The notes below the pieces were generated by a model that made no database searches, was not told the origin of the DNA, and saw only the letters and a program-made list of their open reading frames with translations. The position numbers and the translations under genes are program-made. This document shows, piece after piece, positions 1-64,000 of a stretch of DNA of 64,000 nucleotides. The DNA lies in contig JANQRG010000045.1 in assembly GCA_028284665.1 (NCBI GenBank), positions 124,001 through 188,000 of the forward strand, given 5' to 3'. Positions within the stretch are counted from its first letter, which is position 1. Each line of letters opens with the position of its first letter. Source of the DNA: Croceivirga sp. GTDB taxonomy: Bacteria > Bacteroidota > Bacteroidia > Flavobacteriales > Flavobacteriaceae.

Positions 1-1051
1 AACTGGCTAAAAGTATGATCGGAACAACATTCATTGCTTCCCAATAGACTTCATTTCGTACGAAAAGCAATTTTAACAGGTCGGCAAACACCACCACTGC
101 TAACAGAATACAACTTCCCAGGATTACAAAATAGGTAGTGATCCTGGCATAGGTCTTTTCCGGAGTTTTGGAATTGGAATGACTAAAGAAAAAGGGTTCC
201 ACCCCAAGACGAAAGGCTGTTCCATATAAGGTCATAAACAATGCCAGTTTATAGCATGCGGCATATTTTCCCGCTTCCGCATCTGAAACCATCTCCGCCA
301 CTAAAATTTTATCCAATACTTCATTTATCGTAAATGCGATCCCTGCAAACATAACCGGAATGGCGTATTTCATCATTCGCTTCCAAAGCTGAGTATCAAA
401 GGTATATTTCACGCGGAAATAGGCCGGACTAACCATTAGTAATGTGATCCCGCTGGCAACGATGTTGGAAATGAAAATATATGGGATCTCAAACCCGGGT
501 CGATAAAGCCCTCCAAAGAATCCTTGCTCCTCCTGTCCAAGACGTGGCAGTAATAATAAAAAGAACACATTTAACCCTAGATTGATCCCCACGTTGATCA
601 ACTTCAGTATGGCATATTTCATAGGTTTCTCCCTGGCTCTAAGTAGGGCGAAAGGGAGAATGGCCAGTGCATCCAAAGCAAGAATAAACACCGTGTACTC
701 AAGGTATTCTACCTTAATTCCGGTAAAATCAGATAATACTCCTTTAAACAGAAATGCAAGAATCCCAAAAAGGGTAGTAGAACTCAAAAGGGAGATAAAA
801 GCAGTAGTTACTACTGATGACTTTTTATCCTCTTTTAGAAAGAATCGAAAAAAGGCGGTCTCCATACCATACGCCAGCACTACGTTGAAAATGGCGATCC
901 AGGCGTATATTTTGGTATACTCTCCATAACCATCTGCGTTTTCAAAAACCTCGGTATACAAGGGTAGCAACAATACCGACAGTACTCTCGGCAATACTGT
1001 TGCCAAACCATATATAAAGGTCTGCTCAAATAGTTTTTTAAGCGGGCTCAA
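1..1051 (-). CDS. Polysaccharide flippase (MATE/Wzx-like), 3' part cut off by window edge
   Basis: The minus frame is open from 1051 to the window edge (350 codons visible). It begins with the residues SPLKKLFEQTFIYGLATVLPR-type N-terminus common to flavobacterial oligosaccharide flippases, followed by long hydrophobic segments. Near the edge it reads RNEVYWEAMNVVPIILLAS, a sequence typical of this family. Such proteins move lipid-linked glycans across the inner membrane. I chose the TTG at 1051 because an in-frame stop lies four codons upstream and the family N-terminus starts exactly there. The C-terminus lies outside the window. It starts about 20 bases after a terminator-like hairpin that follows the lipoprotein gene. 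Confidence 0.85.
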   Translation of the reverse strand, partial: MSPLKKLFEQTFIYGLATVLPRVLSVLLLPLYTEVFENADGYGEYTKIYAWIAIFNVVLAYGMETAFFRFFLKEDKKSSVVTTAFISLLSSTTLFGILAFLFKGVLSDFTGIKVEYLEYTVFILALDALAILPFALLRAREKPMKYAILKLINVGINLGLNVFFLLLLPRLGQEEQGFFGGLYRPGFEIPYIFISNIVASGITLLMVSPAYFRVKYTFDTQLWKRMMKYAIPVMFAGIAFTINEVLDKILVAEMVSDAEAGKYAACYKLALFMTLYGTAFRLGVEPFFFSHSNSKTPEKTYARITTYFVILGSCILLAVVVFADLLKLLFVRNEVYWEAMNVVPIILLAS

Positions 1052-1072
1052 CGGAAAATGGTATTAAAACAA

Positions 1073-1095
1073 ACCCCGAAGTTGAACTTCGGGGT
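1073..1095 (-). terminator. Rho-independent terminator-like hairpin after the lipoprotein gene
   Basis: A near-perfect inverted repeat (ccccgaagt / acttcgggg, 3-base loop, plus a flanking A-T pair) is followed on the minus strand by tttgtttt. It lies 31 bases beyond the stop of the lipoprotein gene at 1126 and just upstream of the flippase TTG at 1051. Confidence 0.75.
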
Positions 1096-1125
1096 ATACT
1101 TTAGTAAAAGTAGTTAAATTATCTA

Positions 1126-1611
1126 CTATCGGTAAATTAGCGGTTTCTTCTCCTGTACACCTTCTATCCTGAAGAATTTCTCGGTATCCCCCTCCATGTA
1201 GCTAATCACACATTGATCTTGTCCCAGTTCAAAAGGAAACTTTACTTTAGGCTGCGGCGGCCGATTTCCTACTTCTTTTTTTGGATCGGCATGCATTATG
1301 ATATCCGGCTTGTCCAGGGTTTGATCCAAAAAGTTAGCTTTGACCAACCAGCCATCTTCTGTGTCTTCTAAAGTGAGGTCTGCAACTCTTTCTCTAAAAT
1401 AGGCTTTCCTCAGCTGCATTTGTTCCATGTTTTCTCCGGAAACAGGAATAGTTAATAGCATTCCGGAGCCACCTTCCGCCCTACCGCCTGTCCACGATTG
1501 ACAGCTCGCATCTCCTAACTCAAAAGGGGCTTGGGTTTCGAATTTCTTCTGAGAAGAACAACCAAGTAAGGAAAACACCATGGCCAGCAATATATAAGGA
1601 TATTTTCTCAT
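1126..1611 (-). CDS. Small lipoprotein of unknown function
   Basis: This 161-residue protein has a lipoprotein signal peptide with a lipobox ending LLGC at Cys18, so it is probably anchored in the envelope. The rest is soluble and hydrophilic, with no motif I can name. It is read in the same direction as the flippase gene downstream, separated by a strong hairpin. In flavobacteria small lipoproteins of this kind often lie beside flippase and nucleotidyltransferase genes, but the role is unknown to me. Start ATG at 1611 is supported by the signal peptide. Confidence 0.75.
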   Translation of the reverse strand: MRKYPYILLAMVFSLLGCSSQKKFETQAPFELGDASCQSWTGGRAEGGSGMLLTIPVSGENMEQMQLRKAYFRERVADLTLEDTEDGWLVKANFLDQTLDKPDIIMHADPKKEVGNRPPQPKVKFPFELGQDQCVISYMEGDTEKFFRIEGVQEKKPLIYR

Positions 1612-1719
1612 TGAAATATGCTTGAATTGTAAAGATATAAAACCAAAATTGATGCCAAAGCTTAAAGGCTTTTCAACAGAAGTGCAATTTTGCTATCTTC
1701 AAGGAAAACATCCCACAAA

Positions 1720-3375
1720 ATGAACTTTCTTAAAGCATATACACCCTATTTTGTTTTGGCATTATTGTTTACATCTTGCACGCAACACAAGGGCATTGAC
1801 AAAAAAGTTTACCAAAGGCCTAACATTCTATTCATCATGTCGGATGATCATGCTTACCAGGCTATAAGCGCTTACCAAAGTCATTTGATCAGAACTCCAA
1901 ATATTGACCGAATCGGTAAAGAGGGGATACTATTTACCAATGCCTGTGTTACCAATTCCATCTGTGCGCCTTCAAGAGCTACTATTTTGACAGGAAAGCA
2001 TACACATATCAATGGTAAAACAGACAACTCTCGCCCATTTGATACCACACAGGTCACCTTTCCTGAGCTTTTCCAGAAAGCGGGTTATCAAACGGCAATG
2101 TTTGGCAAACTACATTTTGGCAATAATCCCAAAGGCGTAGATGATTTTATGATCTTACCTGGACAAGGAAACTATATCAATCCTGATTTTATCACCAAAA
2201 ATGGAGATACTACCAGGATGGAAGGCTATGTTACTGATGTCATCACAGATTTAACGTTGGATTGGATGGATAAAAAAAGGGATACGTTAAAACCTTTCAT
2301 GCTCATGTATCTGCATAAGGCGCCACATCGCCCCTGGTGGCCCAGACCGGATAAGTTTGAGGAATTTATGAACAAGAAATTCCCCGAACCGGCAACCCTT
2401 TTTGATGATTATCAAAACAGAGGTGCCGCCGCCCGAACAGCCGAGATGAACCTTCTTACCGATATGATGTACAATCATGACAGTAAAATCCGACCAGAAC
2501 TGTCTAAAAAAATGCAACCTGAGCCGTTTGTCCCTGAATACAACAACGGCTTTCATGGACCCTATACCGAACGGCTTACCGAGGATCAAAAGGCACTTTA
2601 TGAGCCCATTTTGGATAAAATCAACCAAGACTTTGAAGAAAACTGGTCGACAATGTCAAGGGAAGATAAAATGCGCTGGAAATATCAACGCTACATGCAG
2701 GACTATTTAGCGTGTGTTTCATCCGTGGACGACAATGTGGGTCGGGTTTTGGACTATTTGGATGAAAACGGCCTTTCCGAAAACACCTTGGTGGTATATA
2801 CCTCAGACCAGGGTTTTTACCTGGGCGAACACGGCTGGTTCGATAAGCGGTTTATTTACAATGAGTCTTTTAAGACGCCACTATTGGTACGCTGGCCAAA
2901 TGCCATTGCCCCCGGCATCACGAACGAAGAAATGGTTCAAAACCTTGATTTTGCCCAAACTTTGTTGGAAGCAGCTCAAATTGAGGCTCCTGCAGACATG
3001 CAGGGAGAAAGTTTGATGCCCCTCTTGACTTCAAATGAGACCCAATGGACAAGAAACGCGGTGTATTATCACTATTATGAGTACCCGGCGGTACATCAGG
3101 TAAAACGACATTATGGTATAGTAACCAAGGAATACAAGCTGGCTCATTTTTATTACGATGTGGACGAATGGGAGTTGTACGATAGATTAAATGATCCCAA
3201 CGAAATCAGAAATGTTTACGAGGATCCTAAGTACGCTGACGTTGTTACGAGGTTAAAACAACAGCTGGAAGCATTACGTAAACAGTACGGGGATTCCGAT
3301 GAACTAAATCAAAAGTATATTGATATCCACTTGGAGAACAGTATTGACTCTCCTTTGAAGCAAAAGGGCTCTTGA
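1720..3375 (+). CDS. Lipoprotein sulfatase (formylglycine-dependent, S1 family)
   Basis: The protein cleaves sulfate esters, most likely from a sulfated glycan. From the ATG at 1720 it has 551 residues. Residues 1-20 form a lipoprotein signal peptide ending in TSC. The metal-binding pair is D42-D43 (MSDDH), and the C-x-P-S-R motif at 82-86 (CAPSR) is the site at which Cys82 must be converted to formylglycine. Further sulfatase marks are GKLHFG, YTSDQGFYLGEHGWFDKR and a C-terminal subdomain ending with DPNE. An upstream ATG at 1690 would put ten extra polar residues ahead of the signal peptide and is less likely. No maturase (FGE or anSME) or polysaccharide utilisation genes lie nearby. The substrate cannot be told from sequence. 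Confidence 0.93.
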   Translation: MNFLKAYTPYFVLALLFTSCTQHKGIDKKVYQRPNILFIMSDDHAYQAISAYQSHLIRTPNIDRIGKEGILFTNACVTNSICAPSRATILTGKHTHINGKTDNSRPFDTTQVTFPELFQKAGYQTAMFGKLHFGNNPKGVDDFMILPGQGNYINPDFITKNGDTTRMEGYVTDVITDLTLDWMDKKRDTLKPFMLMYLHKAPHRPWWPRPDKFEEFMNKKFPEPATLFDDYQNRGAAARTAEMNLLTDMMYNHDSKIRPELSKKMQPEPFVPEYNNGFHGPYTERLTEDQKALYEPILDKINQDFEENWSTMSREDKMRWKYQRYMQDYLACVSSVDDNVGRVLDYLDENGLSENTLVVYTSDQGFYLGEHGWFDKRFIYNESFKTPLLVRWPNAIAPGITNEEMVQNLDFAQTLLEAAQIEAPADMQGESLMPLLTSNETQWTRNAVYYHYYEYPAVHQVKRHYGIVTKEYKLAHFYYDVDEWELYDRLNDPNEIRNVYEDPKYADVVTRLKQQLEALRKQYGDSDELNQKYIDIHLENSIDSPLKQKGS

Positions 3376-3395
3376 AAAACGAGGCAGTCATCACC

Positions 3396-4610
3396 TCAAC
3401 GGATTGCTATTCTATTCATTGCAATTTTTGCTAAAACAAAAGCAATCAGCAACAAAAAGCCTGCAAGTGCAAAGGAAGCACCAGGAAAGTAACGTGTTGT
3501 CTCCGGACGCACAAAGAAGTAGAACACCGGGGCAAAAATCAGCTGCCCTAAAATGGCTGTAACACTCACTAAACCCGTTATTGAGCCCTGAAGGTTCCCC
3601 TGCTCTTTTTCAGAAACCTGGTTGGAAATTATGCCCTGCACGGTTGGACCAGCAACCCCTCCAAGGGCATAGGGTATTAAAAAAGCATACAGCATCCACG
3701 GCTCTGAGGCTTGCGAAAAGAGAAACATCCCTAAGGTCCATAGCAGAAAGCCGAATGTTACCACGTTTTGTTTTCCGAACCACTCAATAGCTCTTCCTAC
3801 TAGAAATCCCTGGACAAAAGCCACCAAAAGTCCAACTACGACCAGGGAAAATCCTATTTGTTTTGGACTCCAATCGAAGCGTTCAATACAGAAATACGAC
3901 CAAACGGAAGGTAAGGCTTGCCCAGCCAAATTGGCCAGAAAAAAAGCTCCTATCAAAAGTAGTACACCTTTATAATTCCTCAGGGCCACAAGGGACACCC
4001 CGGGGATCATCTTTAAAGTGTTTATGGGCCTTCTGTTTTCTTTGACCAAAGACTCCGGAACTACAAACCATCCAAACAGAAAATTGGCAAAGGTAAGCCC
4101 GGCCGCAATATAGAACGGCAAGCGAATACTGATATCTCCAAAATATCCTCCAATACCCGGACCAACAATAAACCCAAGCCCAAATGCCGCCCCAATTAAA
4201 CCAAAGTTCTTGGCTTTTTCCTCCATTGTACTGATATCGGCAATGTATGCCGACGCCACCGTAAAACTCGCTCCCGTTATTCCTGCCAGAAAGCGTCCCA
4301 CAAAAAGCCAGGTGATCGTAGGCGCCCATGCATGAACTAAATAATCGATACTTAACCCTAAAAGGGAAAGCAATAGAATAGGTTTTCGCCCATATTGATC
4401 AGAAATTTCCCCAAGGATGGGGGAAAAAAAGAATTGCATCCCGGCGAAGGCTGTGGTCAACCACATTCCATAAATCACGGCCATGTAATTTCCCTCTCCG
4501 GTTAGTTGCATTATAAAATCGGGAATTATAGGGATAATAATTCCAATACCTATAACATCAACCAAAATGGTGATGAAAATAAAAAGTAATGCAGTTTTCT
4601 TCGATTTCAT
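3396..4610 (-). CDS. TetA-like MFS exporter
   Basis: This 404-residue protein has about 12 membrane segments and the MFS motif A form GEISDQYGRKP after helix 2. N-terminal and loop patterns match the TCR/Tet group of 12-helix drug:proton antiporters, which are common in Bacteroidota and not necessarily resistance genes. It ends 20 bases from the sulfatase gene, tail to tail. Its ATG follows the terminator-like hairpin of the atp operon by only ten bases, so it may depend on read-through. The substrate is unknown. Confidence 0.88.
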   Translation of the reverse strand: MKSKKTALLFIFITILVDVIGIGIIIPIIPDFIMQLTGEGNYMAVIYGMWLTTAFAGMQFFFSPILGEISDQYGRKPILLLSLLGLSIDYLVHAWAPTITWLFVGRFLAGITGASFTVASAYIADISTMEEKAKNFGLIGAAFGLGFIVGPGIGGYFGDISIRLPFYIAAGLTFANFLFGWFVVPESLVKENRRPINTLKMIPGVSLVALRNYKGVLLLIGAFFLANLAGQALPSVWSYFCIERFDWSPKQIGFSLVVVGLLVAFVQGFLVGRAIEWFGKQNVVTFGFLLWTLGMFLFSQASEPWMLYAFLIPYALGGVAGPTVQGIISNQVSEKEQGNLQGSITGLVSVTAILGQLIFAPVFYFFVRPETTRYFPGASFALAGFLLLIAFVLAKIAMNRIAIR

Positions 4611-4620
4611 TTAAAAAATT

Positions 4621-4643
4621 AAAGCCTCACGTCGTGAGGCTTT
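4621..4643 (-). terminator. Rho-independent terminator at the end of the atp operon
   Basis: A perfect 10-base inverted repeat (aaagcctcac / gtgaggcttt, 3-base loop) is followed on the minus strand by aattttttaa. It lies 33 bases after the atpG stop codon. The T-run ends directly at the ATG of the MFS gene at 4610. Confidence 0.85.
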
Positions 4644-4676
4644 AAGGATTGTTTATAGGATAATAAAATATCCGTA

Positions 4677-5537
4677 TTAATCATTCAACGCTTCGGCTCC
4701 TCCAACAATTTCCAGAATCTCCCCGGTTATAGCGGCTTGTCGCGCTTTGTTATACGTTAGGGTTAATTGATCCTTTAGTTCGGAAGCATTATCCGTCGCT
4801 TTGTGCATTGCGGTCATCCGTGCCCCATGTTCACTGGCAAAGGAATCTCGAATGGCCTTGTACAACTGGGTTTTTAGGGATTTTGGAATTAGTTGTTCTA
4901 CAATTTCCGGTTTGGAGGGTTCAAAAATGTAATCCGCCCCGGCATTGGCATCGCCTTCCACCGGTACAATGGGGAGAAACTGCTCTGTGGTAACAATTTG
5001 AGTTGCTGCGTTCTTGAAACGGTTGTAGACCAACTCAATTCGATCATATTCCCCTTCAGTAAACCTGTGCATTAAATCCTCAGCGATGTTAGCAACATTC
5101 TCAAAGGTCAAAGCATCAAAAATCCCGCTCTGATTGGCCAGGATGTTAAACTTCTTTGCCAAAATATCATTGCCTTTCTTTCCAATGGTCATAAAGTCTA
5201 CCTGCTTCCCTCCGTATTTCCCATGGTACAGCGAAACCGATTCTTTGATAACATTCGAATTAAACGCGCCACAAAGACCACGATTAGAGGTAATAGCCAC
5301 CACAAGCACTTTTTTTACCGCTCTATTATCGGTATACTTTGCGCCAACGTCACCATCAAGGCTACCACTCAGGTTCTGCAATAGCTCGGTTAGCTTATTG
5401 GCGTAAGGACGCATTGCGGTAATGGCGTCCTGGGCCTTTTTCAACTTAGCAGCAGAAACCATTTTCATGGCACTGGTAATTTGCATTGTTGATTTTACCG
5501 TAGAAATCCTATTTCGTATCTCTTTTAAGTTCGCCAT
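4677..5537 (-). CDS. atpG: ATP synthase subunit gamma
   Basis: This is the central rotor shaft of F1, coupling proton-driven rotation of the c ring to catalysis in the alpha3beta3 head. The 286-residue protein has the family's N-terminal helix (LKEIRNRISTVKSTMQITSAM) and the C-terminal helix (ARMTAMHKATDNASELKDQL) that form the coiled coil, with the Rossmann-like middle between them (ITSNRGLCGAFNSNV). Length is normal. It is the last atp gene of the operon, 78 bases after atpA, and a palindromic repeat fills that gap. Confidence 0.98.
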   Translation of the reverse strand: MANLKEIRNRISTVKSTMQITSAMKMVSAAKLKKAQDAITAMRPYANKLTELLQNLSGSLDGDVGAKYTDNRAVKKVLVVAITSNRGLCGAFNSNVIKESVSLYHGKYGGKQVDFMTIGKKGNDILAKKFNILANQSGIFDALTFENVANIAEDLMHRFTEGEYDRIELVYNRFKNAATQIVTTEQFLPIVPVEGDANAGADYIFEPSKPEIVEQLIPKSLKTQLYKAIRDSFASEHGARMTAMHKATDNASELKDQLTLTYNKARQAAITGEILEIVGGAEALND

Positions 5538-5546
5538 TTTTCTATT

Positions 5547-5611
5547 TTGTCATTCCGCACTTGATGCGGAATCCATTTTGTTCTTGATTCCTGCGGTCGC
5601 AGGAACGACAA
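5547..5611 (-). repeat. REP-like double-palindrome element between atpA and atpG
   Basis: The gap holds two hairpins: attccgca / tgcggaat (5552-5559 and 5565-5572, 5-base loop) and ttcctgcg / cgcaggaa (5588-5595 and 5598-5605, 2-base loop). The unit is bounded by ttgtc and gacaa. The wording resembles the gtcattccgcacttgatgcgg-type intergenic palindromes dispersed in many bacterial genomes. It is inside a transcribed operon. I saw no second copy in the window. Orientation is arbitrary. Confidence 0.75.
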
Positions 5612-5615
5612 GAAT

Positions 5616-7196
5616 TTAAGCTTTGTACTTGCTTGTTAGATCCTTACAAACTGAGGTCAGCGTTTCGATAACCTCATCGGTAAGCTTACCTGATTTTAAA
5701 GTGTCCAAAACACCTCTATGTTGCGCATTTAAGAACTCAAGAAAATCGCGTTCAAACTCTTTTACCTTATTAACAGGAACATCTCGTAACAGGTTCTTGG
5801 AACCGGCAAATATAATGGCTACCTGATCCTCCACAGTGAAGGGGTCGTTTTGAGCTTGCTTCAAAATCTCCACATTTCTGCGCCCCTTTCCGATGACATT
5901 CATAGTGGCCGCATCCAGGTCCGAACCGAATTTGGCAAATGCCTCTAATTCGCGGAACTGTGCCTGGTCCAATTTTAATGTTCCCGCCACTTTTTTCATT
6001 GCCTTTATCTGTGCTGATCCTCCTACACGCGATACCGAAATACCAACGTTGATCGCGGGGCGTACCCCTTGGTTAAAGAGATCCTGCTCCAGGAAAATTT
6101 GGCCATCCGTGATGGAAATTACGTTTGTAGGAATATAAGCAGAGACGTCACCCGCCTGTGTTTCAATAATAGGTAAGGCCGTTAATGAACCTCCTCCTTT
6201 TACTTTATCCTTCAAGACATCAGGAAGGTCATTCATGTTCTGGGCCACTGCATCATCGTTGATGATCTTTGCTGCCCGTTCCAACAGTCTGGAGTGTAAA
6301 TAGAATACGTCTCCTGGATAGGCTTCACGCCCAGGAGGTCTCCTAAGTAGAAGCGATACCTCGCGATAGGCAACCGCTTGTTTTGATAAGTCATCGTAGA
6401 TGATCAAAGCAGGACGACCTGTGTCCCGGAAGTATTCACCAATTGCTGCGCCGGCAAAAGGGGCATACACCTGCATAGGAGCAGGGTCTGATGCGTTCGC
6501 AGCTACAATTGTGGTGTAGGCTAAAGCTCCTTTATCTTCAAGGGTTTTTGCAATGGCTGCAACAGTGGATGCTTTTTGACCCACTGCAACATAAATACAA
6601 TATACCGGCTCGCCTGCATCGAAGAATTCTTTCTGATTCAAAATAGTGTCGATACAAACGGTTGTTTTTCCGGTTTGACGGTCACCGATTACCAACTCAC
6701 GTTGACCACGTCCGATCGGAATCATCGCATCAATGGCTTTTACCCCGGTTTGCAAAGGTTCGTTAACAGGCTGACGGTAGATAACTCCCGGCGCTTTTCG
6801 CTCCAAAGGCATTTCATAGGTCTCCCCTGCAATCGGGCCTTTTCCGTCAATAGGAGTTCCCAAAGTATCAACAACGCGGCCTACAATACCTTCCCCCACA
6901 TTAATGGAAGCGATAAGCTGCGTTCGTTTTACCGTGGCGCCTTCTAAAATCTCTTTAGATGGCCCCAATAATACGACACCAACATTATCTTCTTCCAGGT
7001 TCAATACGATCCCTTGCAGGCCTCCATCAAACTCCACTAACTCACCGTATTGCGCATTTGATAATCCATATACCCTGGCAATACCATCCCCAACCTGAAG
7101 CACCGTACCTACTTCGTCCAGGGAAGCAGTTGCTTCGAAGCCTGATAATTGTTTTTTCAATATTGCTGAAACCTCAGCTGCTTTTACTCCCGCCAT
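5616..7196 (-). CDS. atpA: ATP synthase subunit alpha
   Basis: This is the non-catalytic nucleotide-binding subunit of the F1 head. The 526-residue protein carries the P-loop GDRQTGKT at 171-178, the beta-barrel N-terminus, and the alpha signature [17 protein letters not shown]. Length is slightly above the usual 500-515. The ATG at 7196 follows the atpH stop by one base, so the two are translationally coupled. The catalytic beta subunit (atpD) and epsilon (atpC) are not in the window; flavobacteria often keep them in a separate operon. Confidence 0.98.
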
Positions 7197-7197
7197 T

Positions 7198-7737
7198 TTA
7201 TAGACTTTTTGTAAATTCTCGTTTTAATGTATTCAGTTTGTTTGCCACACTGGCATCGTATTGTAAATCCCCTACCCGTAGGATGAATCCCCCCACAATG
7301 CTTTCATCAACTTTATTTTGAAGGGATACTTTATTCCCTGTAAGCGCCTCCACCTTCGTTAAAATCTGTTTCTCCAAGGCTGCCGTTAAAGGCACTGCCG
7401 TGGTAACCGTAGCCACATCTTCCCCTTTCATCTTTTCATATTGGATGATGTACTTGTACGCCACTTCTTGCAACAGATCAATGCGCTTATTATCGGCTAA
7501 AGTGTTGATGAGTCCCAGTGAGATTTCGTTACTTCCTTTAAAAATCTCGGTGAGTGCACTTTTCTTCACCTCGTTCTTGATGATCGGGCTTGACAAAAGT
7601 TGCTGAAGCTCACTGTTGTCTGAGATGGTCTCCGCAACTTTTCGCATATCAGCATCTACCTTTTCTGCCGCTTTCTTCTCCACCGCAAAGTCTAAGGTTG
7701 CTTTTGCATACCGTAAGGCTACCCTACTTTCGTTCAT
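7198..7737 (-). CDS. atpH: ATP synthase subunit delta (OSCP)
   Basis: This subunit is the stator cap that joins the alpha N-termini to the b dimer. The 179 residues show the OSCP pattern: an N-terminal helical domain ([14 protein letters not shown]) and the C-terminal motif [22 protein letters not shown]. Length is as expected. It lies nine bases after atpF and one base before atpA within the operon. Confidence 0.96.
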
Positions 7738-7746
7738 GGGTTGGAA

Positions 7747-8247
7747 TTAGTTGAATTTTACATCGCCTAACATATCCTCTACAACTTTTAGTTGCTTTTT
7801 CTTGTCAGACAATTCTCCTTGGATTACTTTCTCTGCAATATCAACAGAAAGTGTTGCTACTTGCTCCTTAATATCAGCAACAGCTGCTTTCTTTTCACTT
7901 TCAATAGCTGCTTGTGCCTGCTTTATCATTTTGTCTCCTTCCACTTCCGCCTGTTCTTTGGCATCTGCAATCATCTTTTCCTTGATCTCCCGGGCTTCCT
8001 TTAACAACTTTTCCCGCTCGGCACGTGCCTCTTTTAACAGATTCTCGCTATCCGCAGTCACATTTTGCATCTCCTTTTTTGCATCTTCTGCTGCCTGAAG
8101 TGCATTTTTGATGCCTTCTTCGCGATCATTTACCGCTGACAATATGGGTTTCCATGCAAATTTCCAAAGTAGCCACAGCAACAAAAGGAATAACAGTGTT
8201 TGCCAAAAAAACAGCCCTAATGAAAACTCCTCCAATAATTTTTCCAT
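7747..8247 (-). CDS. atpF: ATP synthase subunit b
   Basis: This subunit is the peripheral stalk of the F0 sector. Of 166 residues, about 10-30 form the single membrane helix (GLFFWQTLLFLLLLWLLWKF), followed by a long charged helix rich in Lys, Glu and Ala that dimerises as a coiled coil. Only one b gene is present, so it presumably forms a homodimer. A hairpin in the 79-base gap separates it from atpE. Confidence 0.96.
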   Translation of the reverse strand: MEKLLEEFSLGLFFWQTLLFLLLLWLLWKFAWKPILSAVNDREEGIKNALQAAEDAKKEMQNVTADSENLLKEARAEREKLLKEAREIKEKMIADAKEQAEVEGDKMIKQAQAAIESEKKAAVADIKEQVATLSVDIAEKVIQGELSDKKKQLKVVEDMLGDVKFN

Positions 8248-8283
8248 GTCTAATCCTTTATTTCTTAATTTTTAAGAAGCAAA

Positions 8284-8306
8284 GGCTGCAACCAACCGTT
8301 GCAGCC
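8284..8306 (-). other. Stem-loop in the atpE-atpF intercistronic gap
   Basis: A perfect 9-base inverted repeat (ggctgcaac / gttgcagcc, 5-base loop) starts 21 bases after the atpE stop on the minus strand. No long T-run follows, so it is more likely an mRNA-stabilising or processing hairpin than a terminator. A second, AT-only hairpin (ttcttaa / ttaagaa, around 8261-8277) lies just before the atpF ribosome-binding region. Confidence 0.6.
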
Positions 8307-8326
8307 GTTTACTTTTAGATGACTGA

Positions 8327-8518
8327 TTACACTGCGAAAAGAGCAGCAAAACCAATACCTTCAATCAATGCAGCAACAATCAACATTGCTGTCTGGATTT
8401 TACCGTATGCTTCGGGTTGACGAGCGATGGCTTCCATAGCGGATCCACCAATTCTACCAATTCCCAAACCAACACCGATAACTACCAAACCTGCACCTAC
8501 CATTACTGGAATTTCCAT
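8327..8518 (-). CDS. atpE: ATP synthase subunit c
   Basis: This is the proteolipid of the rotor ring. The 63 residues form two membrane helices joined by the polar loop ARQPEA, where R-Q-P is the family hallmark. The ion-carrying carboxylate is the Glu in ALIEGIGF in helix 2. The glycine-rich GVGLGIGRIGG stretch packs helix 1. It is shorter than the E. coli form (79) but normal for the phylum. The residue after the key Glu is Gly rather than Ser, which fits proton rather than sodium coupling (inference). Confidence 0.97.
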   Translation of the reverse strand: MEIPVMVGAGLVVIGVGLGIGRIGGSAMEAIARQPEAYGKIQTAMLIVAALIEGIGFAALFAV

Positions 8519-8552
8519 GTCTATCTAGTTTAAAAATTAAAGATTCAATTTT

Positions 8553-9698
8553 TTAAAGATGCGCCAACTCGGGCTCATCGTCATGCCCATGGTCGTGCTC
8601 GTGTTCTTCGGAAGCAAATCCGAAATACAACGCGCTCAACATGGTAAAAATATACGCTTGCAGCAAAGCCACCAGCACTTCAATCAACATAATCGCGAAA
8701 GCCAGGCCAAACGACAACGGGCTTCCTATCCAACTCTTAAAAATGAACATCAGACCAATTAAACTCCCGATAACAATATGCCCAGCTTGCATGTTGGCAT
8801 ACAATCGAATTAACAGTGAAAAAGGTTTAATGATTAGTCCTAATAATTCTATAGGAACCAAAATAATGTACAAGGGTATTTTCCCGTACCAGGGTAACGC
8901 ACTACCCAGTGGGTTGAATTGGTGCATCCAATAATCCTTGGTCCCTGTAAAATTTGTAATTATAAAAGTAAGTACCGCCAAGGCCGTTGTAATGGCAATG
9001 TTTCCAGTTACATTAATTCCAAGCGGCGTCATACCAAACATGTTCAAAAACCATATGAAGAAAAATATGGTTAGTAAAAAGGGCATATATTTTTTGTAGC
9101 GTTTCTCTCCTATATTGGGCCGTGCAATATCATCCCTTATATAAAGTACAATGGGTTCGAAGAAACGCCCCACTCCGGTAGGTATACCGTCATTTTTAGC
9201 ATATGACCTTGCCAGACTTGAAAACAGCCATAACATTAACAGCCCGGTTATAATGATCATTACCACGTTCTTGGTAATGGAAAAATCCAGCGGTTTAACA
9301 TTCGTTGGATGATGTTCTTCATCATAGGTGATGGTTCCTTCGGCATCTGTCCGATAGAGCTTCCCGTGATAAAGTTTGTAAAAATTTCCACCTGCCGCTG
9401 CTACCGTTTCCCCGTGATGTAACTTAGAAGAAGAAAATACCTTTAACCCATCGTCCCATAGAATTACGGGTAATGGAAATCCCACATATTTGTGCTCCCC
9501 GTTTTCCTTAGTATAGGAGAATAAAGAAAAGTCATGAGAATCCTGCAGGTGATGAAGGATGTATTCTTTAATTTCTGTCTGAAGGTCTTTTCCATGACCC
9601 TCCTCCCCGTGTTTTTCCTCCTTTTCTTTGGAGAAGGAAGTTTGACTTAAAAGTAGTGCAGTAAAAAGAAGAAAACTCCTCAAAAACGTTTTTCGCAT
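8553..9698 (-). CDS. atpB: ATP synthase subunit a, with long N-terminal exported domain
   Basis: This is the stator channel subunit next to the c ring. From the ATG at 9698 it has 381 residues. It begins with a signal peptide (MRKTFLRSFLLFTALLLSQTSFS) and a roughly 120-residue polar, His- and Glu-rich segment before the first membrane helix near NVVMIIITGLLML. The conserved channel helix reads IKPFSLLIRLYANMQAGH, with the essential Arg. The C-terminus is a His/Asp/Glu tail. A start at 9749 would put 17 polar residues ahead of the signal peptide and is unlikely. The extended N-terminus is common in Bacteroidota a subunits. Confidence 0.95.
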   Translation of the reverse strand: MRKTFLRSFLLFTALLLSQTSFSKEKEEKHGEEGHGKDLQTEIKEYILHHLQDSHDFSLFSYTKENGEHKYVGFPLPVILWDDGLKVFSSSKLHHGETVAAAGGNFYKLYHGKLYRTDAEGTITYDEEHHPTNVKPLDFSITKNVVMIIITGLLMLWLFSSLARSYAKNDGIPTGVGRFFEPIVLYIRDDIARPNIGEKRYKKYMPFLLTIFFFIWFLNMFGMTPLGINVTGNIAITTALAVLTFIITNFTGTKDYWMHQFNPLGSALPWYGKIPLYIILVPIELLGLIIKPFSLLIRLYANMQAGHIVIGSLIGLMFIFKSWIGSPLSFGLAFAIMLIEVLVALLQAYIFTMLSALYFGFASEEHEHDHGHDDEPELAHL

Positions 9699-9807
9699 TT
9701 CGCTAGAACTAACGGTCTCTAAAAATCGGTGCAAATGTAAGTCATTCAATTAAAATCAGAAAAGCTTTAGTGCTTTATTTTAAGTGATTTGGAACGAGCT
9801 TGGGAAA

Positions 9808-10203
9808 TCAGGAATCAGCCATCTGATTCAGCATTTTAGAAGCGAAATACGTTTCTACTATTAATGCCAATACATAAGGCACAAAAAAAGCGGCAAACTC
9901 TGCGTTTTGAATGTCCCCGTCCGCTTTATAGTCTGGATAAAAAACCACAAAAAAAACGGCAAACTTCAAAAAGCTGCCCCCCATGAATAAAAAGCCTAGT
10001 GTATTCTTGAGTTTTTTTCGTGCCAGAAAGAGCCCAACAAAAATAACCGCAGCTAAAAGAAAGTTGATACCATACCCCGGATAGAGTAGTTCAGGGGTAC
10101 TGAAATCCTTGTTAAACGCGTTGGAATGTGCCAAAAATGCAAGTAAGAGGACAAGAAACAGGGTGAAGAAAAAATTGATCAATAGTTTTAGTGGACCGGT
10201 CAA
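9808..10203 (-). CDS. DUF6168-like small membrane protein of the atp operon
   Basis: From the TTG at 10203 this is a 131-residue protein with about four membrane helices (LKLLINFFFTLFLVLLLAFLA, then INFLLAAVIFVGLFLA and two more). The start overlaps the atpZ stop as TTGA, which is why I prefer it to the further upstream in-frame Met at 10317, which would lie inside atpZ. Its place between atpZ and atpB is where other bacteria encode AtpI, so it may help c-ring assembly. That role is inference from position; the family name is from memory. Confidence 0.75.
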   Translation of the reverse strand: MTGPLKLLINFFFTLFLVLLLAFLAHSNAFNKDFSTPELLYPGYGINFLLAAVIFVGLFLARKKLKNTLGFLFMGGSFLKFAVFFVVFYPDYKADGDIQNAEFAAFFVPYVLALIVETYFASKMLNQMADS

Positions 10204-10430
10204 TTGTTTAGTCTTTTCAATTGCTGCAAAACTAGCCAAATTGAAATAGCCACACCCAGGAGTGTGGCTATAACCGTAAAATACTTTTTTTCCGTCTCGT
10301 AATGGGCATCCAACCAATTACCTCCTTTAACCGCTAAGTAGATGATCACCCCCATTTCAAAAGCAATGCCCGTTAAGGCAAGTGCATTTTTTAGGGGATC
10401 CTTTTTCTTAGGAGACTTTTGCGGGTTCAT
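10200..10430 (-). CDS. atpZ: AtpZ/AtpI-family protein
   Basis: This 76-residue protein has two membrane helices (ALALTGIAFEMGVIIYLAVKGGNWLD and FTVIATLLGVAISIWLVLQQL), with a basic N-terminus. It matches the AtpZ/AtpI family (formerly DUF4293-like or F0F1-ATPase subunit 1), which is encoded at the head of atp operons and is linked to F0 assembly or divalent ion uptake. Its ATG lies 23 bases inside the bactofilin gene, so translation of the two is coupled. Confidence 0.9.
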   Translation of the reverse strand: MNPQKSPKKKDPLKNALALTGIAFEMGVIIYLAVKGGNWLDAHYETEKKYFTVIATLLGVAISIWLVLQQLKRLNN

Positions 10431-10839
10431 TCACTTTAGGAGGCTGTTGTAGCTTATGTGTTGAGGGGGAAGGAACTGTTCCTTTTCCCATAGTACAGGA
10501 TGCGTTAAAAGTAGCTCCGGGTTCTACGGCCAACTTAGCTACGTTTACCGTGCCTTCAATTCTAGCCGAGTTTTTAAGAGAGAGCAATTCAGAAACGTAG
10601 AGTTCTCCATTGAAGCTTCCTTCAATATCTGCATTTACGCATTCTACCTTTCCTTTGATCAGTCCATCTTTTCCAATTACTACCTTACCGGAGGTCTTTA
10701 CATTCCCTTCCAGTTTGCCATCAATTCTGAAATCTGCTTCTGAGGTAATATTCCCCTTGATAATCGTGTTCTTTTCTATTCTGTTGGGTTGTCCTCCAAA
10801 GGTTTCCATAGGGCGTGGTTTTTTGTTGTCTGAAAACAT
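10408..10839 (-). CDS. Bactofilin (polymer-forming cytoskeletal protein)
   Basis: This 143-residue protein has the bactofilin core: short hydrophobic repeats of a right-handed beta helix (TIIKGNITSEADFRIDGKLEGN... LIKGKVECVNADIEGSF...), with proline-rich flexible ends. Bactofilins polymerise without nucleotides and scaffold cell-envelope proteins. It is encoded between the PorW/SprE-like lipoprotein (five bases upstream) and atpZ (overlapping), a gene order I recall as common in flavobacteria. A link to T9SS or cell shape is inference. Confidence 0.93.
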   Translation of the reverse strand: MFSDNKKPRPMETFGGQPNRIEKNTIIKGNITSEADFRIDGKLEGNVKTSGKVVIGKDGLIKGKVECVNADIEGSFNGELYVSELLSLKNSARIEGTVNVAKLAVEPGATFNASCTMGKGTVPSPSTHKLQQPPKVNEPAKVS

Positions 10840-10844
10840 TTTGT

Positions 10845-13403
10845 TCAGGGTTTTGGGGTTAACATTTGTGCCATATAGGCGTTTAAATTCTTGTGAATAA
10901 GGATGGTCTGGTAGTTCTGCGATAAAATTACAAAATTCTCATCCTTAATGCGGTAGTCTCTATTATTTTTTATAAGCTCGGCAAAGCCTAAAGCAAAGTC
11001 TTTGGATTTAAAGCCATGTACAACAACAAATTGGTTTTCTAAATCGTAAATGTCTTTAGAAACCACATTTTTATATCGTAAGTCTTCAATGGCGTCTTCC
11101 AATCGTTTTATCAGTTTTTCCGGTTTTGAACTATCTTCTCGTGTAAAAGGAAAAACAACTTTCCAATTTCCGGTTCCTTTACTGCCTTCCTCGGGAGAAA
11201 ACTCTTTAGATGCCATTTTTGGCAGTTGTTCGGCAACTATCTGTTCGGCCTTCTTGCCTTCGGGGTTATTCGGATAGGTTAGGGCCACATAGTTCAGCGC
11301 TTCTTTATACGGCTCAAATCCTTGCAACCTTCCAATGGCATTGGCCTTTAGCATTTCAAACTTAGGCACGATAGGGTCTCCGGTATAGGTGTTAATGAGT
11401 TCCTGGGATTCCGTTATCACTTTCAAAAAGCGCTGCGCTTCATACGATTGATATAATTGTTTGTACTTCGCTTCCGGACTGTCCAGGTTATCCGCCAAAA
11501 CCGCCTGAGGATTCATCAAGATCTCGGTATAACGGCTATCGGGATGGTTCGCAATAATATTTGCACGCATATCCCGGGCGAGTGGACTGCCTGATTCCTC
11601 ATAGATCTTATACAGGTTATATTTTGAAGGAAGTATCAAGCGCTCTTCGGGCGAATTGGCTAAAACCGCCTCCAATTTTGATGCCGCCAGCAGATTTTCC
11701 TTAAACTTCTCCTTGTAAATCAATCCCAGTTGGTAGTTGGCGAAATTGCGTTCTATGGCCATACTATCGATAACCGATTGCTCTTTAGGAAGTTGCTCCA
11801 AATAATACTCCACGGAGTACTTTTCCTCTTCGGAAATGGGTTGCCCTGACGCATCCGCCACTGCCTCCCCTGTGGCCTCAGATGGCGCTATTCGTGTCTT
11901 AGTGCTCCAACGCCAGTCGTCCTCCAGGGGTCGTTCCCCCCAGCGCGTTTTAAAATCAGTCTTTCCATACCCCAAACTGGTAATATTATAAAAATAAAAC
12001 TTCCCCTGGTTTTCCTTACCCCCCTGGGTAGTTGCAAAAGCTGCATAGCCGGCACTTGCCTTTTTCTCCTTTTCAGCTTCCAGGGCCGCTTCTTTTTCTT
12101 TTAATTGATTGATATAATCTTCAAAATAGGAAATGCGCTCCTCCTTCGGCATTTGATAGAGGGTTATCACACTATCGGTATGGCGTACTACTTCTTCATA
12201 GGCTATGACATCTTCGAGATTATCGAACTTCTTTTTGATGCGGCGATATTTCTTAGTGTTTTCTACCAAATTGGTCAACGTACTGTCATAGTAGGCTCCT
12301 GCAGTTTTATATTCCTTTAGGTTGAAGTTGTATTCGCCAAGGATCTCATAATTCTTTGCATTCAGTTTCCTGTCTTGCTGGGTGGCCCTAAGGGATTTGT
12401 TATAATAGGCCAATGCCGTACTATCTGATGCTATTTCTAAGTGATAATTCGCAATCTGGTGGTAGATCTTATCCAAAAACGGGCGGTTTTCCCGATTCTC
12501 TTCCAAATCAACCAGGTATTCCAGTAGAAACTCCTGATTTTCGGAAGTGATCTGGGTATTCTGGATTTTCTTCAGATGCGCATTGATCATATATACCCTT
12601 GGCGATTTTCGATTGAGTTCAATGACCTTATCAAATGCATAATTAGCACTATCCTTGAAGCCCAATTGATTGTATAACTGACCGATAATAAAAAGATAAC
12701 GCCCCCGCTCCTCGTTTTTTCTTGTATAGGCCTGGGCAATCTTCAGTTGTTGGATGGCTGTATCCGGAGCGTTGAGATTCAGATAGCTCTGGGCAAGAAC
12801 AGCATAGGTGTCCGCGTATTCCTGGTCTTTTAGTTGCTCAAATTTTAGCAAACGCCTCAGGTTTTTTATGGCCAATTCAGGATTGTCAAGCCGCATATGG
12901 GTCTTCTCCCGCCAGATGGTAGCTTCATTTAACTTATTGCTTTGTTCATATTTGCGAAGTATGTAATTAAATGACTCCAAGGCCGGTATATAGCGTTGAT
13001 CAAAATAGCGTGCTTTCCCCAAAAGCAAAAAAGCCTCATCCGTTTGAGGATTGCGTTCTATATCTTCAATGTCCATACTGCGCTTTTGTATGGCTTTGGT
13101 GGCTTTTTCTTCGGCAATTATAAAATTGGGGTTGTTGTTTTCCGAGTCCAGTTTAATTTCATCCGTTACTTGAAGACGCTCTACAGGTAATACTTCCCAA
13201 AAATCATCACGATAGGCGTTTCTAAGCTCCTCTCTCCCTTGATCGAAAGCGATATTCCCATTGTACAGTACGTTGTATTTGGTGTTTAACGCATGCCAAT
13301 TCCGGTTAATAAACGCGTCTTTCTTGGTAGAACAGCCTAAACTAAGTAAAATCGCCCCCAGAGCGATTGAAGAAATCTTAAAATGGCGTTTCAACAGTGA
13401 CAA
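10845..13403 (-). CDS. sprE: PorW/SprE-like TPR lipoprotein of the type IX secretion system
   Basis: This 852-residue lipoprotein has a signal peptide ending SLGC at Cys24, followed by an all-helical, TPR-rich body (for example DEAFLLLGKARYFDQRYIPAL and ADTYAVLAQSYLNLNAPDTA). PorW/SprE proteins are needed for type IX secretion and gliding in flavobacteria, where they are thought to connect the PorKLMN motor with the translocon. Length agrees with the flavobacterial SprE type (about 850-870) rather than the shorter P. gingivalis PorW. The start is a TTG at 13403 with a purine-rich site ahead. It is followed by bactofilin and the atp genes. Confidence 0.85.
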   Translation of the reverse strand: MSLLKRHFKISSIALGAILLSLGCSTKKDAFINRNWHALNTKYNVLYNGNIAFDQGREELRNAYRDDFWEVLPVERLQVTDEIKLDSENNNPNFIIAEEKATKAIQKRSMDIEDIERNPQTDEAFLLLGKARYFDQRYIPALESFNYILRKYEQSNKLNEATIWREKTHMRLDNPELAIKNLRRLLKFEQLKDQEYADTYAVLAQSYLNLNAPDTAIQQLKIAQAYTRKNEERGRYLFIIGQLYNQLGFKDSANYAFDKVIELNRKSPRVYMINAHLKKIQNTQITSENQEFLLEYLVDLEENRENRPFLDKIYHQIANYHLEIASDSTALAYYNKSLRATQQDRKLNAKNYEILGEYNFNLKEYKTAGAYYDSTLTNLVENTKKYRRIKKKFDNLEDVIAYEEVVRHTDSVITLYQMPKEERISYFEDYINQLKEKEAALEAEKEKKASAGYAAFATTQGGKENQGKFYFYNITSLGYGKTDFKTRWGERPLEDDWRWSTKTRIAPSEATGEAVADASGQPISEEEKYSVEYYLEQLPKEQSVIDSMAIERNFANYQLGLIYKEKFKENLLAASKLEAVLANSPEERLILPSKYNLYKIYEESGSPLARDMRANIIANHPDSRYTEILMNPQAVLADNLDSPEAKYKQLYQSYEAQRFLKVITESQELINTYTGDPIVPKFEMLKANAIGRLQGFEPYKEALNYVALTYPNNPEGKKAEQIVAEQLPKMASKEFSPEEGSKGTGNWKVVFPFTREDSSKPEKLIKRLEDAIEDLRYKNVVSKDIYDLENQFVVVHGFKSKDFALGFAELIKNNRDYRIKDENFVILSQNYQTILIHKNLNAYMAQMLTPKP

Positions 13404-13509
13404 TCTTTCCTAACTAGGATAACTGTAAAAAACCGTGTTTAGTATAGGGCTCATCGATAAAATACTATTCTAAGGAAAAGGAGTGTCCCCTTGCGTATTT
13501 TTTTAGTGT

Positions 13510-14523
13510 TTACCATGAGCTTAATGTTTCAAAATGTACACTCCCCCGATTGTATTTCGCCTTATAGGCCACCGGCGAAAGACCCACATGTTTTTTAAAA
13601 ATAGTGCGAAAGGCTTTTTCGTCAGAATACCCCACCAGGAACATTACTTCATTTATGTTTTGCTGGGTAGTTTCCAGGTTTCGTTTTGCCGCCTCAATTT
13701 TTACCCTTTGAATATATTGCGATGGGGTATTCTGAGTAGCCTTCTTAAACCTCCTTACAAAATTACGCCGGCTAATTGCGAATTTTTGGGCCAATGCTTC
13801 AACCGATATTTTACTGGGAATGTTTCCCTCAATATAAAGCTGCGCCTGGCGAATGGCTTCGTCTTCATGGTCTTTTTGGCCTTGAAAGATCGCAAATTGA
13901 TGCTGGTTGTCACGATCAATATCGATTTCGAAAAACTTTGAAATATAAACTGCTGCTCCTCTGCCACAGTATTTCTCTACCAAATGTAGCATAAGGTTCA
14001 AAAAAGAATAGGCTCCGCCACTGGTATAGATACCGTCTTCCTCGGTTACCACTTTGTTAGAAACCAAATGTACTTCGGGAAATAATTGGCGAAATAAGTC
14101 CATCGCAGCCCAATGCGTTGCACACTGCTTTCCATTGACCAGGCCGGTCTGGGCTAAAATAAATGCGCCTATACACATGCTAGCCACCTCAGCGTTATGG
14201 TGTATCCGCTGTTTTACAATCCAGGAGATATAAGGATCGTTTTTCTCCAGATCTTCAATAAGATTATCCGGCCGTAAAGCAGGAATTATAATCAAATCCG
14301 TTTTTTTTATGGTGTTCAATGTACTATCGCAATGAATACTGAATGCCCCTTCATAAAGGGAGCTGTCCCGGTCTATGCCTACCAGATGTATATCAAAAAA
14401 ATTAGCTGTTGCACCACCTACTTGTTGTAAAAACCGATTCGTCGCCATAAGAATCTTATAAGGGCCTACTATGCTGCTCAAAATGGCGTCCCCTTTAGGT
14501 ACCAGTATACTAATATGTTTCAT
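13510..14523 (-). CDS. GlxA-type AraC transcriptional regulator
   Basis: This 337-residue protein has an N-terminal DJ-1/PfpI domain (about 1-190, nucleophile elbow VASMCIGAF) and a C-terminal AraC DNA-binding domain (about 230-337, double HTH with NFVRRFKKATQNTPSQYIQRVKIEAAKR split over two helices and VGYSDEKAFRTIFKKHVGLSP). This is the GlxA layout. Such regulators sense small molecules through the amidotransferase-like domain, which lacks enzyme activity. It is divergent from the gene at 14633, 109 bases away, a possible target (inference). Confidence 0.92.
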   Translation of the reverse strand: MKHISILVPKGDAILSSIVGPYKILMATNRFLQQVGGATANFFDIHLVGIDRDSSLYEGAFSIHCDSTLNTIKKTDLIIIPALRPDNLIEDLEKNDPYISWIVKQRIHHNAEVASMCIGAFILAQTGLVNGKQCATHWAAMDLFRQLFPEVHLVSNKVVTEEDGIYTSGGAYSFLNLMLHLVEKYCGRGAAVYISKFFEIDIDRDNQHQFAIFQGQKDHEDEAIRQAQLYIEGNIPSKISVEALAQKFAISRRNFVRRFKKATQNTPSQYIQRVKIEAAKRNLETTQQNINEVMFLVGYSDEKAFRTIFKKHVGLSPVAYKAKYNRGSVHFETLSSW

Positions 14524-14632
14524 GATTGCTGCTTTGTTCCAAGGTAATCATACTATTTGGCACAATCAACCCTTTAAAGTGGCTTATTTGCCCTTTCTGG
14601 GCCTTCTTGTGCTTTTGTAGTTTTGGAAGGAT

Positions 14633-14953
14633 ATGGAATTCGACTGCTTTGAAGACATCCGACAAGGTCTTTGCGCGAAATATGATGAAGTTACAGAAGG
14701 AAAGATGATGCATTCACCAGCGATTCATTACAATGGGAAAGTTTTTGCCTTTTTCTCCCGAAAGCTCAAAATGGTGGTGAAGTTGGGGAAAGAATTCCCA
14801 CTGGAAACTTTAGAAGTGGAAGTACAGGAATTCAGTCCCTTTAAAACCAAAGCGGCTTTATCCGGATGGTACGAAGTAGATTTTCTATACAAGGATGCCT
14901 GGCTAGCAATGGCGGACTTGGCTTTTCATCTTGCAAAAAACCAAAATCGCTAG
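14633..14953 (+). CDS. TfoX-N/YjbR-like small protein
   Basis: This 106-residue soluble protein shows the pattern GKVFAFFSRKLKMVVKLG followed by SPFKTKAALSGWYEV, which resembles short TfoX N-terminal-like proteins of the form GKVFAM...VVKLP...PF...KEWVEV. Their biochemical role is unsettled. It is divergent from the GlxA-type regulator. A TAGTTTTG box ends seven bases before the ATG, so any message from it would be nearly leaderless. The family call is by eye and only moderate. Confidence 0.65.
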   Translation: MEFDCFEDIRQGLCAKYDEVTEGKMMHSPAIHYNGKVFAFFSRKLKMVVKLGKEFPLETLEVEVQEFSPFKTKAALSGWYEVDFLYKDAWLAMADLAFHLAKNQNR

Positions 14954-15004
14954 GATGGGTGTCCATTATTACAAACGCTAATCGTCTCATCAAAAATTAA
15001 CAGG

Positions 15005-15667
15005 ATGATCACCAAGGGATTCAGCAGTTTTTTCAAAGGATTGGAACAAAACAATACTAAGGAATGGTTCCATGCTCACAAAAAGGCGTATGAAGCAGAG
15101 GTTAAGGGACCTTTCCTTCAACTTTTGGAAAAAATACTACCAAATCTGGTTGCGTGGGACCATCGTATCCTTGCTGACCCAAAGAAGGCCTTGTTTCGTA
15201 TTAATCGTGATCTTCGGTTTACCAAAGACAAATCGCCCTATAATACCATTATGAAAGCCGGTTTTTCTCCAGGAGGTAAAAAATCGGAACTCCCCGGATA
15301 CTATTTAGGCATAGATGCCGAGCACGTTCATGTAGGTGGTGGGTTATTCATGGTACAGCCTTCAGAACTTAAAATAGTACGAAACCACATCGCTGCTAAC
15401 CCTTCACTTCTTTTGGCAATTGTGGAAGCGCCTGAGTTCAAAAATACCTTTGGAAGACTAAGAGGGGAGAAGGCCAAAAGGCTGGATAAGGCGTTTCTTC
15501 CCCTAGCCGAAAAGACAGACCTCATCTATCATAAACAGTTCTACACTTTTGCAGAATTTCCTTTGTCCCGTTTTTACGGATCGGAGTCCCTAAAAAATGA
15601 AATACTTGAACATTTCGAAATTCTAAAGCCATTAAACGATTACTTGGGCAAAGCCCTTGAAAAGTAG
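15005..15667 (+). CDS. DUF2461 family protein
   Basis: The 220-residue protein matches the DUF2461/TIGR02453 family: FFKGLEQNNTKEWFHAHK near the start, then ADPKKALFRINRDLRFTKDKSPYNT and the glycine-rich ...GYYLGIDAEHVHVGGG. The family is widespread but without a known function. It is 51 bases downstream of the TfoX-like gene and in the same direction. Length is normal for the family. Confidence 0.93.
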   Translation: MITKGFSSFFKGLEQNNTKEWFHAHKKAYEAEVKGPFLQLLEKILPNLVAWDHRILADPKKALFRINRDLRFTKDKSPYNTIMKAGFSPGGKKSELPGYYLGIDAEHVHVGGGLFMVQPSELKIVRNHIAANPSLLLAIVEAPEFKNTFGRLRGEKAKRLDKAFLPLAEKTDLIYHKQFYTFAEFPLSRFYGSESLKNEILEHFEILKPLNDYLGKALEK

Positions 15668-15702
15668 GAGTATTATTTATGAATCAATAAAAACGAAAAC
15701 AC

Positions 15703-16074
15703 ATGACAACACAAGAAGTTGCCGACAAGTTAGTCGGATATTGCAGGACAGGCCAATTTGAAAACGCGATGAAAGAACTTTACGGTTCCAATATCGTCAG
15801 TATTGAGCCCAAAGGGGCACCCATGGAACGGGTTGAAGGCTTTGAAGAAGTGATTAAGAAAGCGGAATTTTTCAACAATATGGTGGAGGAATATCATGGT
15901 AACGAGGTGTCCGATCCCATAGTAGCCGACAATTTTTTCTCTTGCCGCATGAAGATGGATGCCACTTTTAAACAAGGGGGGAGACAATCAATGGAAGAAA
16001 TCTGCCTGTACAAGGTAGAAAATGGAAAAATCACCCAGGAAGAGTTTTTTTATACTCCGACCCCTACGCCATAA
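15703..16074 (+). CDS. SnoaL-like (NTF2-fold) protein, first of a tandem pair
   Basis: This 123-residue protein has the layout of SnoaL-like/NTF2 superfamily members: an N-terminal helix (TTQEVADKLVGYCRTGQFENAM), then strands with MERVEGFEEV and a C-terminal EICLYKVENGKITQEEFFY. Its role cannot be inferred from the fold alone. It is a paralogue of the next gene, sharing MTTQEVA at the N-terminus and VENGKI near the end. No signal peptide is present, so it is cytoplasmic. Confidence 0.85.
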   Translation: MTTQEVADKLVGYCRTGQFENAMKELYGSNIVSIEPKGAPMERVEGFEEVIKKAEFFNNMVEEYHGNEVSDPIVADNFFSCRMKMDATFKQGGRQSMEEICLYKVENGKITQEEFFYTPTPTP

Positions 16075-16107
16075 AACCCTTATATACAATTATAAAACAA
16101 AACCATT

Positions 16108-16479
16108 ATGACAACACAAGAAGTAGCTGAAAAATTGATTAAGCTTTGCAGGCAAGGAAAATATGATGAGGCTTATGGCCTTTACGCAGAAGACGCCGTT
16201 AGTATAGAAATGCCTGGAGTTCCCAATGAGCGAACCGAAGGGATTGCCAATATCTTAAAAGGATTTGAAAATTGGGCAAACAGCATCGAAGAACATCATA
16301 GCGGTACCGTTGGTGACGCTGTAGTTTCCGGAAACCACTTTGTGGTTCCCATGACAAGTGATGCAACCTTTAAGGATATGGGACGCTGTAAAATGGAGGA
16401 ACTTTGCGTTTACGAAGTAGAAAACGGGAAGATAAAGACAGCTTCCTTTTTTTACGATCCCTCTGTCTTCAACGGATGA
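16108..16479 (+). CDS. SnoaL-like (NTF2-fold) protein, second of a tandem pair
   Basis: This 123-residue protein has the same length and layout as its upstream neighbour (MTTQEVAEKLIKLCRQGKYDEAY ... ELCVYEVENGKIKTASFFYDP). The two are probably from a local duplication, now diverged by half or more of their residues. They lie 33 bases apart and are likely co-transcribed. A strong terminator follows. Function is unknown. Confidence 0.85.
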   Translation: MTTQEVAEKLIKLCRQGKYDEAYGLYAEDAVSIEMPGVPNERTEGIANILKGFENWANSIEEHHSGTVGDAVVSGNHFVVPMTSDATFKDMGRCKMEELCVYEVENGKIKTASFFYDPSVFNG

Positions 16480-16505
16480 TTGGTGCTAAATTAATTATAG
16501 TTATG

Positions 16506-16533
16506 GGCGATGTTGTAGGAACATCGCCTTTTT
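16506..16533 (+). terminator. Rho-independent terminator after the SnoaL-like pair
   Basis: A perfect 9-base inverted repeat (ggcgatgtt / aacatcgcc, 5-base loop) is followed by a T-rich tail (tttttcttt). It begins 27 bases after the stop codon of the second SnoaL-like gene. Confidence 0.88.
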
Positions 16534-16690
16534 CTTTCAATATTAAATGTATATACCTCTCCCTGTAAACATTCCCAATCCAAAAAAAGCCCTTTTGTGT
16601 TTTTATGACGAATTGCGCGCTTTTGATTAAGCTAGCTATTTATCTTACTTTTAGAATGTAGTGTTCTAATTACGAGTTAATTAGTATCCC

Positions 16691-19540
16691 ATGAAAAAAG
16701 GTTCGATCATTCTGCTTTTCTTTTTGGCCTTTCAATGGGCCATTGCCCAGAACATGTCTTCACGATTTGAACATCTCACCATGGAAGATGGTTTATCACA
16801 ATCTTCCGTGACCTGCATCATTAAGGACTCACAAGGGTTCATGTGGTTCGGAACCGAAGATGGTCTTAACAGGTACGATGGTACAAGCTTTACAGTGTAC
16901 AGACATCTGCCGAAGGATAGTACCAGTCTGAGCAGTAGCTATATCAATACCCTTGTGGAACATGAAGATGGATTTCTATGGGTGGGGACCAAAAACGGAC
17001 TTAACTATTTCAACCCCTACACCGAAACATTTACAAGATACCTCCACCATCCCAACGACATCCATAGTCTATCAAACAATAGTGTAATCGCTTTATCTAT
17101 CAATACAGATGGGTCTCTATTGGTTGGTACCATGAATGGGCTCAATTTTTTTGATAGGGACGGTGGTTTCAAAAAATATTATCCCGAAGAACCAAAAGGC
17201 AACTCTGTCATATGGTCTATTGTCGCAGAAGGTAAAAACCATTTTTGGGTCTTGAGTTCCAAGAGTTTGGAAAAAGTAAAGCTCGAAGACGGTTTGTTTG
17301 TTCCTGTTCTAAAAAAGCCTTTGAACAATCCATTTTGGGCGAACATGGTATTAGATTCATCTGCCCTTTGGATTGGCTCCGGTAGAGGACTTTTGAAATA
17401 CAATCCTCAAACCAGTGAATTGCACCCTACCACGTTTTATGATAAAAACAGCACTTTACCTTCCGTTAGTGGTGTGTTATCCCTTATCAATGGGACTAAA
17501 AACACACTTTACATAGGAACAAGAAACAAAGGGCTTGTTCTCTTTGATCGTTTGGATCACTCCTTCAAGGCCTTACCTCATAATCCCTACAATGCTACTG
17601 GTCTTAATTCAAGTTCAATTCGATCGGTATACCAGGATGCTGAAGGAATCCTATGGATAGGTACGTATGGTGGTGGTGTAAATAAATATGACCCGCGTCA
17701 ACCTCGATTCAATCACTACAAACATATTCTTGGGAATAACAACACCTTAAGTGAAAATACTGTTCGCAGTATTTTGTTGGACAAGAAAAACAGACTTTGG
17801 GTGGGCACCCATGGAGGGTTGAACCTCATGAATAGGGAAGCGGAAGAAGTAACACTGTTCACCCATGATTCCAAAGATGAACTATCTATTTCCTCAAATA
17901 CCGTTCGGTCTATTTGTGAGGATCCAGCAGGGATAATTTGGGCTGGCACCTGGTTGAACGGGTTGAATAAGTACGACGAAAAAACAAAAAAATTCGAAAG
18001 TTTTTATCGCCTGCCAGGACAAACGGATTCCATAAACCAGGTACGTGCTTTAGCTGCCGGTCCGGACCACAATCTTTGGATAGGCAGTTATGGGTTATGG
18101 AGGTTCAACACGGCAACCAAGGTCTCCAAAAAGTTCTTGTTCGAATTCGATAATGGAAGGCCACTTTTGGCAAACTCCATTAACATCCTCTTCTTTGATA
18201 AAAAGGGATTGCTCTGGATAGGTACAAAGGACGGCCTCAATTGTATGGATACCGCTACAGGCATTATAAAAAGGTATTTACCGGATCCTGAAGACCCAAA
18301 AGGTTTGAGCCATAAATACATCACCAGTATTGCCGAAGATAAAAAAGGCCGTTTCTGGATCGGTACTTATGGCGGGGGTCTCAATCAAATGGATGTCACC
18401 ACAGGAACGTTCAAGCACTACAATACCCAAAACGGCCTGTTAAACGATGTTATCTATGGCGTACTGGTCGATGATACGGACCGCATTTGGTTTACGAGCA
18501 ATGCCGGCCTTGGTGTATTTGATCAAGCTTCAAAAAAATTCAGGCATTTTGATGTTCACCAAGGCCTCCAGGACAATGAGTTCAATGCAGGAGCCTATTT
18601 TGAAAGTGTAGCCGGTGAATTTTTCTTTGGAGGGATTAATGGTTTCAACGCCTTTGATCCACTCGCTTTTGGGCAAAGAACAAAAAGCGCCCCAATGGTA
18701 TTCACTGAATTTCAATTACTTGATGAGGAAAGCAATCATATGGCCCCCAATTTTTTAGAAACCCATATTTCAAGAATAGACACTATACAACTACGTCATG
18801 ACCAGAACAACATGACTTTCTCTTTTGCCGAATTGAGTTATGCCGATTTAACAAACAGTCAGTATGAATACCAGTTAATAGGGTTAAGTGAGGATTGGAA
18901 CCCATTGGGTAAAGAACAAAAAATCACTTTGGGCAATCTAGCTTCGGGCAACTATGTGCTCAACGTTAAAACCACCGATGATCTTACCAAGAAAGCTTCA
19001 GTTGCCTTAATCATTTCTCCTCCCTTTTGGAAATCGACCACAGCCTATGGTATCTACTTGGTAGCAGTAGGTGTTTTGGGCCTATTTTTGTATCGTCATT
19101 TTACGCATCTTCGCCAGACAAGGCAACAGTTTGAATCGAAAATACACGTATTACAAACCGATTTGGCCAAAAATCAAAATAACCCTAACACACTGCCTAT
19201 CAAACGCTTAAAATTCCCCGCAGAGCATCAAAGAATTATTCAACGGGCATTGCAAATTGTTGAGGAACATCTAAGCGATTCCAGTTTTGACATCAGCTCT
19301 TTTGCCGCAAATATGAACATGAGCCGATCGCAATTGTATCGAAAATTAACGGCCTACACCGGTTGCTCCCCAACAAAATTCATTCGTTTGATCCGCTTAA
19401 AAAAAGCCGCACAACTGTTAAACCTTGGTGTAGGCTCGGTTGCCGAAGTAGCCTTTAAAGTAGGTTTTGAGAATGTGGGCTACTTCTCCAAATGCTTTAA
19501 TGAAACCTTTGGGGTACCTCCCTCGCAATACAAATCCTGA
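16691..19540 (+). CDS. Membrane-bound propeller sensor with AraC DNA-binding domain, no kinase
   Basis: This 949-residue regulator has a signal peptide (1-20, ending IAQ). Two seven-blade-type propeller regions follow, built of repeats of the form LWIGT..GGLN.Y (two-component regulator propeller), then a triple-tyrosine Y_Y_Y domain (YEYQLIGLSEDWNPLG). One membrane helix lies at about 785-803, then a short coiled linker and an AraC-type double HTH (about 842-949, ending FGVPPSQYKS). Histidine kinase and receiver domains, present in the roughly 1300-residue hybrid two-component regulators, are missing. It probably senses a ligand in the periplasm and binds DNA from the membrane. Targets may be the exported proteins encoded downstream (inference). 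Confidence 0.92.
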   Translation: MKKGSIILLFFLAFQWAIAQNMSSRFEHLTMEDGLSQSSVTCIIKDSQGFMWFGTEDGLNRYDGTSFTVYRHLPKDSTSLSSSYINTLVEHEDGFLWVGTKNGLNYFNPYTETFTRYLHHPNDIHSLSNNSVIALSINTDGSLLVGTMNGLNFFDRDGGFKKYYPEEPKGNSVIWSIVAEGKNHFWVLSSKSLEKVKLEDGLFVPVLKKPLNNPFWANMVLDSSALWIGSGRGLLKYNPQTSELHPTTFYDKNSTLPSVSGVLSLINGTKNTLYIGTRNKGLVLFDRLDHSFKALPHNPYNATGLNSSSIRSVYQDAEGILWIGTYGGGVNKYDPRQPRFNHYKHILGNNNTLSENTVRSILLDKKNRLWVGTHGGLNLMNREAEEVTLFTHDSKDELSISSNTVRSICEDPAGIIWAGTWLNGLNKYDEKTKKFESFYRLPGQTDSINQVRALAAGPDHNLWIGSYGLWRFNTATKVSKKFLFEFDNGRPLLANSINILFFDKKGLLWIGTKDGLNCMDTATGIIKRYLPDPEDPKGLSHKYITSIAEDKKGRFWIGTYGGGLNQMDVTTGTFKHYNTQNGLLNDVIYGVLVDDTDRIWFTSNAGLGVFDQASKKFRHFDVHQGLQDNEFNAGAYFESVAGEFFFGGINGFNAFDPLAFGQRTKSAPMVFTEFQLLDEESNHMAPNFLETHISRIDTIQLRHDQNNMTFSFAELSYADLTNSQYEYQLIGLSEDWNPLGKEQKITLGNLASGNYVLNVKTTDDLTKKASVALIISPPFWKSTTAYGIYLVAVGVLGLFLYRHFTHLRQTRQQFESKIHVLQTDLAKNQNNPNTLPIKRLKFPAEHQRIIQRALQIVEEHLSDSSFDISSFAANMNMSRSQLYRKLTAYTGCSPTKFIRLIRLKKAAQLLNLGVGSVAEVAFKVGFENVGYFSKCFNETFGVPPSQYKS

Positions 19541-19709
19541 TTTAAAAGGACTTGTCAGACCCATACGTGTAAGAAATTGAACCATAAGTAGCGTTTCCCA
19601 GCCACCTTACTTTATAGTTTTAATCTCCCACTTTCCGTGTTTAACAGATTAAAAAATTGAGCTTCATATAGAAAGCCCAAGTCTATTTTATGCACAACCT
19701 TAAACCGAT

Positions 19710-20231
19710 ATGAAGAACAGTGTTATCGTTTTCGTCTTACTCCTTTTTGTAATAAAAGGTCTTGCACAGTCCGAATCCGGAGACCATTATAAGAAGGCCA
19801 AAATATACTTGAGCGACCACCGAATCCTAAAGGCCCGTGACGTAAAGGTCAATCAAGTAACAGCTCAGTTTGTGGATTCGAAAAACAATGAAGAAATCGT
19901 TCTGCCATTAAAGAACATTTCACTCATTAAAGTTCCCAAAGGAAATCATCTATTGCTGGGAACAGCATTGGGAACGGCAACATTATCACTTTCTGCACTT
20001 GTTATTGATTTGGACACGGATCCTTTAGGGCAGCCCAGAAAAAAGGAAGCAGGATTTTATTTGGCAATGGCGGGCAGTGGTGCAGCATTGGGTGCGTTAA
20101 TAGGGGTTTTGGCTCCAAAATGGAAATCAATACCATTGAACACAAAATCGCTTGGTTTCCGAATGCCCATTAATCTGGATATCCATGCCCAAACCAACTC
20201 ACTGAACCTAAAAATCACTATGAGACTATGA
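19710..20231 (+). CDS. Exported protein with glycine-rich membrane segments, unknown function
   Basis: The 173-residue protein has a signal peptide (MKNSVIVFVLLLFVIKGLAQ), a roughly 60-residue beta-rich part (AKIYLSDHRILKARDVKVNQ), and two hydrophobic glycine/alanine-rich stretches (LLGTALGTATLSLSALVI and FYLAMAGSGAALGALIGVLAP). The middle resembles the small-residue membrane segments seen in many Bacteroidota exported proteins. It overlaps the next gene by ATGA, so the two are translationally coupled. No known family is recognised. Confidence 0.78.
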   Translation: MKNSVIVFVLLLFVIKGLAQSESGDHYKKAKIYLSDHRILKARDVKVNQVTAQFVDSKNNEEIVLPLKNISLIKVPKGNHLLLGTALGTATLSLSALVIDLDTDPLGQPRKKEAGFYLAMAGSGAALGALIGVLAPKWKSIPLNTKSLGFRMPINLDIHAQTNSLNLKITMRL

Positions 20232-20806
20232 TGCTATTGAAACAAACAACCGTAGCATTGCTAATGTGCGCGTGTCTTTCGGGCATTGGGCAAAAGTGCA
20301 AGAATTCTTCAAAGGGTATGCGCAAGGCGAATAAACACTTTACAGAAGAAAAAATCATAAAGGCAACCAAACCGAAAGCTTTGTTTTCAAAATTCAGCCA
20401 AGCTGCCTCAGCAAATTTTGTCAAATCATCTGAGCACTACTACCTGTCATTGATTCTTGTACGAGAGATGGGGAGAAGGATAGACATCTTAAAAGATAAT
20501 CCTCTGGTCATACAATTTGAAAACGACCAAATTGAAACCTTATATCCGGACAGAACATTGATGGGCAAATTCACACTGCCCGTGACAACAGAAATCAACA
20601 AACCTTACTACAAAGTAAGTAATGAGCAATTGGAATTGTTCGCCCAACACCCAATTGCCTATGTTAAAGTCTATTTTTCTTCGGATAAAACTATTGGGGA
20701 GGACAAATTTGGCACTGATGATTTGGGGACATTTTTCGACTACGGAATACGTAATGAAAACCTCCGATCAAGCCTGATGGAGCCTGCAAAATGTATTATG
20801 AAATAA
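20228..20806 (+). CDS. Exported protein of unknown function
   Basis: The 192-residue protein has a signal peptide (LLKQTTVALLMCACLSGIGQ) and a soluble, mixed alpha/beta body with no motif I recognise. Its ATG overlaps the stop of the preceding gene (ATGA), so they are made together. The gene ends 16 bases before a small cysteine-rich lipoprotein. The three genes form an apparent operon downstream of the propeller regulator. Confidence 0.75.
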   Translation: MMLLKQTTVALLMCACLSGIGQKCKNSSKGMRKANKHFTEEKIIKATKPKALFSKFSQAASANFVKSSEHYYLSLILVREMGRRIDILKDNPLVIQFENDQIETLYPDRTLMGKFTLPVTTEINKPYYKVSNEQLELFAQHPIAYVKVYFSSDKTIGEDKFGTDDLGTFFDYGIRNENLRSSLMEPAKCIMK

Positions 20807-20822
20807 CCAATACCCAAATACC

Positions 20823-21077
20823 ATGCGTTTTTTTAAGCTTCTGTTTTTTTCTTCTGTATTATGTTTTTACGCTTGTTCTTCCGACGATGAATTGGGTAGT
20901 TGTAGTATTAGTTGCGGTGGTTTTCGTACAGGTCAACCCTTTAGCTTTACCAATCATGCTTTTGTTTCAGAATCAAGATGTGTAGAATTGGCAGAAGAAA
21001 GGGAAGGGGGTGCCTGCAAGGCCTCGTACTGTCCTCCTACCGGCAACGATGAAGATTGTTATGAAGTGTATCCGTAG
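20823..21077 (+). CDS. Small cysteine-rich lipoprotein
   Basis: This 84-residue lipoprotein has a signal peptide ending FYAC at Cys18, followed by SSDDE, an acidic stretch of the kind linked to surface export of lipoproteins in Bacteroidota. The mature part holds six further cysteines (GSC, ISC, SRC, GAC, SYC, EDC), enough for three disulfides. It is the third gene of the small exported set. It ends directly against the stop codon of the convergent ABC ATPase gene. Function is unknown. Confidence 0.72.
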   Translation: MRFFKLLFFSSVLCFYACSSDDELGSCSISCGGFRTGQPFSFTNHAFVSESRCVELAEEREGGACKASYCPPTGNDEDCYEVYP

Positions 21078-21773
21078 TTAACCTGCAAAAAAGGTTTCCA
21101 ACTCCTTTAGCGTTTCCGTTGAGGTTTGGATGTCTTTTACTATTTCGCCCTTGTTCAAAACCACTATGCGTTCACAAACTTCGGTCACATGCATCAAATC
21201 ATGGCTAGATACCAAAACGGTTACCCCTTCTGTAGCTGCCAGTTCCTTAATAATGGCTTTAAGTCGGATTTGGGTAGTGGGATCTAAATTGGCAAAAGGT
21301 TCATCCAGGATAACCACTTCCGGACTGCCAATAAAACTGGCCACAATACCCACTTTTTTTTGGTTTCCTTTTGACAAATCCCTTAGGTATTTTTTCTGTC
21401 CGAGAATTTCATCGTGAAAAAAATCCTCAAATTGTGATAATAGGGTATCTACATCGGCTTTGTTCCTCCCGCGAAGTTCCCCGATAAAATAAAAATATTC
21501 TTCAGGTGTTAGGTATCCTATCAAAAACGATTCATCAATAAAAGCCGTGGTAAATGGTTTCCATTCTTCGCTTTTATTTACCTGGATATCATTGTTTTCT
21601 ATATGTCCAGTGGTTGGAGGAATCAAATCTAACAACAAACTGAAGAGCGTAGTCTTACCGGCGCCATTATTCCCTACAAGACCAAAGCTTTGTCCTTTTG
21701 GGATTTCCAAAGATTCAATATTCAAAACTGTATTTGGGCCATATTTCTTTGAAAGATTATGAACTGCGATCAT
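21078..21773 (-). CDS. ABC transporter ATP-binding protein
   Basis: The 231-residue ATPase shows Walker A GNNGAGKTT, a signature region LSKGNQKKVG and Walker B VVILDEPFANLDP, then the switch His in SSHD. It is encoded 26 bases after the DUF5687 membrane protein, so the pair very likely forms one exporter. The substrate is unknown. Confidence 0.93.
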   Translation of the reverse strand: MIAVHNLSKKYGPNTVLNIESLEIPKGQSFGLVGNNGAGKTTLFSLLLDLIPPTTGHIENNDIQVNKSEEWKPFTTAFIDESFLIGYLTPEEYFYFIGELRGRNKADVDTLLSQFEDFFHDEILGQKKYLRDLSKGNQKKVGIVASFIGSPEVVILDEPFANLDPTTQIRLKAIIKELAATEGVTVLVSSHDLMHVTEVCERIVVLNKGEIVKDIQTSTETLKELETFFAG

Positions 21774-21799
21774 GATTTGGTATTTTCATTTTATGTTGA

Positions 21800-23269
21800 T
21801 TATCCATTTTTCTGTTGAAACCCTTGAAGCATTGCATGTTTTTTGTTCGCATATTGCTGGGTTACAAAATCCAGTAATTTGCTTTTAAAGGCATAACCCA
21901 GGATCCCCAGTGCCAAAAGAACTGAAACAGCAAGTTCAAAGGATATCAAAAAATTCAATAGGGTGAATACCAGTATAGGTAGGCCAAGCACCGGAAGCAT
22001 GACCAAAAATTGCACAGCGCTGGTCCCCTGCATATTACCGAATGGGCTTTGATCCAATTCAATCCGCTTTTTGTTAAACGAACCAAAATAGAGAATGACC
22101 GGAATATTTACCCCCAGATTATAAATGGCACAGACCGTGTTTACCACAAAGACCTTCCAACCAAAATATACATAGGGAATGGTCAAAAAGAACATGACAA
22201 TTACACTAACGGTTATAAGGAGTGCTTTGGATTCCAAGTACTTCCGCAATGGAATGTTTTGAGACATCATCATCCCGTAATAGGCACTGTCCCATGCCGG
22301 TATGAACTGACCAAAATTTGCTAAAAAGATGCCGGTCATAAAAATGCCCAAAAATACATGCATCCCTACCATATTGGCATAGACCTCTTGCGTATAGAAA
22401 ATAAGGCCATAGAACACAAACAACAAGGAAATCCACACTTGTGTTTTGGTGCGTTTATTCCGCCAGATCAATTTTAGGTCTAGTTGAAGGAAAGGAGCCA
22501 TTTCCCCGAATCGCTTTGTCCAGCTTAACTCAGTAGCCTTGGCTGCTTTGACCTTACCCCGTAACGCCCCATCCAAGTAAAGTACATTCTTTAAATATTG
22601 AAAATTTAAAAAATAGAGGACTCCCAAAACAACTAAGGGAATTAAAATTGTTAAAGGATAGGCGTAGAGTCCGTTAAAAATCGGGCCGAAAAAATCTCGA
22701 ATAGAGAGTAAGCCAAAATATTCCAAAGCCCAAAAAGAAACCAGTACCGTTAAGAGAAGCCCTAGCGCGATATCACTTTTATTGATAAGAAAGTTAAGGA
22801 AGTTGGAACATAAGGTCATCACAACCAAGGCCCCCAACCAAACCAAAACATTAGTTGCCGGATAACCTTTAACCAGCAATACTATACTAAAAGGGACAAA
22901 GGTGACCAGGGTAAATAAATTAAATCCGGAAAAAATTGATCTCCACAAGATATAATGTAATATCCTGGACTTTGGGATATTGTTAACCAATAGTGGCTTA
23001 ATGTTCATTACGGGCAACTTCTGCATGAAGTATCTAAAGAACAATTCAGCTAAGATCCAGTAGATCAGAAATTGGTTAAGGACCCACATCGGATTTTGAG
23101 TAGGTTCCAATTCTCTCAAGATAAAGTACAGCGTTCCTCCCAGCAGTCCCAAGGAAACCAAGAGGTAAAGGCCCATAAACGCCATAAAGATCTTGATGCC
23201 AAGACTTTTGCCAAAGGATGCAGAACGGAAGAATGCCTTCCATTGCAACCACACAAATCTTCTGAACAT
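21800..23269 (-). CDS. DUF5687 ABC transporter membrane protein
   Basis: From the ATG at 23269 this is a 489-residue protein starting MFRRFVWLQWKAFFRSASFG, the usual N-terminus of DUF5687 proteins, with about 10-12 membrane helices. The longer open frame up to 23515 adds 82 residues with poor composition that also run into the divergent reductase gene, so I reject that start. It is the permease partner of the ATPase encoded downstream. Family function is not established beyond transport. Confidence 0.85.
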   Translation of the reverse strand: MFRRFVWLQWKAFFRSASFGKSLGIKIFMAFMGLYLLVSLGLLGGTLYFILRELEPTQNPMWVLNQFLIYWILAELFFRYFMQKLPVMNIKPLLVNNIPKSRILHYILWRSIFSGFNLFTLVTFVPFSIVLLVKGYPATNVLVWLGALVVMTLCSNFLNFLINKSDIALGLLLTVLVSFWALEYFGLLSIRDFFGPIFNGLYAYPLTILIPLVVLGVLYFLNFQYLKNVLYLDGALRGKVKAAKATELSWTKRFGEMAPFLQLDLKLIWRNKRTKTQVWISLLFVFYGLIFYTQEVYANMVGMHVFLGIFMTGIFLANFGQFIPAWDSAYYGMMMSQNIPLRKYLESKALLITVSVIVMFFLTIPYVYFGWKVFVVNTVCAIYNLGVNIPVILYFGSFNKKRIELDQSPFGNMQGTSAVQFLVMLPVLGLPILVFTLLNFLISFELAVSVLLALGILGYAFKSKLLDFVTQQYANKKHAMLQGFQQKNG

Positions 23270-23368
23270 GGTTGGTGCAATTTTTTGAGTTAGTATCGAA
23301 AATAACAGATTTGTTACAATTCTGTTTGTATCAACTGTTATTAACCGCATTATTCTGTGTACAATCCT

Positions 23369-23376
23369 TAGTTTTG
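23369..23376 (+). promoter_or_regulatory. Possible -7 box (TAnnTTTG) of the reductase gene
   Basis: The sequence tagttttg matches the Bacteroidota -7 consensus TAnnTTTG and ends 14 bases before the ATG at 23391. No convincing TTG -33 element at the usual distance was found. Confidence 0.4.
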
Positions 23377-23390
23377 CAAAAATTTTTGCT

Positions 23391-24440
23391 ATGCCCGATT
23401 TCCATAAATTGCAAGTAGCGGCATTGGAACAGCTTACACCTAATGCCGTTGCGCTATCTTTTGAAGTTCCCAAAGAATTAGATGATAAATTCAAGTTTAC
23501 TGCCGGACAGTACATTACCCTGGCTACGGAAATTGACGGAGAAGCGGTCCGACGTTCCTATTCTATTTCCTCTTCCCCTTCTTCAGGGAAATTGACGGTA
23601 GGGATCAAGAAAATTGCAAATGGGACGTTCTCCAAATATGCCAATGAGGAGCTATCTGTTGGAGATGTTATGGAGATACTACCTCCGGAGGGACGATTTG
23701 TTTTTGAGCCAAACAGCAGAGCTCAAACTATTGCTGCATTTGCAGCTGGAAGCGGGATTACCCCGATTATGAGTATCGCCCGAACCGTTTTGGAATCGAA
23801 CAAGAGCAGTACTTTTGTGCTGGTATACGGAAACCAGACCCCCCAAGAAGCCATGTATTATGATGCGTTAAAGGCTCTACAACAAGAATATAACGATCGT
23901 TTTTTTATTCAATGGGTATTTAGCAGAAGTTCTGAACCTGAAGCCCTATTCGGGCGTATAGAACGTTCTACCGTCAACCTCATTTTAAAAAACAAGTTCA
24001 AAGAATACGATTTTGATGCATTTTACCTATGCGGTCCCGAAACCATGATTGAGGTGGTTTCCCAAACGCTCAAGGAAAATGGTGTTCCCAACGAACAAAT
24101 ACTGTTTGAGCTCTTTACGACCTCAGATACTACAGATGATTTGGCCAAAGATTTGGAAGGCAAAACAAGCGTAACTGTGCTTTTGGACGATGAGGAACAT
24201 CAATTGGTAATGGACAAAAAGGAAATTGTCCTTGATGCTGTCCTTAAGCATGATATCGACGCGCCGTACTCCTGTCAGGGTGGTGTATGCAGTTCCTGTA
24301 TCGCCAGGATTACCGATGGCCAGGCGGAAATGGTAAAAAATCAGATCCTTACCGATAGCGAGGTGGCCGAAGGACTAATCCTAACCTGTCAGGCACATCC
24401 TTTAACCCCTTCTTTAAAAGTGGACTACGACGATGTTTAA
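23391..24440 (+). CDS. PaaE-like ferredoxin-NADP-type reductase with C-terminal 2Fe-2S domain
   Basis: The 349-residue flavoprotein has an N-terminal FAD domain with RRSYSISSSPS, an NAD(P)-binding domain (AAGSGITPIMS, YLCGPETMI), and a plant-type 2Fe-2S domain at about 270-349 with cysteines in YSCQGGVCSSC and LTCQAHP. This is the layout of phenylacetyl-CoA epoxidase reductase PaaE and related electron-transfer proteins. No other paa genes lie nearby, so its partner is likely something else, possibly a desaturase or hydroxylase (inference). It is followed at 11 bases by a Crp-like regulator. Confidence 0.92.
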   Translation: MPDFHKLQVAALEQLTPNAVALSFEVPKELDDKFKFTAGQYITLATEIDGEAVRRSYSISSSPSSGKLTVGIKKIANGTFSKYANEELSVGDVMEILPPEGRFVFEPNSRAQTIAAFAAGSGITPIMSIARTVLESNKSSTFVLVYGNQTPQEAMYYDALKALQQEYNDRFFIQWVFSRSSEPEALFGRIERSTVNLILKNKFKEYDFDAFYLCGPETMIEVVSQTLKENGVPNEQILFELFTTSDTTDDLAKDLEGKTSVTVLLDDEEHQLVMDKKEIVLDAVLKHDIDAPYSCQGGVCSSCIARITDGQAEMVKNQILTDSEVAEGLILTCQAHPLTPSLKVDYDDV

Positions 24441-24451
24441 ATTGCCAACTG

Positions 24452-25024
24452 TTGGATCCTAGTGCTTTCAGAAAGTTTATCGGCAATTATGTCTTTCTTC
24501 CGGAAAAGGATTGGGACGTGATTTCACGATATGTCCGCTTAGGAGTGGTAAAGAAAGGTGATTTTGTATTGCGCGCAGGTGAAGTTTGCAACACCTTTTG
24601 GTTTTTAGAGCAAGGACTGTTGCGGTTTTCAGTCTTAAAAAACGGTGAATATGTAACTAAGTTTTTCACGGTTGCTCCTTATGCTTTTACTTCTCAATAC
24701 AGTTTTTCAAACCGCCTTCCTGCACAAGAAAACATTGAAGCGCTTGAAGAGAGTATCCTCTGGAAGGTCTCCTTTGAAGATAGCAATACCCTGTTTTGCC
24801 TGGAATCCTGGAATACTTTCGTTCGTAAGCTTATACAAGAAGTACAGCATTTTACCGAACAAATACTGGAGGAAGTCCAAAACGAAACTGCGGAAAATCG
24901 TTATTTACGGCTTGTTGAAAACAAACCCGGGTTAGTACAAAGGATCCCCTTAAAGTACTTAGCTTCTTTCCTGGGAATTACTCCTCAGTCCCTAAGTAGA
25001 ATACGACGCAAGGTCACAGAGTAG
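24452..25024 (+). CDS. Crp/Fnr-family transcriptional regulator
   Basis: The 190-residue protein has a cyclic-nucleotide-type beta barrel (KKGDFVLRAGEVCNTFWFLEQGLLR) and a C-terminal winged HTH (IPLKYLASFLGITPQSLSRIRRKV). It lacks the cysteine set of Fnr. The start is taken as the TTG at 24452, because no ATG is available before the barrel. It lies 11 bases downstream of the reductase gene and is probably co-transcribed. The effector is unknown; Bacteroidota proteins of this short type often do not bind cAMP. Confidence 0.88.
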   Translation: MDPSAFRKFIGNYVFLPEKDWDVISRYVRLGVVKKGDFVLRAGEVCNTFWFLEQGLLRFSVLKNGEYVTKFFTVAPYAFTSQYSFSNRLPAQENIEALEESILWKVSFEDSNTLFCLESWNTFVRKLIQEVQHFTEQILEEVQNETAENRYLRLVENKPGLVQRIPLKYLASFLGITPQSLSRIRRKVTE

Positions 25025-25086
25025 CGCATTATTTACCATAGGGTAAGTGTTTTCATCAAATCCCAGCTTAGGTTTACCAAAAAAAG

Positions 25087-25575
25087 ATGAAAAACATTAT
25101 TTGCTGCTTACTACTAACGCTCTTGCCATTTTACAATTTTAGTCAAGTTATGGAGCAGACCGACAAGCATTTTTGGAATACCTTACAAACGACTGCTGCA
25201 CCTCAAAAGATTTGGGCTATTTGGACGGATGTTCCAAATTGGAATACATGGGATACAGGATTGAAGGACGCTTCCATCCAAGGTGATTTTAAACGCAATG
25301 CTAAAGGCATCATCATTTCTTTGGAGAATCGAACCTCAAGATTTAAAGTGGTCCATTTCGAAAAGGGGAAAACATATACCTTCAAAACCAGGCTTCCTTT
25401 TGGTGCCCTTTACGTTAAAAGGTATCTAGACGTGAAGGAAGGAGTTACCCACTTTACCCATGAGGTTCGGTTCACCGGATTAACGGCGGGTATTTTTGCA
25501 AAGCAATTCGGTCCTGAGTTTAGGCGATTATTGCCAGAGGTAATGGAAAATGTACGACAATTAGCAGAAAAATGA
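25087..25575 (+). CDS. Exported SRPBCC-domain protein
   Basis: The 162-residue protein has a signal peptide (MKNIICCLLLTLLPFYNFSQ) followed by a Bet v1/START-like polyketide-cyclase fold: WNTLQTTAAPQKIWAIWTDVPNWNTWD at the front and HFTHEVRFTGLTAG near the end. This fold binds lipophilic ligands, but most family members are cytoplasmic, so an exported copy is a little unusual. It overlaps the next gene by ATGA. Confidence 0.85.
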   Translation: MKNIICCLLLTLLPFYNFSQVMEQTDKHFWNTLQTTAAPQKIWAIWTDVPNWNTWDTGLKDASIQGDFKRNAKGIIISLENRTSRFKVVHFEKGKTYTFKTRLPFGALYVKRYLDVKEGVTHFTHEVRFTGLTAGIFAKQFGPEFRRLLPEVMENVRQLAEK

Positions 25576-25943
25576 TCGGACTCCACCTTTTTTATGCTGC
25601 CAATATTGTTGTTGCCGGATGGATTAGTATCTCCTGTATGTTTTATCCCATAAAGGCGGTCAGCACAGTTTTTTATAATGCCTTTGCTTATTCAGATGCT
25701 ATCCGTTTAGTAGGGGCACTTTGGGCTGGTATATTCGTACTTTCAGTTTTAGGGATGTTCTTTCCCAAAAAGATGGTACCAGTATTGTTATTTCAACTTA
25801 TCTATAAGGGTTTATGGTTAGTGGTTGTAGCCATTCCGGCAATTATCGGCAAAAAGGAATATCCTGAAGGGATGGCGGTTTTTTTCGTTATTTGGTGCCT
25901 GCTACTTCCTTTTGTGATTCCCTGGAAAGATATTTTTCTATAG
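25572..25943 (+). CDS. Small four-helix membrane protein
   Basis: The 123-residue protein has about four membrane segments (FYAANIVVAGWISISCMFYP; LVGALWAGIFVLSVLGMFFP; LIYKGLWLVVVAIPAIIG; MAVFFVIWCLLLPFVIP). It is translationally coupled to the exported SRPBCC protein, which suggests a shared job at the membrane. Its 3' end overlaps the convergent patatin gene by 56 bases. The family is not recognised with certainty. Confidence 0.78.
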   Translation: MIGLHLFYAANIVVAGWISISCMFYPIKAVSTVFYNAFAYSDAIRLVGALWAGIFVLSVLGMFFPKKMVPVLLFQLIYKGLWLVVVAIPAIIGKKEYPEGMAVFFVIWCLLLPFVIPWKDIFL

Positions 25944-26694
25944 CCCTGGAACCATGATCGTATCCAATGGTAAATGCCTTTTCTATATTCTTTTTGTCAA
26001 AAACCCCTATTTTTTCAAGTGCTTCAGGTTCTATAAAAATATCACAGGTTTTCAGTTTCCCTATACTAGAGGCATAAATAGCAAGGCTCGTAACTCTTGT
26101 CCCCAACTGCCAGGAATTCTTAAGGTCTTTCTTTTGTAGATTTCCGGCAATGGTGACATTGCTCCCGATCAATACATCACAATCCGTTTCCACATATTCC
26201 TTGGGAAAATTGTTCATAATACCACCATCGGAAAAAAGAATCCCATCGATCTCTACCGGACTAAAAACCGGTGTTAAGGCAGCAGAAGCCAGTAAGGGGC
26301 GGATCAAATTTCCTGAATTAAAAACCACTTCCTTTCCATTCATTAAGTCAGTTGCCACCACATAGAGCTTTTTATGCAAGGCTTCAAAGCTATTTTCAGG
26401 GAAGTGCTTCTTGAAAATATTAATATACCTATCGGTATCTATCAGTCCTGGTTTGTTAAAAGTGAAAAAACTATATTGAAATAATGGCGTCTCCTTAAAG
26501 AACTGCAGCATCTCATCTATTCCGTTGCCGTTGGCATACAACGCCCCAACTAAGGCCCCAACGCTTGTACCTGCTACTACCTCTGCTGTTAAGCCATGTT
26601 GCTGCATCGCTTTGATCAACCCAATGTGGGCCATTCCGCGGATACCTCCTCCAGAAAGAACCAATCCGATGGTATTTGATTGCTGATTTGTCAT
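25888..26694 (-). CDS. Patatin-like phospholipase (RssA-type)
   Basis: From the ATG at 26694 the protein has 268 residues. It shows the oxyanion-hole glycine motif GGGIRGMAHIGL, the nucleophile GTSVGALVG (Ser in G-x-S-x-G) and the catalytic Asp motif DGGIMNN. It lacks an outer-membrane domain and a signal peptide, so it is a cytoplasmic RssA-like acyl hydrolase. The open frame extends to 26757, but the added 21 basic residues are not seen in the family. Confidence 0.92.
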   Translation of the reverse strand: MTNQQSNTIGLVLSGGGIRGMAHIGLIKAMQQHGLTAEVVAGTSVGALVGALYANGNGIDEMLQFFKETPLFQYSFFTFNKPGLIDTDRYINIFKKHFPENSFEALHKKLYVVATDLMNGKEVVFNSGNLIRPLLASAALTPVFSPVEIDGILFSDGGIMNNFPKEYVETDCDVLIGSNVTIAGNLQKKDLKNSWQLGTRVTSLAIYASSIGKLKTCDIFIEPEALEKIGVFDKKNIEKAFTIGYDHGSRAIEKYLSRESQKEVAGTK

Positions 26695-26817
26695 GGATAG
26701 ATAGTTGTTTTTCAAAATTATACTCTTTACAAGGAACTTTTTGTAATGTTTTCTCAAATTTTCGACTAAACGTACTCGGTAATTTTATCGTAAGTTTACC
26801 TAAAGCTTATTATTCTT

Positions 26818-27504
26818 TTGCAATTGCCCAGTACTAACAAAACCGCTGTTCTAATATTCGCCAATTCCTCTGGCACGGATGCAGCTCGCAAGGGCATTCC
26901 TCAGTCGAGGGTACTATTCCAGGCCTTAAACGAAGAAATCGTTCGAAAGGTGAAAAAAACGGGGCTTCCTTTTTTTCTCTATACGGAAGAACTACAAATT
27001 GGGACTGACTTCGCAACAAGATTTACCACAGCTATTCAATCTATCTTTTCCAAAGGATATGACCATATTATATCTGTAGGAAATGACACGCCAAATCTTT
27101 CAGTGGGTACGTTGATCGCATCTTATGAAAATCTCATTCAGGGCAAAACGGTTATCGGTCCTAGTACTGATGGAGGAATATATCTTTTAGGCATTCATAA
27201 AAACCGATTTGATGCAGTCAGTTTCCGCCAACTCCCCTGGCAACAACAAAACCTTTTTCAGGAAACCGCTCGTCTCTTTCTAAGAAGGGGAATGCTTCAT
27301 CAACTGCCCAGGCTTACTGATATCGATTCCGTTTCAGATATTCAAGCGGTCATTAACGATAGGGTATCGCTTTCCATTGATCTATTGCGTCTGCTTATTG
27401 CCATTACAAGAAAGCAGAAGCTTAGCAAAATGATTGCCCCAGATGTGTATTCCTCCTACCATTCCACCCAACCCCATAACAAGGGGTCGCCATCTTTTCT
27501 TTAA
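26818..27504 (+). CDS. DUF2064/TIGR04282-type glycosyltransferase of arsenosugar biosynthesis
   Basis: The 228-residue protein has a nucleotidyltransferase-like GT-A fold. It carries GNDTPNL, corresponding to the family GSDCPDL, and GPSTDGGIYLLG, corresponding to GPA.DGGY.LLG. Such DUF2064/TIGR04282 proteins are linked to arsenosugar clusters, and ArsS is encoded two genes downstream. The likely role is sugar transfer in arsenosugar assembly (inference from context). The start is a TTG at 26818. The gap of 118 bases before the next gene may hold a separate promoter. Confidence 0.82.
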   Translation: MQLPSTNKTAVLIFANSSGTDAARKGIPQSRVLFQALNEEIVRKVKKTGLPFFLYTEELQIGTDFATRFTTAIQSIFSKGYDHIISVGNDTPNLSVGTLIASYENLIQGKTVIGPSTDGGIYLLGIHKNRFDAVSFRQLPWQQQNLFQETARLFLRRGMLHQLPRLTDIDSVSDIQAVINDRVSLSIDLLRLLIAITRKQKLSKMIAPDVYSSYHSTQPHNKGSPSFL

Positions 27505-27622
27505 GAAATCCAACTCGAACTTAGATCGTTCAAGCGTATTCTAGTAAGAAAGTTGCTATGTCCTAAGGTTTGGACACTGCAGCCATTATAACAATTCATT
27601 ACAACTTAAGTATTAAAGCACT

Positions 27623-27958
27623 ATGGCAAATTCATATTATGATCCTGCTGATTTAAGAAAATTCGGCAACATTACAGAATGGAGTGAAGAACTGGGAACG
27701 AAGTTTTTCGACTATTACGGAAAGGTTTTCGAAGAAGGCGCCCTTAGCGCAAGGGAAAAATCCTTGATCGCTTTAGCAGTGGCTCATGTAGTCAAATGTC
27801 CTTATTGTATTGATGCCTACACCAAGGATGGTCTACAGCGGGGAATTACAAAAGAAGAAATGATGGAGGCAGTGCACGCAGGTGCTGCCATAGAAAGTGG
27901 AGCTACACTGGTGCACGGTGTGCAAATGATGAACAAGTACAATAAATTATCGATGTAA
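27623..27958 (+). CDS. Arsenosugar-associated peroxidase-like protein (CMD/AhpD family)
   Basis: This 111-residue all-helical protein belongs to the carboxymuconolactone decarboxylase/AhpD family. It has the redox pair CPYC with the downstream acid/His context (AHVVKCPYCIDAYTKDG). Proteins of this length directly before arsS are annotated as arsenosugar-associated peroxidase-like proteins. It is 11 bases before arsS, clearly in one operon. It may reduce a thiol intermediate or an arsenic species (inference). Confidence 0.9.
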   Translation: MANSYYDPADLRKFGNITEWSEELGTKFFDYYGKVFEEGALSAREKSLIALAVAHVVKCPYCIDAYTKDGLQRGITKEEMMEAVHAGAAIESGATLVHGVQMMNKYNKLSM

Positions 27959-27969
27959 CGCTGAAATTC

Positions 27970-29058
27970 ATGTCACAAAGTATTTTACCTGAGCTAAAAA
28001 AAGCGGCCAAGAAATCCCTTAAGGCACGAGATGGGGCACTCGCTTCGGTCAACGCACAATTGGAAATCTTAAATGGCAGCCTGTTCTCGGATGGGGAGCT
28101 CCCCTATTTTAAGGATAAGATTGCTCCCTATGGGCATTTCCCTTTAAAGCCCAAAAAACTGGAAATCCTTCAAATCAATGTCGGCTACATGTGTAACCAG
28201 GTTTGTGAACACTGCCATGTTGATGCCGGACCGGACCGTAAGGAAATCATGACGAAAGAAACCATGCTGCAATGCCTGGAAGTCATCCGGAATACCGGTG
28301 CTCATACATTAGACCTGACAGGAGGTGCCCCTGAGATGAATCCTAATTTCCGTTGGTTCGTTGAAGAAGCTGCCAAAGCTGGAATACAAGATTTTATCGT
28401 GCGCTCTAACCTTACCATTATTAGGGCTAACAAAAAGTATCATGATCTTCCTGAGTTCTTTAAAAAGCACAATGTACACGTAGTTTCCTCGATGCCGCAT
28501 TATACGAGAGGTAAAACAGATAAGCAGCGGGGTGATGGTGTTTTTGATAAATCCATTGAAGCCTTGAAGCAGCTCAATTCGGTTGGTTACGGCATGCCTG
28601 GAAGTAATTTGCAGTTGGATTTGGTTTATAATCCTTCCGGCGCCTTCCTTCCCGGAGATCAAGCCGCTTTGGAAAAAGATTTCAAAAATGCATTGGACGA
28701 AGACTTTGGCATTCAATTTCACGAGCTTTTTGCAATTACCAATTTACCTATTTCTCGCTTCCTGGATTATCTGGTTGCCTCAGAAAACTATGAAGACTAT
28801 ATGTATGCGCTTGTGGAAGCCTTCAATCCAGCAGCTGTGGCCAATGTAATGTGTACTAATACTATCTCCGTTAGCTGGGATGGGTGGCTTTACGACTGTG
28901 ATTTTAATCAAATGCTGGATCTTAAAGTAGCCGGGAAAATAAAACATATTAAAGCGTACAACGAAGAAGTTCTAAATAACAGAGAGATTGTTATTTCGCA
29001 ACACTGTTATGGATGTACTGCCGGTGCCGGAAGCAGTTGTCAAGGAACTGTTGCATAA
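27970..29058 (+). CDS. arsS: Arsenosugar radical SAM enzyme ArsS
   Basis: The 362-residue radical SAM protein has its 4Fe-4S motif C75-x3-C79-x2-C82 (MCNQVCEHC) and a Cys-rich C-terminus (HCYGCTAGAGSSC), both ArsS hallmarks. ArsS joins the 5'-deoxyadenosyl group of SAM to dimethylarsenite, giving the precursor of dimethylarsinoyl ribosides. The methyltransferase that feeds it, ArsM, is not in the window. The upstream CMD protein is co-transcribed. Length and motifs fit the family well. Confidence 0.93.
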   Translation: MSQSILPELKKAAKKSLKARDGALASVNAQLEILNGSLFSDGELPYFKDKIAPYGHFPLKPKKLEILQINVGYMCNQVCEHCHVDAGPDRKEIMTKETMLQCLEVIRNTGAHTLDLTGGAPEMNPNFRWFVEEAAKAGIQDFIVRSNLTIIRANKKYHDLPEFFKKHNVHVVSSMPHYTRGKTDKQRGDGVFDKSIEALKQLNSVGYGMPGSNLQLDLVYNPSGAFLPGDQAALEKDFKNALDEDFGIQFHELFAITNLPISRFLDYLVASENYEDYMYALVEAFNPAAVANVMCTNTISVSWDGWLYDCDFNQMLDLKVAGKIKHIKAYNEEVLNNREIVISQHCYGCTAGAGSSCQGTVA

Positions 29059-29200
29059 TGACTTAGGATAATAGGTTCCTTTTTTCCGATAAAGGGGAAA
29101 CATACATGTATTAAAAGTGGTATATATGGTACTAAATGTTCGTTACGTCGAATTTTGGTGTCTTTTAGCCTATAAGATTTATCCTACATAGGGCAAGCGC

Positions 29201-29208
29201 TAGATTTG
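29201..29208 (+). promoter_or_regulatory. Possible -7 box of the TetR gene
   Basis: The sequence tagatttg matches TAnnTTTG and lies 42 bases before the ATG at 29251, inside the 192-base gap after arsS. The -33 element is not clear. Confidence 0.4.
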
Positions 29209-29250
29209 TAAACAGATACCGGGAATAGGGTATTCTAAATTCCAAATCTT

Positions 29251-29865
29251 ATGCAATCTACGCTACAAGACAAAAAGGCGCTTTATTTTATGTGTGCTAA
29301 AGGCCTTGAGCTCTTTAATGAGAAAGGGTATACCAGCACCACACTAAAAGATATCTGTGACAACTTATCCATTTCAAAAAAGGCTTTCGAACACTATTTT
29401 ACTTCCAAGGAGGACTTTTTTATTCGGATCGCACAAAATTTAATCCTTCGCAATACCTTCGACCTTCTCATAGAACCGCTTTCGTACCAACAAAGTCCAT
29501 TCCCTTTGTTGTTGGATAAAATCGGAATGGAGCTGGAAAAAGCCGTAAACACACCCAATGACCAGGGCTTCTTACTTGGGAACTTTATCAATGAATTCAA
29601 AACAGGGCATCCAAGAATTAATAAATGCCTTAAAGACATTCTCAAGATCTGGGAGGTTAACCTCACCGCCTTATTGCGAAAAGGGCAGTTGGATAATTAT
29701 GTTACCTACAGTGTGGATTGCGAAGCCGTTGCTCGTTACGTTATTTCTTCTTTCATCGGAATCAGAATGCAGATGGTCTCTGGGGATGCCCGTCGCTTAG
29801 CGGATCAATATATGGATCAGCTTCGCTATTATTTCTATGGTATCTCCAAAAACTTTACGGCTTAA
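29251..29865 (+). CDS. TetR-family transcriptional regulator
   Basis: The 204-residue protein has an N-terminal TetR DNA-binding helix-turn-helix (GYTSTTLKDICDNLSISKKAFEHYFTSKE) and a C-terminal helical ligand domain with a YFYGISKNF tail. It follows the arsenosugar genes in the same direction but after a 192-base gap with its own -7 box, so it need not regulate them. It overlaps the convergent GT9 gene by 11 bases. No arsenic-binding cysteine pair is evident. Confidence 0.9.
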   Translation: MQSTLQDKKALYFMCAKGLELFNEKGYTSTTLKDICDNLSISKKAFEHYFTSKEDFFIRIAQNLILRNTFDLLIEPLSYQQSPFPLLLDKIGMELEKAVNTPNDQGFLLGNFINEFKTGHPRINKCLKDILKIWEVNLTALLRKGQLDNYVTYSVDCEAVARYVISSFIGIRMQMVSGDARRLADQYMDQLRYYFYGISKNFTA

Positions 29866-30925
29866 GCTTAGTATTTCGTTGTAATATCTTCTTTACCCTT
29901 TCTACAATAGTATCAGGAGAAATGGTATTTATTGCGTTCTCATAGTCCTGGGGGTACTTATTGCCATACACGGAAGTGGGGATAAGCGGATAGTTGTCTC
30001 TATCCGGCAATAAAGAGTTCTCCATGGGTTGTTTGTAGGGTAAAAATCCCGTGTAGGGATGTGTAACTCCCCAAATGGTTACCACAGGAATGCCGTAATT
30101 GGCAGCCAAGTGTCCATTGCCACTATCCATGGCGATCATCACGTCCAGATTGGAAATAATCTCCAGTTCTTCACCCAAAGTTACCCTTCCGGCCACACGA
30201 ACTACTTTAGCACCTAAGTGGCCTTCCAGTTGTTTCAACTGGTCAATCTCCTTTTTTCCTCCACCAAATAGCAATAGCATGCAATCGGAAGTGTCCAGCA
30301 ATTTACGCATCACCTTTTCCATCAATTTCAGATCATACATTTTACTGGAATGCGCAGCGAAAGGAGCAATTCCTATTTTGGTCAACCTTGTTTTCCCAAT
30401 AAGTGAAATTGCCTTCTTGGACAGTGGTTCAACAGGTAAAAAACTATTAGGTTCTCCCTGTATTGGCAGCCCCAAACCGGAAAAAACCTGTGCATAGCGA
30501 TCCGTTGTAGATAGCAAAGGGAGAAAAACCTTGTTTTTTCTTCTGGTAAGTAACTTTTTCTCCTTTCTTCCTTTGTTTATTTGTCCTATTCTTACCCCCT
30601 CTAACCTAAATAGGATTGCGAGCAAATTACTCCGGAGTACGTTATGTAGATCTGCAACCGCTTCAAATGGTATTTTCCTTAACTGCTTATATAATCTAAA
30701 AAGTCCTAATATCCCCTTGTGCTCGTTTTTTACCGCTACAGGAATAACTACAACACCCGGCAAAGTAGTAAAGATAGGGGCATAGTTGGCTTTGGTAAGT
30801 ACAGTTATACTCAGTTTAGGATATGTGCGCGCAAGTGCCAATAACACAGGAACGGTCATTGCAACATCTCCCATTGCCGAAAGTCGAATCACAAGAACAT
30901 TCGTATAATCAGCCTTTTTGGCCAC
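29855..30925 (-). CDS. Glycosyltransferase family 9 (heptosyltransferase-like)
   Basis: The 356-residue protein has two Rossmann domains. It starts VLVIRLSAMGDVAMTVPVLLAL, the hallmark of ADP-heptose:LPS heptosyltransferases, and later shows IGIAPFAAHSSK and MDSGNGHLAANYGIPVVTIWG. It probably adds a sugar to the inner core of LPS on the cytoplasmic face. It overlaps the DUF4254 gene by 17 bases, a pairing seen in many Bacteroidota. Confidence 0.92.
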   Translation of the reverse strand: MAKKADYTNVLVIRLSAMGDVAMTVPVLLALARTYPKLSITVLTKANYAPIFTTLPGVVVIPVAVKNEHKGILGLFRLYKQLRKIPFEAVADLHNVLRSNLLAILFRLEGVRIGQINKGRKEKKLLTRRKNKVFLPLLSTTDRYAQVFSGLGLPIQGEPNSFLPVEPLSKKAISLIGKTRLTKIGIAPFAAHSSKMYDLKLMEKVMRKLLDTSDCMLLLFGGGKKEIDQLKQLEGHLGAKVVRVAGRVTLGEELEIISNLDVMIAMDSGNGHLAANYGIPVVTIWGVTHPYTGFLPYKQPMENSLLPDRDNYPLIPTSVYGNKYPQDYENAINTISPDTIVERVKKILQRNTKLKP

Positions 30926-31514
30926 GCAGGATAGGATTTAATTCCTCGTCATTATACATTTTCATTTGCTTATAAACTTTCATGTATTTTCTGCCGGAAG
31001 CAATATCTTCAAGAAGTTCATCAATAGCAGTAGCCAGATCTTTTTGTTGTTCTAACAGAACTGACAGTTTTTCGGAACACGCCTTTCTATGTTCTTCCGA
31101 AGCATCTTCTCTTTCTACCTCTTCCTGCATATGGTAGATTTTCAACGCTAAAATAGAAAACCGGTCAATAGCCCAGGCAGGGCTTTCGGTGTTAATCCCT
31201 GCATCATCCCGCACCACCACCAAGGCATATTGCTGTAAAAAAAAGCTGTCAATATACTCTACGAGATCAGTCCTGTCCTGATTACTGGCATCTATCTTCC
31301 GTTTTAGCAATAGCGCCTCCTCAGGATCAATATTTGGGTCTCTAATTAAATCCTCATAATGCCATTGCACCGTATCGATCCAGTTCTTAGCATACAATAA
31401 GTGTTCAATTGTACTTTTGTCATAGGGATTTGTAAAAGGTTGGTCCACAGTATCAAGTACATGATACTTAACTATACTTTCTCCAAATATTGCAATGGCT
31501 TTATCACTAAACAT
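30909..31514 (-). CDS. DUF4254 family protein
   Basis: The 201-residue soluble helical protein matches DUF4254: HYEDLIRDPNIDPEEALLLKRKIDASNQDRTD and IDRFSILALKIYHMQEE. Its gene overlaps the start of the GT9 gene by 17 bases; this pair is conserved in the phylum, which suggests a role in LPS core synthesis. No catalytic site is evident. Confidence 0.9.
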   Translation of the reverse strand: MFSDKAIAIFGESIVKYHVLDTVDQPFTNPYDKSTIEHLLYAKNWIDTVQWHYEDLIRDPNIDPEEALLLKRKIDASNQDRTDLVEYIDSFFLQQYALVVVRDDAGINTESPAWAIDRFSILALKIYHMQEEVEREDASEEHRKACSEKLSVLLEQQKDLATAIDELLEDIASGRKYMKVYKQMKMYNDEELNPILRGQKG

Positions 31515-31536
31515 TTCGGTTTTTCACAAAGATAGT

Positions 31537-32460
31537 TTATTGAAATTGAGCATACACGAAACCAATCAAGGGTACTACAATTGAAAGGGTTAAAAAGAAT
31601 TCCTTAAAACGATCTTTTCGAATGGTTTCCACAAAATTTCCCAAAAAAACAGCCACGGAAAAAAAAGTTAACAACATTGCATCCTGACCAGGATTATTTG
31701 TGAAAAGCCTAAGAAAAATAGCTAGAATAAGATAAATCAAGATAATCCGTAGGGATAAGGTACGGCCAAGTCTTCTATAACCAAGCTTCCAGAAAACCAA
31801 TACCACTAAAATCAGCGATGTTAGTAGGTAAATAAAAACGCCATAATCCGGACGTGTAAACGCCTCTAAGTGCATTTTATATTTGAAGTGTTCTAACAAG
31901 AATTGTGTGTTGTCTGTTAAAAGCAGTACGGTAAACGCAATTGCCATTACGCATATAAAGGCTGCCAGCGGCATCAACCACAGGCGTACTTTATTCGTAT
32001 CGAAAACGAACATTGTGACGTAAATTGGGATAAGGAACAACACTGCCCATTCATAGAAAAAACTTGCCAAGAACACGCAAAGCGAGGCTTCAAATATCTT
32101 CTCCTTTATCCTTTTGTCGTTTTTGATTGCTAATACGCTATGGGCGGATAGTATTAGCAGTAGGTTACAATAGATCAGATCAGCGCTTGTAAAAACCCTG
32201 GGGTACGTTATAAGCAAGGCGACAAAAAAGAACATGGTAAAGGAATTTGCCCCTGTTAACTTGTTTGCTTTTGACATCTGTCCAAGCAAATAAATCGCTG
32301 CCAGCAGGGCCAACATTGCTATTGAAAAACCCGGTAGATGTTGTAACAGTATTTCAAAACCTTTATCAACTGTAATAAAAAGCCAAAAAAACAATAAAAC
32401 GGACCCAAACAAAACCGCATAATTGATAGGTTTTGTTTTACTAAGAAAATTTGAAATCAT
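31537..32460 (-). CDS. DUF6427 polytopic membrane protein
   Basis: The 307-residue protein has about nine membrane helices, beginning MISNFLSKTKPINYAVLFGSVLLFFWLF. It resembles the flavobacterial DUF6427 family (name from memory). It lies 22 bases before the DUF4254 gene on the same strand and is divergent from the DUF6341 gene. Function is unknown. Confidence 0.85.
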   Translation of the reverse strand: MISNFLSKTKPINYAVLFGSVLLFFWLFITVDKGFEILLQHLPGFSIAMLALLAAIYLLGQMSKANKLTGANSFTMFFFVALLITYPRVFTSADLIYCNLLLILSAHSVLAIKNDKRIKEKIFEASLCVFLASFFYEWAVLFLIPIYVTMFVFDTNKVRLWLMPLAAFICVMAIAFTVLLLTDNTQFLLEHFKYKMHLEAFTRPDYGVFIYLLTSLILVVLVFWKLGYRRLGRTLSLRIILIYLILAIFLRLFTNNPGQDAMLLTFFSVAVFLGNFVETIRKDRFKEFFLTLSIVVPLIGFVYAQFQ

Positions 32461-32491
32461 ATTTCCAGAGGGTCAATTGAATGGCTTTTAT

Positions 32492-32499
32492 TATTTTTG
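32492..32499 (+). promoter_or_regulatory. Possible -7 box of the DUF6341 gene
   Basis: The sequence tatttttg fits TAnnTTTG and ends 19 bases before the ATG at 32519, inside the short divergent region shared with the DUF6427 gene. Confidence 0.45.
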
Positions 32500-32518
32500 T
32501 ACAGTAAATATAACCCAG

Positions 32519-32740
32519 ATGAGCAGTTTTTTTTACGGTATAGAAGACTTGTTTGTAAATTATCTCTTTTCGCCTTACGACTTTTTCCGGTTTATGGAAA
32601 GCTGGTGGGCTTCTAACACTATAAACTGGTTGTTTTTTATCATCGGTCTGGTTGCCATGGTGTATTGGATGGGGCAGCTGAAAATTTTCAACGATAGAGG
32701 GGAAGAGGACAAAAGTATTTCCTCTCATTCTTATCTATGA
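32519..32740 (+). CDS. DUF6341 small membrane protein
   Basis: This 73-residue protein reads MSSFFYGIEDLFVNYLFSPY, followed by a membrane helix (TINWLFFIIGLVAMVYWMGQL) and a charged tail. It resembles the flavobacterial DUF6341 family (name from memory), usually found next to DUF6427. The ATG at 32519 is chosen over a longer frame from 32423, because that frame overlaps the divergent gene and the family begins at MSSFFYG. Confidence 0.85.
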   Translation: MSSFFYGIEDLFVNYLFSPYDFFRFMESWWASNTINWLFFIIGLVAMVYWMGQLKIFNDRGEEDKSISSHSYL

Positions 32741-32830
32741 ATCCATCTGAGTTCACAAAATTAGCTGCAAAAACATCTTTTGCGTCCATATCTTGCTTTT
32801 TCGCTTAAATTCCATGCACTCAGACGGGTT

Positions 32831-34102
32831 CTATAGGTCAAACCCTATATCCTTTCTGAAATATTTTCCTTCAAAACTAATTTGCCCAGCAGTATCGTAA
32901 GCAATACTCAGTGCTTCTTGCATCGTATTCCCAAACGCGGTAAGTGAGATCACCCTTCCACCATTGGTAAGTGTTTTTCCATTTTTTCGCAATGTGCCAG
33001 CATGAAAGGCAGTAGCATTGCGAACGTCTTCCAATCCCCGGATTTCCATACCCTTTTCATACCCTTCCGGATACCCCCCTGATACCAACATTACTGTAAC
33101 CGCTGTACGTTGATCAATTTTCAAGTCTACAGTATCCAATTCTGTATTGGCCAACGCTTTAAACACTTCAAGAAGATCATTTTTTACCCTGGGGAGCACC
33201 ACTTCTGTCTCAGGATCTCCCATACGAACATTGTATTCTATTACTTTTGGTTGGTCTCCTACCTTTATCAGTCCAATGAAAATAAATCCTTTATACGATA
33301 TTCCGTCTTTCTTAAGGCCTTCTATAGTGGGTTGTACGATTTGTTCTTCTATTTTACGGTGAAATACTTCATCTACAAAAGGAACAGGGGAAACCGCTCC
33401 CATTCCACCAGTATTCAGTCCTTTATCGCCTTCTCCTATTCTTTTATAGTCTTTGGCATACGGTAATATCTTGTAGTGCTTTCCATCTGTTATCACAAAG
33501 CAACTCAACTCTATCCCCTCTAAAAACTCCTCTATTACCACCGTTTTACTGGCATTTCCAAACTTGGAATTCAGTAACATTGCTTCCAATTCTCTTTTGG
33601 CTTCTTCTACATCCTGAAGAATAAGCACACCTTTGCCAGCAGCCAGGCCATCCGCTTTTAAAACATAAGGCGCCGTCATTTTTTCCAAAAAGTGTTTCCC
33701 TTCTCCAAGGGTTTCCGAAGTAAATGCCTGGTACTTTGCCGTCGGAATGTTATGCCTGTTCATGAACTCCTTGGCAAATTCTTTACTGCCTTCGAGAGTG
33801 GCCGCTTCTTTTTGCGGACCAATAACCGGAATAGTTTTTAAAGTTTCGTCCTCCAAGAAAAAATCGTGAATACCTTCCACTAAAGGGGCTTCCGGGCCAA
33901 CTACCACCATATGGATCCCGTGGGATAGTACGGCATTTTTAACCGCTTGAAAATCCGAAATGTCAATGTTAAGATTTACGGCTATGGCTTCCGTACCGGC
34001 ATTCCCCGGGGCCACAAAAAGCTTATTGATCTTGCTACTCTGAATGAGTTTCCAGGCAAAAGTGTGCTCTCTTCCTCCTGAACCGATTATCAGTACGTTC
34101 AT
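32831..34102 (-). CDS. purD: Phosphoribosylamine-glycine ligase
   Basis: PurD joins glycine to 5-phosphoribosylamine using ATP, the second step of purine synthesis. The 423-residue protein starts MNVLIIGSGGREHTFAWKL, has an ATP-grasp domain (APYVLKADGLAAGKGV; IEYNVRMGDPE) and a C-terminal domain with FHAGT. Length is normal. The gene is isolated from other pur genes and lies next to the polysaccharide locus. Confidence 0.97.
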   Translation of the reverse strand: MNVLIIGSGGREHTFAWKLIQSSKINKLFVAPGNAGTEAIAVNLNIDISDFQAVKNAVLSHGIHMVVVGPEAPLVEGIHDFFLEDETLKTIPVIGPQKEAATLEGSKEFAKEFMNRHNIPTAKYQAFTSETLGEGKHFLEKMTAPYVLKADGLAAGKGVLILQDVEEAKRELEAMLLNSKFGNASKTVVIEEFLEGIELSCFVITDGKHYKILPYAKDYKRIGEGDKGLNTGGMGAVSPVPFVDEVFHRKIEEQIVQPTIEGLKKDGISYKGFIFIGLIKVGDQPKVIEYNVRMGDPETEVVLPRVKNDLLEVFKALANTELDTVDLKIDQRTAVTVMLVSGGYPEGYEKGMEIRGLEDVRNATAFHAGTLRKNGKTLTNGGRVISLTAFGNTMQEALSIAYDTAGQISFEGKYFRKDIGFDL

Positions 34103-34139
34103 TGGACGAATTTAGGTAAATGTGCTAACCTTTATCACA

Positions 34140-35126
34140 TTATTTCCGGTTATGTCCGGTAAAATCCCGATGCTCTGTTTTTTCAAGGTCTTCCCTTGAA
34201 AGGGTTTTAAAATATTCGAAGGTTTTCCGCATCCCCTCTTCGCGACCCACTTGAGGTTCCCATCCCAGCATTTCTTTGGCTTTTGAAATATCCGGTTGAC
34301 GTTGCATTGGATCGTCCTTGGGGAGGGGCTTATAAACGATTTTTTGGTCCGTTCCGGTTAACTTGATAACTTCTTCAGCGAACGCTTTGATGGTTATTTC
34401 GTGTGGATTACCAATATTCATTGGCAAAGTATAATCACTCATGAGCAAGCGATAGATTCCTTCTATTTCATCATCCACATAGCAAAATGAGCGTGTTTGC
34501 GAACCGTCACCAAAAACCGTGAGGTCTTCTCCTCGTAACGCTTGACCCATAAATGCCGGAATAACCCTGCCGTCGTTCAAACGCATCCTCGGGCCGTAGG
34601 TGTTAAAAATACGAACAATACGGGTGTCCAACCCATGAAAACGGTGGTACGCCATGGTAATGGATTCCTGGAAACGCTTCGCCTCATCATATACCCCCCT
34701 AGGACCAATGGTATTTACATTGCCGTAGTATTCTTCTGTTTGAGGATGCACCAAAGGATCACCATAGACTTCGGAAGTAGAAGCAATCATAAAACGAGCC
34801 TTCTTTTCTTTAGCCAGGCCTAACAGATTGTGGGTGCCCAATGCACCTACCTTCAAGGTTTGGATTGGAATTTTCAAGTAATCGATGGGGCTCGCAGGGG
34901 ATGCAAAGTGAAGGATATAGTCAAGCTTTCCCGGAACATGAACAAACTTTGTCACGTCGTGATGATAGAACTCGAACTGTTCCAACTTGAAAAGGTGCTC
35001 TATGTTTTTTAGATCACCAGTGATCAGGTTGTCCATACCTATCACATAATGTCCTTCTTTAATAAAGCGATCACACAAATGTGATCCTAAAAAACCGGCG
35101 GCTCCGGTTATTAGTACTCGTTTCAT
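34140..35126 (-). CDS. UDP-glucuronate decarboxylase-like SDR (UDP-xylose synthase)
   Basis: The 328-residue SDR has the NAD motif [10 protein letters not shown], the UXS-type PASPIDY segment and [11 protein letters not shown], whose Y-x-x-x-K is the catalytic pair. These fit UDP-glucuronate decarboxylase, which gives UDP-xylose. No UDP-glucose dehydrogenase is in the window, so UDP-glucuronate would come from elsewhere. It is the last gene of the polysaccharide locus, 101 bases after the initiating transferase. Confidence 0.9.
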
Positions 35127-35227
35127 GATTTGGATGTAATTGGCGCATAAACAGCTATAAAAATAGCATTTCTATACCATCAAAAATTCATAATTCTGAT
35201 TATCTGTCAATTTGTGCGGTAATCGGA

Positions 35228-36583
35228 TTAATACGCCTTATCCTCACCCCTAAAAGCATTAACAATTGTTTGTACTATGATTTTTAAATCCAAAAACAAA
35301 GACCAGTTCTCGATATAGAATATGTCAAATTTTATTCGATTTTGAATATCCGTATTATTTTCGATTTCACCACGATACCCTCGTACCTGTGCCAAACCAG
35401 TAATTCCAGGTTTTACAAAATGACGTACCATATATTTATCCACCCTGTCAGAATACTCATTAGTATGCTTCACCATATGAGGTCGTGGGCCAACCACGGA
35501 CATAGTACCAAAAAGTACGTTGTAAAATTGTGGAAGCTCATCAATACTGGTGCTTCTGATAAACCTCCCCACTTTTGTAACACGCATATCATTTTTACTT
35601 GCCGAAAGTTTATCCGCATTTTTGTTAGGTGCCATGGACCTGAATTTGTAACAATAAAATTCCCTATTATCAATACCGTTCCTGGTCTGCCTAAAAAAAA
35701 CCGGTCCTTTGGACTCTAAGGTAATAATGATGGCTAACAAAGGGGTTAACCAAGAAAGCAGTCCTAAAATTACTACAAGGGAAAAAATGATATCAAAGCT
35801 TCTTTTGATGAAGGCGTTTATCGGGTCATGAAGGGGGATATCCCTTAGAGATAGTATAGGAATGTAATCGTAATATTCGAACTTTAATTTTTTAGCAAAA
35901 ATGTTTTTATTGTCAGGTATAAACTTGAGGGTTTTCAGGTTGTTATCCGCAAAATTGATAAATTGAGTGACCTCTTCGTTTTTTAATTCCGATATAGAAC
36001 AATACACCTCATCTATGTTTTCATTGATAATAAAGTCGAAGCATTTGTGCAGATTAAACTTTTTACCACTTACACTTGAAAATTGCTTAACAAATCGATA
36101 TCCATACTCCGTTCTTTCTTGGAAAACATTCACCAATTGGTCTGTTTTACTATTTTTCCCAACTACAACTACATTTCTAGTATTGCCCTTTACCCTTTCA
36201 CGATATCTCATCAAAAGGATATAATTCAGCATCTTGATTGTGAAAATTGTCAGAGAAACAAATACAAAATACTGACCTAATGCCAACCTACTGATGATCG
36301 GTTGCTTGAAAAAGCCAATGAACGCATAAAGGATCAGGAAAAAAAACACGAACTGAACGAAAAGCAGTCTTAACACAAACGCCACTTTGGCATAACGATG
36401 CACCTTATAAAATTTATTCCGAATAGAAACTACTACCCATCCTAATGATATATAGGCATGGAACAACAATGGAGTTTGAAAGTTTATTGGGAGAAAATAA
36501 AGAAACAAATTAATAACCAATAAGTCGATAAGGTATGACATCGGGGTAATCAGGTCAAAATATTTGTTCTGTGTAAAAAACAT
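35228..36583 (-). CDS. Initiating polyprenyl-phosphate sugar-phosphate transferase (WcaJ-like)
   Basis: The 451-residue protein has about four N-terminal membrane helices, a central Rossmann-like domain (CoA_binding_3 type, RNVVVVGKNSKTDQL), a further helix and a C-terminal bacterial sugar transferase domain. The latter shows GPVFFRQTRNGI, YCYKFRSM and DELPQFYNVLFGTMSVVGPRPH. It places the first sugar phosphate of the repeat unit on undecaprenyl phosphate. Sugar specificity cannot be told. Confidence 0.93.
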   Translation of the reverse strand: MFFTQNKYFDLITPMSYLIDLLVINLFLYFLPINFQTPLLFHAYISLGWVVVSIRNKFYKVHRYAKVAFVLRLLFVQFVFFFLILYAFIGFFKQPIISRLALGQYFVFVSLTIFTIKMLNYILLMRYRERVKGNTRNVVVVGKNSKTDQLVNVFQERTEYGYRFVKQFSSVSGKKFNLHKCFDFIINENIDEVYCSISELKNEEVTQFINFADNNLKTLKFIPDNKNIFAKKLKFEYYDYIPILSLRDIPLHDPINAFIKRSFDIIFSLVVILGLLSWLTPLLAIIITLESKGPVFFRQTRNGIDNREFYCYKFRSMAPNKNADKLSASKNDMRVTKVGRFIRSTSIDELPQFYNVLFGTMSVVGPRPHMVKHTNEYSDRVDKYMVRHFVKPGITGLAQVRGYRGEIENNTDIQNRIKFDIFYIENWSLFLDLKIIVQTIVNAFRGEDKAY

Positions 36584-36694
36584 TACTTCTAGGGCAACCT
36601 AAACTTATTTTTAGATTTTTGCAGGTCCTTCATATTTCCGAATCTTAACCCTTTCATTTTTGTAAACGGTTGTTTTTAAGTCAAAAAGAGTGGT

Positions 36695-37924
36695 TTAGTC
36701 AATTATTTTGAAACTGTGTTGTTGTTGCGAAGTACCAATAGGTTCCTTTTGTGATCCTATGCCGAGTGAGCACAAAAACAGTGTCCCAAAAATGGCATAA
36801 TATTCAATTCCTTTGATTCTTACCATCATTGATTCAGTAAGATTTGCCAGAAAGAATGTAAAGAAAATAAACGTAAACAAATGATCTCTCTTATAAATGC
36901 TCAATAAAAACAAAAAGGCTAGTGCAATTGCATAAACAAACCCGCCTATTGCCCCATTTGTACTCAGATATTCCAGAAACTGGTTATGGGCGTTCAGCTC
37001 ATTTGCCGCCGCTAAAGAATAGCCTCCTTCTTGATACTTTTCTTTTCGCACCTGTTCAATATCATGATATCCTACTCCAGTAAACGGGCTTTCTTTAAAT
37101 ATTTGGTATGACACCTCCCATCGTTGTACTCTTTTTTCATCGAATATTGCGTCCACAGAGAACATTCTGCTCTGCATATAATAGCTCTCAAAGGCCCAAA
37201 AAAAAGTAGTGCACAACGAAACACCAAAAACCAGTACAATTAGTTGTTGTTTGTACTGCTTGATATTGCTGACCGCAATATAGAACAAAAACAGAACGAA
37301 TAAGAGCAGGGCCATTTTACTAGCCAATTGGAAGAGCCCAAATAAAAAGATTATCAATAAGGTATACCTAAGGGTCTTATTAAGCTGTCGGTCCTGTATC
37401 AAAAAGAGTATAGATGTGACCAAGAATAGACTTAGATAGGCAGGATGGGTATCAGCAGTTTCGGTAAAACTATGAGCAAAGTACCGGTCCTGAAACCAAA
37501 CTTTTAATGGTTCTCCGCTCTTGATAATCTCCAAAGTAAGATTGGTATAACAAATAATTAAAGTTGCCAAACACCCCCATATCAATGACATAAAAATTCT
37601 ACGCTGGTTCTTTATATACCGTTTATTTTCAGACAACATCAAAAGCGGCACAAACAACAACGACCAATGCGTTTCCAAATACTTGATATTGTCAATTTCC
37701 AAACTCCTAAATGAGGCAAGCACAGATAAGGCGAAAAACCCAATAATGGGCCAGCCGTAGGTAAAATATCTTTTAAAATTCAACTTCTTTGACACAAATA
37801 TGATGTCGATAAAGCTCAATATTATGAATACCCCCAAAATAAAATTATTGAGTTTCATGTACATGGGCAATGTAAAGACGACTGCGTACATAAGCCAAAT
37901 CTTATATTTGAATACGGTTTTCAA
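36695..37924 (-). CDS. O-antigen ligase/polymerase family protein
   Basis: The 409-residue protein has about 11 membrane helices and the Wzy_C/WaaL periplasmic loop with GVGYHDIE and LNAHNQFLEYLSTNGAIGG. Members either polymerise repeat units or attach O-antigen to lipid A core; sequence alone does not decide. A second member is encoded at 40575 and a further polymerase-like protein at 41856. Confidence 0.88.
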   Translation of the reverse strand: MKTVFKYKIWLMYAVVFTLPMYMKLNNFILGVFIILSFIDIIFVSKKLNFKRYFTYGWPIIGFFALSVLASFRSLEIDNIKYLETHWSLLFVPLLMLSENKRYIKNQRRIFMSLIWGCLATLIICYTNLTLEIIKSGEPLKVWFQDRYFAHSFTETADTHPAYLSLFLVTSILFLIQDRQLNKTLRYTLLIIFLFGLFQLASKMALLLFVLFLFYIAVSNIKQYKQQLIVLVFGVSLCTTFFWAFESYYMQSRMFSVDAIFDEKRVQRWEVSYQIFKESPFTGVGYHDIEQVRKEKYQEGGYSLAAANELNAHNQFLEYLSTNGAIGGFVYAIALAFLFLLSIYKRDHLFTFIFFTFFLANLTESMMVRIKGIEYYAIFGTLFLCSLGIGSQKEPIGTSQQQHSFKIID

Positions 37925-38361
37925 GACAAAATTTATTCTATAACAGGTGATAAATTAAACCATGGGTTGAAAATACATAAAATCAACTCTAGACAAAATC
38001 TAAGCAAGTGATTCTTTACAAAACGAAAAAAGAATTTTGATCTAATAAACTACCCTCCACATGAAGGACCTATTGCCCCCGGCCTTGATGTTTCAAACTT
38101 CAGACCAACTTTACCAGCTTACCGTATTGAAGAGTTTCCTCTGATTAAAATTCATAGAACAATTTATTGAAACTACGTATGGGAATAACACTCTTAAGAC
38201 TTCCCTAAGCGGTTTCTTTGAGTACTTCGAATTTGGAGGCAGGTAATAGAGAAGATTCTGAATTTGTCTTCATTATATTCTCCCATCTACTTTTCAATTG
38301 TATGGAAATATAATCGATATTACGGACTAAAAGTCTTCAGGAGCTTATGATTTCCAACGGC
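37925..38361. other. Intergenic stretch with no intact gene
   Basis: I see no open frame with coding character on either strand. The minus strand carries short stop-broken runs such as YISIQLKSRWENIM. These could be the decayed C-terminal part of the epimerase remnant upstream or of another gene, but I cannot assign them. Confidence 0.5.
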
Positions 38362-38785
38362 TTAAAGCCCCGTAGAAATTATAGCGGAACTTAAACTTTT
38401 GGTCTCAGAGTTTTCCGTTTTTTGTGCCATAGATTTTCCATAGGGTGTAATACTGCTAGTAAAACACATATTCTCTATTCCGGTTTTCCGAGCGAGATCG
38501 TTTACGTGGTAAGCCCTGGAATATTCGTATTTAATAGTCATGCCTGGGCTCCTTGTGAATAGCGATCAAATTGAAAATCCAAGGTTGCTGTGGGCCTATC
38601 TCCCTGTCAAACTTTAATTCTATTGGCTTTCTTACATCAATGAAATCAAAGCTTACTCGAATGTTTTCTACAAATCACGAAGACTCAAAAAGTTTTTCTC
38701 TTACCTTATCAGCGTATGAACCAATTGTACCTAAAAGGTCACTAAAAACCTTACAGAAATTTTGCTTAAGTACCGCCAATTCCAT
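38362..38785 (-). pseudogene. Decayed SDR epimerase remnant
   Basis: Reading the minus strand from 38785, the frame gives TIGSYADKVREKLFESS, an internal TGA at 38677, then DVRKPIEL and FNLIAIHKEPRHDY. The next part is in another frame from 38541: RAYHVNDLARKTGIENM, CFTSSITPYGKSMAQKTENSETK. These pieces match, in order, an extended SDR/NAD-dependent epimerase (FNLAA.HREPGHE and FTSSIAPYG with TEDSETKP). At least one nonsense codon, one frameshift near 38535 and loss of the glycine-rich N-terminus and the C-terminus make it non-functional. Its start overlaps the end of the GT2 gene by 55 bases. Confidence 0.75.
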
Positions 38786-39537
38786 TTAAGAATAAATTTC
38801 CAGATACTCATTATATTCCAAAAATTATATTTCCCAAAAAGTTTTTTGGAACTACTTTCATTTAGGTTATGGTAAATATATGAGCTCGACACACCTATTA
38901 CCTTCATTTTTTTTTGATGTGCTTCAAAACAGATATCAATATCTTCACAGTATAATCTATATCTTTCATCCAATAAATTATTATTCTCTTTCAACAACCG
39001 CCTAGATATTAACATACATGCTCCTAAACACCAATCTATTTGAGGACCAACCATTTGAATCTCGGATTTAGCTTTTAATAGCCCAGTTCTTTTTTTTATA
39101 ACATTTAAGAAATTTGGAAATTTTTTCCATGTCACTTGAAGTGTGCCATCAGGGTACTTCATCAAAGGCGCAATAATACCTATATCATCTTTAAGTTTTA
39201 TTTTCAAATATAGATCAGATAAGAAATCAATATCAAAATAAGTATCTGGATTAAGTAAAAGAAAATATTCTGACTTCAAATTAAAATGCCTAATCAAATC
39301 ATTGTTGTTTTTGGAAAAACCTTCTAAAATGGTTTTTTCCAATATTCTGTTATGAAAAGGACCGTTTTTTAATTTATGAAGTGTTTTGTCAGATGATTTA
39401 GCATCACAAAAATAAACGTTCTTATAATCAAATTTAATAAGGGAATCGATCAGTTTATCGATGTAATCTGAATGATTGTGCGTGACTATCAAAATACTCA
39501 CTTCATCTTTATATCCCATATAAAATGATGTTTTCAA
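38731..39537 (-). CDS. Glycosyltransferase family 2 (rhamnosyltransferase-like)
   Basis: The 268-residue GT-A enzyme begins VSILIVTHNHSDYIDKLIDSL, has LLLNPDTYFD (metal-binding acidic motif) and LDERYRLYCEDIDICFEAH near the acceptor site, resembling rhamnosyl- and galactofuranosyltransferases such as WbbL. It overlaps the GT4 gene by 29 bases. Its 3' end runs into the epimerase remnant. Base composition is A+T rich. Confidence 0.9.
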   Translation of the reverse strand: MKTSFYMGYKDEVSILIVTHNHSDYIDKLIDSLIKFDYKNVYFCDAKSSDKTLHKLKNGPFHNRILEKTILEGFSKNNNDLIRHFNLKSEYFLLLNPDTYFDIDFLSDLYLKIKLKDDIGIIAPLMKYPDGTLQVTWKKFPNFLNVIKKRTGLLKAKSEIQMVGPQIDWCLGACMLISRRLLKENNNLLDERYRLYCEDIDICFEAHQKKMKVIGVSSSYIYHNLNESSSKKLFGKYNFWNIMSIWKFILKWNWRYLSKISVRFLVTF

Positions 39538-40567
39538 TGCTTTTTATAAAATGTGGAAAAGAGTAGTTTTCTTGATAAGCAATTCTAGCATTTTCCTTCT
39601 GCTTTTCTAATAGTTGAGGAGCATCAACAAACTTCGTAATAATTGACTCAAAATTTTCCGTATTTTCATTTAGAATATTTGCAGCACCGTAATTCATCAA
39701 ATCGTTTGACACAATCTGGTTCGTAGTAATAATAGAGAGACCAGCCATCAATGCTTCTATATATACAAGAGGATATACCTCATACTTTTCATTGCTTAAA
39801 AACAGCAACACATCATTTCTGGATAAACAGTCGTATTTTTCCTTATCTTCTGATATCACACCATGATACCTGAAAAAAATATATTTGCGATCTAGTTCGT
39901 TTATTATATCCCTAACATCTTCTGACATAATACCTCCATATACATTTAGATTACATTTAATTTTTGCCACAGATATTATTTCCGCAATCCTTTTAAGTCT
40001 ATAAGCGCCCTTTTCTTTGGAAACATTAGAAAGATAGATTAAGTTTAGTTCTTCTGTCGATCCTGCAGTTTTAGGTTTTGCTTTAAAATAATCTGGCAAA
40101 GAATTCGGAACCAAAAAAGTACGGAGCCCAAGTATATCTAATTTGTGTTTTTGATCTACGTTAATAACAATAATCTTTGGCTTGTAAAATAAAAACTTGT
40201 TGTATTTTTTTATTTTTTTTTCAAGTCCATTAGCATGTATGTGAGCAGTAATGTTTGTAGTTTTTAAGCTGCATAAAACCAGTGTAATAAAATCTCGGTA
40301 AAAGGCATATCCTTTTGGGGTAATATTCATATACACCATATCAGTGCGCTTAATTGTAAATAGTTGTTTGAAAAGCTTAAAAAAGTAAAAAACTTTTTTA
40401 ACGCTAAATTTTCCAAAACTAGAAAAATCAACTGCTTGTGAGGTATCTATAACGGAGACAGTGATTGATTTGTCATTACTAAAAATGGCGTTTTTTATAA
40501 GGTCAGAAATGACCTTAACTCCATTATTGGGTCCTGTTATTGGAAAAATGAAAAATAAAGTCTTCAT
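39509..40567 (-). CDS. Glycosyltransferase family 4-like
   Basis: The 352-residue GT-B enzyme has NLIYLSNVSKEKGAYRL in the middle and the GT4 nucleotide-sugar site YEVYPLVYIEALMAGLSIITT (E-x7-E type). It probably extends the repeat unit. The gene lies seven bases after the polymerase-like gene and overlaps the GT2 gene. Donor and acceptor are unknown. Confidence 0.88.
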   Translation of the reverse strand: MKTLFFIFPITGPNNGVKVISDLIKNAIFSNDKSITVSVIDTSQAVDFSSFGKFSVKKVFYFFKLFKQLFTIKRTDMVYMNITPKGYAFYRDFITLVLCSLKTTNITAHIHANGLEKKIKKYNKFLFYKPKIIVINVDQKHKLDILGLRTFLVPNSLPDYFKAKPKTAGSTEELNLIYLSNVSKEKGAYRLKRIAEIISVAKIKCNLNVYGGIMSEDVRDIINELDRKYIFFRYHGVISEDKEKYDCLSRNDVLLFLSNEKYEVYPLVYIEALMAGLSIITTNQIVSNDLMNYGAANILNENTENFESIITKFVDAPQLLEKQKENARIAYQENYSFPHFIKSIENIILYGI

Positions 40568-40574
40568 CCCAATA

Positions 40575-41837
40575 TTAAGCTGGTTGTAAATTCTTATCTA
40601 CTTTCCTCAGTTCAAAACTGAAATAAATGACAGATCCAAAATAAGCGAAAAAGACAATTCCTTTATTTAATTCTAAAATAGTCTCAGTCAACGATGTCCC
40701 AAAGACAATAGCAATAAAAGCCAAACCTATCTTACACCTATTTTCCTTGTATTTCGCCAACATGTATAGTAAAAAAAAAGGATAAATGATACCAAGAATA
40801 ATACCATGTCTTAAAACGTCGGACAAAAATTGGTTATGGGGGTTAAACATTTTACCATTCTTTTCCATCATATATAATAGTGGTCCAAAGTTGTTTTCTT
40901 TGTAAGATTGGATTAAATTCTCTTGAACTGCTGTTGAGGAACCATATCCAATTACTGGTTTATGTTCTATTAAATCCAAACAGCTCTCCCATATCATAGC
41001 TCTAATACCTCTACCTCCCCATACTTGATCAGTACTGTACTCCTTGTTATAATTAACAGCTTCCTTGAATCTTTCTCTAAGAGGAGTTACTGCATAAAAG
41101 GATGATACAATTAAGACTAAAAACAGGACTCCAATATAAAAGTGTTTCTTTAGGAATCTTGCCTTTATAACTAAATAAATTCCTCCAAAAAAAAATAAGA
41201 CCAATAAAATAAACCAAATAATTCTGACCCCAAGTAGTAAAATATAAATTATGCATAGGGAAGACAAAACATATATCATAACAGTAGCAACTTCATTCTT
41301 GAAAGATTTAAGTAATACAAAAGGATAAACCAAAGATAGTAGTAGGTACATACTTAAATAAGTTGCATGTAGTCCTATTTGTCCGGATAATTGGTGATTG
41401 ACATAATTACTGAACTCAAATGAATCAATAGACAGCAAGAAAACCTTCAACATAGCAAAGGTGGTTACCAATACTCCCGTAAAAAAAAACAACTTAAAAA
41501 TCAGCTTAATATCTTCTTTGTTTATTTTGATTAAACCGATTGAAATTGGTAATATGACAAATGATAATTTCTTCTCTAATCCCTTTAGTACTCCAACTTC
41601 AGAAATATCATACAGAAACCCCAAAACTAAAATCAAATAAAGCAAAAGAAAAAAAAAGACAAATCTTCTCTGAAAAACCTTGTAAATTTCAACACCTTTA
41701 AATCTAACGACGCAATAGAGGAATAATAATATTGATATGACGTTTGTAAAAATCATAGGCAGGTAGATTGCTACGGCAAATAAATACAGCAAGACCTTAC
41801 CGTAATTGATATTATTTAATCCAGGTGCGAACCGCAA
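40575..41837 (-). CDS. O-antigen ligase/polymerase family protein
   Basis: The 420-residue polytopic protein has about 11 helices and the Wzy_C loop with IWESCLDLIEHKPVIGYGSS and MFNPHNQFLSDVLRHGIILG. It is similar in layout to the protein encoded at 36695. One of them may act as ligase and the other as polymerase. Confidence 0.87.
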   Translation of the reverse strand: MRFAPGLNNINYGKVLLYLFAVAIYLPMIFTNVISILLFLYCVVRFKGVEIYKVFQRRFVFFFLLLYLILVLGFLYDISEVGVLKGLEKKLSFVILPISIGLIKINKEDIKLIFKLFFFTGVLVTTFAMLKVFLLSIDSFEFSNYVNHQLSGQIGLHATYLSMYLLLSLVYPFVLLKSFKNEVATVMIYVLSSLCIIYILLLGVRIIWFILLVLFFFGGIYLVIKARFLKKHFYIGVLFLVLIVSSFYAVTPLRERFKEAVNYNKEYSTDQVWGGRGIRAMIWESCLDLIEHKPVIGYGSSTAVQENLIQSYKENNFGPLLYMMEKNGKMFNPHNQFLSDVLRHGIILGIIYPFFLLYMLAKYKENRCKIGLAFIAIVFGTSLTETILELNKGIVFFAYFGSVIYFSFELRKVDKNLQPA

Positions 41838-41855
41838 TATCCAATTTTTAATAAA

Positions 41856-43157
41856 TTAATAAACAGTTGTTATGTTTTTCTCTGAATTACGCTTTATATC
41901 AATTAATAAGAGTAGTTCAAAAATTATTATAACTGAGAAGTATTCAAACCAATAATCCAATAAAAAAAATCCTGCAAGTACGATTACTAAAAATTTAGAA
42001 TAGGTTAACATCCTCCATTTTTTAATGATATAACCTAAATAGAGAAAAATAAAAAAAAGTAATCCTATTAAGCCGTATTCACCAATTATCTGATTGTAAA
42101 AAGAGAACGGCTGGTTAGCGGTATTATTTCTATTATCCCAGGGATTGTTAAAATCATGTGTCCAGATATCCAGGTGATATTTTTTAAATTCTTCCGAAAC
42201 GTAGTTTAAAGAATCGGGAAACCATCCAACGTAATCACCTGAGGTTATAAATGCAACTCTGGATGAAAAATTGCCGCCTCCAGCTCCAAAAATAAAGGAT
42301 CCGATGGATGAAGTCCAGTATTCAAATGTTTGATAAAACGATTTTATCTTGAAGGGCGCGTCATGATCATTTTCTATAATTCTATAAATGTATCTGGTCG
42401 CATAGGTCACGTTACCGGGCGCGAAATAATTAAAAAACAAAAAGATTAAAATGACACCTAAAATGATAAGAGCTTTTTTCTTAATCTGAATTCTTGAGAA
42501 TAAATAAATGCCAACAACCATGGCCCCCAAAAAAGTAACCAACCCGCTCATATAAGTTGCCATTAATAAAAATAATATTGCCAGTAGCCCAAACCGCCAT
42601 TTTCTTCTTTGTAGATACATTATAGAAAAGAAGGACATTATTATAAAATTTACTGAAGAATTCGCGTAAAGGGATTTAATAAAATCTCCTGCCGAATTTG
42701 TAACACTATATGGATTTAATGACCCATATAATAAGGTAGTATTTACAAACTGATATGCGATCACAATAATGTTTATTACAAAAAAGGCATCAATAGTCTT
42801 GTATATACCTTCAGCTGGGTTTACTTTAAGGAAGTATAGAATTTGAGATAGTGTAATGTAACAAATTGACCAAAAAGCCAAACAGAGCAAATAGTTGGGA
42901 AAATAAAAAACGGAATTAAAGACTAATAAGTAAATTCCGAATAGAATATGATATAAGATTATAAGAAGATAAAATAAGCCAAATGAATGGACATACAGAT
43001 TTGCATTAAATCGGAGAATTGAAATCAAAACTATGCCAATTATCTTTAAAAAGACACTGCCTTGAGTTACTAAGATTAAAAACAATAAAAACCTATAATC
43101 AACGCTACTATTTGAAGATTTTAGTAAGTTAAGTTTCAATTTCAGGCTCAAAGGCAT
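41856..43157 (-). CDS. Wzy-like repeat-unit polymerase candidate
   Basis: The 433-residue membrane protein has about 11 hydrophobic helices and a large periplasmic loop around 250-340 (GAGGGNFSSRVAFITSG, NQIIGEYGLIGLLFF). It lacks the full Wzy_C pattern of its two neighbours but has the layout of O-antigen polymerases. It overlaps the upstream DUF115-like gene by ten bases. Low conservation is normal for Wzy. Confidence 0.72.
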   Translation of the reverse strand: MPLSLKLKLNLLKSSNSSVDYRFLLFLILVTQGSVFLKIIGIVLISILRFNANLYVHSFGLFYLLIILYHILFGIYLLVFNSVFYFPNYLLCLAFWSICYITLSQILYFLKVNPAEGIYKTIDAFFVINIIVIAYQFVNTTLLYGSLNPYSVTNSAGDFIKSLYANSSVNFIIMSFFSIMYLQRRKWRFGLLAILFLLMATYMSGLVTFLGAMVVGIYLFSRIQIKKKALIILGVILIFLFFNYFAPGNVTYATRYIYRIIENDHDAPFKIKSFYQTFEYWTSSIGSFIFGAGGGNFSSRVAFITSGDYVGWFPDSLNYVSEEFKKYHLDIWTHDFNNPWDNRNNTANQPFSFYNQIIGEYGLIGLLFFIFLYLGYIIKKWRMLTYSKFLVIVLAGFFLLDYWFEYFSVIIIFELLLLIDIKRNSEKNITTVY

Positions 43158-44143
43158 TTTTGCAAGTTAGCTTCAAATGGGTAAATAGGTAGATACTTTG
43201 ATAATATTGAATTTTTATTGCCGGTATACAATTTCACCCCAGAGTTTTGAATGAAAACATCATCATATATCTTAAAATACTTATCCATCTTTATCCCCGC
43301 TCTTTTTCTCATTAAATCTTCATCTATGGTAGGATGTTTTGAATTTTGATACTCATTTACTTGTTTAAAGTGTTTTTTTCTCAAGACATTGATGTAATCA
43401 TAGGAATCTATATCGGGATAGATTTTACTTTTTATTTTTGAATCTGTGAAATATTCACCTCCATTAAGGTCTATCCCTAACATAACAATGTTTTTATATC
43501 CTAAAGCTTGAGCAAACATAACAGCGCATCCTATATGACTGTTGTGATGTATTAGATTGGATAATTTCACTCCATCAACCGCTTTACTATCTTTAAAGTA
43601 TAGCTTCAATATCTCGGGGTAAATAGTCGGAAAAAGATGAGGAATGTGTACATAGGTTCTGTTTTGGAATTCATATTTGGATAAATCAAATCCACTTTTG
43701 AGTATATGTTTGTACTGGAAGAACATATCAACATCGGAATACCTTTTTGATGTTTCCTTACAGAAAAAGTCCTGCATTTCCTTGAGCGGAATCATTTCCA
43801 TAAAATGATAATCCGGAATTATTGGATGAACAAAAGAGTAATTCAGTCCAATTATGTTGTTATGCCTTATTAAATCCCAATCGTTATTCGTTAATTCATT
43901 TATAGAATCCCCACTTCCCAAAATAAATACCGTGTCGGATTTCTTTTTTTTGTCGATATATTTATCTACTAATTCATGCCCTTTTAAAAAGGCATGAATT
44001 CTAAAAAAAATCAATTTTATCTCTGACTGCGCATACATTTGCAGGTACTCATTTCCTTTTTCTGTCTTAAAAATGTGAGGCTTTTTCAGGATTAAGAAAA
44101 TAGAATAAACAAATCCTAGATATTTAAAAATCAACTCTTTCAT
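43148..44143 (-). CDS. DUF115-like protein, candidate CMP-ulosonate glycosyltransferase
   Basis: The 331-residue soluble protein has VFILGSGDSINEL (72-84), IGLNYSFVHPIIPDYHFME and SHIGCAVMFAQALGYKNIVMLGIDLNGG (203-229, here in part). These resemble the DUF115/MAF_flag10 domain, found in motility accessory factors that transfer nonulosonic acids to flagellin and related to sialyltransferase-like folds. The nearby CMP-sugar cytidylyltransferase supports a transferase role, but this is inference. It is coupled to the flippase gene by ATGA and to the polymerase gene by overlap. A different glycan-modifying role is possible. Confidence 0.65.
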   Translation of the reverse strand: MKELIFKYLGFVYSIFLILKKPHIFKTEKGNEYLQMYAQSEIKLIFFRIHAFLKGHELVDKYIDKKKKSDTVFILGSGDSINELTNNDWDLIRHNNIIGLNYSFVHPIIPDYHFMEMIPLKEMQDFFCKETSKRYSDVDMFFQYKHILKSGFDLSKYEFQNRTYVHIPHLFPTIYPEILKLYFKDSKAVDGVKLSNLIHHNSHIGCAVMFAQALGYKNIVMLGIDLNGGEYFTDSKIKSKIYPDIDSYDYINVLRKKHFKQVNEYQNSKHPTIDEDLMRKRAGIKMDKYFKIYDDVFIQNSGVKLYTGNKNSILSKYLPIYPFEANLQKCL

Positions 44144-45555
44144 CTAATTTTTTTAATTAATCTAAAGACATTCACACTGGTGAACGCGAGCAAAATTACG
44201 GTTAATATAATTTTTGTGAAGTAATTAGCATCTTTAAAAAAGTAGGATATGCTTATCAACAGAATTGTATAACATATCCACCGTAGAGGATAGAATTTTT
44301 GCGAGTACAGTTCATTAAACTTAGTCGTATAGAACCCAGAATAACCAATAAAAAGAAATGATGCGAAAGTGGTTAACACAGCAACTTTAAATCCGAATAT
44401 GGGAATAAATACTACATTCAATACAACGTTTATGAGGCCGGCGATAAAAGATATTTTCCAAAATTCTTTGGTTTTCTCGTAATAATAAAATACCGTTGCC
44501 ATTGCAGTATACATCGGTTTATAAACATAGGCCATTGTTAATACTATTCCCATATTATAAGTTGTTCTTAATTCATCATTGTTTACCATTAAAGAAAAAA
44601 TCTCCTTTAACCAAATTGCGATTGCAAAGGATACAAATGCAACGACGTAGCTTTCGACGAATATTACGTTTCTGAGCAATTCGCTCTTTTGATTTTGTTT
44701 GAAGGATTTTATGAGTAATGGTGTAGATGCCTGATGAATACTTTCTGAGAACACCCTGGCATAACCCGCAAATTTATACGCGAAATCATACAAACCTATA
44801 TTGGCTGTACTAACTCCCATTTTGAGCATTACCAATCGATCTGAAAAATCCAATAAAAAAAAAGCACTCGTGTGAGGCACTAGGGGAAGTCCTATGTTAA
44901 GGAGTTTTTTCATTTTATTCCATCTAAAAAAAAAATTTGGATACAATCTTTTTTTTATCCAGAGAGGATATAAATAAGACGAGAAGGTTAAGGTTTCGGT
45001 TATAAACATGCTCCATATCCATCCCATATAACCAATTTTTGAGTAAACTATCAAATAATAACTTAAAATAACAGTGAGTAATCCAAAAACCAATGATCTC
45101 ACACCAATCTGTATTGGCTCTTCTGCCATTTGATAATACTTTAAAGAGATAATTTGAAGGGACGAATAAAGCATTATAGGCAGTACGGTTAAAACAATTA
45201 TTGAGTATTTATTATTTTCAGCTTCACTTGGTAAAATAAGATAAAGCAATATTGTCACAAGAAACCCTAAAATACACGACCAGATAAAAATAAATCCTTG
45301 GATCTCGTTCCAAACAATTTTATATCGGTCACTATGAGCATGGTGGATATAAGTGTTCATTAAAATTACATCTAACCCAAGCGTTTTTATTACTGTGACT
45401 CCAGTAACTATTGATAAAACTATACCATAAATGCCGTAATCAATATTGGATAAATAGGGTGTAATTAAGGGTAAAATCACAAATCCCAACAAAATTGGCA
45501 ATTTTGGAAGTACTGCATAAATGAGTGAGTGATTTATAATTTTTTTTATCAACAC
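44140..45555 (-). CDS. Wzx-like oligosaccharide flippase
   Basis: The 471-residue protein has about 14 membrane helices and starts INHSLIYAVLPKLPILLGF, with VLMNTYIHHAH and the GLYDFAYKFAGY segment typical of polysaccharide-export flippases. It moves the lipid-linked repeat unit across the inner membrane. The start is GTG at 45555 (a TTG follows directly); no ATG is near. It is 24 bases after the HAD gene and overlaps the next gene by ATGA. Confidence 0.9.
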   Translation of the reverse strand: MLIKKIINHSLIYAVLPKLPILLGFVILPLITPYLSNIDYGIYGIVLSIVTGVTVIKTLGLDVILMNTYIHHAHSDRYKIVWNEIQGFIFIWSCILGFLVTILLYLILPSEAENNKYSIIVLTVLPIMLYSSLQIISLKYYQMAEEPIQIGVRSLVFGLLTVILSYYLIVYSKIGYMGWIWSMFITETLTFSSYLYPLWIKKRLYPNFFFRWNKMKKLLNIGLPLVPHTSAFFLLDFSDRLVMLKMGVSTANIGLYDFAYKFAGYARVFSESIHQASTPLLIKSFKQNQKSELLRNVIFVESYVVAFVSFAIAIWLKEIFSLMVNNDELRTTYNMGIVLTMAYVYKPMYTAMATVFYYYEKTKEFWKISFIAGLINVVLNVVFIPIFGFKVAVLTTFASFLFIGYSGFYTTKFNELYSQKFYPLRWICYTILLISISYFFKDANYFTKIILTVILLAFTSVNVFRLIKKIR

Positions 45556-45579
45556 TTAATCCTGATTTAAACCTGCAGT

Positions 45580-46203
45580 TTATATTGTAAAAGTATCGAA
45601 AGAGTTTATGTAATTTTCGCATTTTTCTTTTAGGATATTCGAATTATATCCGTAAAAAGAAATGTTATTCACCAGTGCAGCTTCATAATCGTTGATAGAA
45701 TCTCCTATTAAACAGGTGTTTTCAGTTTCATAGCTGTTCTTAAAAAGTATATCCTTGACCAATTCGTTTTTAGGTGTAGGTGAGCCTTCTATGGTAAAAA
45801 AAAAGTGATCAATTTTTAAACAATTGCACAAATATCTCAGTTCTTCGCCATCCGAACCAGAAACAATATGAAATCTGTATCCTTTATGATGCCTTTCTAT
45901 AAAATCTATAGTTTCTTTGATAAGGTTGTTCTTGTCACAGAGTCTTTCTTTCATTAATGTCGAAAAAGTATTGGCGTATTGCAGGACGACTTTTTCAGAA
46001 ATTTTCTCTCCGAGTATCACCTCAAAAAAGTGTCGGATTTTCACATATCTGGATAATCCTCCATTGTTTTTATGAAACTGAATTAGGCGCTCAACCTTAG
46101 TCTCATCAAAATCATTAAATATCGCTCTAAACCCATAGTCCCTAACGGCCATTGAATCTAGGATAACACCATCAAAATCCCATAGTATGTTTTTGATTTT
46201 CAA
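45580..46203 (-). CDS. HAD-superfamily phosphatase (subfamily IA)
   Basis: The 207-residue protein has HAD motif I DFDGVILDS, motif II IVSGSDG, the Lys of motif III in GSPTPKNELVKDIL and motif IV GDSINDYEAA. It has a helical cap, unlike the capless KdsC type. It is coupled to the cytidylyltransferase by ATGA, so it probably removes a phosphate from the sugar acid before or after aldol formation (inference). A beta-phosphoglucomutase-like role is the alternative. Confidence 0.85.
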   Translation of the reverse strand: MKIKNILWDFDGVILDSMAVRDYGFRAIFNDFDETKVERLIQFHKNNGGLSRYVKIRHFFEVILGEKISEKVVLQYANTFSTLMKERLCDKNNLIKETIDFIERHHKGYRFHIVSGSDGEELRYLCNCLKIDHFFFTIEGSPTPKNELVKDILFKNSYETENTCLIGDSINDYEAALVNNISFYGYNSNILKEKCENYINSFDTFTI

Positions 46204-46877
46204 TTATTCAAATATTTAAATATTAGTTCAGCTAAATCAAAATCATGCGGCCAATCAATGTCGAAGGAAGCATACCCTGCGGTTTCAAAAAACATAGGTG
46301 ATTGACCGATTCTATCTCCAAACTTAAGATAGTTCGCTATGGAATTTAGAAAAATACCGCTATTAATCTCATAAACATCTTGAATTGTCTGTGTTCGAGG
46401 CCATTTTTCCAAAGAGCGGTCGTAGTTAATGCTCCCCTTGGAATCCCATAAAAAGGATTTTACTTTATTAACGCTCATTAAACTGTCGTATATCCCTTCC
46501 TTTAGTAGTAATTGGTAATCTTTTATGGCTTGTTGGTAGTGTGCTTCTGTCAAGAAGGGGGAAGTAACGTGGGTCCAGAGGACATGTCCCTCATTTATTA
46601 TTGTAGGTACATACTTGATTAAATCATCCGTACTGGTGCTTGAGGAAGCAAGATACTCGGGTCTTATATCAATATTTATCTTATCGCTGATTCCTTTTGC
46701 AATATCGATTACCTCATCATCATTGGTAGAGAGTACAATTTGGTCAACCATCTTAATGTCCAAAAGTTGCTTCAGTTTAATCCTTAAAAGCCCTCCTTCT
46801 ATTCCGCAAAAACTTCTGGTGTTTTTTTTTGGAATCCTTTGACTGCCGGCCCTACAGGGTAAAAAAACCGTAATCAT
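46200..46877 (-). CDS. CMP-sugar cytidylyltransferase (acylneuraminate type)
   Basis: The 225-residue protein starts FLPCRAGSQRIPKKN, the CTP-binding signature of CMP-sialic acid and CMP-Kdo synthetases, and ends with FDIDWPHDFDLAE, where the Asp residues bind metal. It activates an ulosonic acid as its CMP ester. The gene overlaps the aldolase gene and the HAD gene by ATGA, a strongly coupled set. No NeuB, NeuC or Pse/Leg genes are nearby, so the substrate is not standard sialic acid (inference). Confidence 0.9.
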   Translation of the reverse strand: MITVFLPCRAGSQRIPKKNTRSFCGIEGGLLRIKLKQLLDIKMVDQIVLSTNDDEVIDIAKGISDKINIDIRPEYLASSSTSTDDLIKYVPTIINEGHVLWTHVTSPFLTEAHYQQAIKDYQLLLKEGIYDSLMSVNKVKSFLWDSKGSINYDRSLEKWPRTQTIQDVYEINSGIFLNSIANYLKFGDRIGQSPMFFETAGYASFDIDWPHDFDLAELIFKYLNN

Positions 46878-48421
46878 GAAAGATATCTATATAATGATAC
46901 TATTGGTATACCCTTATATTTTGTAGGAGTAAGTGAGGTAATTTCAATCTGCTTCATATTCATCGCATCATTAATTATTTCTTGGTTTTCTTGGGCAAGA
47001 ACAAATTGGATTCTGTCAATTGTCGCATCATAACCATCAAAGCCCGCTAAGTAGATCTTCTCTGCACCAAGGTTGACTGCGGTTTGGACACCTATTGCCA
47101 AGGGTGAATCGCTAGATGCAGTTGTAAATTCGATATCTTCCAATTCAAAAGAAGAGCTTTTTAGCTGTTGAGGTATAATGGTTCCCATTTTTCTTGGAAA
47201 AGGTGGAAAAACACAGACTCCTTTAAATTCTTCTTCGGATTCATTAGAAACCAACAACCTATTACCTTCAAAACCGGAAAGCACTAAATACTGAGTAGCT
47301 CCTGTAGTTCTGAATTTTGTAATATGTTTTAATCCTGAATGGATTAAACAAGTAGTATTAGATTTTTCCAATAGTTTAGAAATCCCCTTTTCATTTGTAT
47401 CTACCGAACCTCCTCCTCCAATTAATATAGCTTCCTTGAACTTAGATTCTTTTTTTAGTATCGGAAGTTTTAAATTATCATTCACCTCTTGTTTTTGATT
47501 ACTTAAGGCATTAATAATGGTGTCTAAAGAATATCGATTCATGCCTACCCATTCCATAACTTGCTTTTGAGGTAAAGAATTTGCTCCCGAAAACATATAA
47601 GGAAGGTTTGTTCCCCAATTGTACTTTGCTCTAAGTGTTTCAAAACCTGCAACTATAGTGCTGAGATTATTATAATCCAAAGTCAATTTCTCTCTACTCT
47701 CCAAATAAGCGAGAAGCAGTTCTGTTCTTAAATTTCCTGCCCCTCTTCCCATACCAGTAATCGTCGCGTCAACAATTGAGCATCCCGATCTTATAGCTGT
47801 TAAAGTATTAGCCAAAGCCATTTCTAAGTTATTATGTCCATGAAAACCAAGGGAAACTGTGGTTCTTGCTTTGACCATATTTACAATTTCCTTCACGTCT
47901 TCAGGAAAAACCCCTCCATAAGAATCAACCATGTAGAAGTAATCAATTTCATTTTCAAGTCCCTTCAGTAGGTCTAAAAAATCTTTATGCTCCTTCCACG
48001 TAGACATGTACATCACATTGAATGCCACTTTAAATCCTAAGCTTTTCACAGACCTTGCTAAAAGGAGTGCTCTTTTAAAATTTATTGGAGCGACAGCAAT
48101 TCTTACTAGATCGATGTAGGTCATGCAAGGTGTCAAAAGATTGGGGACATCCTTTGGTCGAATGTCCTTTTCATTTAGGATTACTGCAAGCTTTTTTGAA
48201 GGCATTCTCTTCTTAAGGTCTTGCAAAACAAAAACAGGACAATAAAAAAATCTTCCTAAATACCCATTTAGAGGAATACTTCGGTAGCCTATTTCCACAT
48301 AATCAATAGGCGAAAGCTCCATAGTACGGCAATAATCATTTACCAATTTTTCATCAAAATCCCAATTGGTATAATATCCACCATCCCTTAGAGTACAATC
48401 TAAAATACTTAACATAGTCAA
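46874..48421 (-). CDS. DRE-TIM aldolase (HMGL-like) fused to a DUF115-like domain
   Basis: The 515-residue protein has two parts. Residues 1-300 are an HMGL-like TIM barrel: D8-x-TLRDGG at the start, H194-x-H196 in GFHGHNN as metal ligands, and ATITGMGRGAGN, close to 4-hydroxy-2-oxovalerate aldolase. Residues 325-515 carry AILIGGGGSVD and SPLAIGVQTAVNLGAEKIYLAGFDGYD (439-464, in part), which resemble the DUF115 domain. The barrel would join pyruvate or a related enolate to an aldehyde. With the coupled CMP-transferase and phosphatase, this suggests formation of an ulosonic acid without NeuB. The reaction is inferred, not known. Confidence 0.8.
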   Translation of the reverse strand: MTMLSILDCTLRDGGYYTNWDFDEKLVNDYCRTMELSPIDYVEIGYRSIPLNGYLGRFFYCPVFVLQDLKKRMPSKKLAVILNEKDIRPKDVPNLLTPCMTYIDLVRIAVAPINFKRALLLARSVKSLGFKVAFNVMYMSTWKEHKDFLDLLKGLENEIDYFYMVDSYGGVFPEDVKEIVNMVKARTTVSLGFHGHNNLEMALANTLTAIRSGCSIVDATITGMGRGAGNLRTELLLAYLESREKLTLDYNNLSTIVAGFETLRAKYNWGTNLPYMFSGANSLPQKQVMEWVGMNRYSLDTIINALSNQKQEVNDNLKLPILKKESKFKEAILIGGGGSVDTNEKGISKLLEKSNTTCLIHSGLKHITKFRTTGATQYLVLSGFEGNRLLVSNESEEEFKGVCVFPPFPRKMGTIIPQQLKSSSFELEDIEFTTASSDSPLAIGVQTAVNLGAEKIYLAGFDGYDATIDRIQFVLAQENQEIINDAMNMKQIEITSLTPTKYKGIPIVSLYRYLS

Positions 48422-49166
48422 TCCATTAAAAGGAACACAGCGGCTTCCGGGTTAATCGAAATAAAATACAGGTCATACTTCCCATCGATGACCTTTGTTT
48501 TGAAATTATGGTTTTAGTTCTCATATTTTATGGACTTTTTTGACCTATATAAGCGGAGAAAAAGGCGTTCTGTAAAAAAGGAATTGTTCTTTGTCATATC
48601 AGAGAATAAGACCGTAAAAGATTCTTTCCCTATTAAAATCATTTTCAGTATGAATTATTAGTCTAGTTTATTTTGTTAGGAATTTTAAATTAAATTTTAT
48701 AATCCAATTTCCATTTGTGTTGAATCTTTACCGCATTATTGTCTAAGCACTTCTCTCCAAGTTGTTTGAAGAATAAAACAAAGATGTTATTTTTCACTAT
48801 TTCAACTTAAGGGAGAATTTCAAAAAAATCCCTCTACAAAAAGCGTTGCCCTTCATCAAAACCACCACCAGAATTATTCATTTATGAAAAAGAATAAGTT
48901 TCCAAATAAAACCACTAAAATCCTCAATTCAATCAGTTTTAGGTTTAACTATAAACTCGTGTTAAGACTCAAAATCCAGGTTAACTGTTTTAGCCTAAAT
49001 TATAGCCTGTTACCAAACGCATGGACTTACTTGACTATTACGCCATATCTGGCCACTACAAAACTACTGGTAAAATTTTCATGTACAAATTCATTGTTTA
49101 ACATATAGTTAGAAGCGAACACTATCTAAGTCGGTGGCGTTTTTTGATCTTTTGAGGGACCATTTC
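48422..49166. other. AT-rich 745-base gap with no recognisable gene
   Basis: No open frame here shows coding character; a 74-codon plus frame at 48884 has no family signal. The region is AT rich and lies between rfbC and the aldolase gene, so it probably contains the promoter of the aldolase-led operon. It may also hold unrecognised remnants. Confidence 0.5.
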
Positions 49167-49724
49167 CTAAATTCTGTCTGGCAAAGTGCTAAATGAGGGC
49201 AATTGCTTGTCTTTAGAGGACACTATTATTTTATTAGTATTTAATTTCCAATCAATATTCAGAAAACTGTCATTAAATACTATTCCGCTTTCTGAATCTT
49301 TATCATAATAGTTGTCGCACTTATAAAAAAAATGCACCTCTTCACTCAAAACCACAAAACCATGGGCAAAGCCTCTCGGGACAAAAAGCTGCTTTTTGTT
49401 CTCCGAGTTCAGTTCTATGGAGAAGTGTTGACCATATGTTGTCGAGTTTTTCCTCAAATCAACAACCACATCCAAGACCTTTCCAAACAAAACTGATACC
49501 AATTTTGCTTGGGCAAACCCCCCTTTTTGAAAATGCAAACCCCTAAGTACCCCTTTTGTTGAATAGGACTGGTTATCCTGTACAAAGTTTACTTGATATC
49601 CTAGAACTTCTTCAAACCGTTTTTGACTAAAACTCTCAAAAAAATGCCCTCTATTATCTTCAAATATTTTGGGGTGTAATACCAAACAGCCCTCAAGTGG
49701 TGTTTTTTCAACTTCCATTCTCAA
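49167..49724 (-). CDS. rfbC: dTDP-4-dehydrorhamnose 3,5-epimerase
   Basis: The 185-residue cupin enzyme shows [28 protein letters not shown] (catalytic His) and [21 protein letters not shown], all RmlC marks. It epimerises C3 and C5 of dTDP-4-keto-6-deoxyglucose. It overlaps rfbA by ATGA. The final reductase RfbD is not in the window. Confidence 0.96.
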
Positions 49725-50584
49725 TTATTTAAAAGCGCTAAGAGGCTTTCACCATAGCCACTTTTCATCAAAGGTTTTGCCAAAGCGATAAATTCTTCCT
49801 TATTTAAATATCCCATTTCATATGCTGCGGCTTCGATAGCGCCTATTTTGAGTCCTTGTCTTTCTTCGATAACCTCAATAAATTGAGATGCTTGCATCAA
49901 CGATTGGAACGTTCCGGTATCTAACCAGGCCGTACCCCTATCTAAAATACTTACGTTTAATTTGCCATTTTCCAAATACGCTTTGTTCACATCGGTAATT
50001 TCAAGCTCTCCTCTGCGACTCGGTGAAATATTCTTAGCTATTTCAATTACATCGTTGTCATAAAAATATATTCCGGGCACAGCATAATTGGATTTAGGAT
50101 TATCAGGTTTCTCCTCAATACTAATTGCTTTTCCTTGCTTATCAAACTCTACAACCCCATACCTTTCCGGATCATGAACTCTATAGGCATAAATAATCCC
50201 CCCATCTGGATTATTATTTGATTGTAGAAGTTTTGACAACCCCGAGCCATAAAAAATATTATCGCCTAAAATGAGTGCCACTTTATCATTTTCGATGAAA
50301 TCGGCTCCTATAATGAATGCCTCAGCAAGACCATTTGGAGCCTCTTGCTCAGCATAAGAAAAAGAGCAACCAAACTTTTTGCCATCGCCCAAAAGGCCCT
50401 TAAAAAGTGGCAGATCTTTCGGCGTAGAGATGATCAAAATCTCTTGAATACCCGCATACATTAGCGTCGATAGCGGATAATAAATCATAGGCTTATCGTA
50501 GATAGGCATTAACTGCTTACTTAACGACAATGTCAATGGATATAACCTAGTTCCCGAACCTCCAGCCAATATTATTCCTTTCAT
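49721..50584 (-). CDS. rfbA: Glucose-1-phosphate thymidylyltransferase
   Basis: The 287-residue protein starts [18 protein letters not shown], with the nucleotide loop and the catalytic region [16 protein letters not shown], and has LGDNIFYG and [12 protein letters not shown]. It makes dTDP-glucose, the first step of dTDP-sugar synthesis. Length is normal. It is 35 bases after rfbB. Confidence 0.97.
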
Positions 50585-50619
50585 TTGTAATTGGTTAAAT
50601 GCTTCAAAAATGAATTAAT

Positions 50620-51666
50620 CTAGGAATACATTTTATCGTAATAGTCTTGATATTCTCCGGAAGTAACGTTATTGAGCCACTCTTTATTAGCCAAGAACCA
50701 ATCAATGGTTTTTTCAAGACCTTGTTCAAAAGTAACCGAGGGTCTCCATCCTAATTCTTTGGTTATTTTGGTGGCATCGATTGCGTACCTTAAGTCATGA
50801 CCTGGACGATCTTTAACATGAGTTATGAGTTTTTGTGAGGTTCCTAGGGTTCGCGCTAATTTCCTGTCCATGATATCACATAATAACCTCACTAAATCAA
50901 TGTTTTGCCATTCATTGAACCCGCCAATATTATAGGTTTCATGATTTTTACCCCTATGAAATACTAAATCAATTGCATCCGCATGATCTTCTACGTACAG
51001 CCAGTCTCTTGTATATTTTCCATCACCATAAACCGGTAAGGGCTTATTTTCCATAATATTATTTATGAATAAGGGTATGAGCTTTTCCGGAAAATGATTT
51101 GGTCCGTAATTGTTTGAGCAATTGGTGATTACATAAGGCATATTATAGGTTTCTCCATATGCCCTTACAAAATGGTCTGAGCTTGCCTTCGAGGCGGAAT
51201 AAGGTGAATTTGGGTCGTAGCAGGTGGTTTCCGTAAAAAGTCCATCAGGGCCCAGAGAACCATAAACTTCATCTGTACTTATGTGATAGAAGCGTTTTCC
51301 AGTACTATTATCCTTTTCCCAAATTCTTTTTGAAGCATTTAAAAGATTGACAGTTCCAATAATATTTGTTTTAACAAATGCCAGGGGATCTTTAATTGAT
51401 CTATCAACATGAGATTCCGCGGCTAGATGTACTACCCCATCAAAATTTATCTCTTCAAATATTTTATTTACAAATTGTTCATTGACAATATCGCCTTTTA
51501 TAAAAACATGGTTTTCACAGTTTTCAATATCCTTTAAGTTTTCTAAATTACCCGCATAGGTAAGTTTATCAACATTATAAATGTTATAACTGGGATATTT
51601 AGTTACAAATCTTCTAATAACATGTGAGCCAATAAACCCCGCCCCACCAGTAACAAGTATTCGCAT
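50620..51666 (-). CDS. rfbB: dTDP-glucose 4,6-dehydratase
   Basis: The 348-residue extended SDR has TGGAGFIGSHV for NAD, STDEVYGSLG and the catalytic YSASKASSDHF. It makes dTDP-4-keto-6-deoxyglucose. It follows the Wzz-like gene at 17 bases and leads the rfbBAC group. Confidence 0.97.
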   Translation of the reverse strand: MRILVTGGAGFIGSHVIRRFVTKYPSYNIYNVDKLTYAGNLENLKDIENCENHVFIKGDIVNEQFVNKIFEEINFDGVVHLAAESHVDRSIKDPLAFVKTNIIGTVNLLNASKRIWEKDNSTGKRFYHISTDEVYGSLGPDGLFTETTCYDPNSPYSASKASSDHFVRAYGETYNMPYVITNCSNNYGPNHFPEKLIPLFINNIMENKPLPVYGDGKYTRDWLYVEDHADAIDLVFHRGKNHETYNIGGFNEWQNIDLVRLLCDIMDRKLARTLGTSQKLITHVKDRPGHDLRYAIDATKITKELGWRPSVTFEQGLEKTIDWFLANKEWLNNVTSGEYQDYYDKMYS

Positions 51667-51683
51667 CTGATTTTTTAATTTAT

Positions 51684-52694
51684 TTATAAGGCTCGAGCTG
51701 CTCTATCTAGGTATTTGAGAAAAGACCATGCGAAAAATCCTCCAACTAATATCAAGGGTACCGCCACCAAAATGTCTTCAAAAAAAGGCTTTTTGACTTC
51801 TTGGGGTTGTCCAAAATTGATGACTTTAATAGCATTTTCCCTTGTCTTTAGCTCCAGATTCTTTAATTCAATATCTTGAATTAATTCATTCTTCAAATCA
51901 AAGAGTTCTCTGATATCTAATTGCTCTTCATTTTCCAGGACAATACGGCTCTCACTTTTCCTGTTTTCTTCTGCCGCCAGGTTGGACGAATATTGGGTAA
52001 TCAATTCATCCAATTGTTTAATTAATGCTTTATTTTCCTGAATTCGGTTTTCAGCATTATCCAGATAAACCTCAATCAACTCATTGAAATAGGGATTGGA
52101 ATTAATGTATTCCATTAATTTCTTCGCACTTTCGTAACCAAGGGCGTTATCCTTATAGGAGAATGTAATCTTATGATTTAAGGAATTACGACTCAATATT
52201 TCATTGCGTACTACGTCAGAAACCGCACCAGAAACATCCAATCCTCTAAGTAACTCCAGGTACTTCAACTCATCTTCAAGCTTGCTTTTCTTATCTCCTA
52301 GTGAAACAACCGTTATCTCAAACCCTTTAAGCGCTTCAATTTCGATATCCAAAGGCTCAAAAAAGGCTTTGTTTTTTGCTTTAATGTTGGCCTCTATTTC
52401 TGCCACAACATCGTAGAGATAATCCTTACTTTCAATATTAGGACGAACAATTACTTCCGTCTTCATCTTGGCTGAAGATATTTGCTTCAATCCATAACCT
52501 GCTAAAATCCCCAAAACCCCGAGCCCGATTAATATAAAAATGTTCTTTTTAATATATAGAAAAAATCTAAGGAGACCAATAAAAATTCTATTGAACCCCT
52601 TTCCTATCAATTTAAACAATTGCCCCAGATCAATCTCATCGGAAGGGTTGTTTTGCTTGGGTGTATTTTGTTGTTGTGATGGTAAATTTTCCAT
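51684..52694 (-). CDS. Wzz-like chain-length determinant protein
   Basis: The 336-residue protein has a polar N-terminus, a membrane helix at about 54-70 (IFILIGLGVLGILAGYG), a long periplasmic part with coiled-coil segments, and a second helix near the C-terminus (ILVAVPLILVGGFFAWSFL). This is the two-helix layout of Wzz polysaccharide co-polymerases, which set glycan chain length. It is the first gene of the locus on this strand, three bases after the DUF6909 gene. Confidence 0.85.
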   Translation of the reverse strand: MENLPSQQQNTPKQNNPSDEIDLGQLFKLIGKGFNRIFIGLLRFFLYIKKNIFILIGLGVLGILAGYGLKQISSAKMKTEVIVRPNIESKDYLYDVVAEIEANIKAKNKAFFEPLDIEIEALKGFEITVVSLGDKKSKLEDELKYLELLRGLDVSGAVSDVVRNEILSRNSLNHKITFSYKDNALGYESAKKLMEYINSNPYFNELIEVYLDNAENRIQENKALIKQLDELITQYSSNLAAEENRKSESRIVLENEEQLDIRELFDLKNELIQDIELKNLELKTRENAIKVINFGQPQEVKKPFFEDILVAVPLILVGGFFAWSFLKYLDRAARAL

Positions 52695-52697
52695 ATG

Positions 52698-54383
52698 CTA
52701 TGAATTGAAAATCTGCTCTAAGAATTTGTCCGTGATCAAATAGGTGGGTTTTACTCCCTGTGTGCCTAAGCCTCCAGAGGCCAACGTACTTCCAGTCTTT
52801 AATGGATTATCTGAAGCGTAATAGGCATATCTGGTTTTGACATCCTTTCGTATACTCTTACGTATCTTTGAAGCCGATTGGATGGCCTTCTGATAATGTA
52901 CTCCTTCCATTTCCAATCCAATTACGTTCCAGGTGCTGTCATGAAAGAACTTTAGGATATCCTTGTTTTGCAAGGACGTACCCAAAACAGTTACCATAGT
53001 GCCTTCCGCCACATTCAAACCATATCCTTCGAAATCCTTAGCAGAGAGTTCATTGGAGAAAGGGTAGTTATCTGCAGTTCCTTCGAAGATATGGGCAGAA
53101 GGAATCATTAAATCGCCTTTTCCCCCATCTAAAATTCCCGCCTTTCCCATTATCGATATTGAGCAAACTTCCAGATACGTTTTTTCTCCATTTACCGTGT
53201 AGGGTTTCAACAGCTCGTCAATGGTTTCATAGGCTTGTTCCCCAAACGCATAATCCATTACAAAGATAATTGGTTTTTCGGCTTTGGGCTTTTCCTCCTT
53301 GAAAGAATAACAACAGGCAGCATCATTAAACTTTTCGGTATCAAAGAGTTGTACGTCTATATTGGCCCCCGATGTATCATCAATAAAAGCCATGCCGTTA
53401 TTCTGTGCTACCTCATTTACTTTTTTTCTCAAACCACCATTTTTCGGTAAACTTAAAGCTTGGTAGATATCTATAGCTTTGCTGTTAGGAAATTCCTTTT
53501 TTAATGCGTTTCTGGCAAAAAGCGTATTCATAACACTATGCATATTAGCGCTGATAATATGAATAGGCCTTTCCAGCAAATCCAATTCCAGTAATTTGTC
53601 TTTAATGGCTATTGCCCAACGTTCTCCATGAAGATGATGCCCTAAGCGTTCCCGGAGCAAGGGGCTAAAAGTAATTGTTCGTTTAACTCCCGTGGTTACC
53701 TCTTCAATAGACAATTTTCCCAACCAGTAAATAATCTCCAAAAACCGGTCTGGTTTTTCCTCATTTCCCAGTTTTTTGTGGATATCCACCACTTCTTCAA
53801 AAGTCCTGCTCAGAATGTTAGCCACGTGAATTAGTGCCACTTCACGTTCGGCCTCTGTTTTCTCCTCCTTTTGTATGAAAGCTACAAGCTTATCCCAATC
53901 GCGCACCGTGGTTTGATCTTCTTCAATCAAAACCCGATCGCAGATTTTGTTGGCCTCAATAAACAAAAAGGTAAGGTGGGTCAGGATATCGTAGATATCG
54001 GATCTGCCACGGGTGATCTCAATGTTCAGTTGCTCTTCATCTATACGGTAACAATTTCTTCTCCTTTTGGGGGGAATAATGGGTTTTAAGTGGGACTTTG
54101 AAAATCCTTCATCTGAGGTAAGATTAATGAATCTACATTCTTCAATACCCTCGGGAAGTCGTTCAAGAACATATATCAACCCATTGAGTTCTCCTTTTTC
54201 CTCCGCAATGGATCCATAAATCTCAGGTCTTAACACCAATAGCGCATTCTTCAGGGCGTTTCCTGAAACTCCCGAAGGCTTATAAAAGCCCCTATTAAGC
54301 AGGTGTCGCATAGTGATATACAAGCGCTCAATTGCATTTGTGGACTCCTGCGCTCTTGTAGTTTCCTTGATCTTGGTAATCAT
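52698..54383 (-). CDS. DUF6909 family protein with phosphorylase-like C-terminal half
   Basis: From the ATG at 54383 the protein has 561 residues and matches the flavobacterial DUF6909 family (name from memory). The N-terminal half is helical and charged. The C-terminal half has a Rossmann-like look: KPIIFVMDYAFGEQAYETID, SISIMGKAGILDGGKGDLMIP and GLEMEGVHYQ at 489-498. The last resembles the VEMEA motif of purine nucleoside phosphorylases. No enzyme activity is known to me. A start at 54401 adds six poor residues. The protein is encoded directly upstream of wzz. Confidence 0.8.
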   Translation of the reverse strand: MITKIKETTRAQESTNAIERLYITMRHLLNRGFYKPSGVSGNALKNALLVLRPEIYGSIAEEKGELNGLIYVLERLPEGIEECRFINLTSDEGFSKSHLKPIIPPKRRRNCYRIDEEQLNIEITRGRSDIYDILTHLTFLFIEANKICDRVLIEEDQTTVRDWDKLVAFIQKEEKTEAEREVALIHVANILSRTFEEVVDIHKKLGNEEKPDRFLEIIYWLGKLSIEEVTTGVKRTITFSPLLRERLGHHLHGERWAIAIKDKLLELDLLERPIHIISANMHSVMNTLFARNALKKEFPNSKAIDIYQALSLPKNGGLRKKVNEVAQNNGMAFIDDTSGANIDVQLFDTEKFNDAACCYSFKEEKPKAEKPIIFVMDYAFGEQAYETIDELLKPYTVNGEKTYLEVCSISIMGKAGILDGGKGDLMIPSAHIFEGTADNYPFSNELSAKDFEGYGLNVAEGTMVTVLGTSLQNKDILKFFHDSTWNVIGLEMEGVHYQKAIQSASKIRKSIRKDVKTRYAYYASDNPLKTGSTLASGGLGTQGVKPTYLITDKFLEQIFNS

Positions 54384-54440
54384 TGTACTATTTCGGCACA
54401 AAAATACATGAAAATATACTATAGAAAACCAAGAAAACTC

Positions 54441-55946
54441 CTAGGTGGCTGTCCCAAATGCGCTTAACCCTTCGGCTAGTTTCCGATCGTTGGACAGGCG
54501 CTGTACCTTGTTCTGGCCTCCCAGTTTTCCCATAGATTTCATGTATTCTTTAAATCCTCCTATCTGAATTGGGGTGATCTTTAACCGTTGCAAGATTTTC
54601 CCATCGATCAAATCAAAATAATAGCTGTTTTGCTCTTGAAGTGTTTTGTCTAAAACTTCGGCAAACTGATTTAAATCTTCCGGAAGGCTCTCAAATTCAA
54701 CCAACCACTCATGATAGGGAAGTTCCCCTTCTGAAGGATTCGTATGTGGTGCTACGGTAAACTCGTTAACCACTGCATTCGTCTGTTCTATTCCTGCTTT
54801 CATCGCTTCTTCTACTTCTTTCGCGATCACATGTTCTCCAAAGGCAGAGATGAAATGTTTAATTCTTCCGGAAACAATGATTTTATAGGGATCCAAAGAA
54901 ATAAACTGAACGGTATCTCCTAGGTTATAGGCCCAAAGTCCGGCATTAGTACTTATGATCATTACATAATTTGTTCCAAGAACTACCTCGTGTAACAGTA
55001 ATCGTCTGGGACTATCTTTGAAGAACTCATCGGCGGGAACAAATTCGTAAAAAACTCCTGCGTTGAGCAGTAATAGCATTCCCTTTTCTTGTTGTGAATT
55101 TTGATAGGCAAAAAAGCCTTCGCTGGCCGGAAATAGTTCTATACTATCTACTTTTTTTCCAATCAGGTTTTCAAATTTGGATCTGTAGGGCTCGTAATTG
55201 ACCCCTCCATAAATAAAAAGCTGGAAATCCTGGAAAAGCTCACCAATCCGTTTTTGATGTTTATGCTTTAGTTTTTCAAAATACATTTGTACCCAGGAAG
55301 GGATCCCTGCTATAACGGTCATGTTTTCGTTTTCTGTCTCCGCTATAATAGCATCCACTTTGGTTTCCCAATCCTCAATACAATTCGTTTCCCAGCTGGG
55401 GAGGCGATTTCTTTGAAGATATCCCGGCACATAATGCGCCGAAATCCCTGAAAGCCGACCCACCTTAATTCCTCCTTTGGTATCAAGTGTAGGACTCCCT
55501 TGAAGAAAAATCATTTTCCCATCTACGAAACCGGAATTCCCGGTTTCATGGATATAACTCAGGATAGCGTCCCGTGAAGCGTTGACCTGACATCGTATCG
55601 ATTCTTTGGTGATTGGTATATATTTTACTCCTGAAGTAGTGCCCGAAGTTTTGGCAAAATAGCTTGGTTTACCCGGCCAAAGAATATCTTTTTCCCCTTG
55701 AATTACCAATTCCACATAAGACCTTAGTTCCTCATAATCACGTATCGGAACTTTTTTTACAAATTCCGCATGTGTTGAAATCGTTGAAAAATCATGATCT
55801 GTTCCAAACCTGGTCAGGCGAGCTTTCGCAATGAGCGATTGAAATACCTTTTCTTGAGCAGCGATTGGATGGTTGATCCACTTCCCATTTTTCTTGGCCA
55901 TCCAATATGCAAAGACCTTTGCGGCAACAGCTTTAAGGGACATCAT
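54441..55946 (-). CDS. GH3-like acyl-adenylate family protein
   Basis: The 501-residue protein matches the GH3 auxin-responsive promoter family of acyl-acid amido synthetases. Its ATP-binding motif is AKTSGTTSGVKYIP (about 99-112), followed by GGVNYEPYRSKFE and the C-terminal NLGDTVQFISLDPYKI-type linker. Bacterial members are common in Bacteroidota with unknown substrates. A second ATG one codon later is an equal start. The gene lies two bases after the M23 peptidase gene. Confidence 0.9.
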   Translation of the reverse strand: MMSLKAVAAKVFAYWMAKKNGKWINHPIAAQEKVFQSLIAKARLTRFGTDHDFSTISTHAEFVKKVPIRDYEELRSYVELVIQGEKDILWPGKPSYFAKTSGTTSGVKYIPITKESIRCQVNASRDAILSYIHETGNSGFVDGKMIFLQGSPTLDTKGGIKVGRLSGISAHYVPGYLQRNRLPSWETNCIEDWETKVDAIIAETENENMTVIAGIPSWVQMYFEKLKHKHQKRIGELFQDFQLFIYGGVNYEPYRSKFENLIGKKVDSIELFPASEGFFAYQNSQQEKGMLLLLNAGVFYEFVPADEFFKDSPRRLLLHEVVLGTNYVMIISTNAGLWAYNLGDTVQFISLDPYKIIVSGRIKHFISAFGEHVIAKEVEEAMKAGIEQTNAVVNEFTVAPHTNPSEGELPYHEWLVEFESLPEDLNQFAEVLDKTLQEQNSYYFDLIDGKILQRLKITPIQIGGFKEYMKSMGKLGGQNKVQRLSNDRKLAEGLSAFGTAT

Positions 55947-55948
55947 GT

Positions 55949-56818
55949 TTAATTAAAGTCTATAAAATCTAATGGGTTTATCGGTTTACCATTTAACCAG
56001 AGTTCAAAATGAAGATGTGGTCCCGTGGTGAGCTCTCCTGTATTTCCGACAGCAGCGATCACTTCTCCAGATTTTACTAAATCCCCTTGCACTTTATTAA
56101 GGGAGCCGTTATGCTTATAGACAGATAACAAATCATCTTTATGTTCCATGATCAGCACATAACCGGTGTCTGAGGTCCAACCTGAAAAAATTACCGTTCC
56201 GTCGGCCACCGCTTTTATGGGCAACCCTTCGGATGCGGCCACGTCAACGGCATAATGTTTCTTTTTAGGATCATATTCCTGAGAAACAACTCCTGTAAGG
56301 GGGGGGAATAGGGCGTTTGTTAAATCCTGGAGGTTTCTTTCGAAAAGATTGTATTTGTCTTCTAAAGCTACTTCTTTACGCAATTCCAAATCCTCCCGGA
56401 TGGGAGTCAGGTCTATGTTGGCCGGGTCAAGCTTGTACTTCTCAAATAAGGAGTCCCGGTTACTTTCATTATTTTCTATCTCGCCCCTGAGTACCATTCG
56501 TACATTGTCTAAATACCGATTGGTATAATCTAAAACATTCACCAACGAATCCGTTTTATATGTCAGCTCCGTAGCTTGCCTTTTCAACCGTGTTGAAGAA
56601 TATCCGGGAATATACTCCCGTAAGGGAGTAAAGGCTATGAGCAATGTGGTAAGCCCTATTAGGGCAATGATGAACAGGGTGCCTGTCACAAAAACGTTCA
56701 ATCTGCTTAACTTAAACGAAATCTTTTCTTCAAAGGTATTTTCATTAAGTATCACTAAGCGATACTTATGCAAAAGCTTCTTTTTGATTTCTTTTCGCTT
56801 TTTCGTTTTTTTAGCCAT
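55949..56818 (-). CDS. M23 peptidase-like membrane protein (cell-wall hydrolase type)
   Basis: From the ATG at 56818 the protein has 289 residues: a basic N-terminus, a membrane helix (LNVFVTGTLFIIALIGLTTLLIAF split over two lines), a coiled region, and an M23 domain. The zinc ligands are visible in HYAVDVAA and HLHFE (268-272). It probably cuts peptidoglycan cross-links or regulates such enzymes in the periplasm. The frame extends to 56839, but the family starts at MAKKTKKRKE. Confidence 0.92.
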   Translation of the reverse strand: MAKKTKKRKEIKKKLLHKYRLVILNENTFEEKISFKLSRLNVFVTGTLFIIALIGLTTLLIAFTPLREYIPGYSSTRLKRQATELTYKTDSLVNVLDYTNRYLDNVRMVLRGEIENNESNRDSLFEKYKLDPANIDLTPIREDLELRKEVALEDKYNLFERNLQDLTNALFPPLTGVVSQEYDPKKKHYAVDVAASEGLPIKAVADGTVIFSGWTSDTGYVLIMEHKDDLLSVYKHNGSLNKVQGDLVKSGEVIAAVGNTGELTTGPHLHFELWLNGKPINPLDFIDFN

Positions 56819-56965
56819 TACAGCAAAGATACTTTTCAAATTGATTTCTAGAACCTCTTCCCTTCTTTTGTGAAACTTTTAGCAATACTCACATTTTTTG
56901 ACCCCTTATCGCAATGAACTGGACTAGTCTACGTTGTTTTAACAGCATTACCTAAGTGTTTTTTG

Positions 56966-56973
56966 TATTTTTG
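56966..56973 (+). promoter_or_regulatory. Possible -7 box of tatA
   Basis: The sequence tatttttg matches TAnnTTTG and ends 26 bases before the tatA ATG at 57000, a suitable leader length. A TTG with normal spacing was not found. Confidence 0.5.
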
Positions 56974-56999
56974 AACTCTATCAAGAATAAATTAATAAT

Positions 57000-57194
57000 A
57001 TGATAACCCTCTCTTTTTTCCTTGGCATGTTAGGTCCCTGGCAGATTGTCCTCATTGTTGTTGTGGTGCTTTTGCTATTTGGGGGTAAAAAGATCCCCGA
57101 GCTAATGCGCGGCCTTGGCAGTGGCATCAAGGAATTCAAGGATGCCTCCAAGGATGATGAAAAACTTACAGAAAAGAACGAGCCAGAGGCTTAA
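57000..57194 (+). CDS. tatA: Twin-arginine translocase TatA/E-like subunit
   Basis: The 64-residue protein has one N-terminal membrane helix ([28 protein letters not shown]), the conserved FGGKKIPEL hinge, an amphipathic helix and a charged tail. It forms the translocation pore for folded proteins. It stands alone and divergent from the M23 gene; tatC is not in the window. Confidence 0.94.
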
Positions 57195-57397
57195 CTCTTA
57201 GGCGTTTTTCCTAGTAAATTTAGGATTACATTAGCTTCCAGTTCCTTTTTACAGCAGTATTTTTTCATTTCACAACAAAAATTAATCGCTTAACACCTAA
57301 GGCTATAATTTCGCCGTTATGGTTGTTATGCCTATCGTTTTGGGCTTGAATAACCGCTCAAACCTTTTTTGTTTGAAAACCCAGCCAATCCAAGGTT

Positions 57398-59467
57398 ATG
57401 AAAAAACACATCTTCATAACATTTTTTCTTATCTGTATAGGGACGCAAGCCCAGGATATAACTGTTATAGAGTTTGATGAAGGAAAGAAAAACATTGAGC
57501 GTAAGGTCGCAGACTCTGTTCAACAGGAAACAACACCCTTACCACCATCCGGAATAGCAGGAACTACCTCTAGAAACAGTCAGACAGATCGACTTTTGAA
57601 AACCGCTAATGCGTATTTCGATAAGATGTGGTATGCAGAGGCTGCTCAAATTTATGATAAGGCGTTAAAGAAAAATCCTGAAAAGCACACTATTCAATTG
57701 CTGCAAAATGCAGGAGATGCCCATTATTTTAGTGCCAATATGAAAATGGCTGCGCATTGGTATGGGATATTATTCGAGCGCTATGAAGATCAGGCCTCCA
57801 GGGCGGACCTGCTAAAATACGCCCATATTCTTAAGGGCATTGGGAGGTATCGAAAAGCCAAGAGATTGTTGCGCGTATTGGAGGACAATACCGCAAATGC
57901 TTCCGAAAACGCTTCTTTTAGGAACAAACTGAAAGAGGATAGCGAAAGCATTAAAGATTCGTTGCTTATTAAGAATCTTGCATTTAACAGTGCCTATTCT
58001 GAATTCTCCCCCTTATTACTTTCGGATAACACTATGGTCTTTGCTTCAGCAAAGGATTCACTAGTTTTTAATACCCGAAAATATAAATGGAACAATCAAC
58101 CCTATTTGGATCTTTATACGGGGAATTGGGATGAAGCTTCGAATGCACTAAATGATGTGAAAAAGCTTTCTAAGAAGATTAACACCAAGTACCATGAGGC
58201 AGCTGCGTCTTTCTCTCCGGATAACCAAACCATATATTTTACACGTAACAATTATGGGAAAAGACTAAAGCGAGGCAAAAATGGTGTTAACCATCTCAAG
58301 ATATATACATCGAAAAAGATAGATAATGAGTGGTCAAAGGCGGTTGAGTTACCTTTTAATAGTGAGGATTACTCCTGTGGGCATCCTGCGGTAAGTCCGG
58401 ACGGCAAGAAACTCTATTTTGTGTCAGATATGCCTGGAGGCTTTGGCAAGACCGACATCTATGTAGTGGATATTTTAGAAGACGGCACTTTCTCGCTGCC
58501 CAAGAATCTTGGGAGGACGCTGAACACCTCAGAAAAGGAAATGTTTCCTTTTGTTACGGAGAATTCCATTTATTTCTCCTCAGACAGGCCCTTTGGTTAT
58601 GGTGGTCTGGACGTTTATAACGCTACGTATTCCGACAATGTTTTTAATGTGGCTACGAACATGGGAATGCCTATAAATAGCAATAGAGATGATTTCTCTT
58701 TAACCATTAATGAAACTAGTAATTCGGGTTACTTTGCCTCTAACCGACAAGGAGGCAAGGGGGATGACGATATCTATTCGTTCAAGCAATTACGAATTGA
58801 GCAACCCAAGGAAAACACTACCGCCATACTAGGCTTTGTAAAAGATCTGATCTTAGGAACGGTCCTTCCGGATGCTACTGTTGTCCTCTTGGATAAAGAT
58901 ACCAAAGCCTTGCAGGAAGTGGTTTCAGGAGCTGACGGTAGTTTTGTTTTTGAAGATCTCCCCGAAAACACAGCATACACGCTGGTAGCTAATGCCGACG
59001 AATATTTGGAAAACGAACATCCTATTCAGACCAAAAGTGGTGCGCCGGTAGCAGCAGAAATTCTACTAAAACCTGTAGACGATATTATTGTTTTGGAGGA
59101 AGGAGAACGGAAGCTAAAAACCGATGCTATTTACTTTGATTTTGATAAACATACCATTACCAAAGCTGCTGAAGAAGAATTGAATAAATTGATACAGGTA
59201 TGGGAAAAATATCCAAACATGGTCATCAGAATAGAATCCCATACCGATTCCAGGGGACCACGGGCTTACAATCAACTCCTCTCGGATAAACGCGCGAAAG
59301 CCTCGAGAGACTATCTTATTTCAAAAGGAATTCCTGCGGATCGAATAGCAAGTGCAATTGGATATGGGGAAGAACGCCTTTTAAACGACTGCGCCAACGG
59401 AACTCCCTGTTCTAAAGCTCAGCACAAGCAAAACCGTAGGTCAGAATTCGTAATTGTGGAAATGTAG
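57398..59467 (+). CDS. PorE-like OmpA-family protein
   Basis: The 689-residue protein has a signal peptide (ending TQAQ), TPR-like helices (about 60-170), a PD40/WD40-type propeller (about 205-460, repeats such as HPAVSPDGKKLYFVSDMPGG), a carboxypeptidase regulatory-like domain (about 470-555) and an OmpA domain (about 575-689, with SHTDSRGP and NRRSEFVIVEM). The same order is found in T9SS PorE, which anchors the system to peptidoglycan. Flavobacteria hold many paralogues, often next to porP/sprF. None is seen here, so it could be an OmpA paralogue rather than PorE itself. Confidence 0.88.
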   Translation: MKKHIFITFFLICIGTQAQDITVIEFDEGKKNIERKVADSVQQETTPLPPSGIAGTTSRNSQTDRLLKTANAYFDKMWYAEAAQIYDKALKKNPEKHTIQLLQNAGDAHYFSANMKMAAHWYGILFERYEDQASRADLLKYAHILKGIGRYRKAKRLLRVLEDNTANASENASFRNKLKEDSESIKDSLLIKNLAFNSAYSEFSPLLLSDNTMVFASAKDSLVFNTRKYKWNNQPYLDLYTGNWDEASNALNDVKKLSKKINTKYHEAAASFSPDNQTIYFTRNNYGKRLKRGKNGVNHLKIYTSKKIDNEWSKAVELPFNSEDYSCGHPAVSPDGKKLYFVSDMPGGFGKTDIYVVDILEDGTFSLPKNLGRTLNTSEKEMFPFVTENSIYFSSDRPFGYGGLDVYNATYSDNVFNVATNMGMPINSNRDDFSLTINETSNSGYFASNRQGGKGDDDIYSFKQLRIEQPKENTTAILGFVKDLILGTVLPDATVVLLDKDTKALQEVVSGADGSFVFEDLPENTAYTLVANADEYLENEHPIQTKSGAPVAAEILLKPVDDIIVLEEGERKLKTDAIYFDFDKHTITKAAEEELNKLIQVWEKYPNMVIRIESHTDSRGPRAYNQLLSDKRAKASRDYLISKGIPADRIASAIGYGEERLLNDCANGTPCSKAQHKQNRRSEFVIVEM

Positions 59468-59735
59468 TTCTTTGCTACTATTTGCAAAAGTAATGCTTGA
59501 GACTAGCCGATACTGCTAATTGATAGGCACCCCATTTCCTACCATTCGTCGAATTGATCCATCGATAAACGTCAGTAGTCGCTTTGATGGTCGTCGACAA
59601 AAACTAACCTCTCAAAGATTATAAATTTTAAAACAGTCGCTGATCTCTTTTTTATGACTGTTCGTCCTTTTCTTTTTCAGGTAGGCTGGTAAAGCACAAA
59701 ATTTGTCTCTAATACAAATCTAAAAATGCTTACTT

Positions 59736-59906
59736 ATGAAAAGATTTTTACTTGTTAAAGAGATTTATTTAGAAGCTTTCAGAAACCTTGGCAATATGCT
59801 TTTGCAACGTTCTTTTAAGATATTTTCATGGTTTTGTTTTATAATGTTCTTTGTTGTGCTTTATGCCTTTGTTTTTAGGGTAGTTACCGGATTCCCATTT
59901 GACTAG
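59736..59906 (+). CDS. Small DUF6747-like membrane protein
   Basis: A 56-residue frame (MKRFLLVKEIYLEAFRNLGN..., ending VVTGFPFD) has one membrane helix (IFSWFCFIMFFVVLYAFVF) after a charged N-terminal helix. The pattern LVKEIYLEAFRNLG...YAFVFR..TGF matches what I remember of the DUF6747 family of short flavobacterial proteins. It is preceded by an A+T-rich leader and stands alone between porE-like and DUF4837 genes. Function is unknown. Confidence 0.7.
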   Translation: MKRFLLVKEIYLEAFRNLGNMLLQRSFKIFSWFCFIMFFVVLYAFVFRVVTGFPFD

Positions 59907-60000
59907 GTCAAATAGCACCCGGCTTACTTAAAAAAGCTAGAACAGTTTAACCCGGAAAGTTGGCAGAAGGTACTTATTAGCAAAGCCCTTATTAAGGGAC

Positions 60001-60990
60001 TTAAAGTGCCTTTTCGAACTTGAGTGTCCTAAGGATGGCTTCAAGTTCGAACATATAGTCCCGTTTCTGAGTGGAAGGAGCAAAAGTAAACCCTTCTAAT
60101 ACGAGTTTTCTGTTGTTTTCCTTGTCGTTAATAATATAAGTTAGGAAAGGGCCTGCCATAGGATAGCCGTTTATTTCCCAAATTCCTTTGGCCTGTGCAG
60201 CTTTCTTACCGCCAATCTCCGCTGGAAACACATAGGGTGCAAAAGCCTTTTCGGTAATCATATAAGTATTGTTTTCCGGACCTGGCACATATTTTTTTCC
60301 AATGGAGTCACGCATTGCAACAATGTCTCTTACGAAAGTAGAGTCATTTGTAAAACTATTTTCCGGCATTGCATAGGCGATAATATTCATGTTGCCCTTA
60401 GGTATTTGCCGGTCTAACCAAACAAAATTCTCTTCCTGTTTTCCAACACGATAGGCCGAGGGTATTGTTAAGGAAATTCCCAGGGTTTCGCTTAAGGCGC
60501 TTTCTTTGTTTAAAGAACGCTTAAAGCGTTTTTGTGCTTCTTGCATTTCCACACCCCTGTAGGCTGCAATTCCTTCTTCAGCAACAGTTTCCAAACCTCC
60601 TACCAGCTCCCCGTAGTTTGTGCCCTTAACTACGACTACTTTTTGGGGTAAAGCATAGACATTGGTTTTAATGTGACTGATTGCAAGAGAATCCTGTTGC
60701 ACATAGAGAATAGAACGAGAATGCGTAACAGCGCCTTTAAAAACCTGAGGGGGTATTTGCGTTAGCGTTAAAATAGGTTGCTCAGGGGTAAGTGCTAAAG
60801 CCGGTTGAGCAAACAACTCCCGCACTTTATCACCAACCGCACCTTGCCAAAGGTCATTATCCATAACCACCATTAGGGAGTTAACACTACCTGTGGAAGG
60901 AGGCAAGAATTTTTGCCGCTTCCCGGTTTCATTACAGGAAGCAACTACTATTACTAGTATTAGTAACCAAAGTGTTCTCAAATTTCTCAT
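60001..60990 (-). CDS. DUF4837 family lipoprotein
   Basis: The 329-residue lipoprotein has a signal peptide ending VVASC at Cys19 and a soluble part with MVVMDNDLWQGAVGDKVRELFAQP near the start, typical of DUF4837. The family is restricted to Bacteroidota and of unknown function. It follows the MltD-like transglycosylase gene at 12 bases and is probably co-transcribed with it. Confidence 0.9.
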   Translation of the reverse strand: MRNLRTLWLLILVIVVASCNETGKRQKFLPPSTGSVNSLMVVMDNDLWQGAVGDKVRELFAQPALALTPEQPILTLTQIPPQVFKGAVTHSRSILYVQQDSLAISHIKTNVYALPQKVVVVKGTNYGELVGGLETVAEEGIAAYRGVEMQEAQKRFKRSLNKESALSETLGISLTIPSAYRVGKQEENFVWLDRQIPKGNMNIIAYAMPENSFTNDSTFVRDIVAMRDSIGKKYVPGPENNTYMITEKAFAPYVFPAEIGGKKAAQAKGIWEINGYPMAGPFLTYIINDKENNRKLVLEGFTFAPSTQKRDYMFELEAILRTLKFEKAL

Positions 60991-61002
60991 GATAATCCTA
61001 AG

Positions 61003-62601
61003 TTAAGACGAACATTCACAGAGTCTCAATTTTGTGCCGGGTTTTAAGTTATTACCGCGAATACCGTTCCATTTTCTCAAATTTTCAATAGTAACCCCAG
61101 GATATTTTCTTGAAATAGTCCATAACGAATCCCCTGATTGTACCACATGTATTTTGGAAGGGTCCTTTGGTAGTTGCACCGGTTTTTGTTTTATACTAGG
61201 CGTCTTTTTTCCTGTATTTGAGGCTGTTACAACCGGTTTTCTTGGATAAATTGTAAGTCGTTGTCCGATGCGCAAATTGTTGCTTCTTAAGCCATTCCAC
61301 CGCTTTATTTGGCTGACACCCACTCCATATCTTTCCGCTATTTTTCCCAAATAATCCCCACTTCTTACTTTATACCGGATTCTATCATTACTGTTGACAA
61401 GCTGTGGTAGGGGTTTTTCCCTTTTATTCAAAGATTCCTGTACATGGTTGTAAATAGCGGTTTCATTAGTAACAAATTTGCCCAAATGCTTCAAGGGTAA
61501 GCGCAGGGTGTATGCTTTTCCGGCTACCTTCGGAATAATGTTCAATTTATACTGGGGATTCAGGACCTTAAGTTCCTCTACGGAAATATTTACGAGTTCT
61601 GAGACCTGTTCAAAAGTGATCAGGTTTTTGACCTGTACCGTATCCGTTTCAAAATAAGGGCGTTCTACCAGGGTTTTTCGCAGTCCGTGTTCTGATGCGT
61701 ATTCGAAAATGTACATGGTAGCCAGGAATGCAGGGACATACCCCGCTGTTTCACGTGGAAGATACCTTCTTAGATTCCAATAATTCTGATATCCCCCTGA
61801 TCGGCGAATGGCTCTATTCACATTTCCGGGACCGGAGTTGTAAGCGGCTAATGCCAGGTCCCAGTCGTTGAAAATTTCATACAATTTTGAAAGGTACCGG
61901 CTTGCTGATTTGGTTGAAGCTACAGGGTCACTACGCTCATCCACATAACTGCTTACATCCAAGCCGTACATTTTTCCAGTAGAAAACATAAATTGCCACA
62001 ATCCCGTAGCACCCACTCTTGATTTCGCCCTGGGATTTAACGCAGATTCTACAATGGCAAGGTATTTCACTTCCAATGGAATGTTGTGATTGTCGAGTTC
62101 CTGCTCAAACAGCGGAAAGTAAAATTGACTTGTGGTAAGCATCCGTTCCATCAAGTCTCTTTTTTTTGTGAGGAAGGTATGAATCACTCTTTCCAAAGAA
62201 GGGTTGTACGCAATGTTAAAAGGTGTCTTTTCATTCAATTGTGCTAACCTTGCTTTCAAAGTATCCGTCGGGAGACGTAAAGCTTCAAGTGAATCGATGG
62301 AAGGTTGTGTGACTTCTGCGTACATCTCCTGAGACAACATATTATTCCGCTCCAGTTCTCTCAGCCAAAGACTGTCATAGGCGTATGCGGCTTCCAGATC
62401 TTCAAGTTTAAGCTGCTGCACGGTGTCCAGAACAATCGGTGGTTTTTGTGTCTCCGTTCCCTTAGTTTTACTTGCTAAAGGGGATTGTAACGCACTAAGT
62501 GAATCCGGCACAGATAAAGCGGAGTCAGGCGTCTGAGCCAAAAGCGCCGAACTTAGCATGCAACAAATAATGGGTAATAACCAGTAGCTATTTCTTCTCA
62601 T
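61003..62601 (-). CDS. MltD-like lytic transglycosylase with two LysM domains
   Basis: The 532-residue protein has a signal peptide (ending LLAQ), an SLT goose-lysozyme-type domain around 170-300 with catalytic Glu185 in AIVESALNP, followed by GATGLWQFM and AAYNSGPGNVNRA. Two LysM repeats (about 410-455 and 485-530, YKVRSGDYLGKIAERYGV and HVVQSGDSLWTISRKYPGV) bind peptidoglycan. It cleaves glycan strands in the periplasm. Length is normal for MltD types. Confidence 0.95.
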   Translation of the reverse strand: MRRNSYWLLPIICCMLSSALLAQTPDSALSVPDSLSALQSPLASKTKGTETQKPPIVLDTVQQLKLEDLEAAYAYDSLWLRELERNNMLSQEMYAEVTQPSIDSLEALRLPTDTLKARLAQLNEKTPFNIAYNPSLERVIHTFLTKKRDLMERMLTTSQFYFPLFEQELDNHNIPLEVKYLAIVESALNPRAKSRVGATGLWQFMFSTGKMYGLDVSSYVDERSDPVASTKSASRYLSKLYEIFNDWDLALAAYNSGPGNVNRAIRRSGGYQNYWNLRRYLPRETAGYVPAFLATMYIFEYASEHGLRKTLVERPYFETDTVQVKNLITFEQVSELVNISVEELKVLNPQYKLNIIPKVAGKAYTLRLPLKHLGKFVTNETAIYNHVQESLNKREKPLPQLVNSNDRIRYKVRSGDYLGKIAERYGVGVSQIKRWNGLRSNNLRIGQRLTIYPRKPVVTASNTGKKTPSIKQKPVQLPKDPSKIHVVQSGDSLWTISRKYPGVTIENLRKWNGIRGNNLKPGTKLRLCECSS

Positions 62602-62716
62602 TTGGGTTTGGTTTAGTCCAGGACGTACTAAAATGCGCCATTTTTTTCAAAAAATGAAACCATTTTTAGGAAAACGCCAAAAATTTGGATAGGTCTGTTA
62701 GTCGATAACGTCTTGA

Positions 62717-63907
62717 TTATCCTAATATTGCAGCAATACCCGGGAGTGTCTTCCCTTCCAGGCTTTCCAACATTGCTCCTCCTCCTGTAGATACATAGCT
62801 CACTTTATCCTGAAACCCAAACTGTTTTACCGCCGCTACAGAATCGCCCCCTCCAACCAGGGAGAAGGCCCCTTTTTGCGTGGCTTCATCCACAAAATTG
62901 CCAATTGCAATAGTTCCATTGGCAAAAGGTTTCATTTCAAAAACTCCTGCTGGGCCATTCCATAATATCGTTTTGGAATTGATGATCACCTCCTTAAATT
63001 TTTCCAAAGTCTGTGGCCCAACATCCAGCCCCTGCCAACCTTCGGGGATTTGATCAACCGGTACGATTTGTGTATTTGCATTTTCATCAAAGGCATCTGC
63101 AGCCAGGACATCTGCCGGTAAATGCACTGCTACCCCCTTATCTTTTGCTAGCCTCAAAATGTTCAGTGCCAATTCAAGCTTATCATCCTCACAAATGGAA
63201 CTCCCCACTTGACCTCCCTGCGCTTTAACAAAAGTATAGGTCATTCCTCCTCCTACGATAAGATGGTCCACCTTATCCAAAATGTTTTCGATGATCGTTA
63301 TTTTAGAAGATACTTTGGCTCCCCCTAATATTGCAGTGACCGGTTTTTCTCCCGTTTGCATAACTTTTTCAATGGCCTTTATCTCTTTCGCCAACAGATA
63401 CCCAAAACACTTTGAAGTTGGGAAAAAATCTGCTACGATGGTTGTGGACGCATGGGCTCTGTGTGCTGTACCAAAAGCATCATTTACATAGACATCCCCA
63501 AAGGTTGCCAGTTGTTCAGCAAAATCCCGATCTCCTTTTTCCTCTTCAGCATAAAACCTGAGGTTCTCCAGTAATAACACTTCCCCATCCTGCAAATCAT
63601 CATATGCTGCTTTCACTTTTTCACCGACAGAATCATCAACAAACTTCACTTGAACACCAATAATCTCAGACACTTTTTCACTGATATGACGTAACGACAT
63701 TGCCGCATTCCTTGTGCCTTTAGGCCTCCCCAAATGACTCATTAAAACAGCGCTTCCTCCATCTTCCAGTACCTTTACTATTGTAGGCTTTGCGGCTTCA
63801 ATCCGGCTGGTATCCGTAACCTGGAAGTCTTTATCCAGGGGAACATTAAAATCTACCCGAATAAGCGCTTTTTTATGTTCAAAGTTATAGTCGTCTACTG
63901 TTTTCAT
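62717..63907 (-). CDS. pgk: Phosphoglycerate kinase
   Basis: The 396-residue glycolytic enzyme transfers phosphate between 1,3-bisphosphoglycerate and ADP. It shows [31 protein letters not shown] and [13 protein letters not shown]. Length is typical. It is separated from the transglycosylase gene by 115 bases. A TAnnTTTG box precedes it. Confidence 0.98.
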
Positions 63908-63927
63908 GTGGTCTCGTTTTAGTTTAT

Positions 63928-63935
63928 CAAATGTA
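63928..63935 (-). promoter_or_regulatory. Possible -7 box of pgk
   Basis: On the minus strand the sequence tacatttg matches TAnnTTTG and ends 20 bases before the pgk ATG. The remaining bases to 64000 contain no other feature I recognise. Confidence 0.5.
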
Positions 63936-64000
63936 GTTAATTCCCTAGCCTTAGAAAACCGATTTCAGGGAGGATGCCTGGATTTAATAGTATACTTCAA

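Follow-up and report, generated by a model that had tools for sequence, protein, structure and literature searches.

The window, a stretch of 64,000 nucleotides, carries five consecutive genes whose presence on its minus strand we confirmed: a gene fusing a DRE-TIM aldolase to a Maf-like domain, followed by genes for a cytidylyltransferase, a HAD phosphatase, a flippase and a DUF115-like protein (Table 1). The same gene set had been proposed from the sequence alone, with ATGA overlaps joining the first three genes. Such an overlap does join the fusion and cytidylyltransferase genes, whereas the cytidylyltransferase and HAD genes meet at TTGA, the HAD gene having a TTG start; a further ATGA overlap links the flippase gene to the DUF115-like gene. 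A promoter and terminator scan returned fewer sites than the shuffle mean. The surrounding genes include a dTDP-sugar set that we take to be rmlC, rmlA and rmlB.

Table 1. Genes and domains of the operon and its surroundings, in coordinates of the window.
Feature	Coordinates	Strand	Remarks
DRE-TIM aldolase–Maf-like fusion, 515 aa	46874..48421	-	TTG start listed; ATG two codons further in
DRE-TIM aldolase domain, residues 4-314 of fusion	47480..48412	-	Invariant residues in 82/82 aligned
C-terminal Maf/MptE-fold domain, residues 322-515 of fusion	46877..47458	-	Predicted fold; invariant residues
CMP-acylneuraminate-synthetase-like cytidylyltransferase, 225 aa	46200..46877	-	CTP_transf_3; ATGA overlap with fusion gene
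HAD-IA phosphatase, 207 aa	45580..46203	-	HAD_2, E 1.7e-12; TTGA overlap with cytidylyltransferase gene
Flippase (Polysacc_synt family)	44140..45555	-	Polysacc_synt, E 8.6e-14; 24 nt after HAD gene
DUF115-like protein, MptE/sialyltransferase/Maf-like fold; proposed CMP-ulosonate transferase	43148..44143	-	Predicted fold
Context: O-antigen ligase/polymerase domain protein	40575..41837	-	Wzy_C
Context: two glycosyltransferases	38731..40567	-	GT1-type 39509-40567, GT2-type 38731-39537
Context: dTDP-sugar genes	49167..51666	-	dTDP_sugar_isom, NTP_transferase, GDP_Man_Dehyd/Epimerase families

The aldolase and its fused domain

The HMGL-like match of the fusion protein (PF00682, 82.8 bits against a cut-off of 29, E 3.4e-23) places it in the DRE-TIM metallolyase superfamily. 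R12, D13, D166, S167, H194, H196, N198, D218 and R226 are invariant in all 82 aligned aldolase domains. In this superfamily membership, and in possessing the Arg/Asp/His/His site of DmpG (R12, D13, H194 and H196, to which we assign metal and 2-oxoacid roles), the domain resembles the 4-hydroxy-2-oxovalerate aldolases DmpG and BphI. Models of these aldolases are its top NCBIfam matches, all scoring under their cut-offs (88.9 bits for the DmpG equivalog TIGR03217, which requires 286). S167, N198 and the absence of Glu at position 15 agree with dmpG and differ from LeuA-type enzymes. The fusion nevertheless departs from DmpG/BphI in carrying a Maf-like domain and in having Tyr16 (82/82 fusions) where four dmpG-group rows have a His after the DRE motif, presumably a catalytic residue. 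In a tree of 14 of the 82 fusions, built after removal of two rows (a misread Streptomyces frame and a truncated relative), the aldolase forms a clade distinct from both the dmpG and the LeuA-type groups. An acetaldehyde dehydrogenase gene adjoins dmpG in three fetched dmpG records; none lies beside the fusion gene. The same aldolase domain is present in a solved 'putative aldolase', 3dxi, which we take to be from Bacteroides vulgatus (phmmer E 7.8e-110, residues 4-314); its 320-aa chain lacks the C-terminal domain of the fusion, and the entry names no function.

The separate clade, together with scores under every NCBIfam cut-off shown, would also suit a DRE-TIM domain that catalyses an acetyl-CoA condensation or another 2-oxoacid reaction, yielding a CMP-activated acid other than a 3-deoxy-ulosonate; phosphonate pathways likewise combine an HMGL-like enzyme with a cytidylyltransferase. 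We consider this improbable, because the residues at positions 15, 167, 198 and 226 are unlike those of LeuA-type enzymes, the KdsB-type partners that were tested score over the cut-offs of Kdo subfamilies and CMP-sialate transferase families or folds are encoded downstream (see below).

The sequence-only reading described the protein as an aldolase/DUF115 fusion. The aldolase part stands as described, and the DUF115 part is upheld by fold: the Pfam DUF115/MptE match is sub-threshold (E 0.0087), and the predicted model (pLDDT 93.5) matches Maf (5mu5, E 4.4e-5, probability 1.00) and 8sd5 (E 3.9e-3), in keeping with the Maf/MptE (PF01973) superfamily. A profile of the domain found no matches among the sequences of solved structures. 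G337, G460, D462, Y464 and Y502 are invariant in 82/82 fused domains, which may have a transferase, kinase-like or binding role. The protein encoded at 43148-44143 is a weaker case. Its MptE-like Pfam match is sub-threshold (E 0.033), and its model (pLDDT 84.1) matches MjHPPK (8sd5, E 5.0e-4) and, more weakly, the human GT29 enzyme ST8SiaIII (5bo8, E 3.7e-3) and Maf (5mu5, E 4.1e-3), each with a low TM-score. Maf flagellin nonulosonate transferases (DUF115) and the GT42 and GT29 sialyltransferases are thus like the fused domain in fold, and less so like the protein at 43148-44143; compared with these transferases, both are sub-threshold in Pfam, and a transferase activity of either would be putative.

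The cytidylyltransferase is of the NeuA/PseF type, with a CTP_transf_3 match above cut-off (E 2.7e-13) and CMP-Neu5Ac synthetase (1eyr, E 6.6e-10) as its closest solved relative; the PseF model itself is sub-threshold. For the HAD-IA phosphatase, the KdsC model scores far under its cut-off.

A unit conserved across genomes

The three-gene operon is present in many Bacteroidota. We compared 81 loci, namely the window and the best 80 of 162 relatives, with the near-duplicates L078 and L080 each counted and with gene families defined by our own BLAST/HMM clusters, some members of which were checked against libraries (the fold alignment, A3, covers 62 of the 81 loci, and alignment A4 has 13 rows). 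A cytidylyltransferase gene lies at most three genes after the fusion in 80 of these loci, and in the remaining one the contig ends (L074, right after the fusion gene). A HAD gene is nearby in 73; L089 stops right after the cytidylyltransferase gene, and six operons with downstream sequence (L086, L088, L090, L095, L098 and L108) have no HAD gene nearby. Outside Bacteroidota, a Leisingera plasmid keeps the identical gene order at 26% identity. The co-occurrence across other genomes that the sequence-only reading had put forward as a check is thereby borne out. The outer genes vary among loci, as they would around ordinary polysaccharide genes that are adjacent by chance. Because the core genes stay together across the family, at the frequencies given and in the Leisingera order, we regard the operon as more than a chance arrangement and reject that explanation as extremely improbable.

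The same linkage bears on whether the aldolase is degradative, salvaging or limiting a ulosonate. Pyruvate aldolases of the DRE-TIM superfamily are mostly catabolic, but its constant pairing with a cytidylyltransferase gene, joined in most cases by a phosphatase gene, within polysaccharide loci makes such a role very unlikely for this aldolase. Within the 81 loci, ten operons contain an inserted HpaI-type aldolase gene and six an inserted SDR gene. The residues that we take to be catalytic in the HpaI-type inserts are kept in 11/11 copies, so in these operons the DRE-TIM domain may not act alone as aldolase, or may not be the one that uses pyruvate.

The cytidylyltransferase is exchanged within this framework. 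The window's enzyme is NeuA-type, whereas 33 of the 80 operon enzymes from Bacteroidota cluster as KdsB-like, and the aldolase tree implies 18 changes between the two types, or 7-8 if only starred branches are counted. All four tested Bacteroidota KdsB-type members and that of Leisingera pass two Kdo cytidylyltransferase subfamily cut-offs; the operon KdsB-type enzymes are sub-threshold for the kdsB equivalog TIGR00466.

Downstream, a transferase-like gene follows in 40 of the 81 loci (15 polysialyltransferase-like, 13 DUF115-like and 12 GT29), so that half of the loci encode CMP-sugar transferase families or folds, consistent with the transfer step suggested earlier. GT29 (PF00777) exceeds its curated cut-off in 12/12 genomes with GT29 loci and in 0/14 other fusion genomes; in a phylum sample of 395 genomes none exceeds it and two score under it. 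A NeuB-like gene is present in 16 loci, including seven of the 12 with GT29, and GT29 could therefore serve a NeuB pathway instead.

Availability of a PEP-dependent synthase

To our knowledge, every CMP-ulosonate pathway builds its sugar acid with a phosphoenolpyruvate (PEP)-dependent synthase. The window's operon contains no NeuB/KdsA-type synthase; the aldolase gene stands first, beside the genes for CMP activation and dephosphorylation, and this substitution, noted from the sequence, is conserved in the best 80 of 162 relatives. The locus resembles the CMP-sialic, CMP-pseudaminic and CMP-legionaminic acid pathways (NeuB, NeuA/PseF) in its NeuA-type cytidylyltransferase, sialyltransferase-type folds and surface glycan setting, and differs from them in that no NeuB (PF03102) match was found in the operon or elsewhere in the window's genome, which is 97.3% complete. 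It resembles the Kdo pathway (KdsA, KdsC, KdsB) in combining a synthase-like step, a phosphatase and a cytidylyltransferase, and differs in that KdsA is absent from the operon, the phosphatase is of the HAD-IA type and the KdsB-type gene, where present, is an additional copy that does not reach the equivalog cut-off.

A NeuB or KdsA homologue elsewhere in the genome, dedicated to this locus, had been named as evidence that would overturn the proposal; we found none. The Kdo genes of the genome are single, with KdsA on another contig and KdsB outside the operon. Its two PF00793 matches are this KDO8P synthase, which exceeds its cut-off, and a protein resembling DAHP synthase/chorismate mutase that scores under NCBIfam cut-offs and adjoins an apparent prephenate dehydrogenase, and we rejected both as synthases dedicated to the locus. 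The expectation that the fusion excludes NeuB, by contrast, failed. NeuB is above cut-off in 38 of the 50 fusion genomes searched (out of 80) and is commoner there than in relatives (44/99), so a simple exclusion rule is rejected; a NeuB-like gene lies within the fetched stretch of 16 loci, 15 of which have a further cytidylyltransferase-family gene. In the 33 genomes with a KdsB-type operon, two KdsB-type genes are present in 29, three in one and one in three. One KdsA is over cut-off in 26 of these genomes, contig-split pieces alone are present in two, none was found in five, and no genome has more than one whole KdsA. The extra KdsB-type genes are therefore not matched by an extra synthase, which favours the aldolase reading, although one KdsA could supply both KdsB-type enzymes.

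The single whole KdsA of 26 genomes and the frequency of NeuB suit an arrangement in which KdsA or NeuB elsewhere makes the ulosonate of a CMP-ulosonate pathway and the fusion only modifies or extends that ulosonate, and the HpaI and SDR inserts of some operons do resemble a modification pathway. We consider this unlikely, given that 12 of the 50 fusion genomes have no NeuB over cut-off, that the window's operon has no synthase and its genome offers one KdsA and no NeuB match, and that the HAD gene is retained in most loci.

A proposed route to a CMP-activated ulosonic acid

Taken together, the gene content and its conserved linkage, the retained catalytic residues, the predicted structures and the lack of synthase partners suggest that the operon's product is a CMP-activated ulosonic acid, made with no PEP-dependent synthase, a reading to which we give a probability of about two in three. 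The ulosonate would probably be formed by aldol addition of pyruvate, and would be a sugar resembling sialic acid or Kdo, destined for surface glycans. In the route that we infer, from donor, aldehyde and order of steps to the sugar made and its transfer, the aldolase domain would form a 3-deoxy-ulosonate phosphate by joining a phosphorylated sugar aldehyde, supplied by central metabolism, with a 2-oxo acid that is most likely pyruvate. The HAD protein would then remove the phosphate and the cytidylyltransferase would convert the ulosonate to CMP-ulosonate. A sialyltransferase-type enzyme, probably the DUF115-like protein, would transfer the sugar onto a glycan for export by the flippase. The animal Neu5Ac route (kinase, NANS, NANP, CMAS) is similar in its phosphorylated precursor, HAD phosphatase and CMP activation, and differs in its PEP-dependent synthase.

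More tentatively, and with somewhat less than even confidence, we suggest that a PEP-independent CMP-ulosonate route is scattered in Bacteroidota and extends to Alphaproteobacteria, in which the fusion of a pyruvate aldolase with a dedicated Maf-like domain would make an undescribed ulosonic acid, perhaps of six to eight carbons, with interchangeable NeuA-like or KdsB-like activation and transfer by bacterial GT29, polysialyltransferase-like or DUF115 enzymes. In the open-licence PMC literature, where absence carries little weight, no paper on the fusion/cytidylyltransferase/HAD gene set was among the matches listed. Genome screens for sialic-acid-like sugars would naturally take NeuB or KdsA as their marker, and an aldolase-based operon, if the proposal is true, would escape such screens. 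It would then also indicate that environmental bacteria carry a novel surface sugar, and would provide a likely donor for bacterial GT29 enzymes and a function for the solved structure 3dxi, so far listed only as a putative aldolase.

Conservation of the gene set

The five genes follow one another on the minus strand in the order given by the sequence-only reading (table). That reading had the first three joined by ATGA overlaps, which holds for the junction between the fusion and the cytidylyltransferase, whereas the cytidylyltransferase and HAD genes overlap at TTGA. The flippase gene starts 24 nt after the HAD gene and shares an ATGA overlap with the DUF115 gene. Upstream, 745 nt (window 48422–49166) separate the fusion gene from a dTDP-sugar isomerase gene; open reading frames in this gap are at most 74 aa long, and a promoter or leader could reside there. 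Window 52698–54401 encodes a DUF6909 protein (Pfam E 3.3e-63, unknown function); members of its cluster recur in 16 of 81 loci, at a distance of 5 to 11 genes on the upstream side of the fusion.

Features of the window and of fetched loci of relatives (L-numbers)
Feature	Location	Strand	Description
Aldolase fusion	within 43148–48421	-	515 aa, first in transcription order; Pfam
Cytidylyltransferase	within 43148–48421	-	225 aa, second gene; Pfam
HAD protein	within 43148–48421	-	207 aa, third gene; Pfam
Flippase	within 43148–48421	-	471 aa, fourth gene; Pfam
DUF115-like protein	within 43148–48421	-	331 aa, fifth gene; Pfam
GT29 gene behind operon	L051, L054, L057, L060, L067, L072, L075, L078, L080, L081, L091, L105		12 loci
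HpcH/HpaI insertion	L046, L053, L059, L068, L072, L076, L087, L097, L106, L111		directly after fusion gene
SDR insertion, epimerase/dehydratase type	L053, L073, L096, L097, L101, L109		among fusion, cytidylyltransferase and HAD genes

Of 162 relatives detected by scanning genome contigs, the best 80 were kept; their titles name Bacteroidota and Balneola-type organisms. In all 81 loci (these and the window) the fusion is full length (509–555 aa). A cytidylyltransferase lies at most three genes downstream in 80 of them (68 at +1, 10 at +2, 2 at +3); the exception, L074, is cut off by its contig edge. A nearby HAD gene is present in 73 of the 81, once on the opposite strand. The fetched stretch ends too soon to show HAD in L074 and L089, and holds no HAD gene in L086, L088, L090, L095, L098 and L108. 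The co-occurrence proposed as a check on the pathway is found, and the order is unchanged on a plasmid of the alphaproteobacterium Leisingera caerulea, which carries a fusion (26% identity), a Kdo-type cytidylyltransferase and a HAD gene. The gene set is real and conserved; a search of open-licence articles found no account of it. At E ≤ 1e-30 the fusion occurs in 9 of 395 genomes of a phylum sample, one of them carrying it twice, and in 5 of 99 relatives, the window's genome counted in both, and it is therefore an accessory trait. On contig C1 of the phylum-sample genome G258, two fusion genes lie about 20 kb apart.

The aldolase domain and its cytidylyltransferase partners

The best-scoring models for the aldolase domain are of 4-hydroxy-2-oxovalerate aldolase, with scores far under their cut-offs, and a solved 'putative aldolase', 3dxi, is close to it (E 7.8e-110). 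R12, D13, Y16, D166, S167, H194, H196, N198, D218, R226 and N230 are invariant in 82 of 82 aligned fusions, Leisingera included, and align (1nvm) with the positions that bind the metal and 2-oxoacid in DmpG. DmpG shares S167 and N198 with the fusions but has His in place of Tyr16; LeuA-type enzymes carry a Glu at position 15 that the fusions lack. A tree of 33 proteins, which included 14 fusions, places the fusions together with stand-alone aldolases from other bacteria in one group (98/97), apart from DmpG and LeuA-type enzymes. Judged from these sequence comparisons, the domain is most likely a 2-oxoacid aldolase, with pyruvate the likeliest donor. The Leisingera domain groups with stand-alone aldolases of nodule bacteria (99/97, flagged for long branches) and not with Bacteroidota fusions, a placement that may reflect two separate origins of the fusion or its loss in some lineages. 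Two stand-alone relatives (L115 and L117), on plasmids of two plant-associated bacteria, adjoin SDR and HAD-IA genes, and no cytidylyltransferase is annotated near them.

The operon cytidylyltransferases comprise 42 NeuA/PseF-like proteins, including that of the window, 33 KdsB-like proteins of Bacteroidota plus that of Leisingera, and 5 of a third type. All four Bacteroidota KdsB-like members tested, and that of Leisingera, score above the cut-offs of two NCBIfam Kdo cytidylyltransferase subfamilies and below equivalog cut-offs, TIGR00466 included; five other operon cytidylyltransferases tested match PseF below its cut-off. The type changes 18 times on a quick fusion tree, or 7–8 times when the count is limited to starred branches, so different ulosonate-type cytidylyltransferases swap beside the same aldolase. 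Such swapping fits an ulosonic acid product, not necessarily Kdo.

NeuB and KdsA in fusion genomes

No NeuB match occurs in the window's genome, which is 97.3% complete. This genome encodes one KdsA, one DAHP synthase/chorismate mutase-like protein and two CTP_transf_3 genes, namely the operon's and a KdsB above its cut-offs. Across the 33 genomes with a KdsB-type operon, KdsB-type genes number two in 29, three in 1 and one in 3, and 26 have a single KdsA above cut-off, 2 have it in fragments and 5 gave no match; the extra KdsB-type enzyme thus comes without an extra KdsA. The expectation that the fusion would exclude NeuB failed, because NeuB is above cut-off in 38 of 50 fusion genomes (in the other 12 it is not), compared with 44 of 99 relatives; five of these relatives carry the fusion, and four of the five have NeuB. 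A NeuB-like gene, a call that reflects our reading of one gene-family cluster (cluster 13), several members of which coincide with PF03102 match positions, lies within the fetched stretch in 16 of 81 loci. Fifteen of these 16 have another cytidylyltransferase-family gene that is not part of the operon, and we read them as two pathways side by side. The preferred reading is that the aldolase substitutes for NeuB, its chemistry being predicted.

The fused domain, transferases and inserted genes

The C-terminal 194 residues of the fusion give a confident predicted model (pLDDT 93.5). The Maf glycosyltransferase 5mu5 is the one PDB entry that this model matches at E <0.001; MjHPPK (MptE type) ranks second. 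Because every one of the 81 loci, and Leisingera, has this domain whereas the separate transferases vary, it could be a dedicated transferase or have a biosynthetic role, for example in phosphorylation, given that its MptE relatives act as diphosphokinases.

A transferase-like gene lies downstream of the operon in 40 of 81 loci (15 polysialyltransferase-like, 13 DUF115-like including the window's, 12 GT29) and upstream in 3. In a library check, one GT29 and one polysialyltransferase-like member exceeded the Pfam cut-off, as did three of the six DUF115-like members tested, the other three scoring below it. GT29 is above cut-off in all 12 genomes with GT29 loci, but in none of 14 other fusion genomes and none of the 395 phylum-sample genomes, which gave two weaker matches. 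The 15 matched pieces represent 14 genes (two are from one gene), 13 in fetched fusion loci and one, in genome G552, away from them. A NeuB-like gene is also present in seven of the 12 GT29 loci, which makes the assignment of the GT29 donor tentative; GT29 genes in bacteria have an earlier report (PMC5811610). The model of the window's DUF115 protein has weak fold matches to MptE, human ST8SiaIII and Maf, and a profile iterated from this protein matches all 81 fusions towards their C terminus, beginning near residue 300, with E-values inflated because fusions entered the profile. For a clostridial Maf enzyme, Neu5Ac and Kdo donors have been described (PMC11339370).

In ten operons an inserted HpaI-type aldolase gene separates the fusion gene from that of the cytidylyltransferase, the latter being NeuA-like in 5, of the third type in 5 and KdsB-like in none. 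Six operons contain an SDR gene, one of which was covered by the family scan. At L100, separated from the operon by a few genes on its downstream side, an HpaI-type aldolase and a KdsB-like cytidylyltransferase form a second unit (16911–17648 and the next gene) that has no fusion gene. Operons with inserted HpaI or SDR genes may make variant sugars, or HpaI may perform the aldol step there.
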